A stretch of 64,000 bases of DNA, taken from positions 1,808,887-1,872,886 of the forward strand of contig NC_006370.1 in NCBI RefSeq assembly GCF_000196255.1, in the 5' to 3' direction. The DNA is from Photobacterium profundum SS9. Its GTDB lineage: Bacteria > Pseudomonadota > Gammaproteobacteria > Enterobacterales > Vibrionaceae. How positions within the stretch are numbered: position 1 is the stretch's first letter; each line of letters opens with the position of its first letter. A program made the translations under genes and the position numbers. Below, one piece after another: positions 1 to 64,000 of this stretch. The notes beneath the pieces were generated by a model, which ran no database searches, had not been told where the DNA came from, and worked only from the letters and a program-made list of their open reading frames with translations.

Positions 1-1959
1 AAAGCTGCGCTTGAGAGGATATTAGATCATGAAAGTGTCGTTAGTTACTTAGCGCATTACTTCGATCCTGACTGTGATACCGGGGCGACTCAATATGGCG
101 TAGAAGTAACTGAAGGTGACTTTGCACGTTATGACCGAGAAGATGAATATGGTAATCAAATAAGCCTGAATAGTCAGCAGCGAGCTGCTTTTTCAAAGTT
201 AGTTAACAATGGCCCTTTATCTTTGCTTCAAGGGCCTCCAGGGACGGGTAAAACAGAGTTTATTGCTGCTTTTGTTCATTACTTAGTTGAAAAGCAAAAT
301 GTCAAAAATATCTTGCTGGTGAGTCAATCTCATGAGGCTGTAAATACAGCTGCAGAGAGGATTCGAAAACATTGTATAAGATTAGAGACACCATTAGATG
401 TTGTTCGCTTTAGTAACCGTGAAGGTGCTGTCTCTACTGGTCTGAAAGACGTGTTTTCTAGCGCAATTATTGCTGAAAAAAGAGAACTTTTTAGAGCTGA
501 ATCTAAGTATCGCGTTGAAGCGTTGGCACAAGCTTTAGGCTTACAGAAAGAATTTCTCTCTTCGGTGGTTGAAGCTGAATTAACACTTTTCAAGCAGGTT
601 GAAACGTTAAGTAAATCACTTGAGGTTATTCAAAAGCAGCAGCTAGAAGAGGATGAACAAAACATTCTTAAAAAGAATGTTATTTCTCTTGATGCTGCAA
701 TTCGCGAGTCATTACTAAATATTTACAGTTTGGATTACCCGGAAGATAAAGATGTACGTGATGCGAAACAAGACATTATTGATTATTTGTGTGACCAATA
801 TTCAGTAAGTCCTGATGAAGCGAAAAGAGCAGTTGCTTTAGCAGCTGTATCTCGCGATATGCTGGATGTGCTTGAAACTGAGCGAGTGAACTATGAAGAG
901 TTTTTTGCTCGTTCGAGACAGCTAGTCACAGGAACTTGCGTTGGTATAGGTCAGAGGCATCTAGGTATTGCCGATAATCAATATGATTGGGTCATAATTG
1001 ATGAAGCAGCAAGGTCAATTGCTAGTGAATTGGCAATTGCTATGCAGTCAGGTAAGAGAGTCCTTTTAGTTGGAGACCATAAGCAATTACCACCATTGTA
1101 TTCAGATGCACATAAGCGAGCACTTGCCTTAAAGTTGGGTATTGCAGACAAGGAGATAGACGTCGATTCAGTATTACAAAGTGATTTTGCAAGAGCGTTT
1201 GAATCTCCTTACGGCATGCAATCTGGTGCGTCTCTTTTGACTCAATATCGTATGGCGCCTCCAATAGGTAATATTGTCTCATCCACCTTTTACAAAGGTG
1301 AGCTTAAAAATGGAGATCGAGAGATCCCTGATATTTATAGTGATGCACCTGAGGCATTACAAAGTGTTGTGACTTGGTTAGATACATCTAAACTTGGACA
1401 AAAGTGTTATCACAGCGAAGATCGCGGTGTAAGTATTTATAACCGCGCAGAAGCCGATATCATTATTAATCTTCTTAAAAAGATTTCAAATAAACCTGAC
1501 TTTGTAGCGTCGTTAAAAAATAATGTGAAAAAAGGGGATGCGGCAATTGGTGTTATTTGTATGTATGGTGAGCAGAAACGGATTATCAGGCAAAAGTTTA
1601 AGGAGATTGAATGGCAGGATGATTTTAAGGAACTAGTGAAAATCGATACCGTTGATAGTTATCAGGGTAAAGAGAACAGGATAATAGTTCTATCCGTTAC
1701 TCGATCTAGTAAAGATAAAAAACCGAAGTTCTTAAAAACACCAAATCGTATTAATGTAGCGATTTCAAGGGCGATGGATAGGTTATTGATAGTAGGCTCT
1801 ACTCATATGTGGACGGGACACAATCAGCCGTTACCTTTAGGACGAGTGCTTGATTTTATTTCAAATAAATCATCAGAAGAGAAGAGTGATTTGGGTATGC
1901 AGTCTCCAAATTATCAAGTTCTTAAAATTGATAAAAATCTTGAAGAGGTCGAAAAATGA
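1..1959 (+). CDS. SF1 helicase of a Mokosh-like module (5' end outside window)
   Basis: The reading frame is open from base 1, so only the C-terminal part of a larger protein is seen; a TTG at 223 falls inside the Walker A segment and is not a credible start. Superfamily I helicase motifs appear in order: a Q-motif-like LNSQQ, Walker A GPPGTGKT near residue 80, Walker B DEAA, GDHKQLPP, TQYRM, VDSYQGKEN and RINVAISRA. This is the DNA2/Upf1-like class (COG1112). The stop overlaps the next start (ATGA), so the pair is translationally coupled. The same two-gene layout recurs at 9177-15688, where the helicase carries NERD and kinase-like domains; by analogy the missing N-terminus may too. Mokosh type I defence is the closest match I know; that name is inference. 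Confidence 0.85.
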   Translation, partial: KAALERILDHESVVSYLAHYFDPDCDTGATQYGVEVTEGDFARYDREDEYGNQISLNSQQRAAFSKLVNNGPLSLLQGPPGTGKTEFIAAFVHYLVEKQNVKNILLVSQSHEAVNTAAERIRKHCIRLETPLDVVRFSNREGAVSTGLKDVFSSAIIAEKRELFRAESKYRVEALAQALGLQKEFLSSVVEAELTLFKQVETLSKSLEVIQKQQLEEDEQNILKKNVISLDAAIRESLLNIYSLDYPEDKDVRDAKQDIIDYLCDQYSVSPDEAKRAVALAAVSRDMLDVLETERVNYEEFFARSRQLVTGTCVGIGQRHLGIADNQYDWVIIDEAARSIASELAIAMQSGKRVLLVGDHKQLPPLYSDAHKRALALKLGIADKEIDVDSVLQSDFARAFESPYGMQSGASLLTQYRMAPPIGNIVSSTFYKGELKNGDREIPDIYSDAPEALQSVVTWLDTSKLGQKCYHSEDRGVSIYNRAEADIIINLLKKISNKPDFVASLKNNVKKGDAAIGVICMYGEQKRIIRQKFKEIEWQDDFKELVKIDTVDSYQGKENRIIVLSVTRSSKDKKPKFLKTPNRINVAISRAMDRLLIVGSTHMWTGHNQPLPLGRVLDFISNKSSEEKSDLGMQSPNYQVLKIDKNLEEVEK

Positions 1960-3377
1960 GCGAAAATTTAAAGCTTAACTATCATGAAGTCGACTTTATT
2001 GTCCCTGTACATCGATTTAATATTCAGTTTTCGTATGTAACTAAACAAGGTTTGTCTTTTATTCGAGAGTTTGTGTTACGTTTGGTGCAACTTGCACCAA
2101 TGAAACCCTCTCAAATCGCAATCTATATCGGATTGAATAAAGCTGAAATGAATGAAGCTATCTCTGACCTTATGGATAAAGGAGATTTACGCTTCAATAA
2201 GCAAGGCCAAGTTGAATTAACGCCTCAATCTGAAGGTTACTTCGATGGTTTAGGGAAACCTCCTAGAACGTCTTCAATACAGGAAACGGGTGCTACTTTA
2301 TCATTTGAATTGTGCAGCTTTAACTGTATTGGAAATAAGCGAAGTTCTGGTGGCTGGAAGCAGGGGATTGAACTAAAGGTTGATAATCAGAAATTGTCGA
2401 GAACGGTAGAGCTCGCAAAGTCAGTTTTTCAAAAGGAATTTTATCAGTATTTGGATAAAGATTTTCTGAAAGGGGTCAGAACCGAGGATAGTGATCGACC
2501 GAGTATTTATACCATGGGTTCGGTGAGTAAGTTAACCAAAGATTCACTGAGACTGACTTGCAAGTTTTATGTTGACCCTGATGGTCGAGCTATTGAAAGA
2601 GAGGATTTTGATGAGTTGGATCACTCAACTGAAGTTCATGAGTTAATAACCAGAACTCTAGGTCAAAATAGAAAAGCATCAAATGTTTCAAATATCGCTC
2701 AAGCGATGAAATCTATAGGTGATTATTGGACAAAAGACGTTTTAAACGATAATTCGGTGGATTTATCTTCGTTTACTCGTCGTTTTGCTGAGTCATTAGT
2801 CGATGACAAGAAGCCACTGGTATTTGTTGGTTCTATATATGCTAAGAATAATTGGGAGCATGTTTCTAATAAACTGAAAAATGTTCTTGATAAATTTAAT
2901 AAATCTAAAGATAACACTGTGAGGGATCTTAAATGGATCGTTCCATCTGATAGTTTTTGGGGTAAAACATCTAGGATTACCAGCTGCTTAGAGGAGTTGG
3001 AAGGGTGCCAGTTAACTAAAGGAGAAAACCCACAAAGAGTATTTCAACCGTCAATTCATTTTCCATTATCTGATGTGTCTGATAGGAGAGCGTTAGGCAA
3101 ATGGAAGCATGATTTTAGTGGAAGTACTGGTATTAATTATGGTCTTTTGGAAGGCTTTATGGGTGGAAGTGTTGAAGTTCTTTTCATGGAAAATGAGTTT
3201 GTTGTAGTTTGTTACCATATAAGCCGACCTGATTCTTTGTCTGTTACTATGCCTGTTGGTTTTATATCAACCGATGCCCAAGTTATCAGAAAAGTCTCTG
3301 AATTGGCTGATGAGTATATAAGCAATACGGCATCATTTAATACGCCGAATGATCTAGGACTATTGAAAAATTTGTGA
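1956..3377 (+). CDS. Winged-helix companion of the SF1 helicase (MkoB-like position)
   Basis: A 473-residue protein overlapping the helicase stop by ATGA. Residues about 45-90 look like a winged helix (PSQIAIYIGLNKAEM, then a short wing). The C-terminal third shares a pattern with the partner of the second module at 14138-15688, including a (M/L)PVG(F/Y)xxTD stretch, so the two are homologues. In Mokosh type I the second gene is described as a phospholipase-D-type nuclease. I see no intact HxK(x4)D motif here, so that activity is not supported by the sequence. Most likely a partner of the helicase, possibly nucleic-acid binding. Codon use is AT-rich, unlike the second module. Confidence 0.8.
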   Translation: MSENLKLNYHEVDFIVPVHRFNIQFSYVTKQGLSFIREFVLRLVQLAPMKPSQIAIYIGLNKAEMNEAISDLMDKGDLRFNKQGQVELTPQSEGYFDGLGKPPRTSSIQETGATLSFELCSFNCIGNKRSSGGWKQGIELKVDNQKLSRTVELAKSVFQKEFYQYLDKDFLKGVRTEDSDRPSIYTMGSVSKLTKDSLRLTCKFYVDPDGRAIEREDFDELDHSTEVHELITRTLGQNRKASNVSNIAQAMKSIGDYWTKDVLNDNSVDLSSFTRRFAESLVDDKKPLVFVGSIYAKNNWEHVSNKLKNVLDKFNKSKDNTVRDLKWIVPSDSFWGKTSRITSCLEELEGCQLTKGENPQRVFQPSIHFPLSDVSDRRALGKWKHDFSGSTGINYGLLEGFMGGSVEVLFMENEFVVVCYHISRPDSLSVTMPVGFISTDAQVIRKVSELADEYISNTASFNTPNDLGLLKNL

Positions 3378-3411
3378 TTGAAACAGAGAATTATTAGTTG
3401 AGTAAAAACTA

Positions 3412-3658
3412 CAGCCCACGTCGGGCGTGGTAATCAGCTTCAGGCTATGCCTAGAGCATACCCCCGATATTATGAATTTTTACTGTTTTGATTTTTAATA
3501 ATCAGTTAACGGTTATATCGCAATAAGGATTTGAAGCTGTTACTAAGTTGCGAAAGAGATCTTACAGGGTAACTGAGATCGTTAGTTTCTCTTCTAAGTG
3601 GGTAGCCAATCGCCCCCTTCTAGGGGTAAAAAGCAAAGCTACCTTCTTAGAAGGTGGA
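3412..3658. mobile_element. Possible non-autonomous IS200/IS605-like remnant
   Basis: The 800-base stretch after the first module has no credible gene. It begins with a hairpin (CCACG tcggg CGTGG, 3416-3430) followed by TCAGCTTCAGGCTATG. That tail closely matches the one after the left-end hairpin of the IS200-type element at 53.26 kb (TCAGCTTCAGCTATG). At the other side are several small hairpins, including ACCTTC-TTA-GAAGGT at 3641-3655. The two ends resemble a deleted IS200/IS605 element lacking tnpA. Exact limits are uncertain. Confidence 0.35.
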
Positions 3659-3802
3659 TCTTTAACTAAGTAAAGAAAAATCATATATATGAGTGAAGAT
3701 ATGATTTTTTCTCTGTTTCTTATAAATACTCGAGTACTCTTAAATTGAAATCGGCTGGTAGAATACTCGCATAAAAGGCGAATCTTTCGGTTTACATACA
3801 TT

Positions 3803-3925
3803 CAACGCCGACAATAATATTTCCGATATAGGATTCAAGTATTCGCATTAAATGTTCGGGTGAGGCTTTAATCATCTCGATGGACACATATTTCGCCATC
3901 ATGGTTGATGATGCAGACATATAAA
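3803..3925 (-). pseudogene. IS110-family transposase relic
   Basis: On the minus strand, two short frames give VCIINHDGEICVHR and then MIKASPEHLMRILESYIG...IIVGVECM. These match the start of IS110-family (IS1111-type) DEDD transposases, where the segments are contiguous. They are separated by a frame change and nothing recognisable follows, so only about 40 codons remain. Confidence 0.45.
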
Positions 3926-4055
3926 GAACGGGCATGGAGATCTATACCGCAGTAATAAGGATGGTTCTTCGTATAAAATTGCATATGAGTCTTCTCCGTA
4001 TATTTGGTTTAGTCGCCTTCCAGCATACTCCTTTGGGGCATGTTGTCGGAGAAGG

Positions 4056-4164
4056 CTCAATAAGTATCAAGGCAATCAAGGTGATGCGTTTTACTCGGCG
4101 GTTTTGGTATGGAGTCTGGGTGCTTGGTTGGTTCAACGTGGCACACCTTATTGTGGACGTTATG
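4056..4164 (+). repeat. Integron attC site
   Basis: The core GTGATGCGTTTTACTCGGCG, then TTTTGGTATGGAGT and an ending GACGTTATG, matches the attC sites in the cassette array at 54-62 kb. The terminal GTTATG fits the R' box GTTRRRY. It is a cassette recombination site far from the main array. Confidence 0.7.
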
Positions 4165-4184
4165 TTTTTTAATGGAGTAAGTCG

Positions 4185-4211
4185 ATGGCTAAGGAAAGGA
4201 AAAATCCCTGG
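4185..4211 (+). pseudogene. 5' stub of a cassette gene cut by ISAs1
   Basis: Just after the attC, a GGAG ribosome binding site (4174-4177) stands seven bases before an ATG opening a frame MAKERKNPW. The frame runs straight into the ISAs1 terminal repeat at 4212. This is the expected start of a cassette gene whose body is lost. The product cannot be named. Confidence 0.35.
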
Positions 4212-5193
4212 CAGGGAAAGATCATGAAGAACCCTTATTCTGAAAGGCCTCAGCCACGGTTGAAATTTAATTAAAACTACCGTTTACTGCACAAAACTGC
4301 AATCCCAATTAGGATCAATTTGACGATCTATATCAGCTGTGATCATATACTTATCTTTCGGTATATGGATATCATTCATGAACGGACTTAGCCTTTTGGA
4401 TCATATTTCAATAATCAAAGACCCACGGCAACAGTGGAAAATAGAACACAAATTGACAGACATTATATTTTTGTCGATTGTCGCTGTTATTGGTGGTGCT
4501 GATGGTTGGGAAGAAATACAAGATTTTGGTGAAGACCACCTTGATTGGCTCAAGCAATATGGCGATTTTGAGAGTGGCATTCCCGTCCATGACACTATTG
4601 CTAGAGTGATGGGGATGATATCAGCCAAACAGATGCAAAAGTGCTTTGCTCTGTGGATGGATGACTGTCACCAAGCGACTGACGGTGATGTCATTGCGAT
4701 TGATGGTAAAACTCTGCGTGGCACTTATGACAAAGGAAGGCGTCAAGGCGCAATCCACATGGTGAGTGCTTTTAGTGCTGCAAATCAAGTGGTTATTGGG
4801 CAGGTCAAAACATCAGAGAAATCAAATGAAATCACTGCTATACCTGAGCTTCTGAAGCTACTCGACATACGTGGATGCCTTGTCACTATTGATGCGATGG
4901 GCTGTCAGCGTGATATAGCTAAGGCCATAGTTGGCAAAGGTGCAGATTATTTACTGGCGGTAAAAGGTAATCAAAAGCGCTTAGAGAAAGCCTTTAATGA
5001 CTACTTTAGAATGGAGATGCTGCAAAACTTCGAAGGAAGCTCATACAGTACTCAGGAAGAAGGGCATGGTCGTAAAGAAACCCGCGTAGCGTTAGTTAAT
5101 GAAGATTTATCGGTACTGGGTGATATTGCTTATGATTGGCCAGAATTAAAAGTAATGGGTATCGTTGCATCTATTAGGCAAGTTGGAGATATT
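4212..5193 (+). mobile_element. ISAs1-family element, copy A (3' truncated)
   Basis: Begins with the terminal repeat CAGGGaAAGATCATGAAGAA and is about 97% identical to copy B, which starts exactly where this copy stops. The right end is missing. No target duplication is visible. Confidence 0.85.
4378..5193 (+). pseudogene. ISAs1 transposase, C-terminally truncated
   Basis: The start MNGLSLLDH is shared with copy B. The product has the ISAs1/H-repeat DDE transposase hallmarks: [24 protein letters not shown] (first acidic residue), LVTIDAMGCQRDIA and YLLAVKGNQ. It is cut after VRQVGDI-type sequence (here IRQVGDI), where copy B begins; the frame then reads into copy B's end until 5256. The C-terminal region present in copy B (HWSIEVQLHWKLDV, carrying the last catalytic acidic residue) is absent, so the enzyme should be inactive. 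Confidence 0.85.
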
Positions 5194-6478
5194 CAGGGCA
5201 AGATCATGAAGAACCCTTATTCTGAAAGGGCTCAGGCACTGTTGGAATTTAATTAAAACTACCGTTTACTGCACAAAACTGCAATCCCAATTAGGATCGA
5301 TTTGACGATCTATATCAGCTGTGATCATATACTTATCTTTCGGTATATGGATATTATTCATGAACGGACTTAGCCTTTTTGATCATATTTCAATAATCAA
5401 AGACCCACGGCAACAGTGGAAAATAGAACACAAATTGACAGACATTATATTTTTGTCGATTGTCGCTGTTATTGGTGGTGCTGATGGTTGAGAAGAAATA
5501 GAAGATTTTGGTGAAGACCACCTTGATTGGCTCAAGCAATATGGCGATTTTGAGAGTGGCATTCCCGTCCATGACACTATTGCTAGAGTGATGGGGATGA
5601 TATCAGCCAAACAGATGCAAAAGTGCTTTTCTCTGTGGATGTATGACTGTCACCAAGCGACTGGCGGCGATGTCATTGCGATTGATGGTAAAACTCTGCG
5701 TGGCACTTATGACAAAGGAAGGCGTCAAGGCGCAATCCACATGGTGAGTGCTTTTAGTGCTGCAAATCAAGTGGTTATTGGGCAGGTCAAAACATCAGAG
5801 AAATCAAATGAAATCACTGCTATACCTGAGCTTCTGAAGCTACTCGACATACGTGGATGCCTTGTCAGCGTGATATAGCTAAGGCCATAGTTGGCAAAGG
5901 TGCAGATTATTTATTGGCGGTAAAAGGTAATCAAAAGCGCTTAGAGAAAGCCTTTAATAACTACTTTAGAATGGAGATGCTGCAAAACTTCGAAGGAAGC
6001 TCATACAGTACTCAGGAAGAAGGGCATGGTCGTAAAGAAACCCGCGTAGCGTTAGTTAATGAAGATTTATCGGTACTGGGTGATATTGCTTATGATTGGC
6101 CAGAATTAAAAGTAATGGGTATCGTTGCATCGGTCAGGCAGGTTGGAGACATTCCAGCGCATGACATTTCAATTCGTTACTACATTAGCTCTAAGAAACT
6201 AGATGCAAAAACGCTGCTTGAATCCAGCCGCTCACATTGGTCGATTGAGGTTCAATTGCATTGGAAACTGGATGTCGGCATGAATGAAGATGCATGTAGA
6301 ATAAGGCGAGATGAAGCGGGTGAAAACTTTGCTGCAATTCGTCATATTGCATTAAATCTATTAAATGCAGATAAATCCTTTAAAGCGGGTTTAAAAAGAA
6401 AGCGAACACGGGCAGGTAGAAATAATAGCTACCTAGCTGGAGTCCTTATGGGGCAAGGAGCTTCGTAATCTTGCCCTG
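5194..6478 (+). mobile_element. ISAs1-family element, copy B (complete ends)
   Basis: A 1285-bp element bounded by CAGGGCAAGAT at the left and ATCTTGCCCTG at the right (6468-6478). The flanks do not match, and the rest of copy A is not found to the right. A simple insertion into copy A is therefore not enough; a deletion must have followed. Confidence 0.85.
5360..6468 (+). pseudogene. ISAs1 transposase with nonsense and frameshift mutations
   Basis: Two lesions are seen against copy A. A TGG codon (DGWEE) became TGA near 5489. Also, 22 bases are missing near 5866, between two TGTC repeats, removing the TIDAMGC segment and shifting frame. The rest, through HWSIEVQLHWKLDVGMNEDA to GVLMGQGAS, is intact. 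The element cannot make its own transposase, though the ends look usable in trans. Confidence 0.88.
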
Positions 6479-6711
6479 ATCATGAATCTTGAAGCTGGGG
6501 GAAATAGCCCCTCAGATCTGATTAGGGACACCGATTACTTTTTCTTGCAGTTTCTAAAGTAGTCTTCCCCGGTGATCTGCGATGAACCTTGCTCTTCGTT
6601 ACCCCAAGGCTTTTAACCTTGTAATCCTATACTTTCTGCTTGTTGTTATGATCAGCCAGTAATATAAACTTATACTTGACTGAATAACCGTAAGCGTCTG
6701 GGCAACGACAC

Positions 6712-8256
6712 CTAGCTATGCTTAATATTCCATGGCAGCAACGCGTCAATATTATTCGGTTTTTCAGCAATCTGCTGCAAGCAGGTTGCGATATAATCAT
6801 GAACAAGAAGATTATTCGCTTTTGCTGTTTCAACCAAACTATATAAAATCGCACTCGCGTTCGCACCTGTATTGGTGTACGAAAATAGCCAAGCCTTACG
6901 ACCTATCACAAAGGGCTTCACTGCCCGCTCTGCTCGGTTATTGTCAATGCTTAACCTGCCATCTTCAAGATAGCGCTGGAATTTTTCAAATTGGTTTAAG
7001 CTATAACTTATTGCTTCTCCCAATTTACTTTTTGGTGGGATTTTTTCTTTATGCTCGATGAGCCAGTTATATAATGTGGTTACGATAGGCTTGGCTTGTG
7101 ACTGTCGGATTGCTAATTTTTCTTCAACAGATTTGCCCTTAATTCGTTTTTCTATTCCGTATAACTTACCAATTAAATTTAATACGATATCCACTTTCCC
7201 TGTTTTCTTTTTTCCTTGCAGCTTCTTCACATCGATAAATTTACGACGAATATGCGCAAGACAGGCTACCAGTGTCGCTTGCGTTGATTCATAAGCTTTA
7301 TATCCATCAACGTGCATGTAACCTTGGTAACCATCAAGAAAATCAATCGCACATTGGGCTTTACGACTATTGTGATAATCGAATAACACAATATTGGTGT
7401 TACTGCCTAATGCATCTGCTCCACAGCAATATACCCACATATAGCTTGTCGCTTTTTCGGCTTTGATTACTTTTAGCGGTGTTTCATCTGCATGAATAGC
7501 GGGCTCAGCGAGCAATATTGCTTTCAAGCGCATATATAAAGGCTCAAGCAATGTGGCACAACGTAATATCCAGCTCGACATCGTTTGACGACTCAACTCA
7601 ATACCGATGTCACTCAACATTGTTTCTTGTCGATAAAGCGGTAAACCAAATTGATATTTACAGGTGATTATTTGGCTCAGCAAACTCGCGGTAGCAATAC
7701 TTTTCGGGATTGGCGTGGCGGGCATCGGTGCCATTTTTATGTGATTTTCAATCCCATTATTTTCACAATGTCGGCACGTATACTTCGGGCGAATGGTTTT
7801 AATGACTTTAATATGAGCGGGTACAAATTCAAGGGTTTCGCTGCTACTCTCACCCATTTTATGCAAAGGATTACGGCAACAATCACATGTTTTATCCGTG
7901 TCCTCAATATCAATAATAACGTCTTTTCGAGGGAGTTCAGGCGGTAGTGGTTTGCGCTTTGGTTTGACTTTTTGCTCTGTTTTTTCTTCAGTTGATAAGC
8001 TCGCTAATAGCAGCTCGTCTTGTTCATCAAGTGTCACTTCGGCTTCATTGAAGACGTCATCTGCACCAGGCATTTTTTCTGATTTTTTACCGTATTCGTT
8101 AGCCAATTTTATATTATAACGTTCAAGTAATTCTTGATAAATCGCGTCTTTTTCAGCTAACTCACACTCTTTTTGAGCCACGAGCAGCTGCAACTCAAGC
8201 AACATTGTCTTAAGTTGTTCTGGGTCGTCTGGTAGTACGTTCACATCAAGTTTCAT
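6712..8256 (-). CDS. tnpC: IS66 transposase TnpC
   Basis: A 514-residue DDE transposase of normal IS66 length. It has an N-terminal coiled-coil region, a basic PKRKPLPPELPR segment, a zinc-ribbon-like stretch (CDCC...CRHC), then IHADETP and VDGYKAY (acidic residues) and DNNRAERAVKPFVIGRKAW (catalytic Glu). It is intact and differs from the other copy at only a few residues, so the element may still be active. Confidence 0.95.
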   Translation of the reverse strand: MKLDVNVLPDDPEQLKTMLLELQLLVAQKECELAEKDAIYQELLERYNIKLANEYGKKSEKMPGADDVFNEAEVTLDEQDELLLASLSTEEKTEQKVKPKRKPLPPELPRKDVIIDIEDTDKTCDCCRNPLHKMGESSSETLEFVPAHIKVIKTIRPKYTCRHCENNGIENHIKMAPMPATPIPKSIATASLLSQIITCKYQFGLPLYRQETMLSDIGIELSRQTMSSWILRCATLLEPLYMRLKAILLAEPAIHADETPLKVIKAEKATSYMWVYCCGADALGSNTNIVLFDYHNSRKAQCAIDFLDGYQGYMHVDGYKAYESTQATLVACLAHIRRKFIDVKKLQGKKKTGKVDIVLNLIGKLYGIEKRIKGKSVEEKLAIRQSQAKPIVTTLYNWLIEHKEKIPPKSKLGEAISYSLNQFEKFQRYLEDGRLSIDNNRAERAVKPFVIGRKAWLFSYTNTGANASAILYSLVETAKANNLLVHDYIATCLQQIAEKPNNIDALLPWNIKHS

Positions 8257-8364
8257 TTGCTCATTTTAGCAAATTTATCAATATGAAACTGCTTTTGATG
8301 TCAATGAGTAAAAGGGGAGCGTCAACGATCGTTGACTGCTCAAATATGACAAATACCGACCGAG

Positions 8365-8712
8365 TTAGATCATCGATTGATAATGTAATTCTTGATGACC
8401 AAGCACATCAAATCCTGATAGCAACCACTTAAATTGTTCATCCGTTAATTCAAATTCATTGCAATCGATGTTACTCGGCCATTTGAATTTTTGCTTCTCA
8501 AGACGTTTGTACCAAAGTGCAAACCCCGTCTTATCCCAATACAGTATTTTTAGTTTGTCTTTGGCTTTATTGCAAAACACAAACAACTCACCTGTGTAAG
8601 CATCACGATTAAGCTCATCTTCAACAATGGCTGCTAACCCGTTTATTGATTTTCGAAAGTCGACAAAATCACGGTGTATAAAAACGGCTGATGGTTCAAT
8701 AAAGGATTGCAT
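8365..8712 (-). CDS. tnpB: IS66 accessory protein TnpB
   Basis: A 115-residue protein of the IS66 Orf2 family (PF05717 type), recognised by FIHRDFVDFRKSINGLAAIV and the GELFVFCNKAKDKLKILYWDKTGFALWYKRLE block. It is needed for IS66 transposition in characterised members, though its exact role is not settled. It overlaps tnpA by one base and is followed by tnpC after about 100 bases. Identical to the copy at 30819-31166. Confidence 0.95.
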   Translation of the reverse strand: MQSFIEPSAVFIHRDFVDFRKSINGLAAIVEDELNRDAYTGELFVFCNKAKDKLKILYWDKTGFALWYKRLEKQKFKWPSNIDCNEFELTDEQFKWLLSGFDVLGHQELHYQSMI

Positions 8713-9008
8713 TAGCTCAACTCACGCAGTATTTGAGCCAAGTATGTAGCGGATGTTGTTGCAGGCAAACTGACGTTTGCCTTACCAACCGTGAGTGTGA
8801 TGGATGGTTGCTCTTCCAAGAACTCAATTTGCTGTATCACTTTGGCGCGAACAAAACTGTTGGATGTTAAGCCCAGTTTTTTCTTGAAAGCGTAGAAGCT
8901 AGAAGTCGGTAATTGATGCTGTTGGCAGTAATTTGAAATAGTTAATCCACTGGTTTGTTGATTTTGTATTAGGGTCTGCCATTGTGTTTCGTTGCGCGTT
9001 ATTTTCAT
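8712..9008 (-). CDS. tnpA: IS66 accessory protein TnpA
   Basis: A 98-residue helix-turn-helix protein of the IS66 Orf1 type (GLTISNYCQQHQLPTSSFYA recognition region). It is the first gene of the element, preceded by an AAGGAAATAAC ribosome binding region just inside the terminal repeat, and overlaps tnpB. It differs by one residue from the second copy. Confidence 0.92.
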   Translation of the reverse strand: MKITRNETQWQTLIQNQQTSGLTISNYCQQHQLPTSSFYAFKKKLGLTSNSFVRAKVIQQIEFLEEQPSITLTVGKANVSLPATTSATYLAQILRELS

Positions 9009-9176
9009 TGTTATTTCCTTTTATTTGACTTGGAAATAACATAACTGAAGTCAGAAATTAGATGGAGGTGTGTTTCGCCAGACGCTTACGAATAACCTAT
9101 CTCATTGAAAATAATTTATATTTTTCATGTTTTTCATATTTAAGTGTTAGCCTCTTTTGAGACTACAGGAGCAAAA

Positions 9177-12100
9177 TTGAAGTATCAGATAGTTGGTGGT
9201 GCGGGCCTGCACCGCAGCGAAACCAAGACGGTTGATATGATGGTCAAGCAGCTTCCAGATAGCTGGTTTGGCTATGCTGGTTTGGTGGTTACCGACAGCC
9301 AGGGGTCTATGGAAATCGATACCCTGATTATTACCGCAGATCGACTGTTATTGGTCGAGCTGAAGGAGTGGAACGGTAGCATCACCTACGAGGGTGGCAA
9401 GTGGCTGCAAAATGGTAAGCCTCGTGGTAAAAGCCCCTATCAGATCAAGCGTGACCATGCTCTGCGATTAAAGAAACTGCTACAAGAAGAGCTATCGCGT
9501 AAGCTGGGTTACTTCCTTCATGTTGAGGCTCATGTCGTGCTCTGTGGAAGTGCTGGCCCAGAAAACCTGCCACTGAGTGAGCGTCGCTACGTTCATACCC
9601 GCGATGAATTCCTCGCGATCGGTAAACCAAAGCACTACGATAAGCTGGTGCAGGCTACCAACTTTGGACACCTGTTTGAGGGTGATAACCCCCGACCTAA
9701 CTCGACCAAGGTTTTGCCGGTTATCCAGTCCTTTTTTGAGGGGCCAAAGGTTAAGGCGCTGCCACTGAAAGAAAGTGGCTATATCGCCAACGATAAGCCA
9801 TTTTTTAGCCACCCTCATAAGATCTACAACGAATTCCGTGCTGCCCATAAAGACAACAGTCTACACCGAGGTTTGTTGCGCCAATGGGACTTTGACGCTC
9901 TAGGGGTAGCCAATGCCGAGCAGTCGCTATGGGCTGAGGTAGCCCTGCGTGAGACTCGAGTTGGCCGTCAGGTGCGCAACGGTAGTGCCACTATGCGGGA
10001 CTATATGCTTCGGGCCGTCAGCGAGCTTTCCGAGGAAGAGATAACCGATGATGCACGCGAACTGTACGAGCTACGTCGTAGCTTTAAGCGCTTAGATGAG
10101 GTTCTTGATAGCGAGGCTGAGGGCTGGAGTAAGCCTCAGCGTATCGACCGTGTACGCGCATTGTTGGCTCCATTTTCGGAATTACACAGCCTAGGGGTTG
10201 CTCACCGTGATATTGATCCTCACAACTTGTGGTATGCCGAGGATCAGCGCAGTATTGTGGTTACTGGTTTTGGTGCCGCCTCGCTCGACGGTCGAGATAA
10301 GCTAGAAGCGTTACGACCAACCCTACAAAGCGCCCCATATATGATTCCTGAGGACGCTTTTGAAGAGGCAGCTGAACCCTATCGTCAAGATGTATTTATG
10401 CTGGCGGTGGTGGTCTATCGTATCTGTTTTGCCGGTGAATCGCTGCTGGCAGGTGAACAGGTTCCTGAATGGCGCACGCCACAGGAAGACCCATTTGGTG
10501 GCGCCCTTAACTGCTGGTTTGAGCAAGCACTTAACCTTGAGCCAAGCAAGCGCTTCCCGCGCGCCGATATCATGCTGAATGAGTTTAACTCCGCCACTAA
10601 AGAACAGATTCAGGGGCACGATGAAGCCAATCAGATTCACCAAGAGCTGCAGCAAAGCGAATTCTTCCGTGACGGGATGAATAGCGTTGGTGTGCTAATG
10701 GAGTTTCAGCCGCTTCCCGAGCTACTAGCTGAGGTCTATCCCGCATTGGCGGCTATTGCTTCCACAGGTAGTATCAGCTATCGCAGCTGCCAAGGTGAGC
10801 AATCATTGCAGGTTAAGCTGTGGGACGGGGTAACACTGAACCCACAACAGCCGGGAGTAAATCGCCGCATCCACGCCTTTAAGCAGCGCATCGATAAGCT
10901 CAAGCAGCTAACCCTACCAACCCCCGCGGTACACGCCAGTGGCCTGTTAGGTCAGGGTGGCTTGTACGTGGTTAGCGAGCATCTCGATGGTCATCCGTGG
11001 CCGCAGTTTATTGCTGAGACTGAACTTGACCAACCACAGCGCTTGGCGATTGCAGAGCAACTGATCAATACCGTGCAACGCTTCCATGAGAAGCAGCTTC
11101 CCCATGGCGATCTGTGTCCCAACAAGCTATTGGTGCAGGCTTCGGAACAGCCGACACTTACTCTGACGGGGTTGCTAGAGTACAGCGACGAGCTAACTGC
11201 AAATGAATGTTATCAGCCCGAGAATCCAGATGCTACCGATGCGTTTGGTCGCGACTGTTATGCCATCTATCGTATGGTGGAGGAGCTGTTTGCTGAAGAT
11301 ATGCCTGTATTATTGCAAGCAGAACTCGAGCGTGCCAAGCAATCAGTAGATGGGGTGCCAATTGCACTGGATCCACTTCTGCAATCACTCAAGACACCAC
11401 TGATACCTGAGGTTAACAAAGTTATCGAGCCGAAGCAGAAATTGGCACAGGCGATTCCAATATGTTGGGGAAGTGATACTTGGCCACAAGATCTTAAGTT
11501 ACTAGAGCAGAATGATGGTAGTTATCACTTTAACTGTAACTGGTCGACGAACCCACGCTTTTCCCATGAGCTACGCTGCTACATTACCGGTCTTGGCGAA
11601 CAACTGTTGATTGAACTAGATCCAGAGAATCGAATCATCACTAGGATTAACTACCACACTGATTTGTCGATTGAACAAACTATCAAGGCTGGGAAGCATT
11701 CCCAAACCAAGATTGATACCCCGCTATCGGTTCAGCGTGGCTCGCTAACTGAGCGCAACGATCTTATTGAACTGCTAATGGGTCTTGAGCCGGTAATCGA
11801 CGCTATTATCGAACGCACCAATCCAAACCAAGAGATGGATGAGGATGATTTTGATAGTAGTGAGTCAAGCCCAGTAGAGCTGTGGCAGGCACTGGCTGAT
11901 ACAGAGGGTGAACTGCGTGATCAGGTTAATATTGATTCTGCTGATTATCAGGAGTCACCAAGCGGTTGTTTGCTGTATCCTTATACTACTGAATCTGGCG
12001 CTGATCTTAACTTTGAACTTGATGATAAGATCATCGTTTACCTCAAGGAAAAACGCGAATCGACTCAGTTAGGTGAGTTGCGTCTCAGCGAGACGACGCC

Positions 12101-14138
12101 AAACCTACTAGCTATCCGTTTTGATTTTGACGCCGCTCGAAAGCGCATTAGTAACGGTAGTCAGCTGCAGCTGGAATCGATTCGTAATAAATCCTCCCGT
12201 GAACTACGCCTTCGGGCACTGCAGCGGGTAATTGACCACAAGGCTGAAATCCCACAATTACCACAGTACTTTGACTACCATCAAAAGCCAAGCATGCAGC
12301 AGATGCAGCCGCAGCCAACCGCCGAGACGTTACGTGAACTGTACGACCAGCCAGGTCAAGGTTTTAACGAGCAGCAGCTGATGGCATTCCAGCAGCTGGT
12401 AGTACAGGGGCCTGTTGGAGTACTGCAGGGGCCTCCTGGCACAGGTAAGACAACCTTCGTATCGAAATTTATTCATTACTTGTATCAGCACTGTGGTGTT
12501 AATAACGTGCTGCTGGTCGGCCAGTCGCACGCTGCGGTTGATAACGTTGCTATCAAGGCTCGGGAGCTCAGTCATCAGCAGGGTATGGAGCTAGACACCG
12601 TGCGTATTGGTCATGAGCAGATGATCGACGATGGCATGCTTTGTGTCGAAACCAAAGCGTTGCAGCGACAGATTCAGCATAAATTCCATCGTGAGTATGA
12701 TCTGCGTGTTGGTACCCTTGGCAAGCGGCTTGGGATGGCGCCATCACTGGTAGAACAGCTGTGTCAGCTGCATCGTACTCTTAACCCATTGATGGTGTCG
12801 TTTGCTCAGTGCCAACGTGAATTGGTCAAGCTAGAAAAAACCAAGGGCAGTGGCGTTTACTATCAGGATGTTATGGCTCAACTGAGCAAGCAGCTTGACC
12901 AGATTAAACAGCGTACCCAGACGGTGATCCACTCGATGTTTGCTAATGAGCTATCAGAGTCATTGGTGTATGACCAGACCCTGATGACTCAGCTGGCGGA
13001 TCTAATCGCCGTTCAGCGTTGCTACAACAACCCAGAAAACCTAGAGCGCTTCTTACAGCTGTTGGAGATGAGTCAAGAGTGGATGGATGTGCTGCAGGGC
13101 GGTGAAGCCGGTTTTGACCGCTTTATGCTTAAGAGTAAACAGTTGGTTTGTGGCACCTTGGTTGGCGTTGGTCGTCGTCGGTTAGAGTTGACGGAGTCGA
13201 GCTTTGATTGGGTAATTGTTGATGAGGCGGGTCGTGCTCAGGCGGCTGAACTAATGGTTGCGCTGCAGTCCGGCAAGCGGGTATTACTGGTGGGTGATCA
13301 TAAGCAGCTACCGCCGTTCTATCATCAGCAACACCTCAAGTTGGCTGCGAAGAAGCTGGAGCTTGGCCGTGGGATATTCTACGAGTCTGACTTCGAACGT
13401 GCCTTTAAGGCTACCACTGGTGTGACACTAGATACTCAGTACCGCATGGTTGAACCGATTGGTGATCTGGTATCCGAGTGCTTCTACGCTAAGGATATTG
13501 GGAAGTTGCATACTGGCCGTGGTCACTCGCCTAATTGGTATGCACAGCTGCCAAGTCCTTGGAATAAGGCAGTTAGCTGGATTGATAGCTCGAGCCCGAA
13601 CCCAGAAGGCGGAGAAGATGTGAGGGGAGATGGCCGCTACTACAACCCGCGAGAGGTTCGTTTACTGTTGGATGCGCTGCAAACGTTAGCTAGCGATGAC
13701 AACATAGCTCAGTTGGAGCAGACCATCACCGCCGAGCAGCCATACCCGATTGGCATTATCACTATGTATCGCCAGCAGAAAGAGGAGATTGAAAACGCCA
13801 TCAGCCGCGCTGAATGGGCTGGAGCGCTGCGTAGTTTAATCAAGATCGATACCGTTGACTCCTATCAGGGGCAAGAGAACAAGATCATCATCCTCAGCTT
13901 GGTGCGCGATAACTCGGACAAGCTGCAGGGCTTCTTGCGTGATGCGCCGCGGATCAACGTGGCTATTTCGCGTGCGCAGGAGCGCTTGCTTGTGCTAGGT
14001 GCTGGTCGTATGTGGTCGAAGGACAATAACGACTCGGCACTAGGAAGCGTGCATGAATTTATCAGTAAGCAGGTTACTGCCGCTGAACCTAATTATCAAA
14101 TGTTGTGTGGCCAAAGCTTGCTAGGAGATAACGACTAA
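9177..14138 (+). CDS. NERD / tandem kinase-like / SF1 helicase fusion (MkoA-like defence protein)
   Basis: A 1653-residue fusion. The start is best placed at TTG 9177, five bases after AGGAG; an upstream GTG at 9144 has no such site. Order of domains: NERD nuclease-like domain (EID near residue 47, VELKEW near 61); first kinase-like domain with HRDIDPHN near 343 but TGFG in place of DFG; second kinase-like domain with HGDLCPNK near 642 and no DFG; a linker; then SF1 helicase with GPPGTGKT near 1084, DEAG, GDHKQLPP, QYRM, VDSYQG and RINVAISRA. The missing DFG aspartates suggest pseudokinase or atypical kinase function. NERD plus kinase recalls PglW; kinase plus COG1112 helicase with a second gene recalls Mokosh type I. 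GC content is higher than its neighbours, pointing to separate acquisition. Confidence 0.9.
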   Translation: MKYQIVGGAGLHRSETKTVDMMVKQLPDSWFGYAGLVVTDSQGSMEIDTLIITADRLLLVELKEWNGSITYEGGKWLQNGKPRGKSPYQIKRDHALRLKKLLQEELSRKLGYFLHVEAHVVLCGSAGPENLPLSERRYVHTRDEFLAIGKPKHYDKLVQATNFGHLFEGDNPRPNSTKVLPVIQSFFEGPKVKALPLKESGYIANDKPFFSHPHKIYNEFRAAHKDNSLHRGLLRQWDFDALGVANAEQSLWAEVALRETRVGRQVRNGSATMRDYMLRAVSELSEEEITDDARELYELRRSFKRLDEVLDSEAEGWSKPQRIDRVRALLAPFSELHSLGVAHRDIDPHNLWYAEDQRSIVVTGFGAASLDGRDKLEALRPTLQSAPYMIPEDAFEEAAEPYRQDVFMLAVVVYRICFAGESLLAGEQVPEWRTPQEDPFGGALNCWFEQALNLEPSKRFPRADIMLNEFNSATKEQIQGHDEANQIHQELQQSEFFRDGMNSVGVLMEFQPLPELLAEVYPALAAIASTGSISYRSCQGEQSLQVKLWDGVTLNPQQPGVNRRIHAFKQRIDKLKQLTLPTPAVHASGLLGQGGLYVVSEHLDGHPWPQFIAETELDQPQRLAIAEQLINTVQRFHEKQLPHGDLCPNKLLVQASEQPTLTLTGLLEYSDELTANECYQPENPDATDAFGRDCYAIYRMVEELFAEDMPVLLQAELERAKQSVDGVPIALDPLLQSLKTPLIPEVNKVIEPKQKLAQAIPICWGSDTWPQDLKLLEQNDGSYHFNCNWSTNPRFSHELRCYITGLGEQLLIELDPENRIITRINYHTDLSIEQTIKAGKHSQTKIDTPLSVQRGSLTERNDLIELLMGLEPVIDAIIERTNPNQEMDEDDFDSSESSPVELWQALADTEGELRDQVNIDSADYQESPSGCLLYPYTTESGADLNFELDDKIIVYLKEKRESTQLGELRLSETTPNLLAIRFDFDAARKRISNGSQLQLESIRNKSSRELRLRALQRVIDHKAEIPQLPQYFDYHQKPSMQQMQPQPTAETLRELYDQPGQGFNEQQLMAFQQLVVQGPVGVLQGPPGTGKTTFVSKFIHYLYQHCGVNNVLLVGQSHAAVDNVAIKARELSHQQGMELDTVRIGHEQMIDDGMLCVETKALQRQIQHKFHREYDLRVGTLGKRLGMAPSLVEQLCQLHRTLNPLMVSFAQCQRELVKLEKTKGSGVYYQDVMAQLSKQLDQIKQRTQTVIHSMFANELSESLVYDQTLMTQLADLIAVQRCYNNPENLERFLQLLEMSQEWMDVLQGGEAGFDRFMLKSKQLVCGTLVGVGRRRLELTESSFDWVIVDEAGRAQAAELMVALQSGKRVLLVGDHKQLPPFYHQQHLKLAAKKLELGRGIFYESDFERAFKATTGVTLDTQYRMVEPIGDLVSECFYAKDIGKLHTGRGHSPNWYAQLPSPWNKAVSWIDSSSPNPEGGEDVRGDGRYYNPREVRLLLDALQTLASDDNIAQLEQTITAEQPYPIGIITMYRQQKEEIENAISRAEWAGALRSLIKIDTVDSYQGQENKIIILSLVRDNSDKLQGFLRDAPRINVAISRAQERLLVLGAGRMWSKDNNDSALGSVHEFISKQVTAAEPNYQMLCGQSLLGDND

Positions 14139-15688
14139 TGTCAGAACCACGTCTAGGTAACCTGATTACCTTGCTACTACCGGCACGCAGCTACAAGATC
14201 AACTGTGCCTGGACTACCGAAAAATTGATGCCGGGCATCGAACAGTTTGCTTGTCGCTTGCTGTTGATCTTTGATCAGCTTTACCCCAGTGAACTACAGA
14301 ACTATTTTGGGCTAAATGAGCGTGAGCGTGAGGTATTACTGGATAGCTTACTAGCCAACCGCTTGATCACTATTAACCCTGAGGGGCACGTAGAAGCCAG
14401 CTCGTTCCTGCGTAAACATGCGGCTAGTAATGGCGGTAAGCCAAGCCTAGTGAAGTACCAAGAACGTACTGAAGAGGTGGCATTTGACTTGCTCACCTTA
14501 TCTGTGTGCAAGCCACAGCCACATCGTCGCCTCACCTCCGGCTTACCAGAGTTGTTACCTAGAAACAAGATCGGTGTTGACATCGCTGCGGTAACTGAGG
14601 CATTTAGCACCCAGTTTCGTCATCACCTAATGCTGAGTCGTAACAACGAATACGAACGTCAAAGGACTCAGCTTTATAAGGTGATGGGGTGCAGTTCCCA
14701 TGAGATGGTACAAATTCCCGTAGAGGTAGAGGTGAGCTATAACGCCGTTGCCAACAGCGAGCCGCAGAAGTTTACCCGTTCCTACGAGCACATAGGCAAC
14801 AACCGTCTACCGCTAGCAAATGAGCTAGAGGCGCATATCGCTGATTTCCTTGGGGAGCAACAATTGGAAGAGTCCGGCCTCGATTGTGCAGGCTACTGTG
14901 AAGCGGTGCGTGATCCAGTGTTAAAGCAGTTTTCCAACGGTTATCAGTTTGATTATTCAGGCTGGTTAGAGGCCCGAGAAAGTCGCCAAACCGGTTATGG
15001 TAACCAGCAGACCTCTGGCATGTTGGGTGCGGTTTATCTGCCGGATAATGCCAAACGCTTTATCGGTGAGCTCCGTGATGCCCTACGTAGCCACGAAGGA
15101 ATGCTAACCCCTAAAGCGATGTGGTACAGTAGTGAGGTGCCGCTGTGGGGAGCCAATAGCAATCAATTGGCACGGTTTAATCGCGATCTGGGGGGCACCT
15201 TAGATAATCATACGGATGATCAGTCGGCTCGTGTCACGCTACTGCACTTAAGCGATAGCAACGGCGAAAGTCGCCTACAGCGTAAACACCATCTTGGTCG
15301 CTTTGCTAATGGTATAGGTCTAACCTCGAACGCCGAGTTTGACCGTTTGGAGTTGCTGTTGATCCCTGGAGTGATTGGTTTGGTTCAGTACCACGGCCAA
15401 CCTAATGCCGATAGCGCTCTGACTCTGCCGGTGGGCTATACCACCACTGATCCCGAACGCCTACAATTACTTGAGTTCTTGTTAGCCACGCGAGTAGAGG
15501 GAGCAATTGCCACTATTAATTGGAGTGAATCCAAGTGTGAAACTCTTGGTTCGTTGCTATCGGATGACTTGCTAGCTAAGCTGGACAAGAAGAGTGGTGA
15601 TGACGTAGGGCACGCTATCCGTCGCAAGCAAAAGGTCGCTAGCAGTAACGCTGTCAGAGCAATTCTATCGTTGCGTAATAAATCGTAA
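14138..15688 (+). CDS. Winged-helix companion of the NERD-kinase-helicase (MkoB-like position)
   Basis: A 516-residue protein that starts within the upstream stop (TAATG), so the two are co-translated. Residues about 40-85 form a likely winged helix (YPSELQNYFGLNEREREVL). The C-terminus has LTLPVGYTTTD, paralleling the partner at 1956-3377. If this is Mokosh type I, the second protein should be a PLD-family nuclease. A clear HxK(x4)D motif is not visible; KHHLGRFANGIGLTSNAEFD is at best a degenerate version. Function is inferred from position only. Confidence 0.85.
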   Translation: MSEPRLGNLITLLLPARSYKINCAWTTEKLMPGIEQFACRLLLIFDQLYPSELQNYFGLNEREREVLLDSLLANRLITINPEGHVEASSFLRKHAASNGGKPSLVKYQERTEEVAFDLLTLSVCKPQPHRRLTSGLPELLPRNKIGVDIAAVTEAFSTQFRHHLMLSRNNEYERQRTQLYKVMGCSSHEMVQIPVEVEVSYNAVANSEPQKFTRSYEHIGNNRLPLANELEAHIADFLGEQQLEESGLDCAGYCEAVRDPVLKQFSNGYQFDYSGWLEARESRQTGYGNQQTSGMLGAVYLPDNAKRFIGELRDALRSHEGMLTPKAMWYSSEVPLWGANSNQLARFNRDLGGTLDNHTDDQSARVTLLHLSDSNGESRLQRKHHLGRFANGIGLTSNAEFDRLELLLIPGVIGLVQYHGQPNADSALTLPVGYTTTDPERLQLLEFLLATRVEGAIATINWSESKCETLGSLLSDDLLAKLDKKSGDDVGHAIRRKQKVASSNAVRAILSLRNKS

Positions 15689-15714
15689 TTGCTTGATTAG
15701 CGTTCGAAATCATC

Positions 15715-15750
15715 AAAGGCCTCTTCTTATTTTGAGGCCTTTGTGTTTTT
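15715..15750 (+). terminator. Rho-independent terminator of the helicase operon
   Basis: A perfect 9-bp stem AAAGGCCTC / GAGGCCTTT with a 10-base AT-rich loop, followed by GTGTTTTTT, 27 bases after the companion gene's stop. Confidence 0.9.
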
Positions 15751-15868
15751 TGGCTACGTCGCAAAGTTTTAGGTAGATTTAAATAATTGTTCTACACAGG
15801 CCGTTAAGTGGGTTTACAATACTTAAAATAATTCATTGATTATTAATAATAAATTTAAGAAAGCCGAA

Positions 15869-16099
15869 ATGAAGAGCGGGTATCTTGGTTTATATTCAAA
15901 GTAATATAGTGAAGCTCATTGTAGTGTATCTGCCATTTTAGACCGACATTTTAATTACGATAATAAAAAAGGGGTTCTTGAAATTTCAGTTCATTCAAAA
16001 GAAACTCGTGAAGACCATGATATCTATTTATGTAATATGGCGCACCAACTAATAGATGCTGGGGCTATGTTATGTGGCATATTACACTATAGGATATAA
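15869..16099 (+). pseudogene. Small hypothetical gene with an in-frame stop
   Basis: A frame from ATG 15869 (MKSGYLGLYSK) meets TAA after 11 codons. It then continues open for 64 codons (EAHCSVSAILDRHFNYD... LCNMAHQLIDAGAMLCGIL). The downstream part has protein-like composition. I do not recognise the family. It fills most of the 450-base space between the helicase operon and the next gene. Confidence 0.35.
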
Positions 16100-16135
16100 G
16101 AGTTCCTTCATAACTAATTAGGTAAAAGAAGTCAT

Positions 16136-16753
16136 ATGAAATATAAATGTTATGGTCATTTCTACCCATTAAGAGAACTATCTTTTCGAGATGTTCTTTT
16201 AATTTCGGATGTGGAAAATATTAGTGATAATTTCGTTGTAGATTTACTTGTTGTAATGATGAACCCTGGAAGTTCAGAGCCACTAAATACTAATGATAAA
16301 ATAACAGTATTTTCTAAAGAGTGTGTTCTGACTAAACCTGATAATACTCAATCACAGGTTATGGAAGTTATGACGGAGAATGGGTATGGAACGGCTGTAG
16401 TCATTAATTTATCAGATGTCAGGGAACCCAAAAGTAGCCATTTTTCACGGAAATTAAAAGGTTTATCATTTGGTTCTGTTGGCGAAAAGCACTCGCTTTT
16501 CTCAGAACAACGGTATGAAGAGTTATCAGGGATCATTGATAAGTGTGGCTCTTGTCCTGTTATATTCGCAAGTGGTGTTAATTATAAATTGCGCTTTTTA
16601 ACAAGAGAAGCGATATCAAAATTTGAGGATAATCGAATAATTGGTATTAAAAATCTGAAAGACCTTTTTTATCACCCTTTACCAAGGTCTAAACAAAAGC
16701 AAGAAGAATGGGTCGATGAAATAAATCGTCAGATACGGCATAGTGCAAGCTAA
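16136..16753 (+). CDS. DUF1643-like protein in an integron cassette
   Basis: A 205-residue soluble protein. The central VVDLLVVMMNPGSSEP followed by MTENGYGTAVVINLSDVREP resembles DUF1643-type proteins (a MLNPS segment then a GYG..VVNL strand); this match is tentative. The stop codon TAA lies inside the R'' box of the attC that follows at 16748. That is the usual layout of an integron gene cassette. Expression would come from an upstream cassette promoter or a local one; none is clear. Confidence 0.7.
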   Translation: MKYKCYGHFYPLRELSFRDVLLISDVENISDNFVVDLLVVMMNPGSSEPLNTNDKITVFSKECVLTKPDNTQSQVMEVMTENGYGTAVVINLSDVREPKSSHFSRKLKGLSFGSVGEKHSLFSEQRYEELSGIIDKCGSCPVIFASGVNYKLRFLTREAISKFEDNRIIGIKNLKDLFYHPLPRSKQKQEEWVDEINRQIRHSAS

Positions 16754-16842
16754 CAAGTCAATTTAAACGGAACTAAAACAGTTGGCTCAGTTTCGCTTCA
16801 CATTATAGTAAACAAATTTAGTCTGCTTAATGTGGCCGCTGG
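16748..16842 (+). repeat. Integron attC site (second sequence type)
   Basis: GCTAACAAGT, then ACGGAACTAAAACAGTTGGC, TTTCGCTTCAC and GTCTGCTTAATGTGG: a pattern known from Vibrio cassette arrays. The last box reads GCCGCTGG rather than GTTRRRY, so recombination may be impaired. A half site with the same ACGGAAC-AAAACAGTTGGCT core lies at 57999-58045. Confidence 0.6.
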
Positions 16843-17195
16843 TGGATCACCACATAATTTATGTGCGATAACAGTTCCTCGCTATTGAATAAGGGTGCAT
16901 TGTGGCCAACGTATTACTGATTCATTAATGTGATATTCCAGCCGCCGAAAGACCTCTTTTTTGAGCTTTACGAACGATAGAATACGCCAGTCTTTGATTG
17001 AATTAGTCTAATACGGCGGTGCCAACCGTTATGTTCTGCAATATTTCAAACCGCGAATAGACAATGTATTTGAGTTATTTATCCGAAATCAATCGTTTGG
17101 AGGTGAAATATACCTTCGGTATGATACCCATATGTTTCATATGGGGATAAACTACCTTAATATCATCAATGGCTTACTATGCTTAGGGATACATC
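16843..17195. other. Intergenic region before the TerB operon
   Basis: No gene is seen. It holds a GCCAACCGTTATG segment resembling an attC end (17022-17034) and two short dyads just upstream of the operon: TACCTTCGGTA and ATACCCATATG...CATATGGGGAT (about 17111-17150). The second is a good operator candidate. Confidence 0.4.
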
Positions 17196-19505
17196 ATGGA
17201 GTTTTTGCTGTTTTTGGGTGGCTGTTACATTATTTATGTTTTGTTTTTCAAAAAACAAAAGAACTCAAAACCAATGTCAAATCAACCGCAAAAAGAAAAA
17301 AATAACTGGGATAATTTTAAGATTGAAGCTTCTTCTCAGAGAACTAAGCCTCAAAAAGAATTGAATGTTAACGAAGAGTTAGATGATAATCTTGCTACAT
17401 TTACTATCTCCTATGGATATGAAGAGGAGGTAAGTAAAAATAAAACTTTAGGCCGTTGGATAAACTCTGGTGAATCGGTAGTTGTAAATGGTCTGAAAAT
17501 TACTAGTGGTAACTTCTATTTTGGGGGACAGCTGAGCTCTTTAGATGGATATGGTACTGAAGCCTCTCTTATTGATGACTCTCTACAAGTATCTAGTATA
17601 TTAACATTGGACTCACATACGTTTGAGGATGATTCATTAGGATACTGGCCTAAATATATATCACTATCTTCTAGATGTCGTGGTGTATATCTTAATTGGC
17701 TTGCTAGTGATAGAAGCAAGGCAGACATGCCGATTGGCTATATATTCATTTATTTTTACGGTCTAGAAAGACGTATTGTGGTTGATGCAATTCAGGGGAA
17801 TGTAGAAAACTTTGAATACATTTCATTATTTGATGAACTGCAACGACTGAGAGCTATATATTCACATAACCGTTCTTTCTGGAACTATTCAACCCGTTTA
17901 CTTGAACTGATGTGCCTAAGTAAGCCTGATATTGTATCGTTTCAAGAAAACGAGTTTTCACCAAGTAATGATTCCCTCTTATTTAAGCATAATTTGGCTA
18001 CAACTGTTGATGGCGGAGAACCAATCATCGCAGAGCTGGCATTGGCTTGGGTTAAGTTTTATCCCGAATATAATCTCAGAACTCCAGCCAGACGCTGTGA
18101 TGTCGAGTTCGCAAAGCTATTTAAGTTAAGATATACAGCAAAATTTGGAGATGGTTTAGTCGTCAAACCTAATAAAACTCGGCTGAAAATTGAATACTTG
18201 GCTGCCAGTAGTTCGATCCGAGGTGTTAATATTGAACAGCAGGACTTGCCTGATCCAAGTGTATTGAAAGCTCCAGTGAAAAAGCTTATTGCGGTAGCAG
18301 ACAGCTGTACTGATGATCTTGATGCATATAGTCGATACCTTGGTAAGAAAGGTACTTCGAAAAATGACGTTGCCGCAGTGATGCTGTTGCCTGAAGAATT
18401 GGCCAATGCGGAGTCATCATCTGTTATTGGAGGATTTAAAGATTGGGCGGACAATAATATTTCTGCTAACAACGGGCTTGTAACAGTTGCTGACTTTTGG
18501 AAGCATACTGGAACTCCTCTTCCAGCAAAGATTAACAAGAAAGAAACTGAACTTATTCAAAACCTTGCCCAAAAAGCAGGTTATGGAATTGCACCTGACT
18601 CTCGATATCATAATGCGAAGCCTACTCCGGAAGGAGTGTTAGTGTTATTTCCTGAAGGTTATGGTGACTTCTTTGAACCATCGAAAGCATTCAATGACGT
18701 TGGTATGGCATTGCGACTTGGATCTATGGTGGCGAATATTGACTCCGACGTTGATGAATCTGAGCTAAATATGCTTCATCAATTAATAACTCACAATATT
18801 AAGCTATCACCAACTGAAAAGAGTTCATTAAATGCTTATCTAACTTGGCGATTAAATACTCCTGCTAATATGACAGGATTAAAAGCACGGTTAGAAAAAC
18901 TTGGTGATAAGGAGAAAGCTGCGGTCAGTCTTATTCTCGTTGGTGTATCCTTAGCCGATGGTAAAATTGATCCAGCAGAAATCAAACAGCTTGAGAAACT
19001 TTATATAGCACTCGGTCTTGATCGGTCTTTAGTAACAAGTGATATCCATAGATTATCCTCTAGCAAAACTACTACTCAAATCACGCCTACATCAACCACT
19101 TCGACGATGTCTACTGTGCAAGGTCAGGATAAACCTAGCTTTGAGTTGGATGAGGATATATTGGCTCTACATGAATCGGAGACAAAAGATGTTCAAAGCA
19201 TGCTAGGAGCCATCTTTGTTGATGAAGAACTTGAGTCGCTGAATGAGAAACAAGTGGAATCATCATCGGGACAAAGTGTTGATGGATTAGAAGCCTCTCA
19301 CTATGAGCTTTATCAGAGCCTTATCTCGAAAGAAAAATGGGCACGAAAAGAAGTTACTGTTCTCTGTCAAAAGCTTGGCTTGATGATAGATGGTGCAATT
19401 GAAACTATTAACGATTGGTCTTTTGACAAGGTAGATGCTCCGGTTCTGGATGATGACGATGACATCTATGTAGACCTCGAAGTAGTTGAAGAATTGGAAG
19501 GTTAA
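17196..19505 (+). CDS. TerB-domain protein (TerB_N, TerB, TerB_C) of a BrxD/BrxHI-type operon
   Basis: A 769-residue protein opening with a single hydrophobic segment (residues 3-18, FLLFLGGCYIIYVLFF), so it is probably membrane-anchored. Residues about 80-320 match the TerB N-terminal domain (LGRWINSGESVVVNGLKI...GGQL). A TerB-like helical domain lies near 500-610 (FNDVGMALRLGSMVANID, SLADGKIDPAEIKQLEKL). After a Ser/Thr-rich linker comes an acidic TerB_C domain ending in DDDDDIYVDLEVVEELEG. ATP-binding and helicase genes follow within 2 bases and by overlap. TerB_N/TerB_C proteins are known to sit beside DUF2791 ATPases and SF2 helicases in predicted stress or defence islands, so a membrane-linked sensor role is inferred. 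Confidence 0.85.
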   Translation: MEFLLFLGGCYIIYVLFFKKQKNSKPMSNQPQKEKNNWDNFKIEASSQRTKPQKELNVNEELDDNLATFTISYGYEEEVSKNKTLGRWINSGESVVVNGLKITSGNFYFGGQLSSLDGYGTEASLIDDSLQVSSILTLDSHTFEDDSLGYWPKYISLSSRCRGVYLNWLASDRSKADMPIGYIFIYFYGLERRIVVDAIQGNVENFEYISLFDELQRLRAIYSHNRSFWNYSTRLLELMCLSKPDIVSFQENEFSPSNDSLLFKHNLATTVDGGEPIIAELALAWVKFYPEYNLRTPARRCDVEFAKLFKLRYTAKFGDGLVVKPNKTRLKIEYLAASSSIRGVNIEQQDLPDPSVLKAPVKKLIAVADSCTDDLDAYSRYLGKKGTSKNDVAAVMLLPEELANAESSSVIGGFKDWADNNISANNGLVTVADFWKHTGTPLPAKINKKETELIQNLAQKAGYGIAPDSRYHNAKPTPEGVLVLFPEGYGDFFEPSKAFNDVGMALRLGSMVANIDSDVDESELNMLHQLITHNIKLSPTEKSSLNAYLTWRLNTPANMTGLKARLEKLGDKEKAAVSLILVGVSLADGKIDPAEIKQLEKLYIALGLDRSLVTSDIHRLSSSKTTTQITPTSTTSTMSTVQGQDKPSFELDEDILALHESETKDVQSMLGAIFVDEELESLNEKQVESSSGQSVDGLEASHYELYQSLISKEKWARKEVTVLCQKLGLMIDGAIETINDWSFDKVDAPVLDDDDDIYVDLEVVEELEG

Positions 19506-19507
19506 GC

Positions 19508-20827
19508 ATGGTAGAAAAACGTATTCGTCTCAAAGAACGAGACGCGATTATTCAATCTCTAAAATCTGGTGTTACTCCTAAAATAGGTATCCAGCATATT
19601 CAGGTTGGTCGATCAAATGAGCTTAAAGCGTTGTATCAGGATATAGAGCGAATCACAGAAGGTGGTTCTGCATTCCGCCTAATAATTGGAGAGTATGGTT
19701 CAGGTAAAACATTCTTCTTAAGTGTTATTCGTTCTATTGCACTAGAAAAGAAGCTGGTAACTGTAAACGCTGATCTTGCACCGGATCGACGTATTCACGC
19801 ATCATCAGGTCAAGCACGTAATCTGTATTCAGAGCTTATGCGTAATTTGGCTACTCGGAATAAGCCCGACGGAAATGCTCTCACCAGTGTTGTTGAGCGA
19901 TTCGTGACGGAGGCTAGAAAAGAAGCAGAGGCAAAAGAGGCCAATGTATCTTCTGTAATCCATGAAAAATTAGCTTCGCTCTCAGAACTTGTTGGTGGTT
20001 ATGATTTTGCAAAAGTTATTGAAGCCTATTGGACTGGACACGAGCAAGACAATGAATCCTTGAGAACAAATGCTATTCGTTGGCTACGTGCAGAGTATTC
20101 AACGAAAACTGACGCGAAGAAAGATTTGGGTGTGAGAACAATAATATCAGATTCTTCATTCTATGATGCATTAAAATTGATGAGCTTATTTGTACGACAG
20201 GCAGGTTACGAAGGTCTGTTGGTTAATTTGGATGAAATGGTAAACCTGTATAAGTTAAATAGTACCCAAGCTCGCACTTCAAACTATGAACAAATACTTA
20301 GGATTTTAAATGACTGCCTTCAAGGTACAGCAGAGCACCTTGGTTTTTTGTTAGGTGGAACACCAGAGTTCTTACTTGATCCGAGAAAAGGGTTATACAG
20401 TTATGAAGCTCTACAAACACGATTGGCGGAAAATAGTTTTGCCCAACGAGCTGGAGTCATTGACTATTCTTCGCCAGCGTTGCATTTATCCAGCCTTACA
20501 CCAGAAGAGCTTTACATTCTGTTGAAGAATCTTCGACACGTATTTGCGGGCGGAGATACGGCAAAGTATTTAGTGCCTGATGAGGCTTTGAAATCATTTC
20601 TATTTCACTGTAGCCAAACTATTGGTGACGCATATTTTCGCACGCCAAGGAATACGATTAAGGCGTTTTTGGATATGCTCGCAGTACTAGAACAAAACCC
20701 TTCTGTAGTATGGTCACAATTGGTTGAAGCATCAACTTTTGAAGCGGAGCGTCCTAGTGATGTAGAGCTTGATGTTATTGAGGCTCAAAACTGTGACACT
20801 GAGGGGTTAGTAGACTTCAAATTATGA
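19508..20827 (+). CDS. BrxD-like P-loop ATPase (DUF2791)
   Basis: A 439-residue ATPase. VGRSNELKALYQDIE near residue 35 precedes Walker A IIGEYGSGKTFFL near 60-72. The following FRLIIGEYGSGKT / VNADLAPDRRIHASSGQARNLYSELM block is diagnostic for the BREX ATP-binding family found as BrxD in type 2 BREX. Walker B is probably LLVNLDEMVNL near residue 238. It starts 2 bases after the TerB gene and its stop overlaps the helicase start. No PglX methylase or PglZ phosphatase is nearby, so this is not a complete BREX system. Confidence 0.9.
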   Translation: MVEKRIRLKERDAIIQSLKSGVTPKIGIQHIQVGRSNELKALYQDIERITEGGSAFRLIIGEYGSGKTFFLSVIRSIALEKKLVTVNADLAPDRRIHASSGQARNLYSELMRNLATRNKPDGNALTSVVERFVTEARKEAEAKEANVSSVIHEKLASLSELVGGYDFAKVIEAYWTGHEQDNESLRTNAIRWLRAEYSTKTDAKKDLGVRTIISDSSFYDALKLMSLFVRQAGYEGLLVNLDEMVNLYKLNSTQARTSNYEQILRILNDCLQGTAEHLGFLLGGTPEFLLDPRKGLYSYEALQTRLAENSFAQRAGVIDYSSPALHLSSLTPEELYILLKNLRHVFAGGDTAKYLVPDEALKSFLFHCSQTIGDAYFRTPRNTIKAFLDMLAVLEQNPSVVWSQLVEASTFEAERPSDVELDVIEAQNCDTEGLVDFKL

Positions 20828-23022
20828 TGGATGAATACCAACGTCTCGACACCCGTATCCAAAAGTGGGTATTCAAACAGGGGTGGTCTGATTTAAGAGA
20901 AATTCAAAAGCGTGCCATTAACCCGATTTTATCTGGTGATCGAGATGTGTTGATTAGTGCCTCTACTGCAGCGGGTAAGACTGAGGCATTTTTTCTTCCC
21001 GCCTGTAGCGCAACTGCAGATATGGAACAAGGTTTTGGTATTCTCTATATAAGCCCTCTTAAAGCTCTTATTAATGATCAGTACCGTCGATTAGAAAGTC
21101 TTTGTGAAGAGCTAGATATGCCAGTTACATCTTGGCATGGTGATAGCTCACAGTCGAAAAAGAAAAAGGCAAAGAAAACACCCTCCGGCATTTTACTTAT
21201 AACACCTGAGTCATTGGAATCGTTGCTTGTAAGAGATGCTGGCTGGGTACAACAAGCTTTTGGCTTTCTTAAATACATTGTTATTGATGAGTTTCATGTA
21301 TTTATTGGTTCAGATCGAGGACTGCATTTACTTTCATTATTGAATAGGCTAGAGCACCTGCTGAAAAGGTACTCATCTCCAATTCCTCGAGTGGCATTAA
21401 GTGCAACACTTGGTGAGTTAGATCAAGTTCCGTTGTCCTTGAGACCGAATAAGAGCATGCCATGTGAAATTATAACTAGTAGTAAAAGCCACACAACACT
21501 TAAAGTCCAGGTACGTGGTTATATAGAGCCCTTGGACTTACAGTCTGATGATTTACGAGACTCGGCTGAAGATCAAATTTGCAAAGAATTATATAGATTA
21601 TGTAGAGGTAGCTCTCATTTGGTATTTGCAAATAGTCGTAAAAGAACTGAAAGTATTGCCGCTCAACTGAGTGATTTATGCGAGGCTAACATTGTCCCCA
21701 ATGAATTTTTCCCACATCACGGTTCGCTGTCTAAAGAGCTTCGGGAAGAGCTGGAAGCTCGGTTACAAAAAGAAATGTTACCAACGACAGCTGTGTGTAC
21801 CATGACGCTTGAATTAGGAATCGATATCGGGAAAGTTAATTCGGTTGTTCAGGTCACGGCTCCGCATTCTGTTTCTAGTCTTCGGCAACGAATGGGGCGT
21901 TCTGGTAGAAGAAATTCTCCGGCTATTCTTCGTATGTTAATCTCTGAAGATGAGCTTACTAAAAGCTCTAGTATTATCGACAAACTTAGAATGGAGCTGG
22001 TTCAATCTCTGGCAATGATTCGATTGCTAATTGCCAGTAAATGGTTTGAACCTGCTGATACAAGTCAAATGCACTTTTCGACGTTATTGCACCAAGTTCT
22101 AGCTGTAACAGCTCAGTGGGGGGGGATACGAGCAGATCAGCTTTATACGTTACTCTGCACGAATGGCCCCTTCCAAAAGACAACTATCCAACATTTTAAG
22201 CTGTTGCTATCCCATATGGGCTTTTGTGAACTATTGACCCAGCTATCGAGTGGCGAACTTGTGCTTGGTATTCAGGGAGAGCGGTTAGTAAGTCAATATA
22301 CTTTCTACGCAGTGTTCAAAACACCAGAAGAGTTTCGTGTCGTGGTCGGTAATAAAACCCTAGGTACATTACCAATAGACTCGGTCGTCATCCAGGGACA
22401 GCACATTATTTTTGGTGGGTGCCGCTGGAAAGTACTCGATGTAGATAGCGATAAGAAAGTAATTCATGTCGAAGCTACTAAAGGTGGAAAGCCTCCATCT
22501 TTTGGTGGAGAAGGGATGTCTATTCATGATGTTGTTCGTCAAGAGATGTTCCAAATATATTGTGAGGGTGATTATCTCATACAAGTTGGTCATGGAAAGG
22601 TCGATTACATAGACACTGTAGCGAAGGGCCTTTTTAAGGAAGGTGCATGTTACTTTAAGGATAGTAAGCTAGAGTCAAAATCAATTATTCAGCAGGGACA
22701 GTACGTTTATATATTTACCTGGATGGGTGATAAAGTTGTTAATACGATATCTGCAATCCTTTTGCAACGTGGTTTCAAAGCCGGTACGTATGCTGGAGTG
22801 ATAGAGGTTGAGATGGCTTCTATTGATGATGTAGCCCAATGTTTGCAAAGTACTGTTAAGACTGGATTACCAACAGAAGCAGAGTTGGCGAAAATGGTTG
22901 ATGAAAAGCTGATAGAAAAATATGATGAGTACTTACCTGATGAACTACTTTGTGAAGGTTATGGCTATCGTGCTTTTGATTGCGTAAAAGCAGAGGCTTA
23001 TTTAACTAAATTAGTTATGTAA
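20824..23022 (+). CDS. BrxHI-like DEAD/DEAH (Lhr-type SF2) helicase
   Basis: A 732-residue SF2 helicase starting ATGATGG across the ATPase stop. Motifs: ISASTAAGKTEAFFLP (I), LYISPLKALINDQ (Ia), LLITPESLE, IDEFHVF (II), ALSATLG (III), VFANSRKRTE (IV), TMTLELGIDIGKV (V) and QRMGRSGRR (VI). The length and Lhr/Ski2-like layout fit BrxHI of type 2 BREX. With BrxD and TerB proteins it forms a compact three-gene unit that probably acts on DNA. Whether it is anti-phage is not shown by the sequence. Confidence 0.9.
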   Translation: MMDEYQRLDTRIQKWVFKQGWSDLREIQKRAINPILSGDRDVLISASTAAGKTEAFFLPACSATADMEQGFGILYISPLKALINDQYRRLESLCEELDMPVTSWHGDSSQSKKKKAKKTPSGILLITPESLESLLVRDAGWVQQAFGFLKYIVIDEFHVFIGSDRGLHLLSLLNRLEHLLKRYSSPIPRVALSATLGELDQVPLSLRPNKSMPCEIITSSKSHTTLKVQVRGYIEPLDLQSDDLRDSAEDQICKELYRLCRGSSHLVFANSRKRTESIAAQLSDLCEANIVPNEFFPHHGSLSKELREELEARLQKEMLPTTAVCTMTLELGIDIGKVNSVVQVTAPHSVSSLRQRMGRSGRRNSPAILRMLISEDELTKSSSIIDKLRMELVQSLAMIRLLIASKWFEPADTSQMHFSTLLHQVLAVTAQWGGIRADQLYTLLCTNGPFQKTTIQHFKLLLSHMGFCELLTQLSSGELVLGIQGERLVSQYTFYAVFKTPEEFRVVVGNKTLGTLPIDSVVIQGQHIIFGGCRWKVLDVDSDKKVIHVEATKGGKPPSFGGEGMSIHDVVRQEMFQIYCEGDYLIQVGHGKVDYIDTVAKGLFKEGACYFKDSKLESKSIIQQGQYVYIFTWMGDKVVNTISAILLQRGFKAGTYAGVIEVEMASIDDVAQCLQSTVKTGLPTEAELAKMVDEKLIEKYDEYLPDELLCEGYGYRAFDCVKAEAYLTKLVM

Positions 23023-23068
23023 CTTTAAATGATGACTTAGAAAGTCTTGATTACACACCGGCGCTATA

Positions 23069-23137
23069 GGACAACTATAAGGACAAAAACAGAGTTAAGG
23101 GACAATTTAAGGGTGAAAAATACAAGTTAAAGGACAA
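23069..23137. repeat. Tandem 31-bp direct repeats after the helicase gene
   Basis: GGACAA recurs at 23069, 23081, 23100 and 23132, with a degenerate GGGTGAAA at 23111. The spacings alternate between about 12 and 20, giving two and a half units of about 31 bp, each ending in AGTTAA. The rest of the 320-base gap shows only AT-rich sequence. Confidence 0.6.
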
Positions 23138-23343
23138 TTCCATTGAAATCTGTCCTCTATATGTCACCGTTGAGTTGTTTTTAAAAAAATCTGACTACGC
23201 CAACAAATATCATATTGGCATTATGAAGAGTAAATAAGACATAAAAGCTAGTACGGTAGCCTTTATGAATGAGTACATGCGTACTTAGTTTTTAATGTTT
23301 TGCATACTTAGCTTTTAGTGCAATGTTCGACATATATATCAAC

Positions 23344-23526
23344 TCAGTCATCACACACTCTACGTTGTAAGCTACGTTTCCACGCATCATAGTCGTGCTG
23401 ATAATAGCCTTTCGTTCTATCCTCGTTTATCGGCATTTGACTGCCCATAAGCCACTGCTCAAATGCTTTTTGCTCCTCAGCAGGTAGGTCTTCAATAATT
23501 GGCCAACGCCGTTTTTTGTCACTCAT
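23344..23526 (-). CDS. Small hypothetical protein (60 aa)
   Basis: A 60-residue, charged, cytosolic protein with a W-P-I-I-E-D-L-P start and a YYQHDYDAWKR ending. Small proteins with the motif xYxxDYxxW are common on plasmids and islands; I know no function. AAGGATA lies 10 bases before the ATG. Upstream, TGCGTACTTAG-type repeats occur at 23278, 23302 (TGCATACTTAG) and 23571, flanking the gene and possibly regulatory. Confidence 0.65.
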   Translation of the reverse strand: MSDKKRRWPIIEDLPAEEQKAFEQWLMGSQMPINEDRTKGYYQHDYDAWKRSLQRRVCDD

Positions 23527-23569
23527 TGTAAATGTATCCTTAATTTAACAGTGTGTTGCTCCTGGGTAG

Positions 23570-23984
23570 ATGCGTACTTAGTTACAGCGACATGGAATCG
23601 ACATGATGTCGATTTCATGTCTATCAACACCAGGCATTTTGCGCGACATAGAATCGACAGAATGTTGATTTCATGTCTATCAAAACTGCGTCTCAGCTAT
23701 ACAAGACATCGCCAAAAGCCTGTATAGCTGCAGGGGGTGCTTCAGCTATACATTAAATCGTCAAAACACAAAAGCATGTATAGCTACACCTCAGCAAGTC
23801 ACAACACAATATTTATTAATATTAATCAGTTATAAGAGAGATCAACTATTGAGTAATCTTCAACAGTTGCTTTTGAGTGCAACAGTTATGTATCGTATAT
23901 CGATACACTTTCGAGTTGTAGATAATGTAGTAATCACTACAGTAGTAATTAGTACATTAGTTGTAGTGCCTTGCGCACTTTGCG
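23570..23984. repeat. Cluster of long palindromes, no gene
   Basis: A 33-bp palindrome (23589-23621) has 16-bp arms, GACATGgAATCGACAT and its near-exact complement. A decayed copy lies 56 bp on at 23645-23677. Then come two hairpins with arms AGCTATACA/TGTATAGCT (23695-23729) and AGCTATACAT/ATGTATAGCT (23744-23785), 49 bp apart. A third palindrome, TGTATCG-TATAT-CGATACA, is at 23889-23907. The order two-plus-two-plus-one suggests protein binding sites rather than a terminator. Confidence 0.8.
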
Positions 23985-24419
23985 TTACTGAGTGCAATTA
24001 CTCTCTTGTAGTCGCCGTAACATAGACACTAATTCAGTGTCATTATCAGAGTACGGACTTGCGAATTGCTCTATCTCAAGCCACTGCGGCTCTTGGCCAG
24101 CTTCAACATACGCTTCAACATCATCAACCAATACAGTAGATTCAATGTTGCAGTCATTAATCAAGCAGAGGTCTTTCTTGTGGCCGTCCCATTCCACGTA
24201 TTCCATTCTTTCAAACCAATCAGGAGCAACACTCTCTGATACCAACAGCCGAGCTATCTGTCTGAATTTCTCTTCTCGAACGGTAGTGAACATGACAACA
24301 TGCTTAGTAATAGCCTTGCAGCCTTCTAGAAACTCGTACAAGTGTGGCCTTGGAATCTGGCTTATCGCGTTTGATATCAACGTGCCCTCTAAATCCAATG
24401 CAATTATTTCTATTTTCAT
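23985..24419 (-). CDS. HAD-fold protein, NIF/FCP-like
   Basis: A 144-residue single-domain HAD protein. The start at 24419 has GAGG five bases upstream; an ATG 18 bases earlier lacks one. Motif I is DLEGTL near residue 8, motif II FTTVRE, a lysine near 84 (GHKKDLCL), and motif IV VLVDDVEAY. Motif I has Glu as the second acidic residue instead of Asp, a change known in some HAD families that may alter catalysis. No partner gene identifies a substrate. It is the last of four same-strand small genes (23985-25963). Confidence 0.75.
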   Translation of the reverse strand: MKIEIIALDLEGTLISNAISQIPRPHLYEFLEGCKAITKHVVMFTTVREEKFRQIARLLVSESVAPDWFERMEYVEWDGHKKDLCLINDCNIESTVLVDDVEAYVEAGQEPQWLEIEQFASPYSDNDTELVSMLRRLQESNCTQ

Positions 24420-24585
24420 CACAACCTCATAATGCAAATCAAATCGTCCCTCATTAGAGATTACATATTCACTATCTATTAAAAAGTCGGCGTTAGCTTG
24501 AGTTTGGTCGTCAAAGAACGATTACAAATATCCCCCCTAATATCAGGCAATAAGGCACCTCAAATTTTTAACTTAGTTAACATGC

Positions 24586-24969
24586 TTAACTGCTTTTCTT
24601 ACGAAATGCCAATTCTGCTTTGAATATTTCAATCCTCCAGCTAGGTTGATTGGTTTGCGTCTGAATAATGGCCTCAATGTGATCGGTATCAAGCGTTTTT
24701 AACGGTTTAAATTCGACCGGTTGATTACCGTCTTTGCCTCGTGTTCCCCAATAGAAACCTTGCCTAATTTCATCATGAGGGGCGTCAGAGTAGATCGATA
24801 ACTCCTCAAATGGTTCGCTGTTAACATTGCGTTTTAAATAGCCAGTGCCACCATCGACCATATAGGTTTCTCCATTGGCATCTAGATAGGTGACATAATC
24901 GTGTTGGTGTCGACTAATTAAAACTGTGCCGTCCGGTGTTTTAATACTGTTGAATACGATATGTTTCAT
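24586..24969 (-). CDS. Hypothetical protein (127 aa)
   Basis: A 127-residue protein with a β-rich start (HIVFNSIKTPDGTVLISRHQHDYVTYLDANGETYMVDGGTGYLKR). I recall similar unnamed proteins from phages and plasmids of enterics and vibrios, but no function. GGAGCTCAC stands just before the ATG. It lies 150 bases from the HAD gene on the same strand. Confidence 0.7.
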   Translation of the reverse strand: MKHIVFNSIKTPDGTVLISRHQHDYVTYLDANGETYMVDGGTGYLKRNVNSEPFEELSIYSDAPHDEIRQGFYWGTRGKDGNQPVEFKPLKTLDTDHIEAIIQTQTNQPSWRIEIFKAELAFRKKSS

Positions 24970-25038
24970 GTGAGCTCCGAATTTAAATAGATACCTGATG
25001 GTAGCGACAACCGATGTATGATCCGTTGTGCGTAAAAT

Positions 25039-25689
25039 TTATAACCTGCAATAATGTTCAGTAATTCCGTCAAGGAGAAGACTTTCAACTCTGCATAAAT
25101 CATCGTTCAAAAGTCCTGTATTCTCATTCACTTGTATTAAATGTTCTGCTGGTATGCTCAATATGCGATCATCAAGAACAACCCAGTTTGAAATGTCAGG
25201 TTTTATGGCTGTAGCGAAGATATCATCCTCGACGCTTGAGCTTATTCCTCTGAACTTGCAAATGACTTGCTTGTAAAAGTGCTTATCTAGAAAACCATGC
25301 CGAGTGAATAGTGATTTAATATCGTCGAACGTCATTAGCGTATGCCGCCAACGAGAATGCACTGCGATAACAGCTCCTGTATGGTCTAAGAACTGAATCA
25401 ACGGTTGAACACAGCTCTTGTCTAGCTTAATCGCATCAAATTTCCTTTCATTGTATTGTTGAAAATTGTACTGCCTTAACAATTCGTTATTGGGTATTAG
25501 TACACCTTCGATATCGATGAACAGTACACACTTTTGTTCGATATGTAGGTCTATAGAAAAGAAGCCAAAATAATCAGTATAAATGCTGCTATCTTGATGC
25601 CAGCCTTTGGTAAGAAGCCCTGGAATTAAATGCTCAAGCCGCTTCTTGCTATGATGACTGAAGGTCTTGTACTCGTATATGTTCATCAT
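25039..25689 (-). CDS. HAD domain protein of the RNA-repair (HAD_SAK) type
   Basis: A 216-residue protein. From residue 53 it has VLFIDIEGVLIP (HAD motif I, again D-x-E), VIAVHSRWRHTL (motif II, S/T-R-WR), and WVVLDDRIL (motif IV). The spacing and the SRWR signature are typical of the HAD domain found in Swiss-army-knife RNA repair proteins. The N-terminal 50 residues are unassigned. It may act on nucleotides or RNA ends; inference only. Confidence 0.75.
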   Translation of the reverse strand: MMNIYEYKTFSHHSKKRLEHLIPGLLTKGWHQDSSIYTDYFGFFSIDLHIEQKCVLFIDIEGVLIPNNELLRQYNFQQYNERKFDAIKLDKSCVQPLIQFLDHTGAVIAVHSRWRHTLMTFDDIKSLFTRHGFLDKHFYKQVICKFRGISSSVEDDIFATAIKPDISNWVVLDDRILSIPAEHLIQVNENTGLLNDDLCRVESLLLDGITEHYCRL

Positions 25690-25717
25690 TATCTCTGCAC
25701 CATCAAGCAGGGTGGTA

Positions 25718-25963
25718 TCAACAATCTTCTCTTACACAGGTGTTACTTTTCATTCCGGCAGGTCTAAAGTCTTCATCACCAAACTCAAAGTGAAGGTGCT
25801 TGGGTTTAGCTATGTTTCTTACCGTACAAATCCCCCAAGTCCAGCATTCGCTATAGTCTTTATCTTGCTCTCGCATCATCTCGAGTTCGGCTTCTAACAG
25901 TTCGTGAATCGCTTCAATATATCTCGGTGTTAACTTGATTTGATGGTTGTGATATCTAGCCAT
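25718..25963 (-). CDS. Hypothetical protein (81 aa)
   Basis: An 81-residue acidic protein with MARYHNHQIKLTPRYIEAIHELLEAELEMM at its start (likely helical) and CW..GICTVRNI further on. It is 28 bases upstream of the HAD_SAK-like gene on the same strand, so probably co-transcribed. A divergent promoter region toward 26054 lies between 25964 and 26053 (TATACTGTGTATTTATACAG dyad near 25990). Function unknown. Confidence 0.6.
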   Translation of the reverse strand: MARYHNHQIKLTPRYIEAIHELLEAELEMMREQDKDYSECWTWGICTVRNIAKPKHLHFEFGDEDFRPAGMKSNTCVREDC

Positions 25964-26053
25964 TTTGTTCCAACCTCAGAAATTAGCTCTATACTGTGTA
26001 TTTATACAGTATTGCTTCGATTTGAAAAATAGCAAATTCGAGGAGGGGATAGG

Positions 26054-26452
26054 ATGGACATACCCAATATTTTAAATCTTGAGCATGAACTAAGAGTACC
26101 TGCAGGTTTTGAGTTAACGCTTGTGATGCATGAGTATGGGCTTTATGTCAGCCAAAGTACGCTCATAACTCATTGGTATAGTTTTCGATTGTTAGCTCTG
26201 ACAATCGCTTTTTCTCGAGGTGAGGAGACCCGCCGTTTTATGTACTCATTACCTAAGCAGTCTGATTTATTGAGTCTTCAGTGTGCATTTCAATTGTGTG
26301 TACATCAAACCTGCTGCGGTGGGTTTAAACCGTCGAAGGTTCAGTTCTCGTATTCATTTGTTGATGACGATGATGCACGAGAAACCATTGATGACTTTTG
26401 GCAACAACTGTTGAATCAGGTGAAGTGCCTGGAAGGATTACGGCGAGTGTAG
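26054..26452 (+). CDS. Hypothetical protein (132 aa)
   Basis: A 132-residue protein with a very strong ribosome binding site (GAGGAGGGGAT) eight bases before ATG. No signal peptide or membrane segment. Contains a CVHQTCCGGFKPSKVQFSYSF stretch and an acidic DDDDA run. I recognise no family. It is transcribed away from the small-gene group on its left. Confidence 0.6.
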   Translation: MDIPNILNLEHELRVPAGFELTLVMHEYGLYVSQSTLITHWYSFRLLALTIAFSRGEETRRFMYSLPKQSDLLSLQCAFQLCVHQTCCGGFKPSKVQFSYSFVDDDDARETIDDFWQQLLNQVKCLEGLRRV

Positions 26453-26506
26453 GAGTGAAAGCGGTCAACTGTTACATGTTTGAGGTAAAGACTAAGTGAG
26501 GAAAAG

Positions 26507-26731
26507 ATGAAATTTAAAGAGGCGTTGATAGCGTTAGGAATGACGAGCCTTGTTGTCATGAGCATTAATATAATCCTCAATTCGGTGATTCTCATTATTG
26601 TGTGGAATGGTCTGGTATCAAGTATTCATCCAGTTTTACCTGAATTGAGCTTTTTGGATGCTGTTGGGATCATCGTGGTTACTTATATTGTGCGGGGTAA
26701 ATTTTCGATTAAGGTTAGTCTTTCTAACTAA
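26507..26731 (+). CDS. Small membrane protein (74 aa)
   Basis: A 74-residue protein with a hydrophobic N-terminal half (SLVVMSINIILNSVILIIVW) and a second hydrophobic segment (LDAVGIIVVTYIV), so two likely membrane helices. GAGGAAAAG precedes the ATG. It is 54 bases after the 132-residue gene and probably in the same transcript. Confidence 0.6.
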   Translation: MKFKEALIALGMTSLVVMSINIILNSVILIIVWNGLVSSIHPVLPELSFLDAVGIIVVTYIVRGKFSIKVSLSN

Positions 26732-27064
26732 CTTACAATTGACCCTTTTTGTGTTTGTACAATTACTTATACATAATCTATCCGGTCTTTTTCGCCTACT
26801 TTTCCTTATAGCAAGCAGCTATATTCCATCTAAATAATTAATTGTTTATGCATACAGATTACAATATCTGTAAAAATCCCAAGATTATCGGGTAGAAGCT
26901 TGAAATATATTAGGGCTGATAGCCCAATAAGACGTTGTTCGCTGCCCGAAATAAACACCAGTATGTCTTCTTGTTTTAAATGATAAAAATGGATGTAGAT
27001 CAATGTACTAATGCATTTTAGGGAATAGAATTCTGCAATTAATGAAGAAACTTAAGGTGGTTTA
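26732..27064. other. Leader region of the RiPP locus
   Basis: No gene. A hairpin TATTaGGGCT-GAT-AGCCCAATA lies at 26908-26929, possibly a terminator or regulatory stem. The AAGGTGG ribosome binding site of the precursor peptide is at 27053-27059. Confidence 0.45.
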
Positions 27065-27238
27065 ATGAACAAGGTACAAAAAAGTGTTCACTTGATAGTG
27101 AAAAAATCTATTTCAGCGAAGAATTTAGAACTTAGACCAGTATTCCAAGGTAAGGGGAGTAGTCACAAGGTCGGCGGGAATTGTACTACCTGTGGTGGCA
27201 ATGTTGCGTTTGGTTTGAAACTGGCTGCTGGCTGGTAA
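27065..27238 (+). CDS. RiPP precursor peptide (57 aa)
   Basis: Short gene with AAGGTGG five bases before ATG. The N-terminal ~28 residues look like a leader (MNKVQKSVHLIVKKSISAKN, then ELRPVFQ). The C-terminal ~29 residues form a likely core rich in Gly with two Cys: GKGSSHKVGGNCTTCGGN, then VAFGLKLAAGW and stop. A radical SAM/SPASM enzyme starts 35 bases later, the usual arrangement for peptides carrying radical-installed thioether or C-C crosslinks. The CTTC pair would suit sacti- or ranthi-type thioethers, or Cys may bind metal; the Trp at the end is another possible site. No transporter or protease gene is nearby. I know no named RiPP with this core. Confidence 0.8.
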   Translation: MNKVQKSVHLIVKKSISAKNLELRPVFQGKGSSHKVGGNCTTCGGNVAFGLKLAAGW

Positions 27239-27246
27239 ATGAGGAG

Positions 27247-27266
27247 ACGCTACAGGTTTGTAGCGT
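27247..27266 (+). promoter_or_regulatory. Stem-loop between precursor and maturase genes
   Basis: Perfect 8-bp stem ACGCTACA/TGTAGCGT with loop GGTT, followed by TTATAAT, 8 bases after the precursor stop. It could act as a partial terminator or RNA stabiliser that makes precursor outnumber enzyme. A GAGGAG lies just before it, 27 bases from the maturase ATG, and the fold would shorten that distance. Confidence 0.6.
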
Positions 27267-27273
27267 TTATAAT

Positions 27274-28611
27274 ATGATTATATTTACCTCCAAGAATAAT
27301 AGATATATATACAATCAATTTACAAATGATATTTTGGTTGTTCCTGATGCGTATAACTCTCTAAAAGATTCAGAGATACAAGATGACTTGAGCCAACTTT
27401 TGGAAACGCAACATATTAGCTTTGAATCTCCAAATTTAGAAAACTCAGATAAAACACACTCATTAATAATAAATATTACAAACTATTGTAATCTTCGATG
27501 CTCATATTGTGCATACTCAGAACATTACCCATTTGAAAGAGAACATGAGAATCGATCAATAGAATTCGATGTGGCTATAAAAGCTATTGATGAGTATGTT
27601 AATCGTTCTGAAGGAGTTGAATTTAGGCATATATCGATGTATGGAGGTGAGCCGTCAACTGAACCAAAATTGGTTTCTCGAATTATCGAGTATGCAAAAA
27701 AGAAAGCTAATAACTTTAAGTTTTCAGTTTGTACAAATGGCTACTCAATGTCTAATGAGTGGATTCAACTTTTAGTTCAAAATGAAGCTCAATTACAAAT
27801 AAGCATAGACGGTGACAAAGAGAGTCATGATAGATACCGTGTTGACAAAAGCGGGAGAGGATCATTTGATAGAGTAGTAAGTAACTTAAACAAACTTTCA
27901 ACTCAAGCACCATCTTATTATAAGAGCTGTGTTTATTTTGTCGTAACCCTTTCTCCACCATATACACTTACTAGATTGTATGAGTTATATAACAATAACG
28001 AGCTGTTCCATCAACCATGGTATATCAATTTTGTTAAGCCAACAGATACAACATTTATAGATTCTTTAAATCTTTCTAAACAAGATTTTGACTTTTCTTC
28101 TCAAGAACTACATTTAGCGAATGAGTATATAAATGCATCGATCAATGGAGACGCCCAAAACCACTTTGGGTATTGGTTTTTTGGAGAGTTAGTAAAAGGA
28201 ATCCACTTTCGGGAGTTTACACCAAGTAATAAAATTTGGATTAATGGTTGTTGTAACCCTGGTGTGGATAAATTGTTTGTTGACTGCAATGGAGACTATT
28301 TCCCATGTGAGCGTTCCGGAAGCTTTATGAAGCTTGGCAACGTGGAAATTGGTGTGGATTTTGATAAGTCACAAGATGTCGTAAATCAATATACTGAAGA
28401 TTGTAATATAAACTGCAAAACATGCCCAAATGTGAGATTCTGTGATGCTTGCTATTTAGGCTCCAAAAACGGTCATGTATTTGAACTTTCTAGCAAGTAC
28501 AAATTTTGTCATAAAAGGATCGCTAAATTGAAGTTAGCTTTATATATCTATTGCAGCGTGTTAGAGGTAAACAATAGCGCTTTCGATGTTTTTACGATAA
28601 GTCATATCTAG
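27274..28611 (+). CDS. Radical SAM/SPASM peptide maturase
   Basis: The true start is ATG 27274 (MIIFTSKNNRYIYNQF), 445 residues; the longer open frame upstream overlaps the precursor gene. The N-terminal ~60 residues resemble a peptide-recognition lead-in. The radical SAM cluster motif is NYCNLRCSYC near residue 75, followed by MYGGEPS (GGE motif) and QISIDGD. The C-terminus has a SPASM region: GCCNPG, VDCNGDYFPCERSG, then CNINCKTCPNVRFCDACYLGS and a late Cys, enough for two auxiliary Fe-S clusters. Such enzymes modify a ribosomal peptide encoded beside them, here the 57-residue precursor. The two genes plus the following attC look like one integron cassette. Confidence 0.9.
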   Translation: MIIFTSKNNRYIYNQFTNDILVVPDAYNSLKDSEIQDDLSQLLETQHISFESPNLENSDKTHSLIINITNYCNLRCSYCAYSEHYPFEREHENRSIEFDVAIKAIDEYVNRSEGVEFRHISMYGGEPSTEPKLVSRIIEYAKKKANNFKFSVCTNGYSMSNEWIQLLVQNEAQLQISIDGDKESHDRYRVDKSGRGSFDRVVSNLNKLSTQAPSYYKSCVYFVVTLSPPYTLTRLYELYNNNELFHQPWYINFVKPTDTTFIDSLNLSKQDFDFSSQELHLANEYINASINGDAQNHFGYWFFGELVKGIHFREFTPSNKIWINGCCNPGVDKLFVDCNGDYFPCERSGSFMKLGNVEIGVDFDKSQDVVNQYTEDCNINCKTCPNVRFCDACYLGSKNGHVFELSSKYKFCHKRIAKLKLALYIYCSVLEVNNSAFDVFTISHI

Positions 28612-28639
28612 CTATCACCAATTAACTTCCTTTATATAC

Positions 28640-28758
28640 AGCTAACAAGGCAATAATACTGCCCCTTATACTCGGTGGTTTTGGTGTGAATTGATTCCGT
28701 GATTATGGTACATCATTTTGGTGACGTGGTAGCGAGGCCGCATATTGCAGGCGTTACC
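28640..28758 (+). repeat. Integron attC site after the RiPP genes
   Basis: Starts GCTAACAAGGCAATAATACTGC, contains CTTATACTCGGTGGTTTTGG as in the array at 54-62 kb, and ends GCATATTGCAGGCGTTACCC. The GCAATA/TATTGC pairing and outer CTAAC/GTTA boxes give the folded attC shape. Its position 29 bases after the maturase makes the RiPP locus a gene cassette. Confidence 0.65.
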
Positions 28759-28818
28759 CATACTTTTTCTAATATCTTTTCTTCTAAATAGAGTCATATT
28801 TCTAACTCGTTTATGTCC

Positions 28819-29625
28819 GTGCGACCTGAAGTCGTATGAAGCGCTGTTCACCGCGATAAGAGTGAACCATCTGTATCACCAGATGACCCTAGGGTTCTGA
28901 ATAAAGCAGCGAACCCGACAATGTAACGAAGTTCAGCAGTTTGCTGAGCGGGAATGGAATCGTGAGAGGACGTTCCTCCTGATAACCACAAATCGGGTAA
29001 GTGCTAGGGTGTCGGTATGATGAACGTAAGTGAATCCATGCAAGGTGCGTTATACGAGGATCAGCGGAAGTGGCTAACACGCTGTGGCCAAAAGGCACGA
29101 GAGTAGGAGAGAGATTGGACAGTACTCTTTCGTGATCAATACGCTCTCCGCACTATAGTGGGCATCTAACCCGACGTTGCGTGACATACGGAACAGGGTA
29201 AGCCTGTATTTCTCCCTACGGGAAAGCCGTTTGTGAAGACAGCCGATAGTTGTGCAGGTAAAGGAGGCTAGAAAAAGCGAAAGTCGTGTTGTAATGATGC
29301 GGATACAGGTGGTTATCTGGCGCGAAAGCGAGCTGACTTCTAGCTGGTCTCCCGTTGCAAGATGATTTGAAGAACTTTATTCAAGGAGAAACGCAAATGG
29401 TAGCTTCAACAGAAGTTAGTGCCTCTCCTTACCGCTATTAATCGCCATTCTTTAACAAGAATACTTTTGGTAGTAAGTATTGAAGCTTCAAATGTGCATT
29501 GCAAAATCTGCCTTAGCGGCAGGTGGGTAACATAGTACGCCTTAGTGGAGGCTTGAGCCCAGTGCAGTGAAAGTTGCACGCTGGGTTCTTAGGAGGGCGG
29601 CACTCGGTAACGGGTGGCGCCTATC
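28819..29625 (+). ncRNA. Group II intron with its ORF deleted
   Basis: Starts with the conserved GTGCGACC and runs through structured, higher-GC sequence typical of domain I-III. An AAGGAG site then precedes ATG 29397, which opens only 14 codons (MVASTEVSASPYRY) before stop; this is the expected beginning of an intron-encoded reverse transcriptase, otherwise missing. Domain V is intact at about 29555-29588 (GAGCCC...GAAAG...GGGTTCT), and a domain VI-like stem with CCTATC ends the element. The RNA is thus a compact ribozyme that could splice or move only with help in trans. The class differs from the two intron fragments at 48 and 52 kb. End points are estimates. Confidence 0.75.
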
Positions 29626-29900
29626 CGCCAATAACGTTTTAACGTGATCACTCTAAACCGTGTGATCGGCTAGTGACAAAAAGTGGAGGCAAGCGGGTGT
29701 AAAAGATTTTATACACTTTCAACAAGAAATAAGAATGCGCGGGGAGCATACCTTCTAATAACTTATTCATTTGATACCGCTTGCTTAATGGCTAGTCCTT
29801 AACTTGCTATTTTTCTGATCATGTAATCAAAGCACTAAGAGTAACTACATTGGAAGCAGTTAAAAAGCCCGAAGAAAAAACTGAACTAGATCCGAATGAT
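29626..29900. other. Intergenic region after the intron
   Basis: No gene I can support. A short open frame on the plus strand (about 29797-29946, TTLEAVKKPEEKTELDPNDL) has no start signal and runs into the antisense of the kinase gene. A TGATCACTC...GTGTGATCGG dyad lies near 29645-29671. Confidence 0.3.
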
Positions 29901-30522
29901 TTAATTACTCCCTCCAGAAAGAACGCAATCAATCCGATCTTTCATTAGCTGGTAATTTTCTTCCACAGACCTACCACACTTTTCTGATGTGTCAATCTCT
30001 ATAATGGGAATATCAAACCACTGAAAGATCTTTTTGTAGGCTGTTTCTACACAATTATTTTGCGTTACTGCATCGCCGTACCACTGAACAGTGCCATCTC
30101 TGGCCTCTATCCTGCTGTTTATAGTTTCAGCATCGGCCTTAACAAAGACTATTACATCTGGAAGAAGAATTTTTTTGGCAATGTTAAGTGCATCAAAGAT
30201 TTTCTTGACGGTATCTTCTTCAAGCATAATTGTCTGGTATGCCAAGGTTGAAAAGATATATCTGTCTAGTATGACATCTCCAGACTCTAATTCCCCCGAG
30301 ACCTCATGACTCTTCAAGAAGTTGTTCAGCAAAAAAAAGAGTAAAGCGCTCTCCTTTGACTGGTAGGAGTCAATGACATTTCTTAGTTCCTGTGCTTCTA
30401 CCATTACCGCAGAATGAACAACGGAGTTTCTCTCTTTCGCAGTAAGCGTCTGGCCAAACACACCTTCATCTAATTTCTGATTTCAATTATGTTATTTCCA
30501 AGTCAAATAAAAGGAAATAACA

Positions 30523-30819
30523 ATGAAAATAACGCGCAACGAAACACAATGGCAGACCCTAATACAAAATCAACAAACCAGTGGATTAACTATTTCAAAT
30601 TACTGCCAACAGCATCAATTACCGACTTCTAGCTTCTACGCTTTCAAGAAAAAATTGGGCTTAACATCCAACAGTTTTGTTCGCGCCAAAGTGATACAGC
30701 AAATTGAGTTATTGGAAGAGCAACCATCCATCACACTCACGGTTGGTAAGGCAAACGTCAGTTTGCCTGCAACAACATCCGCTACATACTTGGCTCAAAT
30801 ACTGCGTGAGTTGAGCTAA
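30523..30819 (+). CDS. tnpA: IS66 accessory protein TnpA
   Basis: The 98-residue helix-turn-helix Orf1 of IS66 copy 2, one residue different (IELLEE against IEFLEE) from copy 1. It is complete, with the same upstream ribosome binding region, and overlaps tnpB by one base. Confidence 0.92.
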   Translation: MKITRNETQWQTLIQNQQTSGLTISNYCQQHQLPTSSFYAFKKKLGLTSNSFVRAKVIQQIELLEEQPSITLTVGKANVSLPATTSATYLAQILRELS

Positions 30820-31166
30820 TGCAATCCTTTATTGAACCATCAGCCGTTTTTATACACCGTGATTTTGTCGACTTTCGAAAATCAATAAACGGGTTAGCAG
30901 CCATTGTTGAAGATGAGCTTAATCGTGACGCTTACACGGGTGAGTTGTTTGTGTTTTGCAATAAAGCCAAAGACAAACTAAAAATACTGTATTGGGATAA
31001 GACGGGTTTTGCACTTTGGTACAAGCGTCTTGAGAAGCAAAAATTCAAATGGCCGAGTAACATCGATTGCAATGAGTTTGAATTAACGGACGAACAATTT
31101 AAGTGGTTGCTATCAGGATTTGATGTGCTTGGTCATCAAGAATTACATTATCAATCGATGATCTAA
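30819..31166 (+). CDS. tnpB: IS66 accessory protein TnpB
   Basis: The 115-residue Orf2-family protein of copy 2, identical in sequence to that of copy 1 (RDFVDFRKSINGL; YWDKTGFALWYKRLE). Between it and tnpC lies a 109-base spacer containing the dyad CAACGATCGTTG, also present in copy 1 and possibly regulatory. Confidence 0.95.
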   Translation: MQSFIEPSAVFIHRDFVDFRKSINGLAAIVEDELNRDAYTGELFVFCNKAKDKLKILYWDKTGFALWYKRLEKQKFKWPSNIDCNEFELTDEQFKWLLSGFDVLGHQELHYQSMI

Positions 31167-31275
31167 CTCAGTCGGTATTTATCATATCTGAGCAGTCAAC
31201 GATCGTTGACGCTCCCCCTTGTACTCATTGACATCAAAAGCAGTTTCATTTTGATAAACTTGCTAAAATGAGCAA

Positions 31276-32820
31276 ATGAAACTTGATGTGAACTTATTAC
31301 CAGACGACCCAGAACAACTTAAGAAAATGTTACTTGAGTTGCAGCTGCTCGTGGCTCAAAAAGAGTGTGAGTTAGCTGAAAAAGACGCGATTTATCAAGA
31401 ACTACTTGAACGTTATAATATAAAATTGGCTAACGAATACGGTAAAAAGTCAGAAAAAATGCCTGGTGCCGATGAAGTCTTCAATGAAGCCGAAGTCACA
31501 CTTGATGAACAAGACGAGCTGCTATTAGCGAGCTTATCAACTGAAGAAAAAACAGAGCAAAAAGTCAAACCAAAGCGCAAACCACTACCGCCTGAACTCC
31601 CCCGAAAAGACGTTATCATTGATATTGAGGACACGGATAAAACATGTGATTGTTGCCGTAATTCTTTGCATAAAATGGGTGAGAGTAGCAGCGAAACCCT
31701 TGAATTTGTACCCGCTCATATTAAAGTCATTAAAACCATTCGCCCGAAGTATACGTGCCGACATTGTGAAAATAATGGGATTGAAAATCACATAAAAATG
31801 GCACCGATGCCCGCCACGCCAATCCCGAAAAGTATTGCTACCGCGAGTTTGCTGAGCCAAATAATCACCTGTAAATATCAATTTGGTTTACCGCTTTATC
31901 GACAAGAAACAATGTTGAGTGACATCGGTATTGAGTTGAGTCGTCAAACGATGTCGAGCTGGATATTACGTTGTGCCACATTGCTTGAGCCTTTATATAT
32001 GCGCTTGAAAGCAATATTGCTCGCTGAGCCCGCTATTCATGCAGATGAAACACCGCTAAAAGTAATCAAAGCCGAAAAAGCGACAAGCTATATGTGGGTA
32101 TATTGCTGTGGAGCAGATGTATTAGGCAGTAACACCAATATTGTGTTATTCGATTATCACAATAGTCGTAAAGCCCAATGTGCGATTGATTTTCTTGATG
32201 GTTACCAAGGTTACATGCACGTTGATGGATATAAAGCTTATGAATCAACGCAAGCGACACTGGTAGCCTGTCTTGCGCATATTCGTCGTAAATTTATCGA
32301 TGTGAAGAAGCTGCAAGGAAAAAAGAAAACAGGGAAAGTGGATATCGTATTAAATTTAATTGGTAAGTTATACGGAATAGAAAAACGAATTAAGGGCAAA
32401 TCTGTTGAAGAAAAATTAGCAATCCGACAGTCACAAGCCAAGCCTATCGTAACCACATTATATAACTGGCTCATCGAGCATAAAGAAAAAATCCCACCTA
32501 AAAGTAAATTGGGAGAAGCAATAAGTTATAGCTTAAACCAATTTGAAAAATTCCAGCGCTATCTTGAAGATGGCAGGTTAAGCATTGACAATAACCGAGC
32601 AGAGCGGGCAGTGAAGCCCTTTGTGATAGGTCGTAAGGCTTGGCTATTTTCGTACACCAATACAGGTGCGAACGCGAGTGCGATTTTATATAGTTTGGTT
32701 GAAACAGCAAAAGCGAATAATCTTCTTGTTCATGATTATATCGCAACCTGCTTGCAGCAGATTGCTGAAAAACCGAATAATATTGACGCGTTACTGCCAT
32801 GGAATATTAAGCATAGCTAG
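31276..32820 (+). CDS. tnpC: IS66 transposase TnpC
   Basis: The 514-residue DDE transposase of copy 2, full length, with HADETP, VDGYKAY and DNNRAERAVKPF intact. It differs from copy 1 by about five residues (for example NLLPDDPEQLKKM against NVLPDDPEQLKTM). Near identity means the two insertions are recent. Confidence 0.95.
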   Translation: MKLDVNLLPDDPEQLKKMLLELQLLVAQKECELAEKDAIYQELLERYNIKLANEYGKKSEKMPGADEVFNEAEVTLDEQDELLLASLSTEEKTEQKVKPKRKPLPPELPRKDVIIDIEDTDKTCDCCRNSLHKMGESSSETLEFVPAHIKVIKTIRPKYTCRHCENNGIENHIKMAPMPATPIPKSIATASLLSQIITCKYQFGLPLYRQETMLSDIGIELSRQTMSSWILRCATLLEPLYMRLKAILLAEPAIHADETPLKVIKAEKATSYMWVYCCGADVLGSNTNIVLFDYHNSRKAQCAIDFLDGYQGYMHVDGYKAYESTQATLVACLAHIRRKFIDVKKLQGKKKTGKVDIVLNLIGKLYGIEKRIKGKSVEEKLAIRQSQAKPIVTTLYNWLIEHKEKIPPKSKLGEAISYSLNQFEKFQRYLEDGRLSIDNNRAERAVKPFVIGRKAWLFSYTNTGANASAILYSLVETAKANNLLVHDYIATCLQQIAEKPNNIDALLPWNIKHS

Positions 32821-32915
32821 GTGTCGTTGCCCAGACGCTTACCTTTCGCATAGAGTGAACTTAGCGTTGTTTTTCCGCAGGCATCTAGTCCTTCAAAAAC
32901 GATAAATTTATTCAT

Positions 32916-33344
32916 TTGTTCCTCATTTCTTCTTATTGGTAATGTGACAAAAATTTTTCAGTACTAAATGGAGTATCTTATAACTGCGTCCAAAACTTAT
33001 TTCACTTTTCATTTAAAAAGTGCCCTGGTTATTCTGAGTAGAATTAGAAAACTAGGGTGAAGTGATTTAGTGGCGATTCACAAACATTTCTCATATCAGC
33101 CCTAACTGATTGCTGGATATGTTCTTCGTTATGTAAGCCACATCTCTTGGTGACGTGTAACAATGTCATATCTCTCATTTTTAACAATTGTTATCAACAT
33201 GGTATAAATCGACGGATTTTAAAAAAAGGCTTTATAGCATTTACTACATATAGCTTCCTCTATAAGAACAATTACTAAGTTCCTCGGTAATTGTATAGTT
33301 TGTGACGTCAGCAGTTATCAGTTCAAATGAAAATGCAGTTCTGT
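32916..33344. other. Intergenic region upstream of the kinase gene
   Basis: No gene seen. AT-rich. AACAATTGTT at 33184-33193 is a 10-bp palindrome. It should hold the kinase promoter or the end of the viperin operon transcript, but I see no clear terminator. Confidence 0.3.
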
Positions 33345-33629
33345 TTAAATTTTCTTCAACCAGTGATTATAGTCGGCATGGCTCAAGCAAAGATAAGGGC
33401 CGTAATGTCGTTGGTTGCTTTTCACTACCACTCGATAGTTCTTACTAATTGAATAGCTGATGTAGTTACGGTTGCGTGTTAACCGCTTTCCCTTTAGCTG
33501 ACTTAATGTAAATGTATTGGATGCAATCTTATCGCATAACTGTATGGCCTTTTGTGTAATGTAAAGGGGCAATTGCCCCCCTAGGTGAACAAGTATGCGA
33601 TGAGGTAGCAATATAGGTTGCTTCTCCAT
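33345..33629 (-). CDS. Small basic protein, possibly ParE/RelE-like
   Basis: A 94-residue basic protein with a pattern (LKGKRLTRNRNYISYSISKNYRVVVK) reminiscent of the β-sheet core of RelE/ParE-type proteins. The match is weak and no catalytic residues can be assigned. It begins 12 bases after the end of the small Asn/Gly-rich gene, suggesting a co-expressed pair, possibly toxin-antitoxin-like. It is downstream of the viperin gene on the same strand. Confidence 0.55.
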   Translation of the reverse strand: MEKQPILLPHRILVHLGGQLPLYITQKAIQLCDKIASNTFTLSQLKGKRLTRNRNYISYSISKNYRVVVKSNQRHYGPYLCLSHADYNHWLKKI

Positions 33630-33641
33630 CGATTACTCCGG

Positions 33642-33785
33642 TTATTTGTTACCTTTTTGATTTGGGTTCATTTGCTTACCACGGTTACCTTGTGCCTGGT
33701 CATATTGGCGGTTAGTACCTGGAGTTCCTTTATTTGGGTTTTGTTGGTTACCTGAATTGTTTGCTGGAGTGATTTTTTTAGACAT
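33642..33785 (-). CDS. Asn/Gln/Gly-rich micro-protein (47 aa)
   Basis: The start is placed at 33785, with GAGGAAT upstream (MSKKITPANNSGNQQNPNKG), rather than the longer frame to 33854. The product is hydrophilic, unstructured-looking and basic (TPGTNRQYDQAQGNRGKQMN). I have seen near-identical small proteins in many gammaproteobacterial islands without a function. Placed between viperin and the possible ParE-like gene. Confidence 0.7.
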   Translation of the reverse strand: MSKKITPANNSGNQQNPNKGTPGTNRQYDQAQGNRGKQMNPNQKGNK

Positions 33786-33846
33786 ATCTGATTCCTCTCT
33801 AAATGTTGATTTATGTGCTTCTTCATAAAGCAAAACCATTGTTAAT

Positions 33847-33866
33847 TTGTGCATTGCACAAAAAAG
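33847..33866 (-). promoter_or_regulatory. Repeated palindrome after viperin
   Basis: TTGTGCAtTGCACAA with AAAAG following on the plus strand. The same 20 bases with one change stand at 34857-34876, before viperin. A site bracketing the gene on both sides suggests an operator or RNA processing signal; the T-run is on the wrong side for a terminator of minus-strand transcripts. Confidence 0.55.
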
Positions 33867-33868
33867 CT

Positions 33869-34735
33869 TTATTTGTATCGAGCCGAAAATTTCTTAGGAT
33901 TAAAGCCACTTTCTTTCAAAGCTATGCCTACAGGTGTAATTAGCAGAGATCGGCTCTTGAGATACCCGCTATGAGCATTTTCGTTCTGAAAAAAGCAACC
34001 GCTTGGGTCTATCATCAGATATGAGCCTCTCATCGAGGCATTATCTTCAATTGACATAACAGAGTTGAGTGACTGATGACGAGTGACGAAATTGGTAAAA
34101 TCACTATCTGATATTTCAGGTATTTCATCGTAGATCCCCAGTACTTGGAGTAGTTTCCATTTATCTGGCTTAACTTCTGATATTAGGGAAGAGAGGTCTT
34201 CATTGATATTGAACTGGTTAACGACAGTATTAATTTTTAGCTCCGTCTTAGGTGCATGCTTTCTTATTAGATGACTGATGTTGCTCAGTTGTCTCGGCGT
34301 GATCACCGATCCACTTCTTGTATTACGTCCGATCTGTTGTTGGCATGCCTGATTTGCCGAATCATAGCTAATACCAATCATGCTCATACGATGAGCATGC
34401 TCCTTTATGAAGTTCTCTGTAAGTAGATGACCATTGGTAATGATTGATATGTCAAAACCTAAAGATATTGCACAATCAATTGCATTGATAAACTTGTTTT
34501 TAAGTAAGAGAGGCTCGCCGCCTGCAAAGTTAAGTCGAACGCTATCGTAGCCAAGCTCGGACTGGATAGGGTTGGGGTTTAAAAAGTAATTGCTGAGGTT
34601 TGTCAGTAACTGATTTACAGTGCCGTCTTGTTTGTGAATTTCATTTGGTTTTTCCCATTTTGCATAACAATAGTGACAGTTATAGTTACAACGCTCTGTC
34701 ATGTGATAGTTGATTACTAGCTGTTTAGTAGACAT
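33869..34735 (-). CDS. Prokaryotic viperin (pVip), radical SAM ddhNTP synthase
   Basis: A 288-residue radical SAM protein without SPASM. MTERCNYNCHYCYAKW near residue 12 has the viperin-type CNxxCxxC cluster. NFAGGEPLL, TNGHLL, GISYDS, KINTVVNQFN and MSIEDNASMRGSYLMIDPSG follow viperin order and spacing. Viperins convert CTP or other NTPs to 3'-deoxy-3',4'-didehydro nucleotides that stop phage transcription. The start ATG 34735 has GGAGTAGTGTT upstream. The 5' end has been tandemly duplicated (see 34674-34837). Preceding genes 34884-36414 are on the same strand. The nearby nucleotide kinase is broken by IS66. Confidence 0.9.
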   Translation of the reverse strand: MSTKQLVINYHMTERCNYNCHYCYAKWEKPNEIHKQDGTVNQLLTNLSNYFLNPNPIQSELGYDSVRLNFAGGEPLLLKNKFINAIDCAISLGFDISIITNGHLLTENFIKEHAHRMSMIGISYDSANQACQQQIGRNTRSGSVITPRQLSNISHLIRKHAPKTELKINTVVNQFNINEDLSSLISEVKPDKWKLLQVLGIYDEIPEISDSDFTNFVTRHQSLNSVMSIEDNASMRGSYLMIDPSGCFFQNENAHSGYLKSRSLLITPVGIALKESGFNPKKFSARYK

Positions 34736-34837
34736 AACACTACTCCTGTAATTGATGACAGTTATAGTTACAACGCTCTGTCATGTGATAGTTGACTACT
34801 AGTTGTTTAGTAGGCATAACACTGCTCCTGTAACTGA
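34674..34837 (-). repeat. 82-bp tandem duplication of the viperin 5' end
   Basis: Two units (34674-34755 and 34756-34837) about 94% identical, with a third start of 6 bases. Each holds a ribosome binding site, an ATG and the first 20 codons. The outer copy encodes MPTKQLVVNYHMTERCNYNC and then terminates 5 codons on, ending just before the real start, so ribosomes may reinitiate. Confidence 0.85.
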
Positions 34838-34856
34838 TGACAGAAGTAGTGTTACG

Positions 34857-34876
34857 TTGTGCACTGCACAAAAAAG
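34857..34876 (-). promoter_or_regulatory. Repeated palindrome before viperin
   Basis: TTGTGCAcTGCACAA followed by AAAAAG; sister of the site at 33847. It lies between the 234-residue gene and the duplicated viperin start. Confidence 0.55.
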
Positions 34877-34883
34877 TGTTTTG

Positions 34884-35588
34884 TTAGTCGGGAAGACTAG
34901 AAAGGAAATGGGTAAAGCTAACGGCTTCTTTATATTGTTGTTGAATAAAGCTTACAAGCATTTGCAGGGTAGCGTCTTTAGCCAGAAGCTCTGAGTCCAA
35001 AGTTTGCGTTATGTGATATGCGGCTTCCAGTTCTTTATTTAGAAAAGCAAGAAGTAGCTGCTCAGTTGCGGTGAGTGCAAGGCGGTTTTTCAGCAATAGT
35101 TCTCGCAATAGACTGGCATTAGTTAACTTGAAGTTCAGTTGTGGCAGTTGTTCGTCTTTGAACGGAGTGTCCAGTTTTCGTTCAATTAAGTTGAATTCAG
35201 GATCTTTCAATTGAGTAATAAAGCTGGAAGCTGCCAATGAAAGCTGATGCTTATTTTCGCTGGTATCAAGGTTATGTAATACCTCTTCGATTAATAGTGC
35301 GTTACTGTACCTTTTGGTTGGCTCATGCATAGTAGAGCTAACAATTTTGGAGTCACCAAGAAAGGCATCTAACAGAAACGCATTAAACAGAGGTATCAGT
35401 GCCTTAGGTTGTAAATGTACTTTGCCTCGTGTTCCCATGCTGGCGTCAGCAAACCCTTCCTTCATCACTAGAGTTTTGGGAATGGTTTCGTTTCTTATAA
35501 ATGTGTTAGCTTTGCTGCGTAAGCATGAAGCATTGATACCAAAAAGCTCTTTGACGGCTTGGTTCGTGTTCAAATAACTCACTGGCAT
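34884..35588 (-). CDS. Hypothetical protein upstream of viperin (234 aa)
   Basis: A 234-residue, mostly helical protein. The start (YLNTNQAVKELFGINASCLRSKANTFIR) could be a DNA-binding helix-turn-helix, but this is weak. The centre and end are Leu-rich helices (LLRELLLKNRLALTATEQLLLAFLNKELEAA). It overlaps the preceding gene by 10 bases and precedes viperin by about 150. No family recognised. Confidence 0.65.
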   Translation of the reverse strand: MPVSYLNTNQAVKELFGINASCLRSKANTFIRNETIPKTLVMKEGFADASMGTRGKVHLQPKALIPLFNAFLLDAFLGDSKIVSSTMHEPTKRYSNALLIEEVLHNLDTSENKHQLSLAASSFITQLKDPEFNLIERKLDTPFKDEQLPQLNFKLTNASLLRELLLKNRLALTATEQLLLAFLNKELEAAYHITQTLDSELLAKDATLQMLVSFIQQQYKEAVSFTHFLSSLPD

Positions 35589-35923
35589 ACAGCATCCTGG
35601 ATAAATCTTTCTTCACTACGGTAATCGAATATATCTAGTTTCGAGATTCTTTGTGCTGCTCTGTATTTTGAACCTTTTTGGCAATATTGGTCAGGTTCGA
35701 AGTGGCTAATTGCTCCGAGGCAATAGCCTGCTCGAAAGCTTTCTTCTTTTGATGTGGTCAAAAATGCACCAAACATTTCGGTGTCTTTTTTATTATATAG
35801 CTCGATGTATTCTTGGCACGCTGATTGAAGAAAAGCAGGAGAGCCTGGTTCATTTGTCCTATCTGTTTTCGCGGCTGAACAGAAAGAGATGCTAAGAAGA
35901 GCGCAGAGTAATAATGGTCTCAT
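35579..35923 (-). CDS. Secreted small protein, Rap1a/Tai-like pattern
   Basis: A 114-residue protein with a signal peptide (MRPLLLCALLSISFCSAA) and five Cys in the mature part. The core SACQEYI...FRAGYCLGAISHF...YCQKGSKYRAAQRI resembles the Rap1a/Tai periplasmic family (cysteine pairs around a G-Y-x-x-G-x helix), some members of which are effector immunity proteins. The match is by eye. Start overlaps the previous gene (ATGA). Confidence 0.65.
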   Translation of the reverse strand: MRPLLLCALLSISFCSAAKTDRTNEPGSPAFLQSACQEYIELYNKKDTEMFGAFLTTSKEESFRAGYCLGAISHFEPDQYCQKGSKYRAAQRISKLDIFDYRSEERFIQDAVCQ

Positions 35924-36414
35924 TGTAAATTGTCCTGAGAGTTTTCTAATTTTATTTGTTCTTTAGGAGCTGGGATAGCTAATTTGTTTGTTTTTATTTT
36001 TTTAGTTGTAATTACTATTACAGCTAATATTGAGAACGAGGAGACTATTTCTAGGATTGGTTCATATATAAAATCTTCATTTTTTTGGATATATAAAGCG
36101 ATGAAAGCAATGAACCACAGCGCAAGAAGGTAGCCTTGTGGTATTAGGTAGTTGTATACAATTTTAAAAATATTTGTTTGTGAACTCCTAGCTTGAGACC
36201 AGTAATTACGTGTTAGTAAGATAAATGCCAGCAAAAAAATAATTTCCGAATAAGCTAATTCGCTAAATGAAAATGAGTATTCAAAGATGTCGAAGGGGAT
36301 AAAGCCTAATCCAATCCCCCCCAAGAGAAAGAAAAATGTGTTCCAAAGAAATTTAAGGAAAACTTTGAATGAATGACCAATACGAGAGAGTGTAGTGTTA
36401 TGCGCCTGTTCCAT
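35920..36414 (-). CDS. Integral membrane protein (164 aa)
   Basis: A 164-residue protein with four predicted membrane helices: FLWNTFFFLLGGIGLGF, YSEIIFLLAFILL, YLLALWFIAFIALYI and IVSSFSILAVIVI. The C-terminus is polar. First gene of the overlapping minus-strand set ending in viperin. Function unknown. Confidence 0.65.
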   Translation of the reverse strand: MEQAHNTTLSRIGHSFKVFLKFLWNTFFFLLGGIGLGFIPFDIFEYSFSFSELAYSEIIFLLAFILLTRNYWSQARSSQTNIFKIVYNYLIPQGYLLALWFIAFIALYIQKNEDFIYEPILEIVSSFSILAVIVITTKKIKTNKLAIPAPKEQIKLENSQDNLQ

Positions 36415-36723
36415 GTCTTGTCTTTATATTATTCATTATAGATATGCAATTATATACACATTGCAGTGTTTTGTTGATACCTAACAGTCTAATATTTTTA
36501 GAAAAGTTGGATTTTTGATGGTTATGAACCTTTAATATTAACGTATTCCCATCAGTCAATAGCGGCCCTTGTTACCAAGTGCTGTCCTCATAGTAACTAG
36601 AAAACCGTCTAACTACGGTGACCACATATTCACACTATGAGAATGTTATGCAGCCGCGCGTCTGTATTATTAGCCTTGAAGTGGCAGAAAAGTACCGGGC
36701 TTACCGGTCGAGTTTTATCAGGT
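36415..36723. other. Intergenic region
   Basis: About 300 bases with no gene, separating the viperin cluster from the Cof-type phosphatase. I see no attC or IS end. Confidence 0.3.
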
Positions 36724-37545
36724 TTAATCGAGTAACTCACGTTTAATCACGGTCATTACGCCTGCCTCATGATGACTAGGCGCTGAAAAGCGCGCGGTTT
36801 GTTTAACCTTAGGGTGGGCGTTGTCCATTGCGTAAGAGTGATAGCTCGCTTTGAGCATTTCCAGGTCATTGAGGTAATCACCAAAACTCATCGTCTGCTC
36901 ATAGCTAAATCCAAGCGTGTTTTGCAAGTGTTCAATAGCTGCACCCTTAGAGGCTTTGGCATTCATCACATCGAGCCAGATTTTGGCACTCACCACCACT
37001 TGATGGCTTTGACCAAATTCGCTTTCAAAACTTGGGAGTACATGCTCCTCAGTGCCATCAAAATGACAAATGGCGACTTTAATAAAGTCATCATCGACTG
37101 CCAAGAGGTCGTTGACATGCTGACAACGATGGTAGTATTTAGCAAACTCTTTTAGCGCATGTGGTTCTTGGGTTTCAATATAGGCCGACTGCGTACCACA
37201 CAAGACTATATATGCTCCGTCTATAGCGCGCGCCTGCTTAATAATCGCTGCAATAGAAGGCTTATCGATTTCACAGCGATACAACTCTTTACCTTGGTGC
37301 ATCACTATGGTGCCATTTTCGGCGATAAATATCATATGATCGCTAATCGGTGCGAATGTCTCCATCAAGCTGTAATACTGACGACCCGATGCGGCGGCGA
37401 AAATGATATCGCGTTGCCTAACTTGCTGGTAAACCGAATAGAAGTCTTCGGGTAGTTGGCTATTTTGATCGAGCAAAGTCCCGTCCATATCGACGGCAAT
37501 AAATTTGATGTCTTTACTTGGCATAGTTGACCGTGTTTTTGGCAA
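36724..37545 (-). CDS. Cof-type HAD-IIB phosphatase
   Basis: A 273-residue protein of typical Cof/YbiV size. Motif I FIAVDMDGTLLD near residue 20, motif II FAAASGRQY, a lysine at NAKASKGAAI (motif III), and motif IV MSFGDYLNDLEML are all present, with the long C2B cap between. These enzymes dephosphorylate sugar phosphates or phosphorylated cofactors such as pyridoxal phosphate; the substrate cannot be told. Composition is closer to core genes than its neighbours. Confidence 0.9.
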   Translation of the reverse strand: MPKTRSTMPSKDIKFIAVDMDGTLLDQNSQLPEDFYSVYQQVRQRDIIFAAASGRQYYSLMETFAPISDHMIFIAENGTIVMHQGKELYRCEIDKPSIAAIIKQARAIDGAYIVLCGTQSAYIETQEPHALKEFAKYYHRCQHVNDLLAVDDDFIKVAICHFDGTEEHVLPSFESEFGQSHQVVVSAKIWLDVMNAKASKGAAIEHLQNTLGFSYEQTMSFGDYLNDLEMLKASYHSYAMDNAHPKVKQTARFSAPSHHEAGVMTVIKRELLD

Positions 37546-38000
37546 AAATGTGAATCAGGTATGATAAATTACATTAGTCACTATTCTCTGCAAGTGATTT
37601 CCATCAAGTGAAGAGTAAAAAGCGTTGCGTTAAATAAGTTATGTCCAAAGGCGCGTCAGAGTGATACCGCGTAACTTGCCTGTGCCCCAAAGAGTGTACA
37701 TTTACTCATTCATATCCTATTAACGCGATTTTCCATAAGTTTAATTAGCAGTGTATCTATCCAGTTATAATGGAATATTGCTTTTTAAAGCTACTTCTCT
37801 CGGTATTAATGAGCATTTTTTACTTTATTTCTACATGTAAATGACTCACGATAGTTCTTTATTGCACGTTGTAAGTAATTGATTTAAAGTTGATTAATGA
37901 CGTATTGTTGCTTTTGTCTTTAATCTGTGGGCTACGTGGAAGTAAGCATGCTGTTTAATACGCTGTTAAATGCAGATTTCAATTTTAATCGGAGTGTTCG
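37546..38000. other. Intergenic region
   Basis: About 450 AT-rich bases between divergent genes, so promoters for both sides are expected. No gene, IS end or clear repeat seen. CGGAG at 37991 is the ribosome binding site of the next gene. Confidence 0.3.
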
Positions 38001-38459
38001 ATGGGAAAGCTGATAGAAACCAGATTTATTGTAGATGAAGCGTCCATTAAATCGGAATTTGGATACTGCTGGTTAACAAAAGCAGATGTAAAACAATTAT
38101 ATATTCTTAACTTAGCTGGCAACTTTGAGATCGGAGCAGAGAAGAAAGTCGGTCACGTATGTATTCAATCTAAAGAAGACTTTGACATCATTGAGCTAGA
38201 TGAATTAGATGACCAATCCTTAATTCGTAAACAATTTAACCTTGGTAAAATAGAGTTACGTCCCAAAGAACCAAGTGTGTTTATCGAAATTACATCATCT
38301 TATCTCAAGCATATTTGGGAGCTTTGCAGTTCAAAAAAGCACGTAGTGAGTATAACGTTTACCACTGAGGACTCTGTTCTTCAGGTCAGAGAAATTGCAT
38401 CTATTCTAGTTGAAATTGAAAAGCGAGAAGCTACGAAAAAGCGTGGTTTTTTTGGCTAA
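38001..38459 (+). CDS. Hypothetical protein (152 aa)
   Basis: A 152-residue soluble protein with CGGAG before ATG. Alternating β-type segments (ETRFIVDEAS, GHVCIQSKEDFDIIEL, HVVSITFTTED) and a Lys-rich end (KKRGFFG). No motif I recognise. It is followed by another hypothetical gene on the same strand. Confidence 0.65.
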   Translation: MGKLIETRFIVDEASIKSEFGYCWLTKADVKQLYILNLAGNFEIGAEKKVGHVCIQSKEDFDIIELDELDDQSLIRKQFNLGKIELRPKEPSVFIEITSSYLKHIWELCSSKKHVVSITFTTEDSVLQVREIASILVEIEKREATKKRGFFG

Positions 38460-38603
38460 TGAATTTCAAGAAGTTACTTAAGAATGATTAGCAGGCATGG
38501 TATTTTTGATTTGCATTGAGTTTAGTGGTTAAGGTTTATTGCACAGGCTTTGGTGTTGCGTTGCTCACATCTTAGAAAGGCGCTATGTGTTTGAGGGAAA
38601 ATT

Positions 38604-39035
38604 GTGTTTTGGAAGAAAGAAAAATCATTTCTTGACGGTTTGGTGATTAAGATGAAGTCCGATGTCAATCTGGTAGAGCAACTAGAAAAAGATATTGAGC
38701 TATATGTCTCTGAAACCGATGACTCTACAGAACAAGCATTGGAAATCATCTATTCAGTTATGTCCTATGAAGGTTTGACTTATGGAGAGGCAGTAAAAAC
38801 TGAAAAAGGCAGAGAAGCGTTGTATCAGTTATTGCTACATCGCCAATGGATAGCTTTTCAAATTGAGTTGCTAAGAAAAGAAAAAGCTAAATCTCTTGGT
38901 GTAGAGAAAGTTGGATATAAAAAGTCTACAGAAAGTATTGTTGTGAGGCGTCAGATGGATTCCCTGTTAGATCAGTTTATTAGTGAAACTTCTGATTACT
39001 TTAAAACTGAACTCAAAGAATTTGACGCGAAATAA
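38604..39035 (+). CDS. Hypothetical protein (143 aa)
   Basis: A 143-residue, mainly helical protein starting at GTG (FWKKEKSFLDGLVIKM), with GAGGGAAAA nine bases upstream. Acidic with a Lys-rich patch (RKEKAKSLGVEKVGYKK). No recognised family. 144 bases after the previous gene. Confidence 0.6.
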   Translation: MFWKKEKSFLDGLVIKMKSDVNLVEQLEKDIELYVSETDDSTEQALEIIYSVMSYEGLTYGEAVKTEKGREALYQLLLHRQWIAFQIELLRKEKAKSLGVEKVGYKKSTESIVVRRQMDSLLDQFISETSDYFKTELKEFDAK

Positions 39036-39168
39036 ACATACAACAGATAGCTTAATAGGGACTCGCAACGCACGGTGTTTTTACTATGCTTTGCGTTTAG
39101 TGTAATAAGGCGAAACGGTTTAGGTTTGATGAGAATACAATTGAAGTGGTTGCGATTCGCTGAAATAA

Positions 39169-39194
39169 GAAAAGGTGCTAAGGGCACCTTTTTA
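39169..39194. terminator. Bidirectional terminator
   Basis: AAAAGGTGC / GCACCTTTTT hairpin with a short TAAGG loop between converging genes; runs of A and T on the two sides suit both strands. Confidence 0.8.
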
Positions 39195-39208
39195 AAGATT
39201 AGTTAGCG

Positions 39209-41128
39209 TTAAGCTTCTGCCATTGCTTTATTTTCTTCTTTAACTCGTTGCGTATATCGCTGCTGACTTAAGGCTAGCGCATGCTGATACAAGGCGATGT
39301 CGACAAAATCATTCTGAACTACGACTGGCCCATTTTGTTTTGCGATTGCTTCTACCGTGTCTGGCTGTGTCAGCCAAGTGTAGGTGGCATGATCGAAGGT
39401 GGGTTTGGTGGCTTGGAGTAAGTTGCCGGTACCGGAGAGCACTAAATCGTTCAACCAAGCTGTGACGTGCAGGGCGATTTGGCTTTTGTAGTGTTTCAGA
39501 GCAGCCGAACCCGTATTTTGTAGTTGGAGTACCGTATATTGGTACTGGGCATTTTTCTGCACAGTGTTGTTTAGGGCAGCAATGACAGCAGAGGGATCAT
39601 TCAACGAGGCAGAATAATCCTCATCATTGTAACTGTCATTCACATTACTGGCGCCAAACAATACGATAAGACGTTTCCCCTTAGCTACTTGGCTTAGGGT
39701 TAAGTCATGGAGACTATCTAAGCTGTTTGTTACTTGATAACCAACAGACGCAGATACGCTAGCCTGTAAACACGCTTCGACCTGTTCTTGATTGAGAGGC
39801 GTAAAGTTGTCGGTGTCGATACCGGATTTGGCAATGCGGACAATTGCAAATTCGTTGCTGTTTTCTTTGAGGTATTTGTCGATATCGGTTAGGAACTCAT
39901 TAAATACTACGCCGGGAATAAAATTGTGTAGGTGGTAGGTTTGTTTCATCGAGAACGAATTACCGACATAGGCCGGACGGAAGTCAAAGTAGCGGGTACC
40001 AGTAACAAGCTGGGTATACGCATTATCTTTTTGCGTCAGTGATAAGTTAGCCAGCAACTGTTCACCGGCCTGCGTCCCGACCAACTCTAGGCTTGCTAGC
40101 ACTGGGTTGGAATCGATCATTTTTTGAATTGCGATTTTAGGATCATTGATATGTATTTCGTACATACCGGCATCATGGGATCCACTTAATACTAAATCTC
40201 TGAATCGGAAATCCGGATTCTGTTTGGCTAGCGTTGTCATCCATTGCTTATTGTACTCGCCCGTATAAATATAACTTTGGTTTCCTAGTGGAAGGGCGGC
40301 ATGCGAAACACCGTAGTTCATCATGCAGGGTTTACCATCCCCTTCGAATTGAATGGCGGTTTGTTTAAGTATGTCATTACCTTCAATCGCGCCAGTGATC
40401 CTGTTTAGCTTAAACAAGACATTCTGATACTGACTATTATTGGAGCTCAAAAGTTGTAGATGAAAGTCGCGGTGAGTGGGCGCAGTACCTGTTGTATCAA
40501 AGGCGTAGCCACTTTGCATCGTACCGATGCTGGGTAAGAGACCTGAATGATAGGGGAAGGGATGAAGAGCGTCTCCCTCAAGATCAAAACGTGGGGTCAG
40601 TGATTCCGTATTGGTCGATGTCCACAAGTCAAAACCTTTACCTTCGCTGATTGTGTTGGCATCTGCCACATTGAATTCATCGCTGCCTGATGTAGTAATG
40701 AAATATACATTGTCGAGGTAGGCTGATTTGTTGTTGGCTCTTGCTGAAAGAGTATTTCCAGCCATATGCCAGTTATTGGTGGTTGCATAATGGCCTTGAC
40801 CAATGCAGACGTCAAAGCGCTGACTGCCAATGGATAGCGTACCTTTAACGGCAAAATTTAACTTCTCTGGGCTATTGCTGCCGCGGGCTGTATGAACCAT
40901 GTGGCGAGTGTTGTTATTAACGGAGTTTTTGTACCAGCTGGCAACGTCCTTATTGCCGTTTCGGCTAACGTCCACGGTGAGAGTGAGTTTTCCTTTGCCT
41001 CCTGAGACTGAAATATTGCCTAAATCAATGATTTTGTCTTTTTTGATCCTTGAGTCTGTAACAATGAAATCAACATGCTGGTTTGCAGCCTGACCACTAA
41101 ATGAAAAGGTAACCTGATTTTTACTCAT
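39209..41128 (-). CDS. PI-PLC X-domain-like phosphodiesterase (639 aa)
   Basis: The first ~270 residues are β-rich and unassigned (VTFSFSGQAANQHVDFIVTD). From about residue 300 a phosphatidylinositol-phospholipase-C-like TIM barrel appears: FRDLVLSGSHDAGMY (first catalytic His), TGTRYFDFRPAYV, QTYHLHNFIPGVVFNEFLTD (second His) and FAIVRIAKSG. No signal peptide is visible, so export, if any, would need another route. AGGAATGCT precedes ATG. Substrate could be a phospholipid or other phosphodiester; not determinable. It converges on the terminator at 39169. Confidence 0.85.
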   Translation of the reverse strand: MSKNQVTFSFSGQAANQHVDFIVTDSRIKKDKIIDLGNISVSGGKGKLTLTVDVSRNGNKDVASWYKNSVNNNTRHMVHTARGSNSPEKLNFAVKGTLSIGSQRFDVCIGQGHYATTNNWHMAGNTLSARANNKSAYLDNVYFITTSGSDEFNVADANTISEGKGFDLWTSTNTESLTPRFDLEGDALHPFPYHSGLLPSIGTMQSGYAFDTTGTAPTHRDFHLQLLSSNNSQYQNVLFKLNRITGAIEGNDILKQTAIQFEGDGKPCMMNYGVSHAALPLGNQSYIYTGEYNKQWMTTLAKQNPDFRFRDLVLSGSHDAGMYEIHINDPKIAIQKMIDSNPVLASLELVGTQAGEQLLANLSLTQKDNAYTQLVTGTRYFDFRPAYVGNSFSMKQTYHLHNFIPGVVFNEFLTDIDKYLKENSNEFAIVRIAKSGIDTDNFTPLNQEQVEACLQASVSASVGYQVTNSLDSLHDLTLSQVAKGKRLIVLFGASNVNDSYNDEDYSASLNDPSAVIAALNNTVQKNAQYQYTVLQLQNTGSAALKHYKSQIALHVTAWLNDLVLSGTGNLLQATKPTFDHATYTWLTQPDTVEAIAKQNGPVVVQNDFVDIALYQHALALSQQRYTQRVKEENKAMAEA

Positions 41129-41654
41129 AGCATTCCTAGCCTTTGGGTTATTGATTTTAATTGGTGTGGTTTACTTACCTCATGGTGGAGGTGTGCAATG
41201 AGTGTATGCAATATTATGCATTAGTGCCTGTATTTTTGTTATGGTTAGCACAATACCTTTCTCATCAGCTTGTCGCTGTTATGGATAAAACGCTCTTCAA
41301 GAGGGGGAGATATGAGTTCTTTATCTTACTTGAATGCCGAGAGTGCTCCCACAAAGAGTGTGTGATGGACTGTGTTGCTCATGGTTTATGGCGGTTTGTT
41401 GTCTAGATACTTGAAATTGATCAAATTTTTTTGGTTTAGTAAATTTATTTAAGTTCATGTTTTAGCGATATTTTAATGATAGTTGTGTCAATATTAATGC
41501 GATATCTCCTTGATTCACTTTAAAATATTTAGATAAAAAAAGCTTGATTTACGCTTATGTTAGTACTAATATAGGCGTAAGTGCTAAAAATGTGCTTGCT
41601 ACATTTTGATTTTACTTCTAATCTTCTCTGTATCAATAACAGAGAGGACTTTTC
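41129..41654. other. Region upstream of tnsA, probably holding a Tn7-like end
   Basis: No gene I support. Repeated CTTGATTyAC elements (41511 and 41543) may be transposase sites, but a firm TGT terminus and multiple matching repeats were not found. Confidence 0.35.
41549..41580. promoter_or_regulatory. Symmetric operator-like dyad before tnsA
   Basis: Outer arms TTACGC / GCGTAA and a central perfect palindrome TTAGTACTAA share one centre (41564.5). It lies 75 bases upstream of tnsA, a likely site for a repressor of the transposition operon. Confidence 0.6.
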
Positions 41655-42272
41655 ATGTTTGAACAAAATCATTTATCACGTCGCCTTTATCGCTCCAGTC
41701 GAGTCAAAACCGCAATTTCATACTCAAGCTCTAAACACCCCTTCCCGCAATTTTGTGAGAGCGTTCTGGAAAAAGAGCGTTGCTTGGAAAGAGATTTCAA
41801 CCCAAAAATAGAAACATATCAGACTCAACCGTTTACCATTCTCGTTAATGGTATTCGCTATACTCCAGATGCGATTACGCGTGAGGTTGATGGCACGGAT
41901 TATGTTGAGGAAGTAAAACCACTAGTAGAGCTTGAAAAACCGAAAGTTATTAAGCGACTTAGAGAAATTGAGCGCGGCTTACGTGAGAAAGGAATTCGAT
42001 TTCGGATTTTGACGGACGAACTGACGAGCAATCGAACGTATATCGCCAATCTCTGGTTGCTGAAGCGTCACCAAAGCTACCCACACAATCTTGAATGGCT
42101 TTCTGAAGCAAAAAAAGAGTTTGGTACTGCATCAACTATTGGCCAAGTTACTCGTTGGCTCTGTCAAAAGGGCGTAAATGTGGGGGCGCTTTACCATGCA
42201 ATAGGTCTTCAAGAAGTATCATGTGATTTGAAAGCAATACTAAAGCCACAGACTGAGGTGTTGTTCGCATGA
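41655..42272 (+). CDS. tnsA: TnsA-like endonuclease of a Tn7-like transposon
   Basis: A 205-residue protein. YTPDAITREVDGTDYVEEVKP near residues 72-95 carries the restriction-enzyme-like PD...ExK core; upstream FCESVLEKE gives the conserved early Glu. The region after it (KRLREIERGLREKGIRFRILTDEL) and a C-terminal helical part follow TnsA order. TnsA cuts the 5' transposon ends, enabling cut-and-paste with TnsB. AGAGAGGAC precedes ATG. Its stop overlaps tnsB (ATGA). Confidence 0.88.
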   Translation: MFEQNHLSRRLYRSSRVKTAISYSSSKHPFPQFCESVLEKERCLERDFNPKIETYQTQPFTILVNGIRYTPDAITREVDGTDYVEEVKPLVELEKPKVIKRLREIERGLREKGIRFRILTDELTSNRTYIANLWLLKRHQSYPHNLEWLSEAKKEFGTASTIGQVTRWLCQKGVNVGALYHAIGLQEVSCDLKAILKPQTEVLFA

Positions 42273-42829
42273 AGAAAGGTATGTACTCACATTTCTTTAA
42301 GATAGGAATGGAAATCACGATTGGTGGTAAAGAAGCTACCATCGCCTTTGCTTCTCCTGCAGTTATTCTTGTTCATTTCAAAGATACTGGTATTTATGAC
42401 TCGATTGAGAGACATCAGGCTGCTCAGATGTATACCGACTGTGAGCTTGAAATTAAGCAATTGGAAGTTCTGGTATCGACGAAGCAAGCTTTGACGCTTG
42501 ATGAACAGGCAGAAACTAACCGAAAGGTGGAGTACGTCAAGTATCTTCTAGAACAAAGGGAGCCGTTAGCTAAAGAGTCTTTAAAAGGTTTGCGCGCAGT
42601 GGCAATCCGGCTGGGTGACAGAAAGGCTCCTTCTAAATCAACATTGGGGCGTTGGCTGGAATCATATCAACAAGGTGGCCATCATTTCATGTCACTTGCC
42701 CCGCTAAAACCTGGCCCTAAACGAACGCGAATTGCTGTGCATTTTATTGATGACATTCAAGAAGCGTTAGATGATAGGTACTTGGTAGTAAACCCTGCAC
42801 TCTTCTCGATATCTATAATGATTTGGTGA
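42269..42829 (+). CDS. tnsB: TnsB-like transposase, N-terminal part
   Basis: A 186-residue product covering the N-terminal DNA-binding half of TnsB (ITIGGKEATIAFASPAVILVHFKDTG; a helix-turn-helix near SKSTLGRWLESYQQGG). It ends NPALFSISIMIW at a TGA. The +1 frame just upstream reads TLLDIYNDLVMKWKAKG, which joins smoothly to the catalytic half. So a frameshift lies around 42785-42800. The stop overlaps a downstream ATG (TGATG), so the second half may still be made as a separate chain. Confidence 0.8.
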   Translation: MKKGMYSHFFKIGMEITIGGKEATIAFASPAVILVHFKDTGIYDSIERHQAAQMYTDCELEIKQLEVLVSTKQALTLDEQAETNRKVEYVKYLLEQREPLAKESLKGLRAVAIRLGDRKAPSKSTLGRWLESYQQGGHHFMSLAPLKPGPKRTRIAVHFIDDIQEALDDRYLVVNPALFSISIMIW

Positions 42830-44199
42830 TGAAGTGGAAGGCAAAAGGCTACAAAGGAAAAGGAAAAGGGTCGTACCCTTCAGTGACTACATTCTATGTT
42901 ATCAAAGATAGAATGCTCTTTGATGAAGATATTTTAGAGGGTCAAATTGGTAGGTCAGCAGCGCAAAAAGCGAAGCGGATGGCGCTGAAAAAGTACATCA
43001 CCCATCATATTCTTGAGCGCGTAGAAATTGATTCAATGTATATCTCTGATGGTCTGGTTGATGACGAGTTTCGTTACCTAGGGCCGATGGTGTTGACAGC
43101 TGCGATCGATGTGCATAGTCGAGTTCTTTTGGGGGTCTCATTAGAAGTTGGCCGTAAAGGGGAAAGTACAGAGCACATTGTTGATTGCATTCGCAATGCA
43201 ACACTGCCGAAACAAGGGAATCAATCAATCCCCGAACAATACCGAGATGAGTGGCCTATGTACGGCAAGCCTTCGCAAATTATCGCTGATGCAGGTTCAG
43301 GTTATACATCTGAAAGCTTTACAAGGCTCCTAGCTTTACTTGATATCTCTCGTGATACGACTAAAGTGCGACAACCGTGGAAAAAACCTCATATTGAGCG
43401 TTTTTTTGGCACGATGCGCAAAAGCTTTCTTCAACAGCTGCCAGGTTATATTTCGGCTAGTCGTTATGCGAATGACTTGGAGTCTGATGAAACACTAGAG
43501 AAGAGCGCAACACTGACCGTAAGCCAGTTTAAAGAACTACTGTATCATTACATATTGAAAGACTATCACCACAAACCTCATCGAGGTCTAAATGGTGATA
43601 CACCTTTTGAAGCGTGGCAGAAAGGCGCAGGCTTTTCTGGTATGTCACCACCTGAAAGCGCTCACCTTATTAGGATGACTTACCCGCGTGTTGTGAATGT
43701 TACTTTGGATCCAGTCAAAGGTGTTCAATATCAGTATCTGAAGTATCACAGCGATAAGTTACGACAGTTACACCGCAACATGAAGAAGCCAAGTGATTGT
43801 AAGCACCCGAAGATCGATATTTATATTTCTCATAGCGATATGTCACATGTTGTCGTGAGCGATCCGTTCAACGACGAATTTCTATTAATTCCTTGTACGA
43901 ATGAACTCGTGCTTGAAGGGATGTCACTGGGTGAGACAAAGTACATCAATGGCACTATTCCATCAGAAAAACACCATGAACCAACAAATTATCAAGAGCG
44001 TACGAAGCAGCTTTCGGATGATAAAAAAGCTCGAGATAAGAAGGCGAAAAAAGAGCGGAAAAAACGTCCAGTTAATCCTCCTATTGGAGTTGAAGATACG
44101 CAGGCTGAAATCGACGAATTACTTGATGCGCGCAATATGAATGTCCATCGTGATGCGTTTGAAGATGTTCGAGAAAACAGTTGGGATAATGAGGAATAG
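42829..44199 (+). CDS. tnsB: TnsB-like transposase, DDE catalytic part
   Basis: A product of 456 residues from ATG 42829 (an upstream TTG at 42823 is also possible). It holds the whole retroviral-integrase-type core: TAAIDVHSRVLLG (first Asp), IIADAGSGYTSE (second Asp) and HIERFFGTMRKSF (Glu), then a C-terminal region with a Lys-rich tail (KKAKKERKKRPVNPP) suited to TnsC contact. Together with the N-terminal part this equals a normal ~640-residue TnsB. Either the gene is a frameshifted pseudogene or TnsB works as two chains. Confidence 0.8.
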   Translation: MKWKAKGYKGKGKGSYPSVTTFYVIKDRMLFDEDILEGQIGRSAAQKAKRMALKKYITHHILERVEIDSMYISDGLVDDEFRYLGPMVLTAAIDVHSRVLLGVSLEVGRKGESTEHIVDCIRNATLPKQGNQSIPEQYRDEWPMYGKPSQIIADAGSGYTSESFTRLLALLDISRDTTKVRQPWKKPHIERFFGTMRKSFLQQLPGYISASRYANDLESDETLEKSATLTVSQFKELLYHYILKDYHHKPHRGLNGDTPFEAWQKGAGFSGMSPPESAHLIRMTYPRVVNVTLDPVKGVQYQYLKYHSDKLRQLHRNMKKPSDCKHPKIDIYISHSDMSHVVVSDPFNDEFLLIPCTNELVLEGMSLGETKYINGTIPSEKHHEPTNYQERTKQLSDDKKARDKKAKKERKKRPVNPPIGVEDTQAEIDELLDARNMNVHRDAFEDVRENSWDNEE

Positions 44200-44204
44200 T
44201 GTGT

Positions 44205-45128
44205 ATGAAAAGCAGTGTATTAGCCCAATTTCAAAACCAGTCGCTAATCGAATTTAAATCATCTCAGGTGCATCATCCACATTTTAAAGCTGTCTTTCGG
44301 ATTTTTGAAAAAGCGCTTTGCTTTTCGGGGCTTGATGAATTTGAATCTGTTGCCATTTCCGGAGCGACTGGTGTTGGCAAAAGTACAGTCTGTAGGGCAT
44401 TCAGGGATAAGCTTCAAAAACAAGTGCCAGGAAACTCAGATGAGATGCCGGTGTTGTATTTAACGGCCAAAACCATTACGACAGAAAAGGGTTTTTATAG
44501 CTCTTTGTTATTTGAGCTGGGGGCTGTTTCTCCATCAAAAGGCACTGCGGAGCATATGCGAATTAGGCTCTCTAGGATACTCAGAGAGAGAGGCGTTATT
44601 ATGATTATCCTGGATGAGTTTCAAGACTTGTTTGAATGTAAGACCGGACAAAGCGCCCTCAAAACGGCAACGTTTTACAAAGGTTTTATGAAGGAGATGA
44701 GGATTCCAGTTGTTATTTCTGGAACAGAAGTCGTAGCAGATTTACTCAAGATGGATAGGCAGTTTCAGCGTCTATACAACCTGTGTGAATTACCAATGTT
44801 CAGTATGAAGAACAATAATGCAGTTGATTATTTCAGTAAATTTGTTACTGAGTTGATGAAAAAGTCACCACTGCGTTTAGAGTTTGAATTTAAAACCATT
44901 GAGCTTAGGCGGTTGTTTTTGGCTACAGAGGGGAGTATTGCGATGATCAAAAAATTGACAACAGAAGCTATTTTTGTTGCCCAGAGAGCTGACCAAGACT
45001 CTCTAGATTTATACTCATTTTGTCGTGCTTTTCAATTGTATTTTGTTCAAAGGCACCAAGAGATTGGGTTGAACCCATTTTCAGCTGACGCAGATAAACT
45101 GAACCGCTTGTTTAGGAAGTCAGTGTGA
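44205..45128 (+). CDS. tnsC: TnsC-like AAA+ regulator
   Basis: A 307-residue ATPase with Walker A ISGATGVGKSTVCRAF near residue 50 and Walker B IMIILDEFQDLF near 137. TnsC bridges target-site proteins and the TnsAB transposase. ATG 44205, seven bases after GAGGAAT, is preferred over GTG 44199, which overlaps the tnsB stop. Its length matches compact Tn7-like and TniB-type ATPases. Stop overlaps tniQ (TGATG). Confidence 0.9.
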   Translation: MKSSVLAQFQNQSLIEFKSSQVHHPHFKAVFRIFEKALCFSGLDEFESVAISGATGVGKSTVCRAFRDKLQKQVPGNSDEMPVLYLTAKTITTEKGFYSSLLFELGAVSPSKGTAEHMRIRLSRILRERGVIMIILDEFQDLFECKTGQSALKTATFYKGFMKEMRIPVVISGTEVVADLLKMDRQFQRLYNLCELPMFSMKNNNAVDYFSKFVTELMKKSPLRLEFEFKTIELRRLFLATEGSIAMIKKLTTEAIFVAQRADQDSLDLYSFCRAFQLYFVQRHQEIGLNPFSADADKLNRLFRKSV

Positions 45129-46858
45129 TGGAGTTAGGGTCAAGAGACGAGTATTCGCTTGCAATTCGTTATCAACCGATGGCCGGTGAAAGTGTCAAAA
45201 GCTTCCTGTTACGCCTAGCTAAAGTAAATGCATGTAGCTTTAAAGAACTAGCAACTTTCCTTGGTATAAATGCCAGAGATAAGACTAAATTCACACCCGG
45301 TTCTCCATCGGAGCAACAAGTATACGAGTCATTAGTTAAAGCCCTAAATGTATCTCATAAAGGTCTTCATGAAAGGCTTCGTACACCCGAGATGAAAGAA
45401 CTTTGGGTACCTAATGTAAAAGGTACCAGCGAGATGAAAATTCGTGGAGTTCGATTATGTGTAAGTTGCCTGTCTGAATCACTGTACCACCGTCAAGCAT
45501 GGCAGCATGCGATGTATTGTGTGTGCCCTAAACATAATGAACAGTTGATTGAGGTTTGTCCTAATTGTGACTTGGTATTAGAAATAGAAACATGTATAGG
45601 TGGCCGCTGTTCCCATTGCGCATCGGCAGTTGCTGGGTGGCAGACATGTAGCGTTGATATTCCTACTTGGCAGCAGCAGGTGTTGCAAGGTTCTGAATCC
45701 AGGACATTGCTGGTGGTGTTATTGAAAATGGCGATGATTGCTGTGCGTCCAACAGATTTATTTCCATCTGATATACGTGTCAGTGATATGCGAATCAATG
45801 AACTGAAGACATTAATGGACAAAGCTTGGGTTTTATTGCATAGCGGTAGTGCCCGAACTGCTTTAAAAGAGGCTTTATTATTACGTTGGTCAGGAGTGGC
45901 GGAGGTATTTGGGGATGCATTACCGCTAACTTTGTATCGTGAGTCTCAACAGTTAGCATTAGGGTCGGCGCTGAGTGGAACAATCGAGTTAGTGCCGTCG
46001 GTTTTTGATACTAAAGCTCGAATGCTTGAAATTGTCAAAAGTACAAAGCGCTTTGCTCTAAGGCTTGAAGGCGAAAAGACAAGTGAACTCATTCAGGAAT
46101 CTCAATTACTTTGGCAGTTAGGAGGGGTAAAACCAAGAGCACTGAAACAGTTGAAAGAGGCCGGTATCTTTACACAAGTAAATCCTGATTCTGCTAGAAA
46201 AGATGCTCTTTTTAGACTTGAAGATGTAGCTGCCAAAGTGTCAGAGCTGGAAACATCAGAAAGTGTTATCGATGGGTATGTACCTTATGAAGAGCTGGTG
46301 CCTAGTGCGTGTAAGTTTATTGTGGGGTTGGATGAGGGTAACGTTTTGGTCGATATCTTCAAGCAAGACTTGCCAGCATTTCTGTTGATAACTAAAACGG
46401 GCACCACGATTGACCAGCTTTTTGTCGATCGAGAGGCGTTCTATCGCAAATATCACGAAAGTGAGATGTTCAAACATCAAACTATACCAGTGACGTATCT
46501 TCCTTCATTTTTCGGTACGAAGATGCCTAATGTGGAAGTATTACTAGCAACTAAATTTACGCGAGATATTATAGATTTTAACTCGCTAGAAGATGGATTT
46601 CATATTCCCACTCATTACCTAAAGCAAATTCATGATGATTTTTTGATTTTAAATAAATGGGCTCACACACATAAGAAAAGTAAAACAAAATGCTTATGTG
46701 TTTTGAAGTCTGCAAAGCTTGAGCCTCTAGTCAGAGTTAATGAGAAAAATTGTACTTCATTTGAAATCTATCCTAAGAGTGCGGAACAAATTTTATTTGA
46801 TAGATATGATGAACTAGCACCTAATTATACGGGCAAGAAGAAAAGACGGACAAAATGA
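45128..46858 (+). CDS. tniQ: TniQ/TnsD-like target selector
   Basis: A 576-residue protein. The first ~60 residues match TniQ (YQPMAGESVKSFLLRLAKVN), followed by two zinc-binding clusters: RLCVSCL...HAMYCVCPKH and VCPNCDLVL...GRCSHCAS. The long C-terminal half is typical of TnsD proteins that bind a chromosomal attachment site. It is longer than the short TniQ of CRISPR-associated transposons, and no cas genes follow. Last gene of the four-gene operon, closed by a strong terminator. Confidence 0.9.
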   Translation: MELGSRDEYSLAIRYQPMAGESVKSFLLRLAKVNACSFKELATFLGINARDKTKFTPGSPSEQQVYESLVKALNVSHKGLHERLRTPEMKELWVPNVKGTSEMKIRGVRLCVSCLSESLYHRQAWQHAMYCVCPKHNEQLIEVCPNCDLVLEIETCIGGRCSHCASAVAGWQTCSVDIPTWQQQVLQGSESRTLLVVLLKMAMIAVRPTDLFPSDIRVSDMRINELKTLMDKAWVLLHSGSARTALKEALLLRWSGVAEVFGDALPLTLYRESQQLALGSALSGTIELVPSVFDTKARMLEIVKSTKRFALRLEGEKTSELIQESQLLWQLGGVKPRALKQLKEAGIFTQVNPDSARKDALFRLEDVAAKVSELETSESVIDGYVPYEELVPSACKFIVGLDEGNVLVDIFKQDLPAFLLITKTGTTIDQLFVDREAFYRKYHESEMFKHQTIPVTYLPSFFGTKMPNVEVLLATKFTRDIIDFNSLEDGFHIPTHYLKQIHDDFLILNKWAHTHKKSKTKCLCVLKSAKLEPLVRVNEKNCTSFEIYPKSAEQILFDRYDELAPNYTGKKKRRTK

Positions 46859-46873
46859 TTTTTGATGGCTAAG

Positions 46874-46902
46874 AAGCACTTGAATGTTCAAGTGCTTTTT
46901 TT
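46874..46902 (+). terminator. Terminator of the tns operon
   Basis: Perfect 11-bp stem AAGCACTTGAA / TTCAAGTGCTT with a 2-base TG spacer, followed by TTTTT. Confidence 0.92.
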
Positions 46903-47750
46903 TGTCTTTAATTTATGAATATAGATGGATTAATAGTTAGTTTAAATTGATATTAATATCAGTAAAACGCCTGCTATACTGATAGTTAAGAGCAGCGGTT
47001 GTGAGAAATGTCTGCTTAAATTCCCTTCCTTAAAATAACGTCTAAAGTTTCACTAATTATCGGAATCTCGCGCAAAATCCCGGTGATTATAGGAAAAAGC
47101 AGCTTGTGAAACCGGAAAGCCCGCCCTAAGTTATTGATTTTTAATTGAGCCAGTCCCAGTAGGAACCGGAAACTACATTTTGTCAGTTCCAGTCTCATTT
47201 GGGATTCTGTATAGCAAAATGAGATTATGATTTTCTTATTATCATCCTGTTTTTAATGATTTTATTACGTAGATGTCGTTTTTATTAAAATCAGCTTGTT
47301 CAGTTTAGATAAAGAAAAACCTAGAAAACGAGAGTCTAGAAACTTGAGTTACTTCACGCCTGCTGAGTGGACTGTATAGAGTGAATGATCAGTATTAAGT
47401 GAAGATTTGTCACTGTTAGTGGTCAGAACCTAATCAAATTAGATCCCGCGACGCACATAATGAGTTAAGAGCGTGATTTCCCTTCCTGCTTAGCCTTACA
47501 TAGACCATAGATTTCAATGTGGTGAATATCTGCCATGCCAGATAACGTTCAAAATTTACGCATTTAGTGCTTGTTGACTTATAACTCGGTAGTTAATGCC
47601 TAATTAATTAGACCTTCATCAAGTTACATATCAAATCAGTTGGTATCATACCGCTTACATTTTGTTACTACGCATGCGGGGGCGTATCCGAGGGCGGTAG
47701 CATATTTATAGGCTTCTACATACTGAAGTTAGTTGTGTGTTGGAGAAAAA
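46903..47750. other. Non-coding stretch between the tns operon and the cassette array
   Basis: About 850 bases without a supportable gene. It has a TCTCATTT...AAATGAGA dyad (47196-47228) and CCGGTGATTATAGG / CCGGAAA repeats near 47080-47120. A minus-strand frame at 47016-47198 lacks a ribosome binding site. No attC was recognised; the array's first cassette starts at 47751 with GGAG. Confidence 0.4.
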
Positions 47751-48383
47751 ATGACCTTTACTGATATAGATAAGTATTTTACTAATACTTAAAAACTTAA
47801 TGCTGAATTACTAAAGACAGCTGGTTTAATTATTAGAGCCAATGGTGGAAATATGTTTCATATGGACTTTATGAGTTTATCTGTTATTAACCGCTCTCTA
47901 GAGTTATCTAAGGGTTTTGAATCAATGGTTCGCTCAGATTTATTTTTATGTGCAGCTCCATTATTAAGGCTGCAATTGGATAACTTGTTACGATATTCCG
48001 CGCTATGGATAGTAGAAAAACCTGATGAGGTATGTCAGCAAGCTTTGGCTGGAACACCTATTCGAAAGTTGAAAGATAGGTCAGGAAAAAAGATGACGGA
48101 CGCACATTTAGTTGCTGTGCTGTCAAAGGATATTGAATGGATAAAGCCAGTTTATGAGAAGACTTGTGGGTATGTGCACTTAAGTGAAAGTCATTTCCAC
48201 AAAACGCTATTATCGGCTGAGAATGGTAAGGTTAGTTTTGGTATTGGAGACAAATCTAAACCTGTTCCTCCTGAGTCATACGAAGAAGCTGTTGCCGCAT
48301 ATAATGCTGTTACTACTGAATTACTTACGTATGCCCAAGGGTGGTTAGAAACAAAATCCGGATATGCTTCAAGTAACACATAA
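47751..48383 (+). pseudogene. Hypothetical cassette gene with an early stop
   Basis: GGAGAAAAA precedes ATG 47751 (MTFTDIDKYFTNT), then TAA at codon 14. The same frame continues KLNAELLKTAGLIIRANGGN and on to 48383, giving a 210-residue original. Translation could restart at ATG 47853 for 176 residues. The protein is helical and includes LRLQLDNLLRYSALWIVEK and GYVHLSESHF; the R...H spacing recalls abortive-infection or HEPN-type helical proteins but I cannot assign it. A group IIC intron fragment begins at its stop codon. Confidence 0.6.
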
Positions 48384-49495
48384 TCGGGTAGCCGAGGGTC
48401 TTTAACCCTCAGCCCCCTGCATGCGGATCCGCACAGGGCGTTTCACTTAGAATGGTGAAGCCTAATCCATCCATCACGCAGTTCAACCAATCCCTGAGAT
48501 CTTATAAGCATTGGATAATGCTTGCTGTATTCCCGGTGTCTTTGAACTTCGCCATGGGCCTTTACTGGTAATGCCACACGCAACGGCTGATTGAATACGA
48601 AAGCCTCGATTCAACAGACTTTTTACTTTAGTGCGAGGCTTTCGCCACTATCGCCAATAAGCCATTCGGACTCTGCGCCTGATCCAATGATCGAGTTCGA
48701 CACAGCGTTGATAGCAGTTGGCGATACCAAAATAATTAATCCAACCTCGTAGATATTGGCTGGTTTTGAAGAGTTGATATTTCATCGATACTCCCCAATT
48801 GCGGTTTGTCAGTCGCCTAACTTGCTGCTTAAATTTCAGCAGTGTTTTAGGATGCCATTGAATACGGTTTGCCCGGAATGTGAATCCCAGAAATTTGCTT
48901 TCAGTGGTTCTGACAACGTGACTTTTGGTTGTGTTCACCGTGAGTTTCAGGCGGTTTTGCAAATAGCGACTGATACTTAGGAGCACGCGTTGGCCCGCAC
49001 GCTGACTTTTCACCAGAATGGTGAAGTCATCGGCGTATCTGGCAAATTTATGTCCTCGTTTCTCAAGTTCTTTGTCGAGCAGATCGAGCATGATGTTCGC
49101 CAATAATGGTGACAATGGGCCTCCTTGAGGGACGCCTTCTCGACTCTTCATATAAAGCGGGTTATCGCCTTTTGATTGACAAATGACGCCAGCTCTAAGA
49201 TATCGACTAATTAACTTAAGTAGACGTTTATCTTTCACTTTGTAGCCAAGGTGAGTCATCAATAGGTCGTGGTTGACTCGGTCAAAGAATTTCGACAAAT
49301 CAACATCGACTGCGTAATGACGTCTTTGCTTAATGGTGCTTTGAACCGGCCTGACGGCTTGCTGCCCGTTTCGCCCCGGACGAAATCCGTAACTGTTGTT
49401 CGAGAAATCGGGGTCAAAGATGGGCGTTAGTACCTGAGCGATGGCTTGTTGGATCACCCGGTCAATGACGCAGGGAATCCGCATGAACATCGTTG
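48384..49495 (-). mobile_element. Group IIC intron fragment 1
   Basis: The 3' end of the intron (minus strand) has the domain V-like GGCTGAGGGTTAAAGACCC and ends CTACCCGAT next to TATGTG, at a cassette boundary, as expected for the attC-targeting IIC class. The 5' part, including domain I and the start of the reverse transcriptase, is lost at about 49495 where ISAs1 begins. Confidence 0.75.
48648..49490 (-). pseudogene. Group II intron reverse transcriptase/maturase, broken
   Basis: The visible frame has RT motifs IPCVIDRVIQQA, NNSYGFRPGRN, VDVDLSKFFDRVNHD, EGVPQGGPLSPLLANIM, FARYADDFTILV (catalytic YADD) and WHPKTLLKFK, then a maturase GIIM domain (YLRGWINYFG). The first ~80 residues are missing. 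A CAG became TAG after RVRMAYWR, removing about 40 C-terminal residues kept in the copy at 52.3 kb. Not functional. Confidence 0.88.
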
Positions 49496-49496
49496 A

Positions 49497-50389
49497 TATA
49501 TAAGGGCTAAGCTTTAATTAGCAATAACTAAAGTATAATCTTATTTTTATACTCACTTCACAATATTAGCAATTTAAAAAAGATCAAATTGTAGATCATT
49601 TTCATTGTTTTCTAATGGTTCTGTATTCAAACGGAGCCTAATTATGACGGAATTAATAAACCCATTTATGCACTTTCATGTAATTAAAGATTATCGCCAA
49701 GCTGGCAAAATTAACCACAAATTATCAGATATAATTCTGATGATAATTTGTGGTGTTTTGTCTGGTCATGATACGTGGGAAGGTGTGGTTGATTTTGGTC
49801 GTTTACGACTAGACTTTCTAAAGCAATATGGTGACTTCAAAGAAGGTATTCCTTCTGCAGATACCATTGCTAGAGTCATGGGAATGATGAGTACGACAGC
49901 TCTGCAGAATGCTTTCATTAAATGGATGAGAGATTGCCATACCTTAACGGATGGTGAAGTTGTTGCTATTGATGGCAAAACAGTTCGAGGGTCTTATGAT
50001 AAATCACGAGATCAGCAAGCAATCCATATGGTTAATGCTTTTGCTACAGCAAATGGGATGTGTCTTGGTCAGGCTAAAGTAAATGCTAAGACTAATGAGA
50101 TTACTGAAATCCCTAAGCTATTGGAACTATTAGATATAGCGGGTTGTTTAGTGACTATTGATGCGATGGGGTGCCAGCGAAAAATAGCACAAAAGATAGT
50201 AGATAAAAGTGCTGATTATTTACTTGCCGTTAAAGGAAATCAAGGCAAGTTAGAAGAGGTCTTTTCTGAATATTATCATCCATCGATGCTACAAGAATTC
50301 AGTGGTGATAGTTATGCAAGCCAAGACAAATCCCATGGACGTTTAGAAACAAGATGTGCTTTGGTTAATAAGGATTTATCGGTTTTAGG
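49497..50389 (+). mobile_element. ISAs1-family element, copy C (3' truncated)
   Basis: A different ISAs1 relative, with about 50-60% protein identity to copies A and B. It is cut at 50389 by an IS4 copy. The left end near 49497 (AAGGGCTAAGC) is an estimate. Confidence 0.7.
49644..50389 (+). pseudogene. ISAs1 transposase, truncated by IS4
   Basis: Starts MTELINPFMHFHVIKDYRQA; has [38 protein letters not shown] and YLLAVKGNQG as in ISAs1 transposases. It stops after KDLSVLG at the IS4 terminal repeat. The remaining C-terminus is not found on the other side of the IS4 copy. Confidence 0.88.
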
Positions 50390-51789
50390 CATAGGTATCT
50401 ACACTGATTGAGCAAAAAACGAACTGGCTATTTGCCTCATCGCGTTTATCTCATCCATGGTGTAGGTATCTAGTACTTCACACATTTGTAGGAAAACCCA
50501 TAGTCCCGCAAGCAGTGATGGCTGAGTGACAGGCTTTGTTCGCTTAGTTAAACGACCACTCAGCTTAACCAAAAAACCTTTAAATTCATTAGCTTCATCC
50601 GAGCTGTCCGAATAAAGCTTAAATATCAACGTCGTTGCAACACTGGCTGTGATCAGACGCTTTAATATTGACTCCGCAGTAGTTTGCTGCCATTTTTCTA
50701 ACTGATGACCATCTGACTTCAATAACTTAAACCAAGATTCAATATTCCAGCGATGGCAATACCACGTTGCAATCTCTGTTGCATCAACATCCAACACGTT
50801 AGACAGCAGATACCATCTTGCTAGCTCTTTACCTTCATCATCCGTGACCAGGCTCATAACAAAGCGACAGGTGGGCGCCGCTGACGCTAGCTTTTCTGAT
50901 TTCCGGTGTAACTCAACAGTCGTTTCACCAACAAACAAATAGCCCTCTTTACCTCGAAGAGAAATAACACCTTTCAAGTCTGGGGAGATTGTTCGACTGA
51001 TGATTTCAGCCGTTTTAAACTGACCTTCGTGACGGAACGTTGAGCCTTTTTTAGTTCGAGTTAGCCAGTGAACTGAGCCTAAACGTCTTAAGTCTTTCGC
51101 TGAATCTGCTTCTCTATCAACAACATGCACCAGGGGCTTGTCTAAATGTAATTGTTCTTGCCAATGAATGCTGTCAAAGAGTGAATCTAGGTGACTTTGC
51201 TTGGGTTGTAACTCTTGGCTTCGGCATTGATAAATACCGTTGCTTGTCAGTAAGTTAAGACCTGCTGGAGCAATGGGTGCGCCAGTATTTGCGTCTACCA
51301 ATAAAGACGCTTGCAGTTCGTAGCCAACATCGAGAGCGTGTGACATCTTAGTTTTATCTAACTTACTATGATGTTTAGCGAAATTGATATGGCACCAATC
51401 ATGAGCCATTAATACATATCGACTTTGACTTTCTTTCACACCAGAACGAGCAAGTCCCAGCATCGGGCCACTTAGCATAGGAAAAGTCACATCCTCATTA
51501 TGATAAAAACGCCATGTTGCTTGTGTCGATGCCCATGATTGTGTGTGGTGGCGAAGAGATTTTACACCTGGTGCATTGCTAGAATTAACTGTCATGTGTT
51601 CCATTATAAGGGGCTGATAACGCTTAGATAATCTTGATTCAAGGATACAGGGTAATTGATGTTGTTCAAAAAGAGTCATCGTCAATACTAATGAAATGAA
51701 AGTTAACTCTCTTGATCGTTGATCCTTAGATCAGTTCCCTTCTCTTGGCCGATTGGTTAATTCGTAACCATTTTGTGTAGATACCTATG
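50390..51789 (-). mobile_element. IS4-family (IS50-like) element, copy 1
   Basis: A 1400-bp element with 15-bp terminal repeats CATAGGTATCTACAC. The 9-base flanks differ (GGTTTTAGG, CTTTAGGGT) and the interrupted ISAs1 does not resume, so it marks a rearrangement. Confidence 0.92.
50399..51685 (-). CDS. IS4-family transposase (Tn5-like)
   Basis: A 428-residue transposase with the Tn5/IS50 subgroup hallmarks: LMAHDWCHINF (first Asp), VHVVDREADSAKDL (second Asp) and YCHRWNIESWFKLLK, whose Y-2-R-3-E-6-K spacing is the IS4 YREK signature with catalytic Glu. Intact. The 9-bp target duplication of copy 2 also fits the IS50 group. Confidence 0.95.
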   Translation of the reverse strand: MTMTLFEQHQLPCILESRLSKRYQPLIMEHMTVNSSNAPGVKSLRHHTQSWASTQATWRFYHNEDVTFPMLSGPMLGLARSGVKESQSRYVLMAHDWCHINFAKHHSKLDKTKMSHALDVGYELQASLLVDANTGAPIAPAGLNLLTSNGIYQCRSQELQPKQSHLDSLFDSIHWQEQLHLDKPLVHVVDREADSAKDLRRLGSVHWLTRTKKGSTFRHEGQFKTAEIISRTISPDLKGVISLRGKEGYLFVGETTVELHRKSEKLASAAPTCRFVMSLVTDDEGKELARWYLLSNVLDVDATEIATWYCHRWNIESWFKLLKSDGHQLEKWQQTTAESILKRLITASVATTLIFKLYSDSSDEANEFKGFLVKLSGRLTKRTKPVTQPSLLAGLWVFLQMCEVLDTYTMDEINAMRQIASSFFAQSV

Positions 51790-51890
51790 CTTTAGGGTCT
51801 TTAATATGGTTTTTTGCCGATATCTCGACAACTATACGGTTAATAATTTCTCAGGAAAATGTTATATATCTTAATAAAGGCATATTTTAT

Positions 51891-52178
51891 ATGCTTGGAG
51901 TCAGTATTATATCAAGTGCATTATCATTCGTTCTGATTTACGAGTTTTGGATAGGAGTTGATTTAACAAAAAAACTTAGTATTTATTGTACGAGAATTTG
52001 TGTCATTGGTGTAATTGTTCTTTTTACACTACCACCGGTACTAGATTACTCAATTAGTACATATTTAGAAAATAGGAATCACGTTGTATGTGTGGAAGCT
52101 TCTACGCAGTGGCTACATTCAAAAACTACGGTTTTTGTAAGAGAACCTAATGTCTGCTCATCACAACTAGTAAACTAA
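51891..52178 (+). CDS. Small membrane protein in a cassette (95 aa)
   Basis: A 95-residue protein with two hydrophobic segments (MLGVSIISSALSFVLIYEFW; ICVIGVIVLFTLPPVL) and a polar tail with three Cys (HVVCVEASTQWLHSKTTVFV). The layout recalls DUF1240-type membrane proteins; a tentative match. A weak AAAGGC lies upstream. An intron end follows 18 bases after the stop, where an attC would be expected. Confidence 0.55.
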   Translation: MLGVSIISSALSFVLIYEFWIGVDLTKKLSIYCTRICVIGVIVLFTLPPVLDYSISTYLENRNHVVCVEASTQWLHSKTTVFVREPNVCSSQLVN

Positions 52179-52196
52179 ACGGTGTCGGTAGCCATA

Positions 52197-53205
52197 ATCG
52201 GGTAGCCGAGGGTCTTTAACCCTCAGCCCCCACAACACCCTGCATGCGGATCCGCACAGGGCGTTTCACTTAGAATGGTGAAGCCTAATCCATCCATCAC
52301 GTAGTTCAACCTATCCCTGAGATCTTAGGTAAGCATTGGATAATGCTTGCTGTATTCCCGGTGTCTTTGAACTTCGCCATGGGCCTTTACTGGTAATGCC
52401 ACACGCAACGGCTGATTGAATCCGAACGCCTCGATTCAACAGAATTTTTACTTTAGTGCGAGGCTTTCGCCACTGTCGCCAATAAGCCATTCGGACTCTA
52501 CGCCTGATCCAATGATCGAGTTCGACACAGCGTTGATAGCAGTTGGCGATACCAAAATAATTAATCCAACCTCGTAGATATTGGCTGGTTTTGAAGAGTT
52601 GATATTTCATCAATACTCCCCAATTGCGGTTTGTCAGTCGCCTAACTTGCTGCTTAAATTTCAGCAGTGTTTTAGGATGCCATTGAATACGGTTTGCCCG
52701 GAATGTGAATCCCAGAAATTTGCTTTCAGTGGTTCTGACAACGTGACTTTTGGTTGTGTTCACCGCGAGTTTCAGGCGGTTTTGCAAATAGCGACTGATA
52801 CTTAGGATCACGCGTTGGCCCGCACGCTGACTTTTCACCAGAATGGTCAAGTCATCGGCGTATCTGGCAAATTTATGTCTTCGTTTCTCAAGTTCTTTGT
52901 CGAGTGGATCGAGCATGATGTTCGCCAATAATGGTGACAATGGGCCTCCTTGAGGAACGCCTTCTTGACTCTTCATATAAGCCTTTTGATTGACCAATGA
53001 CGCCAGCTCTAAGATATCGACTAATTAACTTAAGTAGACGCTTATCTATCTCAACACGCCTGACGGGTGAGGGTTGATACTGCTCTGCTCGCAGATCGGT
53101 TTCAACTTTGTCCCATTGCCCTGATTTAACCCAGTCGGGGAATTCGCTGATAGTCATGCTATCGACGCCAGCAGCCCCTTGGTTGCTTTCAGCCGAATGC
53201 AAAGA
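52197..53205 (-). mobile_element. Group IIC intron fragment 2
   Basis: Same 3' terminal sequence as fragment 1 (CTACCCGAT | TATGGC) and about 97% identity in the shared part. It too lacks the 5' end. An internal deletion removes the RT region between RRVEI and DKRLLK. Confidence 0.75.
52311..53202 (-). pseudogene. Group II intron reverse transcriptase, deleted and frameshifted
   Basis: The N-terminal frame (SNQGAAGVDSMTISEFPDW... PSPVRRVEI) jumps directly to DKRLLKLISRYLRAGV, skipping the region holding SYGFRPGR and the first catalytic Asp. A frame change follows, and the second frame resumes at EGVPQGGPLSPLLANIM and runs through YADDLTILV to the natural C-terminus (LSNAYLRSQG). Non-functional, but it keeps the complete C-terminus lost in fragment 1. 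Confidence 0.88.
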
Positions 53206-53261
53206 GCTTCGTTTTCCGAGTCTCGCCGCGAATGATTATAGAATTTATGAATGTGTTTATT

Positions 53262-53853
53262 CGTCACCTAAAAGGTTAAAACCACCGACTTTAGTCGGTC
53301 AGCTTCAGCTATGATATTTTACGGTCATCGATGATGTTGGAGCATGATTATGGATTATAGATATGGAAGTCATACAGTCTTCAAAATTCAGTACCATTTC
53401 GTTTTTGTAACGAAGTATCGTTATCAAGTTTTGACTGGTGATGTTGGCTTGAAAGCTCGAGAGCTAATCAGGCAAACATGTCATGCTTTTGAGATTGATA
53501 TTTTGAAGGGGGTAATCAGTAAAGATCATGTTCACTTGTTAGTTTCTGCACCACCCAATATGGCACCTAGCGAAATAATGCGAAGGATTAAAGGCCGTAC
53601 ATCGGCTAAGTTGTTCGAGAGTTATCCTGATTTAAAGAAGAAATACTGGGGACGTCATTTTTGGGCTAGAGGCTACTTTTGTGTGACATCTGGTGACCTA
53701 ACGGAAGAAATGATAAAGGAATACCTTGATCATCACTTTGAGCCCAAGGCTGAAGATAACTTCAGGACAGAAGGCTAACGAAAACGGGTCTTTGACCCGT
53801 ATCCGGACTTTCAGTCCTTAATACTAACCCACCTACTTTAGTAGGTGGTTGTT
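53262..53853 (+). mobile_element. IS200/IS605-family element (tnpA only)
   Basis: Left-end hairpin ACCGACTTTAGTCGGT at about 53282 and right-end hairpin CCACCTACTTTAGTAGGTGG (53830-53849), with no inverted repeats and a single tnpA, as in IS200. Ends are approximate. Confidence 0.8.
53350..53778 (+). CDS. tnpA: IS200/IS605 Y1 transposase TnpA
   Basis: A 142-residue HUH Y1 transposase. KIQYHFVFVTKYRYQVL, the HUH motif DHVHLLVSAPP and a catalytic Tyr region KEYLDHHF are present. ATG 53350, seven bases after GGAG, is preferred over the ATG six bases earlier. Full length and apparently intact. It moves single-stranded DNA using the end hairpins. Confidence 0.93.
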   Translation: MDYRYGSHTVFKIQYHFVFVTKYRYQVLTGDVGLKARELIRQTCHAFEIDILKGVISKDHVHLLVSAPPNMAPSEIMRRIKGRTSAKLFESYPDLKKKYWGRHFWARGYFCVTSGDLTEEMIKEYLDHHFEPKAEDNFRTEG

Positions 53854-53876
53854 TAGTATTCAAGTGTTTGGTCACT

Positions 53877-53955
53877 TTGTTATATCAATGCATTTGTTAA
53901 ACTAGCTTGGTTTCACTACAACCGTGCTAACAAATGCATTTAAGCGGCGTTAGCC
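53877..53955 (+). repeat. Integron attC site (third sequence type)
   Basis: Long stem AATGCATTTGTTA / TAACAAATGCATT around TAGCTTGGTTTCACTACAAC, ending GGCGTTAGCC. The final GCGTTAG is a classic attC end. It belongs to a cassette whose gene was replaced by the intron and IS200. Confidence 0.75.
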
Positions 53956-54009
53956 GAAATCGGACTCCATAGAGTTTTTTATAACTATTAATAATGGTAT
54001 TTCTAGAAA

Positions 54010-54579
54010 ATGTTTAAATTTTTTTTTCGTCTATTGTTTAGACTTCAGGGTTGGAAAGTACGTGATTTGCCGCCTTCTGATATCAGAAACTGTGTAATGG
54101 TTGGTGCCCCTCATACGAGTAATTGGGATTTTGTTTTTACAATGGCAGCTTGCGATTATATGAACTTACCCCAGCCGCGTTTTACAATAAAAAAAGAATG
54201 GATGCGCTTTCCATTTAACCTGATTCTTGGACCAATGGGGGCTATTCCGATTGACCGTTCAGGAAAAAAAGCGGGTGACAAACGCCCTAAAATGGTAGAT
54301 GAAATAGTTAAATTCGTTGAAGCCTCTGATGGCATAACCGTATTAGTAACACCAGAAGGTACTAGGGGGCCAGCCAAACGATGGAGAACAGGTTTTTATC
54401 ATGTCGCAATGCAATCTAAAGTGCCAATACTTTTAGGGTACTTAGACTATGAAAAACGTGAAGTTGGGGTTGGTAAGGTTATTTACCCAAGTGGTGACTT
54501 AGAAAAAGATTTGCGCCAAATATGGGACTTTTATAGTACGATTCCGCCGCGCTATCCAGAGAGGTATATACAGCTTTAA
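54010..54579 (+). CDS. PlsC-like lysophospholipid acyltransferase (cassette)
   Basis: A 189-residue membrane-associated acyltransferase. Motif I is APHTSNWDF (H-x4-D, catalytic), motif II GAIPIDRSG, motif III VTPEGTRGPAKRW. These match the 1-acyl-glycerol-3-phosphate acyltransferase family; the length is shorter than PlsC and like small stand-alone members. The hydrophobic N-terminus (FKFFFRLLFRL) may anchor it. Followed by an attC at 54627. Confidence 0.9.
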   Translation: MFKFFFRLLFRLQGWKVRDLPPSDIRNCVMVGAPHTSNWDFVFTMAACDYMNLPQPRFTIKKEWMRFPFNLILGPMGAIPIDRSGKKAGDKRPKMVDEIVKFVEASDGITVLVTPEGTRGPAKRWRTGFYHVAMQSKVPILLGYLDYEKREVGVGKVIYPSGDLEKDLRQIWDFYSTIPPRYPERYIQL

Positions 54580-54626
54580 TCGTAAAATATATGGACTTGA
54601 AATGTTATACATTGCAGGGGCTTATC

Positions 54627-54728
54627 GGCTAAACACATCAAGTTGACGCGTTTTACTCCGCAGTTTTGGTATGGAGTTCAGTGTGTTTGGTCGGTTAGTT
54701 GTGGCGTAACTTATGTTCGGCGTTATGG
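54627..54728 (+). repeat. Integron attC site
   Basis: GGCTAAAC, then AAGTTGACGCGTTTTACTCC, TTTTGGTATGGAGTTCAGTG and ending TTCGGCGTTATGG. This is the main attC type of the array. Confidence 0.85.
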
Positions 54729-54838
54729 CTCTCGAAATCTTATTTTCCATATGCGAGGTGAATGTATGAGTCATGTATCACATTTAGCGTAAATCTGATG
54801 TGATTAGCTTGCGTTTTATTAAACCTAATACGGTCATC

Positions 54839-55198
54839 ATGAATAAGAAAGAATTTATAGAGATTTATTTGCGCCAAAAAGGTGCGAGTAGAACAGTAGT
54901 GAAACCATATCCTTTTTTATGGTACAAGTTGTTTAATTCGAACGCTAAACCTTGTTTATTTGAATCACCATTGAAGCTCTTTGTTTGGCAATTAGTTCTG
55001 GGAACGGTGACTTGGGGGGGAGGTATGTGGCTAATGGTATGGCGGTTGCAAGAACCAAATATTAATAATCTATACATATCGCTACTTTTTGGCTTCACTA
55101 CAGGTTTATGGTTGAGCTTGGAAGTTTTGTACTACTCAAAGAAGCTTAAAATCACATCGTGGCCAGAGTGGTTAAGCGAGCACCATTTAGCTGAATAG
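54839..55198 (+). CDS. DUF6404-like small membrane protein (cassette)
   Basis: A 119-residue product from ATG 54839 (MNKKEFIEIYLRQKGA); a GTG at 54800 would add 13 residues. Two membrane helices (LFVWQLVLGTVTWGGGMWLMV and LYISLLFGFTTGLWLSLEVL) precede SWPEWLSEH. The order of an N-terminal helix, PYPFLWYKLF, two helices and a W-P-x-W tail resembles DUF6404; tentative. Function unknown. Confidence 0.65.
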   Translation: MNKKEFIEIYLRQKGASRTVVKPYPFLWYKLFNSNAKPCLFESPLKLFVWQLVLGTVTWGGGMWLMVWRLQEPNINNLYISLLFGFTTGLWLSLEVLYYSKKLKITSWPEWLSEHHLAE

Positions 55199-55297
55199 CC
55201 TAAAAACATTAAGGTGACGCGTTACACTTCGCAGTTTTGGTATGGAGTTCAGTGTGTTTGGTTAGCTGGTTGTTGTAACTTCTGAACACGCGTATAC
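55197..55297 (+). repeat. Integron attC site
   Basis: TAGCCTAAAAACATTAAGGT start and the same core as 54627. The last box is degenerate (ACGCGTATAC). Confidence 0.75.
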
Positions 55298-55317
55298 AAA
55301 CAATCAAGGATATCAAA

Positions 55318-55671
55318 ATGAAACAAGCACCAATTAAAGAATTAATCACATTTGATGATTTTGAAAAACTAGATATACGAGTGGGAACAATAACAGCGGT
55401 TTCAGAAGTTGAAAAATCTAAAAAACTGATGAAGTTGACTGTGGACTTTGGTGATCATGTTCGTTCAATTCTTGCTGGCATCAAACAAGAACGTGAAAAT
55501 CCACACGAAATTGAAGGTAAGCAAGCTCTATTCGTTGTTAATCTACCAGAGCAAAATATGGCAGGAGAAGTTTCTCAAGGAATGCTGTTTGATATTGGTT
55601 ATGCAGATAAGTTGACTCCTTGTTTAGCGATGCCAGAAACCTCAGTTCCCAATGGTAGTAGAGCAGGGTAG
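55318..55671 (+). CDS. tRNA-binding OB-fold protein, CsaA-like (cassette)
   Basis: A 117-residue protein matching the EMAP/Arc1p-type tRNA-binding domain: FDDFEKLDIRVGTITAVSEVEKSKKLMKLTVDFG, SILAGIKQ, QALFVVNLPEQNMAGEVSQGML. Stand-alone copies include CsaA and YgjH-like proteins. The C-terminus (PETSVPNGSRAG) is close to the usual ending, so the domain is complete. Binding of tRNA or other RNA is expected. Confidence 0.92.
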   Translation: MKQAPIKELITFDDFEKLDIRVGTITAVSEVEKSKKLMKLTVDFGDHVRSILAGIKQERENPHEIEGKQALFVVNLPEQNMAGEVSQGMLFDIGYADKLTPCLAMPETSVPNGSRAG

Positions 55672-55717
55672 GTACTTGGTTGGTTAGCCGTGGTGCAACC
55701 TATGTTAGACGTTATAT
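55670..55717 (+). repeat. Partial attC site
   Basis: Only the right half (TTGGTTGGTTAGCCGTGGTG, ending TTAGACGTTATAT). The left half is missing, so the two cassettes around it may be fused. Confidence 0.6.
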
Positions 55718-55735
55718 GCAAAGAGTGAATCTGAA

Positions 55736-56242
55736 ATGAAAATACATTGTCGAAAGTTGAACGATATTGATTATTTAAATATGAGGGCTCTCCTGCTAAG
55801 AGATGGGGCAAATGACTGGAATTACATTACCGAAGAAAGTATATCCACCCAATTCACATTGATAGGTGAAGGGAGAGCATCGGTTGCTTTAGCTGAAGTT
55901 GAAGAAGGTGAAATCATAGGTTTTGCAGTAATCATTCATAGTGATGCATTTCCAGTCAAACTTGTAAAATATACTGATTCTTCAGACATCGCTTATATCA
56001 AGGAAGTAGTTGTGAGTAAAAGTCACAGCGGGAAAGGGTTGGGCAGTAAGTTGCTTCAAGAGTGTGTTCTTATTGCCCGTAATCAGAATGTGAGTAACGT
56101 GTTCATTGAAAGGCACGAGGAGAACGCTGCTTCAGCAGGGATGATGCGCAAAGCCGGATTTGAAATTATTGATACTTTTTATGACCCTAAAAAAAGGTCA
56201 GCAGGATCAAGAAACACTTCAGTGTTAGCTAAATGCACATAA
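55736..56242 (+). CDS. GNAT-family N-acetyltransferase (cassette)
   Basis: A 168-residue GNAT. IAYIKEVVVSKSHSGKGLGSKLLQE holds the acetyl-CoA-binding (R/Q)xxGxG/A loop, here SGKGLGSK; ERHEENAASAGMMRKAGFEII is the usual C-terminal segment. Substrate cannot be told; such cassettes often modify antibiotics, polyamines or proteins. The stop overlaps CATAAC, a likely attC start, into which the IS91 relic has inserted. Confidence 0.88.
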   Translation: MKIHCRKLNDIDYLNMRALLLRDGANDWNYITEESISTQFTLIGEGRASVALAEVEEGEIIGFAVIIHSDAFPVKLVKYTDSSDIAYIKEVVVSKSHSGKGLGSKLLQECVLIARNQNVSNVFIERHEENAASAGMMRKAGFEIIDTFYDPKKRSAGSRNTSVLAKCT

Positions 56243-56244
56243 CA

Positions 56245-57008
56245 GAGAAGGATATGTGTCGCGAAGCCGACACCTATCCGAAGTGTTGAACAAGCCCGAG
56301 CTACCTTATATAGGGAAATATTACGAAAAAGTTAAAATGTGATTGCTGGTAAGCGGTTATATTGAAGCGAACACCTGCCTTGGCTTAAGACCAATAGACA
56401 TAATTGACTGATTTTAATGTTTAATTCTGGTTATCTCATCAAATAAAAGCTGAACTATTATCTTTATGTAACCCAATATTATCTCGGTCGAAATACGCCA
56501 AGACACCGCATTAAATGGTGGCAACAAGGACAAAACCAATACGCCACGGTATAGGTATTTAGATAAATACAATAAAGCTGATTTTCCCCGCCCAACATGA
56601 CGACAATCCACAACCCATTTTGGGGATAACTGACGAGGTAACCGTAATTTTAGTGTGTCAGTGATGTGGCTGAGTAAACGTGCTCGCCACACGTTAGCCA
56701 GAGCAAAGGCGTTGAGTAAATACTGATTTTTACAGTGTATCCATTGCCGTTTATTGGTATCAAAGCCGTCGCCAGTCACCACAATATAAATCTGCGGATG
56801 TAAATCTCGTCGTCGATTATGGGTATGAAGCACCGACGTAAATCCGATAGTCTCACCGATATTCTTAGCACGACACGCGAAGTCTTTTATTAAAGTGGTG
56901 GATAATGCGACGCACTGCACGTGAATAGGCGTCAATGGTTGCAGGGCGTTTACCTTGCAGTTTTAAGTTAGTAAGCTGTTGTTCATAAAGATAATCGGCG
57001 CGGCTTCG
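56245..57008 (-). pseudogene. IS91-family relic 1 (Y2 transposase fragment)
   Basis: The minus-strand frame at 56414-56935 encodes FTSVLHTHNRRRDLHPQIYI, LLNAFALANVWRARLLSHI and SPKWVVDCRHVGRGKSALLYLSKYLYRGVL, the core of IS91-type HUH transposases. Upstream (minus) are pieces of a tyrosine recombinase frame (LQGKRPATIDAYSRAVRRI). N- and C-termini are missing. The outer ends match relic 2 at 60007-60262. Confidence 0.75.
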
Positions 57009-57009
57009 T

Positions 57010-57110
57010 TCAACAAAAACATTAAGTTGACACGTTTAGTTCGCAGTTTTGGTATGGAGTTGAGTGTGTTTGTTTAGTTAGTCGTGGCGCAACTTATCCT
57101 AGGCGTTGGG
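57010..57110 (+). repeat. Integron attC site
   Basis: AACAAAAACATTAAGTTGAC, CGCAGTTTTGGTATGGAGTT and ending CTAGGCGTTGGG; main array type. Confidence 0.8.
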
Positions 57111-57211
57111 TATTATTTATTTCATAGAGTAACAAATGGAACATGGGAGCAAAGGGATAAAGCGAAATTAAATTACATCTTAAATTATCGTTCTTAAAAG
57201 GAAGTTACATC

Positions 57212-57925
57212 ATGAAAAAACAAGTGCAGACACTAATCATCGCAGGAGTCCTTACTTCCATGCTCACTGGATGTGGGGTAGTTATGCAGGCTCGTTCAAG
57301 TGCGACGCAGTTTGATTTACGAGTACAAGAAGAAAGTCAGAATTTAGATAAAAAACCAGTCAAAAGCGATGTGTTCAACAGAGTGAAAACTATAGTTGTT
57401 GCTGATTACGTGGATTATTTAGAGGGATTTCCTGCTGATAATATCCGTGTATATAAAGTGATGGTGAAACAATTAGAAAAAAGCCTCGAGAGATCAGGTA
57501 AATACAAAGTGATCTCATCGTCTAAATTCCGAGATGAAATTAAGCGCCAAGATCAAGATATCGATCTTACCGTGGATTCTAGCGAGGATATTGAAGAATC
57601 AATGGCGCTAGTGGGTAAAGCGTTAACTGTGCATGGTGTTGTGGCAATTGATATGGACACTGAGGGCGAGAACATCAGCTCTCTGAGTAACCAAGCAACT
57701 CAAATGTCACAATTAATTGTGGATGGTGAAATTCGTCTCCCAATGGAAATTAAATTGGTGATGGTAAGAACAAGAACTTCAGAGGTATTGTACTCTCAAT
57801 CAAGTATTGTTGATTGGGTGACTGGAACATCTGGCTTGAGTACGACCAAATCATCTCGGTTAACGAAGATTGTTTCCTCTGTTGTTGATCCACTTGTCCT
57901 CGGCATGACTAAAACTCCAAACTAA
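57212..57925 (+). CDS. Putative lipoprotein (cassette)
   Basis: A 237-residue protein with a lipoprotein signal: KKQVQTLIIAGVLTSMLTGC, lipobox LTGC with Cys at residue 21. The mature part has alternating strands (FNRVKTIVVADYVDYL, GVVAIDMDTEG, LPMEIKLVMVRTRTSEVLYSQ), reminiscent of CsgG/GNA1162-type outer-membrane lipoproteins but not firmly assignable. AAGGAAGTTACATC precedes ATG. Followed by a half attC of the second type. Confidence 0.8.
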   Translation: MKKQVQTLIIAGVLTSMLTGCGVVMQARSSATQFDLRVQEESQNLDKKPVKSDVFNRVKTIVVADYVDYLEGFPADNIRVYKVMVKQLEKSLERSGKYKVISSSKFRDEIKRQDQDIDLTVDSSEDIEESMALVGKALTVHGVVAIDMDTEGENISSLSNQATQMSQLIVDGEIRLPMEIKLVMVRTRTSEVLYSQSSIVDWVTGTSGLSTTKSSRLTKIVSSVVDPLVLGMTKTPN

Positions 57926-58231
57926 GCCAAAGCTACGTTTTATTAAGCGTAGCTAAGCTCATAATTAAGAAGTTACAGTGCAAAGTGTTGTCAAAATCTT
58001 TATAAACGCTTTAAACGGAACAAAAACAGTTGGCTACCGAGTGTTGATTTTACGAAAAATGGATTCGCATAACTATTTTCTATCAAGCATCCTGCTCGCG
58101 ACAGCATTTGGCCTTATAAAAAGGCATTAAGCAATGATTTAAAGTCAGTGAAAATAATATCGAAAACCAACTTTCAACTTGATGAAAGATAAAACCTGTT
58201 ACTTAATCTTTTGAATTAATTAGGGGTGAAT
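57926..58231. other. Intergenic stretch with half attC
   Basis: Contains AAGCTACG...CGTAGCT just after the lipoprotein gene (a possible terminator near 57932-57953) and the left half of an attC (ACGGAACAAAAACAGTTGGC, 57999-58045). The rest shows nothing recognisable. Confidence 0.5.
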
Positions 58232-58480
58232 ATGAGTGAAATGGATAAATTACTCAAAGCTCTTGATAGCCTCGGTGAATCATATGATGAACAAAAAGGT
58301 ATAGTAAAAGTAAATTTTGTCTATGTACTTGGTAAAGTATCAATACAATTCAACCACGAAAAATCAACTTTCAAGGTTTCTTCGTTTAATTTGTTGTCTT
58401 TAGTTAGTCTGGTTCTTTTTACATATATGGCTATGAGTGGTTTTTTGTATGGTGATTACCCTCATCCTGAGGTGATGGGG

Positions 58481-59880
58481 CATAGGTATCTACACAGATT
58501 GAGCAAAAAACGAACTGGCTATTTGCCTCATCGCGTTTATCTCATCCATGGTGTAGGTATCTAGTACTTCACACATTTGTAGGAAAACCCATAGTCCCGC
58601 AAGCAGTGATGGCTGAGTGACAGGCTTTGTTCGCTTAGTTAAACGACCACTCAGCTTAACCAAAAAACCTTTAAATTCATTAGCTTCATCCGAGCTGTCC
58701 GAATAAAGCTTAAATATCAACGTCGTTGCAACACTGGCTGTGATCAGACGCTTTAATATTGACTCCGCAGTAGTTTGCTGCCATTTTTCTAACTGATGAC
58801 CATCTGACTTCAATAACTTAAACCAAGATTCAATATTCCAGCGATGGCAATACCACGTTGCGATCTCTGTTGCATCAACATCCAACACGTTAGACAGCAG
58901 ATACCATCTTGCTAGCTCTTTACCTTCATCATCCGTGACTAGGCTCATAACAAAGCGACAGGTGGGCGCCGCTGACGCGAGCTTTTCTGATTTCCGGTGT
59001 AACTCAACAGTCGTTTCACCAACAAACAAATAGCCCTCTTTACCTCGAAGAGAAATAACACCTTTCAAGTCTGGGGAGATTGTTCGACTGATGATTTCAG
59101 CCGTTTTAAACTGACCTTCGTGACGGAACGTTGAGCCTTTTTTAGTTCGAGTTAGCCAGTGAACTGAGCCTAAACGTCTTAAGTCTTTCGCTGAATCTGC
59201 TTCTCTATCAACAACATGCACCAGGGGCTTGTCTAAATCTAATTGTTCTTGCCAATGAATGCTGTCAAAGAGTGAATCTAGGTGACTTTGCTTGGGTTGT
59301 AACTCTTGGCTTCGGCATTGATAAATACCGTTGCTTGTCAGTAAGTTAAGACCTGCTGGAGCAATGGGTGCGCCAGTATTTGCGTCTACCAATAAAGACG
59401 CTTGCAGTTCGTAGCCAACATCGAGAGCGTGTGACATCTTAGTTTTATCTAACTTACTATGATGTTTAGCGAAATTGATATGGCACCAATCATGAGCCAT
59501 TAATACATATCGACTTTGACTTTCTTTCACACCAGAACGAGCAAGACCCAGCATCGGGCCACTTAGCATAGGAAAAGTCACATCCTCATTATGATAAAAA
59601 CGCCATGTTGCTTGTGTCGATGCCCATGATTGTGTGTGGTGGCGAAGAGATTTTACACCTGGTGCATTGCTAGAATTAACTGTCATGTGTTCCATTATAA
59701 GGGTCTGATAACGCTTAGATAATCTTGATTCAAGGATACAGGGTAATTGATGTTGTTCAAAAAGAGTCATCGTCAATACTAATGAAATGAAAGTTAACTC
59801 TCTTGATCGTTGATCCTTAGATCAGTTCCCTTCTCTTGGCCGATTGGTTAATTTGTAACCATTTTGTGTAGATACCTATG
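58481..59880 (-). mobile_element. IS4-family (IS50-like) element, copy 2
   Basis: 1400 bp, CATAGGTATCTACAC ends, perfect 9-bp target duplication GTGATGGGG (58472-58480 and 59881-59889). This copy defines the element's true length and duplication size. Confidence 0.97.
58490..59776 (-). CDS. IS4-family transposase (Tn5-like)
   Basis: A 428-residue transposase differing from copy 1 at only two residues (for example QLDLDKP against QLHLDKP). The catalytic AHDW, VVDREAD and Y-x2-R-x3-E-x6-K residues are intact. Confidence 0.95.
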   Translation of the reverse strand: MTMTLFEQHQLPCILESRLSKRYQTLIMEHMTVNSSNAPGVKSLRHHTQSWASTQATWRFYHNEDVTFPMLSGPMLGLARSGVKESQSRYVLMAHDWCHINFAKHHSKLDKTKMSHALDVGYELQASLLVDANTGAPIAPAGLNLLTSNGIYQCRSQELQPKQSHLDSLFDSIHWQEQLDLDKPLVHVVDREADSAKDLRRLGSVHWLTRTKKGSTFRHEGQFKTAEIISRTISPDLKGVISLRGKEGYLFVGETTVELHRKSEKLASAAPTCRFVMSLVTDDEGKELARWYLLSNVLDVDATEIATWYCHRWNIESWFKLLKSDGHQLEKWQQTTAESILKRLITASVATTLIFKLYSDSSDEANEFKGFLVKLSGRLTKRTKPVTQPSLLAGLWVFLQMCEVLDTYTMDEINAMRQIASSFFAQSV

Positions 59881-60006
59881 GTGATGGGGACTGCTGTCGT
59901 GCTCATGTTCTTTCGAGAATTAATGGTTGAAATTCGATCTCAAGGATTGCAAACGAGGCTGCTACTCTCATATGATAATTTGTTAATAACTTGAAATTGC
60001 TTATAA

Positions 60007-60262
60007 ACAGAGATGGATATGTGTCTCGAAGCCGACAGCTATCCTAAGTGTTGAACAAGCCCAAGCTACCTTATATAGGGAAATATTACGAAGAAGTGGA
60101 AGCTGAACCATTGCGAATAACCCTGACAGTACTCCAAGAATGGGTGTCGGGTGCTTTATCAACGTGGTGGATAATGCGACGCACTGCACGTGAATAGGCG
60201 TCAATGGTTGCAGGGCGTTTACCTTGCAGTTTTAAGTTAGTAAGCTGTTGTTCATAAAGAAA
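60007..60262 (-). pseudogene. IS91-family relic 2 (ends only)
   Basis: Shares its left ~85 bases (GATATGTGTC...CCTTATATAGGGAAATATTA) and right ~90 bases (GGATAATGCGACGCACTGCA ... AATCGGCGCG) with relic 1, but nearly all transposase sequence is gone. The minus strand keeps LQGKRPATIDAYSRAVRRII of the recombinase frame, fused to a downstream THSWSTVRV piece. Confidence 0.65.
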
Positions 60263-60316
60263 ATCGGCGCGATTTTTTTGTTCAATGTTATGCGAAAAAA
60301 TTACAAGGAGGTACTT

Positions 60317-60844
60317 ATGGAAACGAATAAACATATTGGAAGTTTAGTTCTTAGCCAAGAACGGATTAGATTAGGAGTGGCAATTGTAGCAGATAAACTA
60401 AACCAGAAATTTTCAGGTGAAGAGGTTGTTATTATTTCAGTTGTTCCTGGGGGTATTCTATTTACCGCGGATCTTGTTCGGGAATTGAAATTTGATGTCA
60501 ATATGGACTATATAGCTTGTCATCATACACCTGGTGTTAGTGAGAATGGATCGCCGATTGTGTATCATCAAGATATTAATATTAAAGATAAACATGTCAT
60601 TTTAGTCGATGATGCCATTGAGACTGGTGGAACGATGAAACGAGTTGCGCTATTCATTGGTGCTGAGTTCGGTGTTAAATCTGTTTCCATTGCTACGTTA
60701 TTTGTAAAGCCTAATCGAGTCAATATACCAGTGACGCAATATTTTGCTTATGAAATGGATAATGACGATATGCTAATTGGTTATGGATTATCTTGGGAAA
60801 ATAAATATCAAAATATTCCATTCGTATCGAAGCTAATTAAGTAA
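60317..60844 (+). CDS. Phosphoribosyltransferase, hypoxanthine-type (cassette)
   Basis: A 175-residue type I phosphoribosyltransferase. HVILVDDAIETGGTM is the PRPP-binding loop; VVIISVVPGGILFTADLVREL is the first conserved strand. The order resembles hypoxanthine/xanthine PRTases. ATG 60317 follows a perfect AAGGAGGT by four bases, so the longer frame from 60248 is rejected. The ORF lies directly after the IS91 relic, whose end reads GTTATGCG, like an attC R' box. Confidence 0.88.
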   Translation: METNKHIGSLVLSQERIRLGVAIVADKLNQKFSGEEVVIISVVPGGILFTADLVRELKFDVNMDYIACHHTPGVSENGSPIVYHQDINIKDKHVILVDDAIETGGTMKRVALFIGAEFGVKSVSIATLFVKPNRVNIPVTQYFAYEMDNDDMLIGYGLSWENKYQNIPFVSKLIK

Positions 60845-60867
60845 ATCATTGGATATAACTTAGGGCT

Positions 60868-60945
60868 CGTTATAAAAAATAATCAAGGTGATGCCTTATA
60901 CTCGGCATTTTTGATTTGGAGTTCAGTGTAGTATCTAGCGGCTAT
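60868..60945 (+). repeat. Degenerate attC site
   Basis: CTCGTTATAAAAAATAATCA, AGGTGATGCCTTATACTCGG and ATTTGGAGTTCAGTG match the array core; the right end is decayed. Confidence 0.6.
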
Positions 60946-60990
60946 GAATTGTATTAATTTGATTTCGCCTTTCAATAAATGGAGTTAAAT

Positions 60991-61233
60991 ATGGCACAGA
61001 TGGCAATATCAAATTATCTTGGTGGCTTTATTTTATTGTTACTCTGTTATCCTTTTATACTGATTTCTATCAATCTATTTACTTATGATACGGTTCGCAA
61101 CAAAACTAACTTTTGGTTTAATTTGACTTGTGCTCTATTGGCAATTTATCTTTTGTTCATGCATATGAATATTGAGGTTGTTTATGGTAAGGAGCTACTT
61201 GACGCTTGGTATAGTAACCATATAAACGAATAA
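60991..61233 (+). CDS. Small membrane protein (80 aa, cassette)
   Basis: ATG 60991 with GGAG six bases upstream (MAQMAISNYLGG). Two membrane helices: FILLLLCYPFILISINLF and FWFNLTCALLAIYLLFMHM. Short polar C-terminus. No family recognised. Its attC was split by IS1595. Confidence 0.65.
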   Translation: MAQMAISNYLGGFILLLLCYPFILISINLFTYDTVRNKTNFWFNLTCALLAIYLLFMHMNIEVVYGKELLDAWYSNHINE

Positions 61234-61264
61234 TCATCCTACGAATAGGCACATATAAAAACAT

Positions 61265-62303
61265 GGCTCTGTTCCAGATTATTGTTGTCATCGGTATGCC
61301 GCTACTAACATTTGCTGAAAATTAAGACCTGCATAGCTTTCTCTAAACCAAGCGAGATAATGGGGTAAATACTTCGTTGCGACGCCTCGCATTTTTATAT
61401 CTATCCAACCTTTAAAATGTGCTATAGCACCATTCACTGTCTGAATATGATAAATCTTATCTTGCACTCTATTTTCATTACTTATCAGCCTTTTATGGTC
61501 ACAATTTGTTTCTTCAGCTATGCTGACGTATGCCCAAGCGCCATCACTGCACAAGATAGAATCTTTGACTATATATGGTTCTAAATGCGAACTGATTTCA
61601 GAGGCTGTATCATCCGCTAAAACACCATCAATCATGTGCTTACTACGGTCTATCGACAAAAGCACTGCGACCTGTTCACCTCGTTTTCTTTTGTCTACTT
61701 CGCCCCCGCGTTTCCTTGCAACCCTATCTCCATTCAACTTTTTTGTGCCTTTTTCAGAGTAGGCCAGAAAAAATTCGTCAACCTCAATGATCCCAGATAA
61801 TTTATCTTTATATTGCTCTGATTGAGCTTCAAGAAAACGATGTCGCCATAAAAATGCTGTTTTAAGATTAATATTACAAATCTTGGCAGCTTGACGTAAT
61901 GGTAATTTCAGCTCCATACATTCTGCATATTGCAGCCAAAGATCACATTTATGTAATTTTGCTAATGGCGTTTTTGTTTTTATATTGAATGTTTTAGCGC
62001 ACTCTTTGCAGCGATAACGCTGCACTGAACCAGATTTACCCCATTTATTAAAATGAAGTGAATGACAGTGTGGACATTGAGGTGAAATATCAAAAATAGG
62101 CTGAATAATGTCACCGACAGTTATTTCTGGCTGAATAGATTGAATGTTCAGCTTAACTTGCTCTCTTTGAGCCGGAGTCATGTCTAAAAGTAGTTGAGTA
62201 ATATACTTCAAGCGATATGTGAATGTTTTAGCTCTCATTGCCTTAACCTTCAAGCTGTTAACTACACTTATAAGTGTAGTCAACATTTTGATGGAACAGA
62301 GCC
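61265..62303 (-). mobile_element. IS1595-family insertion sequence
   Basis: 1039 bp with terminal repeats GGCTCTGTTCCA / TGGAACAGAGCC and a perfect 8-bp target duplication AAAAACAT (61257-61264, 62304-62311). Confidence 0.95.
61288..62286 (-). CDS. IS1595-family transposase
   Basis: A 332-residue transposase. An N-terminal zinc ribbon (CPHCHS...YRCKECAKTF), a helix-turn-helix (LPLRQAAKICNINLKTAFLWRHR), then the ISXO2-like DDE domain: GIIEVDEFFL (Asp), LCSDGAWAY (second Asp) and HIQTVNGAIAHFKGWI, where Asn stands at the position of the third acidic residue as in some IS1595 groups. Complete and probably recent. Confidence 0.93.
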   Translation of the reverse strand: MLTTLISVVNSLKVKAMRAKTFTYRLKYITQLLLDMTPAQREQVKLNIQSIQPEITVGDIIQPIFDISPQCPHCHSLHFNKWGKSGSVQRYRCKECAKTFNIKTKTPLAKLHKCDLWLQYAECMELKLPLRQAAKICNINLKTAFLWRHRFLEAQSEQYKDKLSGIIEVDEFFLAYSEKGTKKLNGDRVARKRGGEVDKRKRGEQVAVLLSIDRSKHMIDGVLADDTASEISSHLEPYIVKDSILCSDGAWAYVSIAEETNCDHKRLISNENRVQDKIYHIQTVNGAIAHFKGWIDIKMRGVATKYLPHYLAWFRESYAGLNFQQMLVAAYR

Positions 62304-62576
62304 AAAAACATCAAGTTGACGCGTTTTACTCAGCGGTTTTGGTGAGTGTCCCTTAATCGTTTTGATTCGTTAATATTATTCGTAATAAGCTAACTATTGC
62401 TTGCGTAATGCGGGTTATAGACCCAATAGACTATTTGAGTATTATGCTTGGAGTTCTATGCAGCGTTCACGTTTAATACAGTGCTTCGTTTTAGCCTTGG
62501 AAGGAAGCGAACGTCCTAGCAAAGTAAGCGTAAGTGACAGGCGTTAGGTGTTATCACAATTAAGAAGGAATTTAGT

Positions 62577-62747
62577 TTGTTAGCTTTTACCCATAAAACA
62601 GGACACTATTTGAGCGTTGATGGTGCCGAAATTTATTATGAATTATTAGGCGATCCCGAAGGTAAACCACTTGTGTTATTACATGGTGGGCTAGGTTGTA
62701 TAACTGATTTGAACGTAATTCTTGAAGGTATTCCAAGTGGTTATAGG
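62577..62747 (+). pseudogene. Alpha/beta hydrolase cassette gene cut by IS4
   Basis: AAGAAGGAA precedes a TTG start. LSVDGAEIYYELLGDPEGKPLVLLHGGLGCITDL is the standard N-terminus of α/β hydrolases (HGG oxyanion motif). After 57 codons the IS4 end begins; the rest, if present, is beyond the window. Between 62346 and 62576 a possible attC ends at GGCGTTAGGTG (62540). Confidence 0.75.
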
Positions 62748-64000
62748 CATAGGTATCTACACAGATTGAGCAAAAAACGAACTGGCTATTTGCCTCATCG
62801 CGTTTATCTCATCCATGGTGTAGGTATTTAGTACTTCACACATTTGTAGGAAAACCCATAGTCCCGCAAGCAGTGATGGCTGAGTGACAGGCTTTGTTCG
62901 CTTAGTTAAACGACCACTCAGCTTAACCAAAAAACCTTTAAATTCATTAGCTTCATCCGAGCTGTCCGAATAAAGCTTAAATATCAACGTCGTTGCAACA
63001 CTGGCTGTGATCAGACGCTTTAATATTGACTCCGCAGTAGTTTGCTGCCATTTTTCTAACTGATGACCATCTGACTTCAATAACTTAAACCAAGATTCAA
63101 TATTCCAGCGATGGCAATACCACGTTGCAATCTCTGTTGCATCAACATCCAACACGTTAGACAGCAGATACCATCTTGCTAGCTCTTTACCTTCATCATC
63201 CGTGACCAGGCTCATAACAAAGCGACAGGTGGGCGCCGCTGACGCTAGCTTTTCTGATTTCCGGTGTAACTCAACAGTCGTTTCACCAACAAACAAATAG
63301 CCCTCTTTACCTCGAAGAGAAATAACACCTTTCAAGTATGGGGAGATTGTTCGACTGATGATTTCAGCCGTTTTAAACTGACCTTCGTGACGGAACGTTG
63401 AGCCTTTTTTAGTTCGAGTTAGCCAGTGAACTGAGCCTAAACGTCTTAAGTCTTTCGCTGAATCTGCTTCTCTATCAACAACATGCACCAGGGGCTTGTC
63501 TAAATCTAATTGTTCTTGCCAATGAATGCTGTCAAAGAGTGAATCTAGGTGACTTTGCTTGGGTTGTAACTCTTGGCTTCGGCATTGATAAATACCGTTG
63601 CTTGTCAGTAAGTTAAGACCTGCTGGAGCAATGGGTGCGCCAGTATTTGCGTCTACCAATAAAGACGCTTGCAGTTCGTAGCCAACATCGAGAGCGTGTG
63701 ACATCTTAGTTTTATCTAACTTACTATGATGTTTAGCGAAATTGATATGGCACCAATCATGAGCCATTAATACATATCGACTTTGACTTTCTTTCACACC
63801 AGAACGAGCAAGACCCAGCATCGGGCCACTTAGCATAGGAAAAGTCACATCCTCATTATGATAAAAACGCCATGTTGCTTGTGTCGATGCCCATGATTGT
63901 GTGTGGTGGCGAAGAGATTCTACACCTGGTGCATTGCTAGAATTAACTGTCATGTGTTCCATTATAAGGGTCTGATAACGCTTAGATAATCTTGATTCAA
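62748..64000 (-). mobile_element. IS4-family (IS50-like) element, copy 3 (runs off the window)
   Basis: Left end CATAGGTATCTACACAGATT as in copy 2; by comparison it should end near 64147. Confidence 0.93.
62757..64000 (-). CDS. IS4-family transposase (5' end outside window)
   Basis: The frame is open to the window edge; by comparison with the other copies the start would be near 64043. The visible 414 residues contain AHDWCHINF, VVDREAD and the YREK motif. It differs slightly (SPYLKG against SPDLKG, GVESLRH against GVKSLRH). Confidence 0.93.
   Translation of the reverse strand, partial: ESRLSKRYQTLIMEHMTVNSSNAPGVESLRHHTQSWASTQATWRFYHNEDVTFPMLSGPMLGLARSGVKESQSRYVLMAHDWCHINFAKHHSKLDKTKMSHALDVGYELQASLLVDANTGAPIAPAGLNLLTSNGIYQCRSQELQPKQSHLDSLFDSIHWQEQLDLDKPLVHVVDREADSAKDLRRLGSVHWLTRTKKGSTFRHEGQFKTAEIISRTISPYLKGVISLRGKEGYLFVGETTVELHRKSEKLASAAPTCRFVMSLVTDDEGKELARWYLLSNVLDVDATEIATWYCHRWNIESWFKLLKSDGHQLEKWQQTTAESILKRLITASVATTLIFKLYSDSSDEANEFKGFLVKLSGRLTKRTKPVTQPSLLAGLWVFLQMCEVLNTYTMDEINAMRQIASSFFAQSV

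Follow-up and report, generated by a model that had tools for sequence, protein, structure and literature searches.

At positions 27,065 to 28,758 of the window (the whole 64,000-nucleotide stretch analysed here, from a Photobacterium profundum SS9 genome of 6.4 Mb in three contigs), a 57-codon reading frame lies just ahead of a radical SAM gene. The locus raises the question of whether the two genes form a pair that makes a crosslinked peptide, how such a pair is carried, and what its product might do.

A precursor peptide and its maturase

The pair consists of four features:

27054..27060, plus strand: ribosome-binding site of the precursor gene, AAGGTGG, with AAGG 7 nt ahead of the ATG (sequence)
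27065..27238, plus strand: precursor peptide gene, 57 aa, ATG start (homologous peptide before the G440 maturase, with synonymous codon changes)
27245..27268, plus strand: hairpin between precursor and maturase (RNA fold of 27225-27290)
27274..28611, plus strand: radical SAM/SPASM maturase, 445 aa (Pfam, NCBIfam, 11 close relatives, invariant cysteines, structure model and fold matches)

Sequence, reading frames and fold agree with the earlier description of a 57-residue peptide gene with a good ribosome-binding site, followed by a stem-loop and then by a radical SAM gene; the maturase begins 35 bp past the precursor gene. The peptide carries PVFxG in its leader and CxxCGGxxxFxxxxA in its core. 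Used as a query against about 5.8 billion proteins, it returned the window's own peptide as sole candidate; an alignment of the two known precursors again found only that peptide among the same proteins, and a tblastn search of plasmids gave a single weak Bacillus match (E 0.3). Since the precursor has no record of its own elsewhere among the proteins searched, its family escapes routine RiPP mining.

The second precursor comes from a genome of another family, G440, whose maturase is 53% identical to the window's (230 of 435 aligned residues) and has a 49-aa reading frame 11 nt 5' of it. This peptide is 31% identical to ours, and its frame scores 72 against the window's peptide, the highest of the 287 open frames of at least 30 codons in 19 kb of that genome (L090), where the runner-up scores 36; none of 5000 shuffles of the G440 peptide reached 72, the best scoring 55. 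Both precursors have M1, K13, I16, S17, K19, P25-V26-F27 and G29, both keep C40, C43, G44, G45, F49 and A54 in their cores, and the C-terminal half of each is hydrophobic. Judged from these sequences, the peptide is a selected precursor, under selection on its protein sequence, because its homologue shares these motifs with 11 of the 15 identical residues encoded by different codons. The codon differences fall 22, 17 and 37 at the first, second and third positions, so that third positions hold 37 of 76 and the frame shows coding constraint.

The precursor family has two known members, one for each maturase locus with readable DNA, and the earlier note's radical-SAM RiPP is supported: the one close maturase homologue that could be read (1 of 1) is adjoined upstream by a homologous peptide. 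Several details of the core proposed there do not hold across the two precursors. The co-conservation of core and maturase survives for both cysteines, which are kept alongside the enzyme, and fails for the exact CTTC, which reads SCRGCGGK in the G440 peptide; the Asn residues flanking it are likewise not conserved, and the C-terminal Trp is replaced by an ending in ALS.

The maturase matches Pfam PF04055 (Radical_SAM) at 69.1 bits and keeps its catalytic and auxiliary cysteines: C72, C76 and C79 of the CxxxCxxC motif, and C327, C345, C381, C384, C390, C393 and C412 of the SPASM region, are invariant in 14 of 14 sequences. Its auxiliary cysteines are spaced CX2CX5CX2C, the SPASM motif being CX2CX5CX3C, and the Pfam SPASM family PF13186 does not match it. 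The nearest families are the CcpM, RumMC and SCIFF maturases, all with scores far below curated cut-offs. The best NCBIfam match is TIGR04068 (CcpM), over residues 59-433 at 232.1 bits against a cut-off of 500; RumMC (NF035951) reaches 173.2 of 720, the PapB ranthipeptide maturase (NF047865) 132.8 of 340, and the SCIFF maturase (TIGR03974) 100.8 of 425, the partner peptide here having two cysteines. Among nine close relatives, a scan that left out P0007 and P0011, TIGR04068 scores 221-254 bits in eight and 267 in the ninth; it scores 367 on P0012, a CcpM-like maturase. Residues 1-60 of P0012 themselves read like a Cys-rich precursor, which would make the protein either a fusion of precursor and maturase or an artefact of gene calling.

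A structure model built on 12 sequences has a pLDDT of 79, with low values at residues 76-88 and 254-267. Its top-ranked fold match over the whole length is CteB (5wgg), which is also the closest solved structure to the maturase by sequence. The model is fitted equally well by anSME, an enzyme whose reaction is the oxidation of a residue, with no thioether formed. The PADLOC profile for pVip matches residues 66-203 at 64.5 bits, against 362.6 for the true pVip nearby; we take this match as the shared radical SAM core and set aside an identification as pVip.

A protein search returned 53 matches, of which 11 (P0001-P0011) are 41-87% identical to the maturase and the next 29%; the 11 include P0001 of Photobacterium leiognathi, P0002 of Vibrio alginolyticus, P0005 of Ursidibacter arcticus and metagenome sequences; the named relatives are annotated merely as 'radical SAM protein'. 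A profile of those 11 plus the window's protein (A2, 12 sequences) finds the enzyme in the window's own genome alone in samples of the genus (1 of 52 genomes), family (1 of 329) and phylum (1 of 398), and in that genome and G440 in the order (2 of 394). The class sample gives three of 369 including the window's own, the other two partial at about 101 bits; G440's family gives G440 itself (1 of 11), and a further family, that of G336, gives partial matches of at most 95.2 bits in five of 140. Searches for close relatives found none in viral contigs (none in six stretches; two distant loci at 25% identity), phages (89 records, all below 60% identity) or plasmids (227 records, all below 60%), and comparison of the locus DNA with E. 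coli genomes brought up nothing closely similar. A scan of genome contigs found at least 80 maturase-like loci, at 22-34% identity among the matches listed, so that closer ones may lie beyond that list; the upstream scan covered 31 of 82 fetched relative loci (80 from genome contigs, two from viral contigs). Taken together, the pair probably represents a new, very rare family of modified peptides, and its defence-island setting is unexpected.

One attC end

The maturase is followed by a single further element:

28640..28757, plus strand: divergent attC with a 16-nt insertion (model R1 match at 28645-28756, alignment)

The earlier note placed the pair in an integron cassette. The element begins 28 bp past the maturase in the right orientation, keeps the TAAC...GTTA ends and the centre of the site in alignment, and is matched at 28645-28756 with 22.2 bits (E 6e-6 over the window) by R1, a sequence model of 23 of 32 attC sites that was built without it, as one of the nine dropped; the window sites at 4066 and 54630 are in the training set, and their matches are by construction. 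The genome is rich in such sites, with 39 matches to the central attC pattern at 0-1 mismatch and 57 at up to two mismatches against 11 for the reversed pattern, a count that is not independent of this site, as the pattern was picked after it had turned up among the window's repeats. Also in keeping with a cassette, the plus strand has no sigma-70-like site in 26700-27064.

Against this, the nearest upstream match to R1 ends at 4164, with none in the 24.5 kb between 4164 and 28645. Nothing else between 24000 and 28900 rises above background, and an uncalibrated scan of 25901-27080 for R and L boxes gave no convincing pair. No integron integrase in the genome exceeds the TIGR02249 cut-off, the six partial matches scoring 89.5-91.5 bits with a best of 91.5 of 265; the attC is divergent, and 178 of 200 shuffled versions of its bottom strand fold just as stably; and no attC of this type occurs in the 19 kb around the G440 copy. 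By these sequence comparisons the locus has one attC end and no proven cassette, so that the packaging claim is half supported, in its attC after the maturase and not in a second attC, an integrase or a counterpart in G440. That the pair is carried as a gene cassette is a reading we hold tentatively, at somewhat under even odds. The parts of the literature searched showed no comparable case of a radical SAM RiPP or bacteriocin in an integron cassette.

Other mobile sequences lie in the same DNA. Whole and partial attC sites at 4066-4164, 54630-57107 and 60874-62344 are interspersed with insertion sequences and look like the remains of an old, disrupted integron array. Elsewhere in the genome (L091 and L094), a repeated pair near attC clusters encodes a tyrosine recombinase of about 303 aa together with a transposase-like protein of 354 aa that resembles IS91 by eye, and it is this recombinase pair that the integron-integrase profile finds. 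About 110 bp past the attC after the maturase, parts of a group II intron (Rfam D1-D4-7 and domain V) span 28867-29629, with no reverse transcriptase reading frame between them in the list of open reading frames. Four or five reading frames at 41655-46858 resemble, by eye, the Tn7-type genes tnsA, tnsB, tnsC and tnsD/tniQ. In the Tn7 layout, cargo lies on the other side of the tns genes from the pair here, and for that reason we set these genes aside as its carrier.

The proposed product and its possible role

In our proposal the two genes form a minimal RiPP system that has no exporter alongside and whose product bears two Cys-derived thioethers, a reading to which we assign a probability of about 0.7. 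The leader would be held through its PVFxG region by the maturase, probably via an N-terminal beta-strand domain; the radical SAM cluster would then cleave SAM, assisted by the SPASM auxiliary clusters, and the two core cysteines would be joined to residues further along the peptide. In both precursors the conserved Phe stands at +6 from the second cysteine and the conserved Ala at +14 from the first. These spacings, equal in the two precursors and centred on nearly one point, suit two nested bridges, and our hypothesis is that one bridge would link C43 to about F49 and the other C40 to about A54, nested in a small hairpin resembling a subtilosin with two bridges only. Reading-frame lists inspected by eye and a Pfam scan of seven neighbours reveal no exporter or protease next to the window's pair, as the earlier note had stated, and around the G440 copy inspection by eye shows no exporter or immunity gene, the visible neighbours being housekeeping genes, an aminopeptidase and an LptF/LptG-like pair among them. 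As the pair comes with neither an exporter nor a protease or immunity gene of its own, the product probably stays in the cell or borrows a general export route.

Bacteriocins usually need an exporter and an immunity gene. A bacteriocin or other membrane-active peptide, released through a general exporter encoded elsewhere in the genome, a housekeeping protease taking off the leader, would fit the hydrophobic C-terminal halves of both precursors, and characterised sactipeptides are mostly antibacterial according to parts of PMC8172795. Exporter, protease and immunity gene all go unseen beside the window's pair, however, and the G440 copy has its housekeeping surroundings, and we regard this reading as unlikely though worth keeping in view. 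The enzyme might instead perform other chemistry, such as carbon-carbon or Phe-centred links, epimerisation or oxidation, with the CxxC serving as a disulfide or metal site; the nearest maturase families act on Cys-rich peptides and both core cysteines are conserved, and we give such chemistry roughly a one-in-several chance.

Within the two-gene RiPP explanation, anti-phage action is one possible function and not an alternative chemistry. The pair lies among known defence genes, a setting that the earlier note does not mention, with Shango and Mokosh on one side and VakA and viperin on the other:

9144-14138, plus strand: Mokosh MkoA (PADLOC 1307.7 bits)
14138-15688, plus strand: Mokosh MkoB (PADLOC 218.6 bits)
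17196..23022, plus strand: Shango SngA, SngB and SngC (PADLOC 320.5, 612.4 and 896.9 bits)
29901..30461, minus strand: VakA, viperin-associated kinase (PADLOC 188.2 bits)
33869..34735, minus strand: pVip, prokaryotic viperin (PADLOC 362.6 bits)

It sits 4.0 kb past SngC and 1.3 kb ahead of VakA, and the genes directly 5' of it encode HAD-type phosphatases and unassigned proteins (Pfam). By eye, IS66-like genes lie between VakA and viperin.

The defence setting of the G440 copy emerges only by comparison with sister genomes. There the pair lies within a 3.4-kb block (L090 9549-12914) close to a tRNA-Leu (L090 9058-9142), with a D-Ala-D-Ala-ligase-like gene as its sole partner. Sister regions were taken from eight of the ten other genomes of the family, and in two of the eight (L143 and L144) both flanks match, one as far as 9549 or 9545 and the other from 12914 onward, with the block missing. 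In the same interval L144 encodes an 8xMP protein and two TIR/ThsB-like proteins that are above the Pfam cut-off and weak in PADLOC (27.5 and 33.5 bits). Positions 3700-8520 of L144, beside the tRNA-Leu, may themselves be an undescribed TIR defence operon. In L146, on the opposite side of the tRNA, a KAP NTPase matches the candidate system PDC-S49 at 93 bits.

A crosslinked product acting inside infected cells, from a pair that moves between defence islands and hotspots, would be consistent with both settings and with the absence of a visible exporter beside the pair. There is precedent in lanthipeptide genes that lie in defence islands and whose peptides act inside Streptomyces cells, as described in part of PMC12360287, and in RiPP families, one of them a radical SAM family annotated as PqqA, that are reported, on the basis of ocean data, to be expressed together with defence systems (PMC11118758); sections of PMC12715929 also discuss co-localised RiPP and defence genes. 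Several observations weigh the other way. The association comes from two loci and is suggestive; six of the ten hotspot proteins have no PADLOC match, among them the ligase-like gene that is the block's one partner; a HAD phosphatase and other unassigned genes separate SngC from the pair; and accessory genes cluster anyway. We consider an anti-phage role improbable, and rate at the same low level the fuller proposal of a new two-gene radical-SAM RiPP family, overlooked by gene callers, that provides intracellular anti-phage immunity in Gram-negatives and passes from one defence island to another through attC sites and tRNA hotspots.

The intergenic hairpin bears on how the two genes are expressed. 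The fold of 27225-27290 has a z-score of -2.76, with two of 200 shuffles equally stable. GAGGAG (27241-27246), the only good ribosome-binding site ahead of the maturase, lies 27 nt before its ATG; the hairpin overlaps its last two bases and is predicted to fill most of the distance to the ATG, with an outer stem that takes in the precursor stop codon, and precursor and maturase may thus be translationally coupled. The same overlap could suggest that the small reading frame is a regulatory leader peptide and that the enzyme has another substrate, which we judge very improbable, since the G440 locus lacks the hairpin (its precursor-maturase gap is 11 nt) yet keeps the Cys, Gly and PVF motifs at the protein level.

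Relation to known peptide systems

With one peptide and one enzyme, the proposed two-gene system is a very small one in which to study Cys crosslinking. Among known systems it is most like CcpM (TIGR04068), the best NCBIfam match and likewise a maturase that follows a Cys-rich small peptide; here, however, the score is less than half of the 500-bit cut-off, the core has two cysteines and not many, and the host belongs to the Proteobacteria, unlike the Clostridia of CcpM. The SCIFF/ranthipeptide maturase CteB shares sequence and fold with our enzyme as its closest solved structure and top fold match, but TIGR03974 falls short at 100.8 of 425 bits and the six-Cys core of SCIFF peptides is absent.

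RumMC with ruminococcin C, and sactipeptides of the subtilosin type, share a SPASM maturase and Cys donors placed before hydrophobic acceptors in a nested hairpin, an arrangement that is predicted here; in subtilosin the donors are C4, C7 and C13 and the acceptors F22, T28 and F31 (part of PMC8172795). They differ in that our maturase scores 173.2 against RumMC's 720 bits, the core has two cysteines only, and no exporter or protease gene is seen alongside.

The anti-phage lanthipeptides of Actinomycetota resemble the pair in that modified-peptide genes lie among defence genes and in that the lanthipeptide is apparently intracellular (as reported in part of PMC12360287). If the defence link holds, peptide-based anti-phage immunity would extend to radical SAM chemistry in Proteobacteria, and the pair would be the radical SAM counterpart of these peptides. 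The two differ in that the known peptides are built by lanthionine chemistry and ours would be built by a radical SAM enzyme, with its anti-phage action a prediction.
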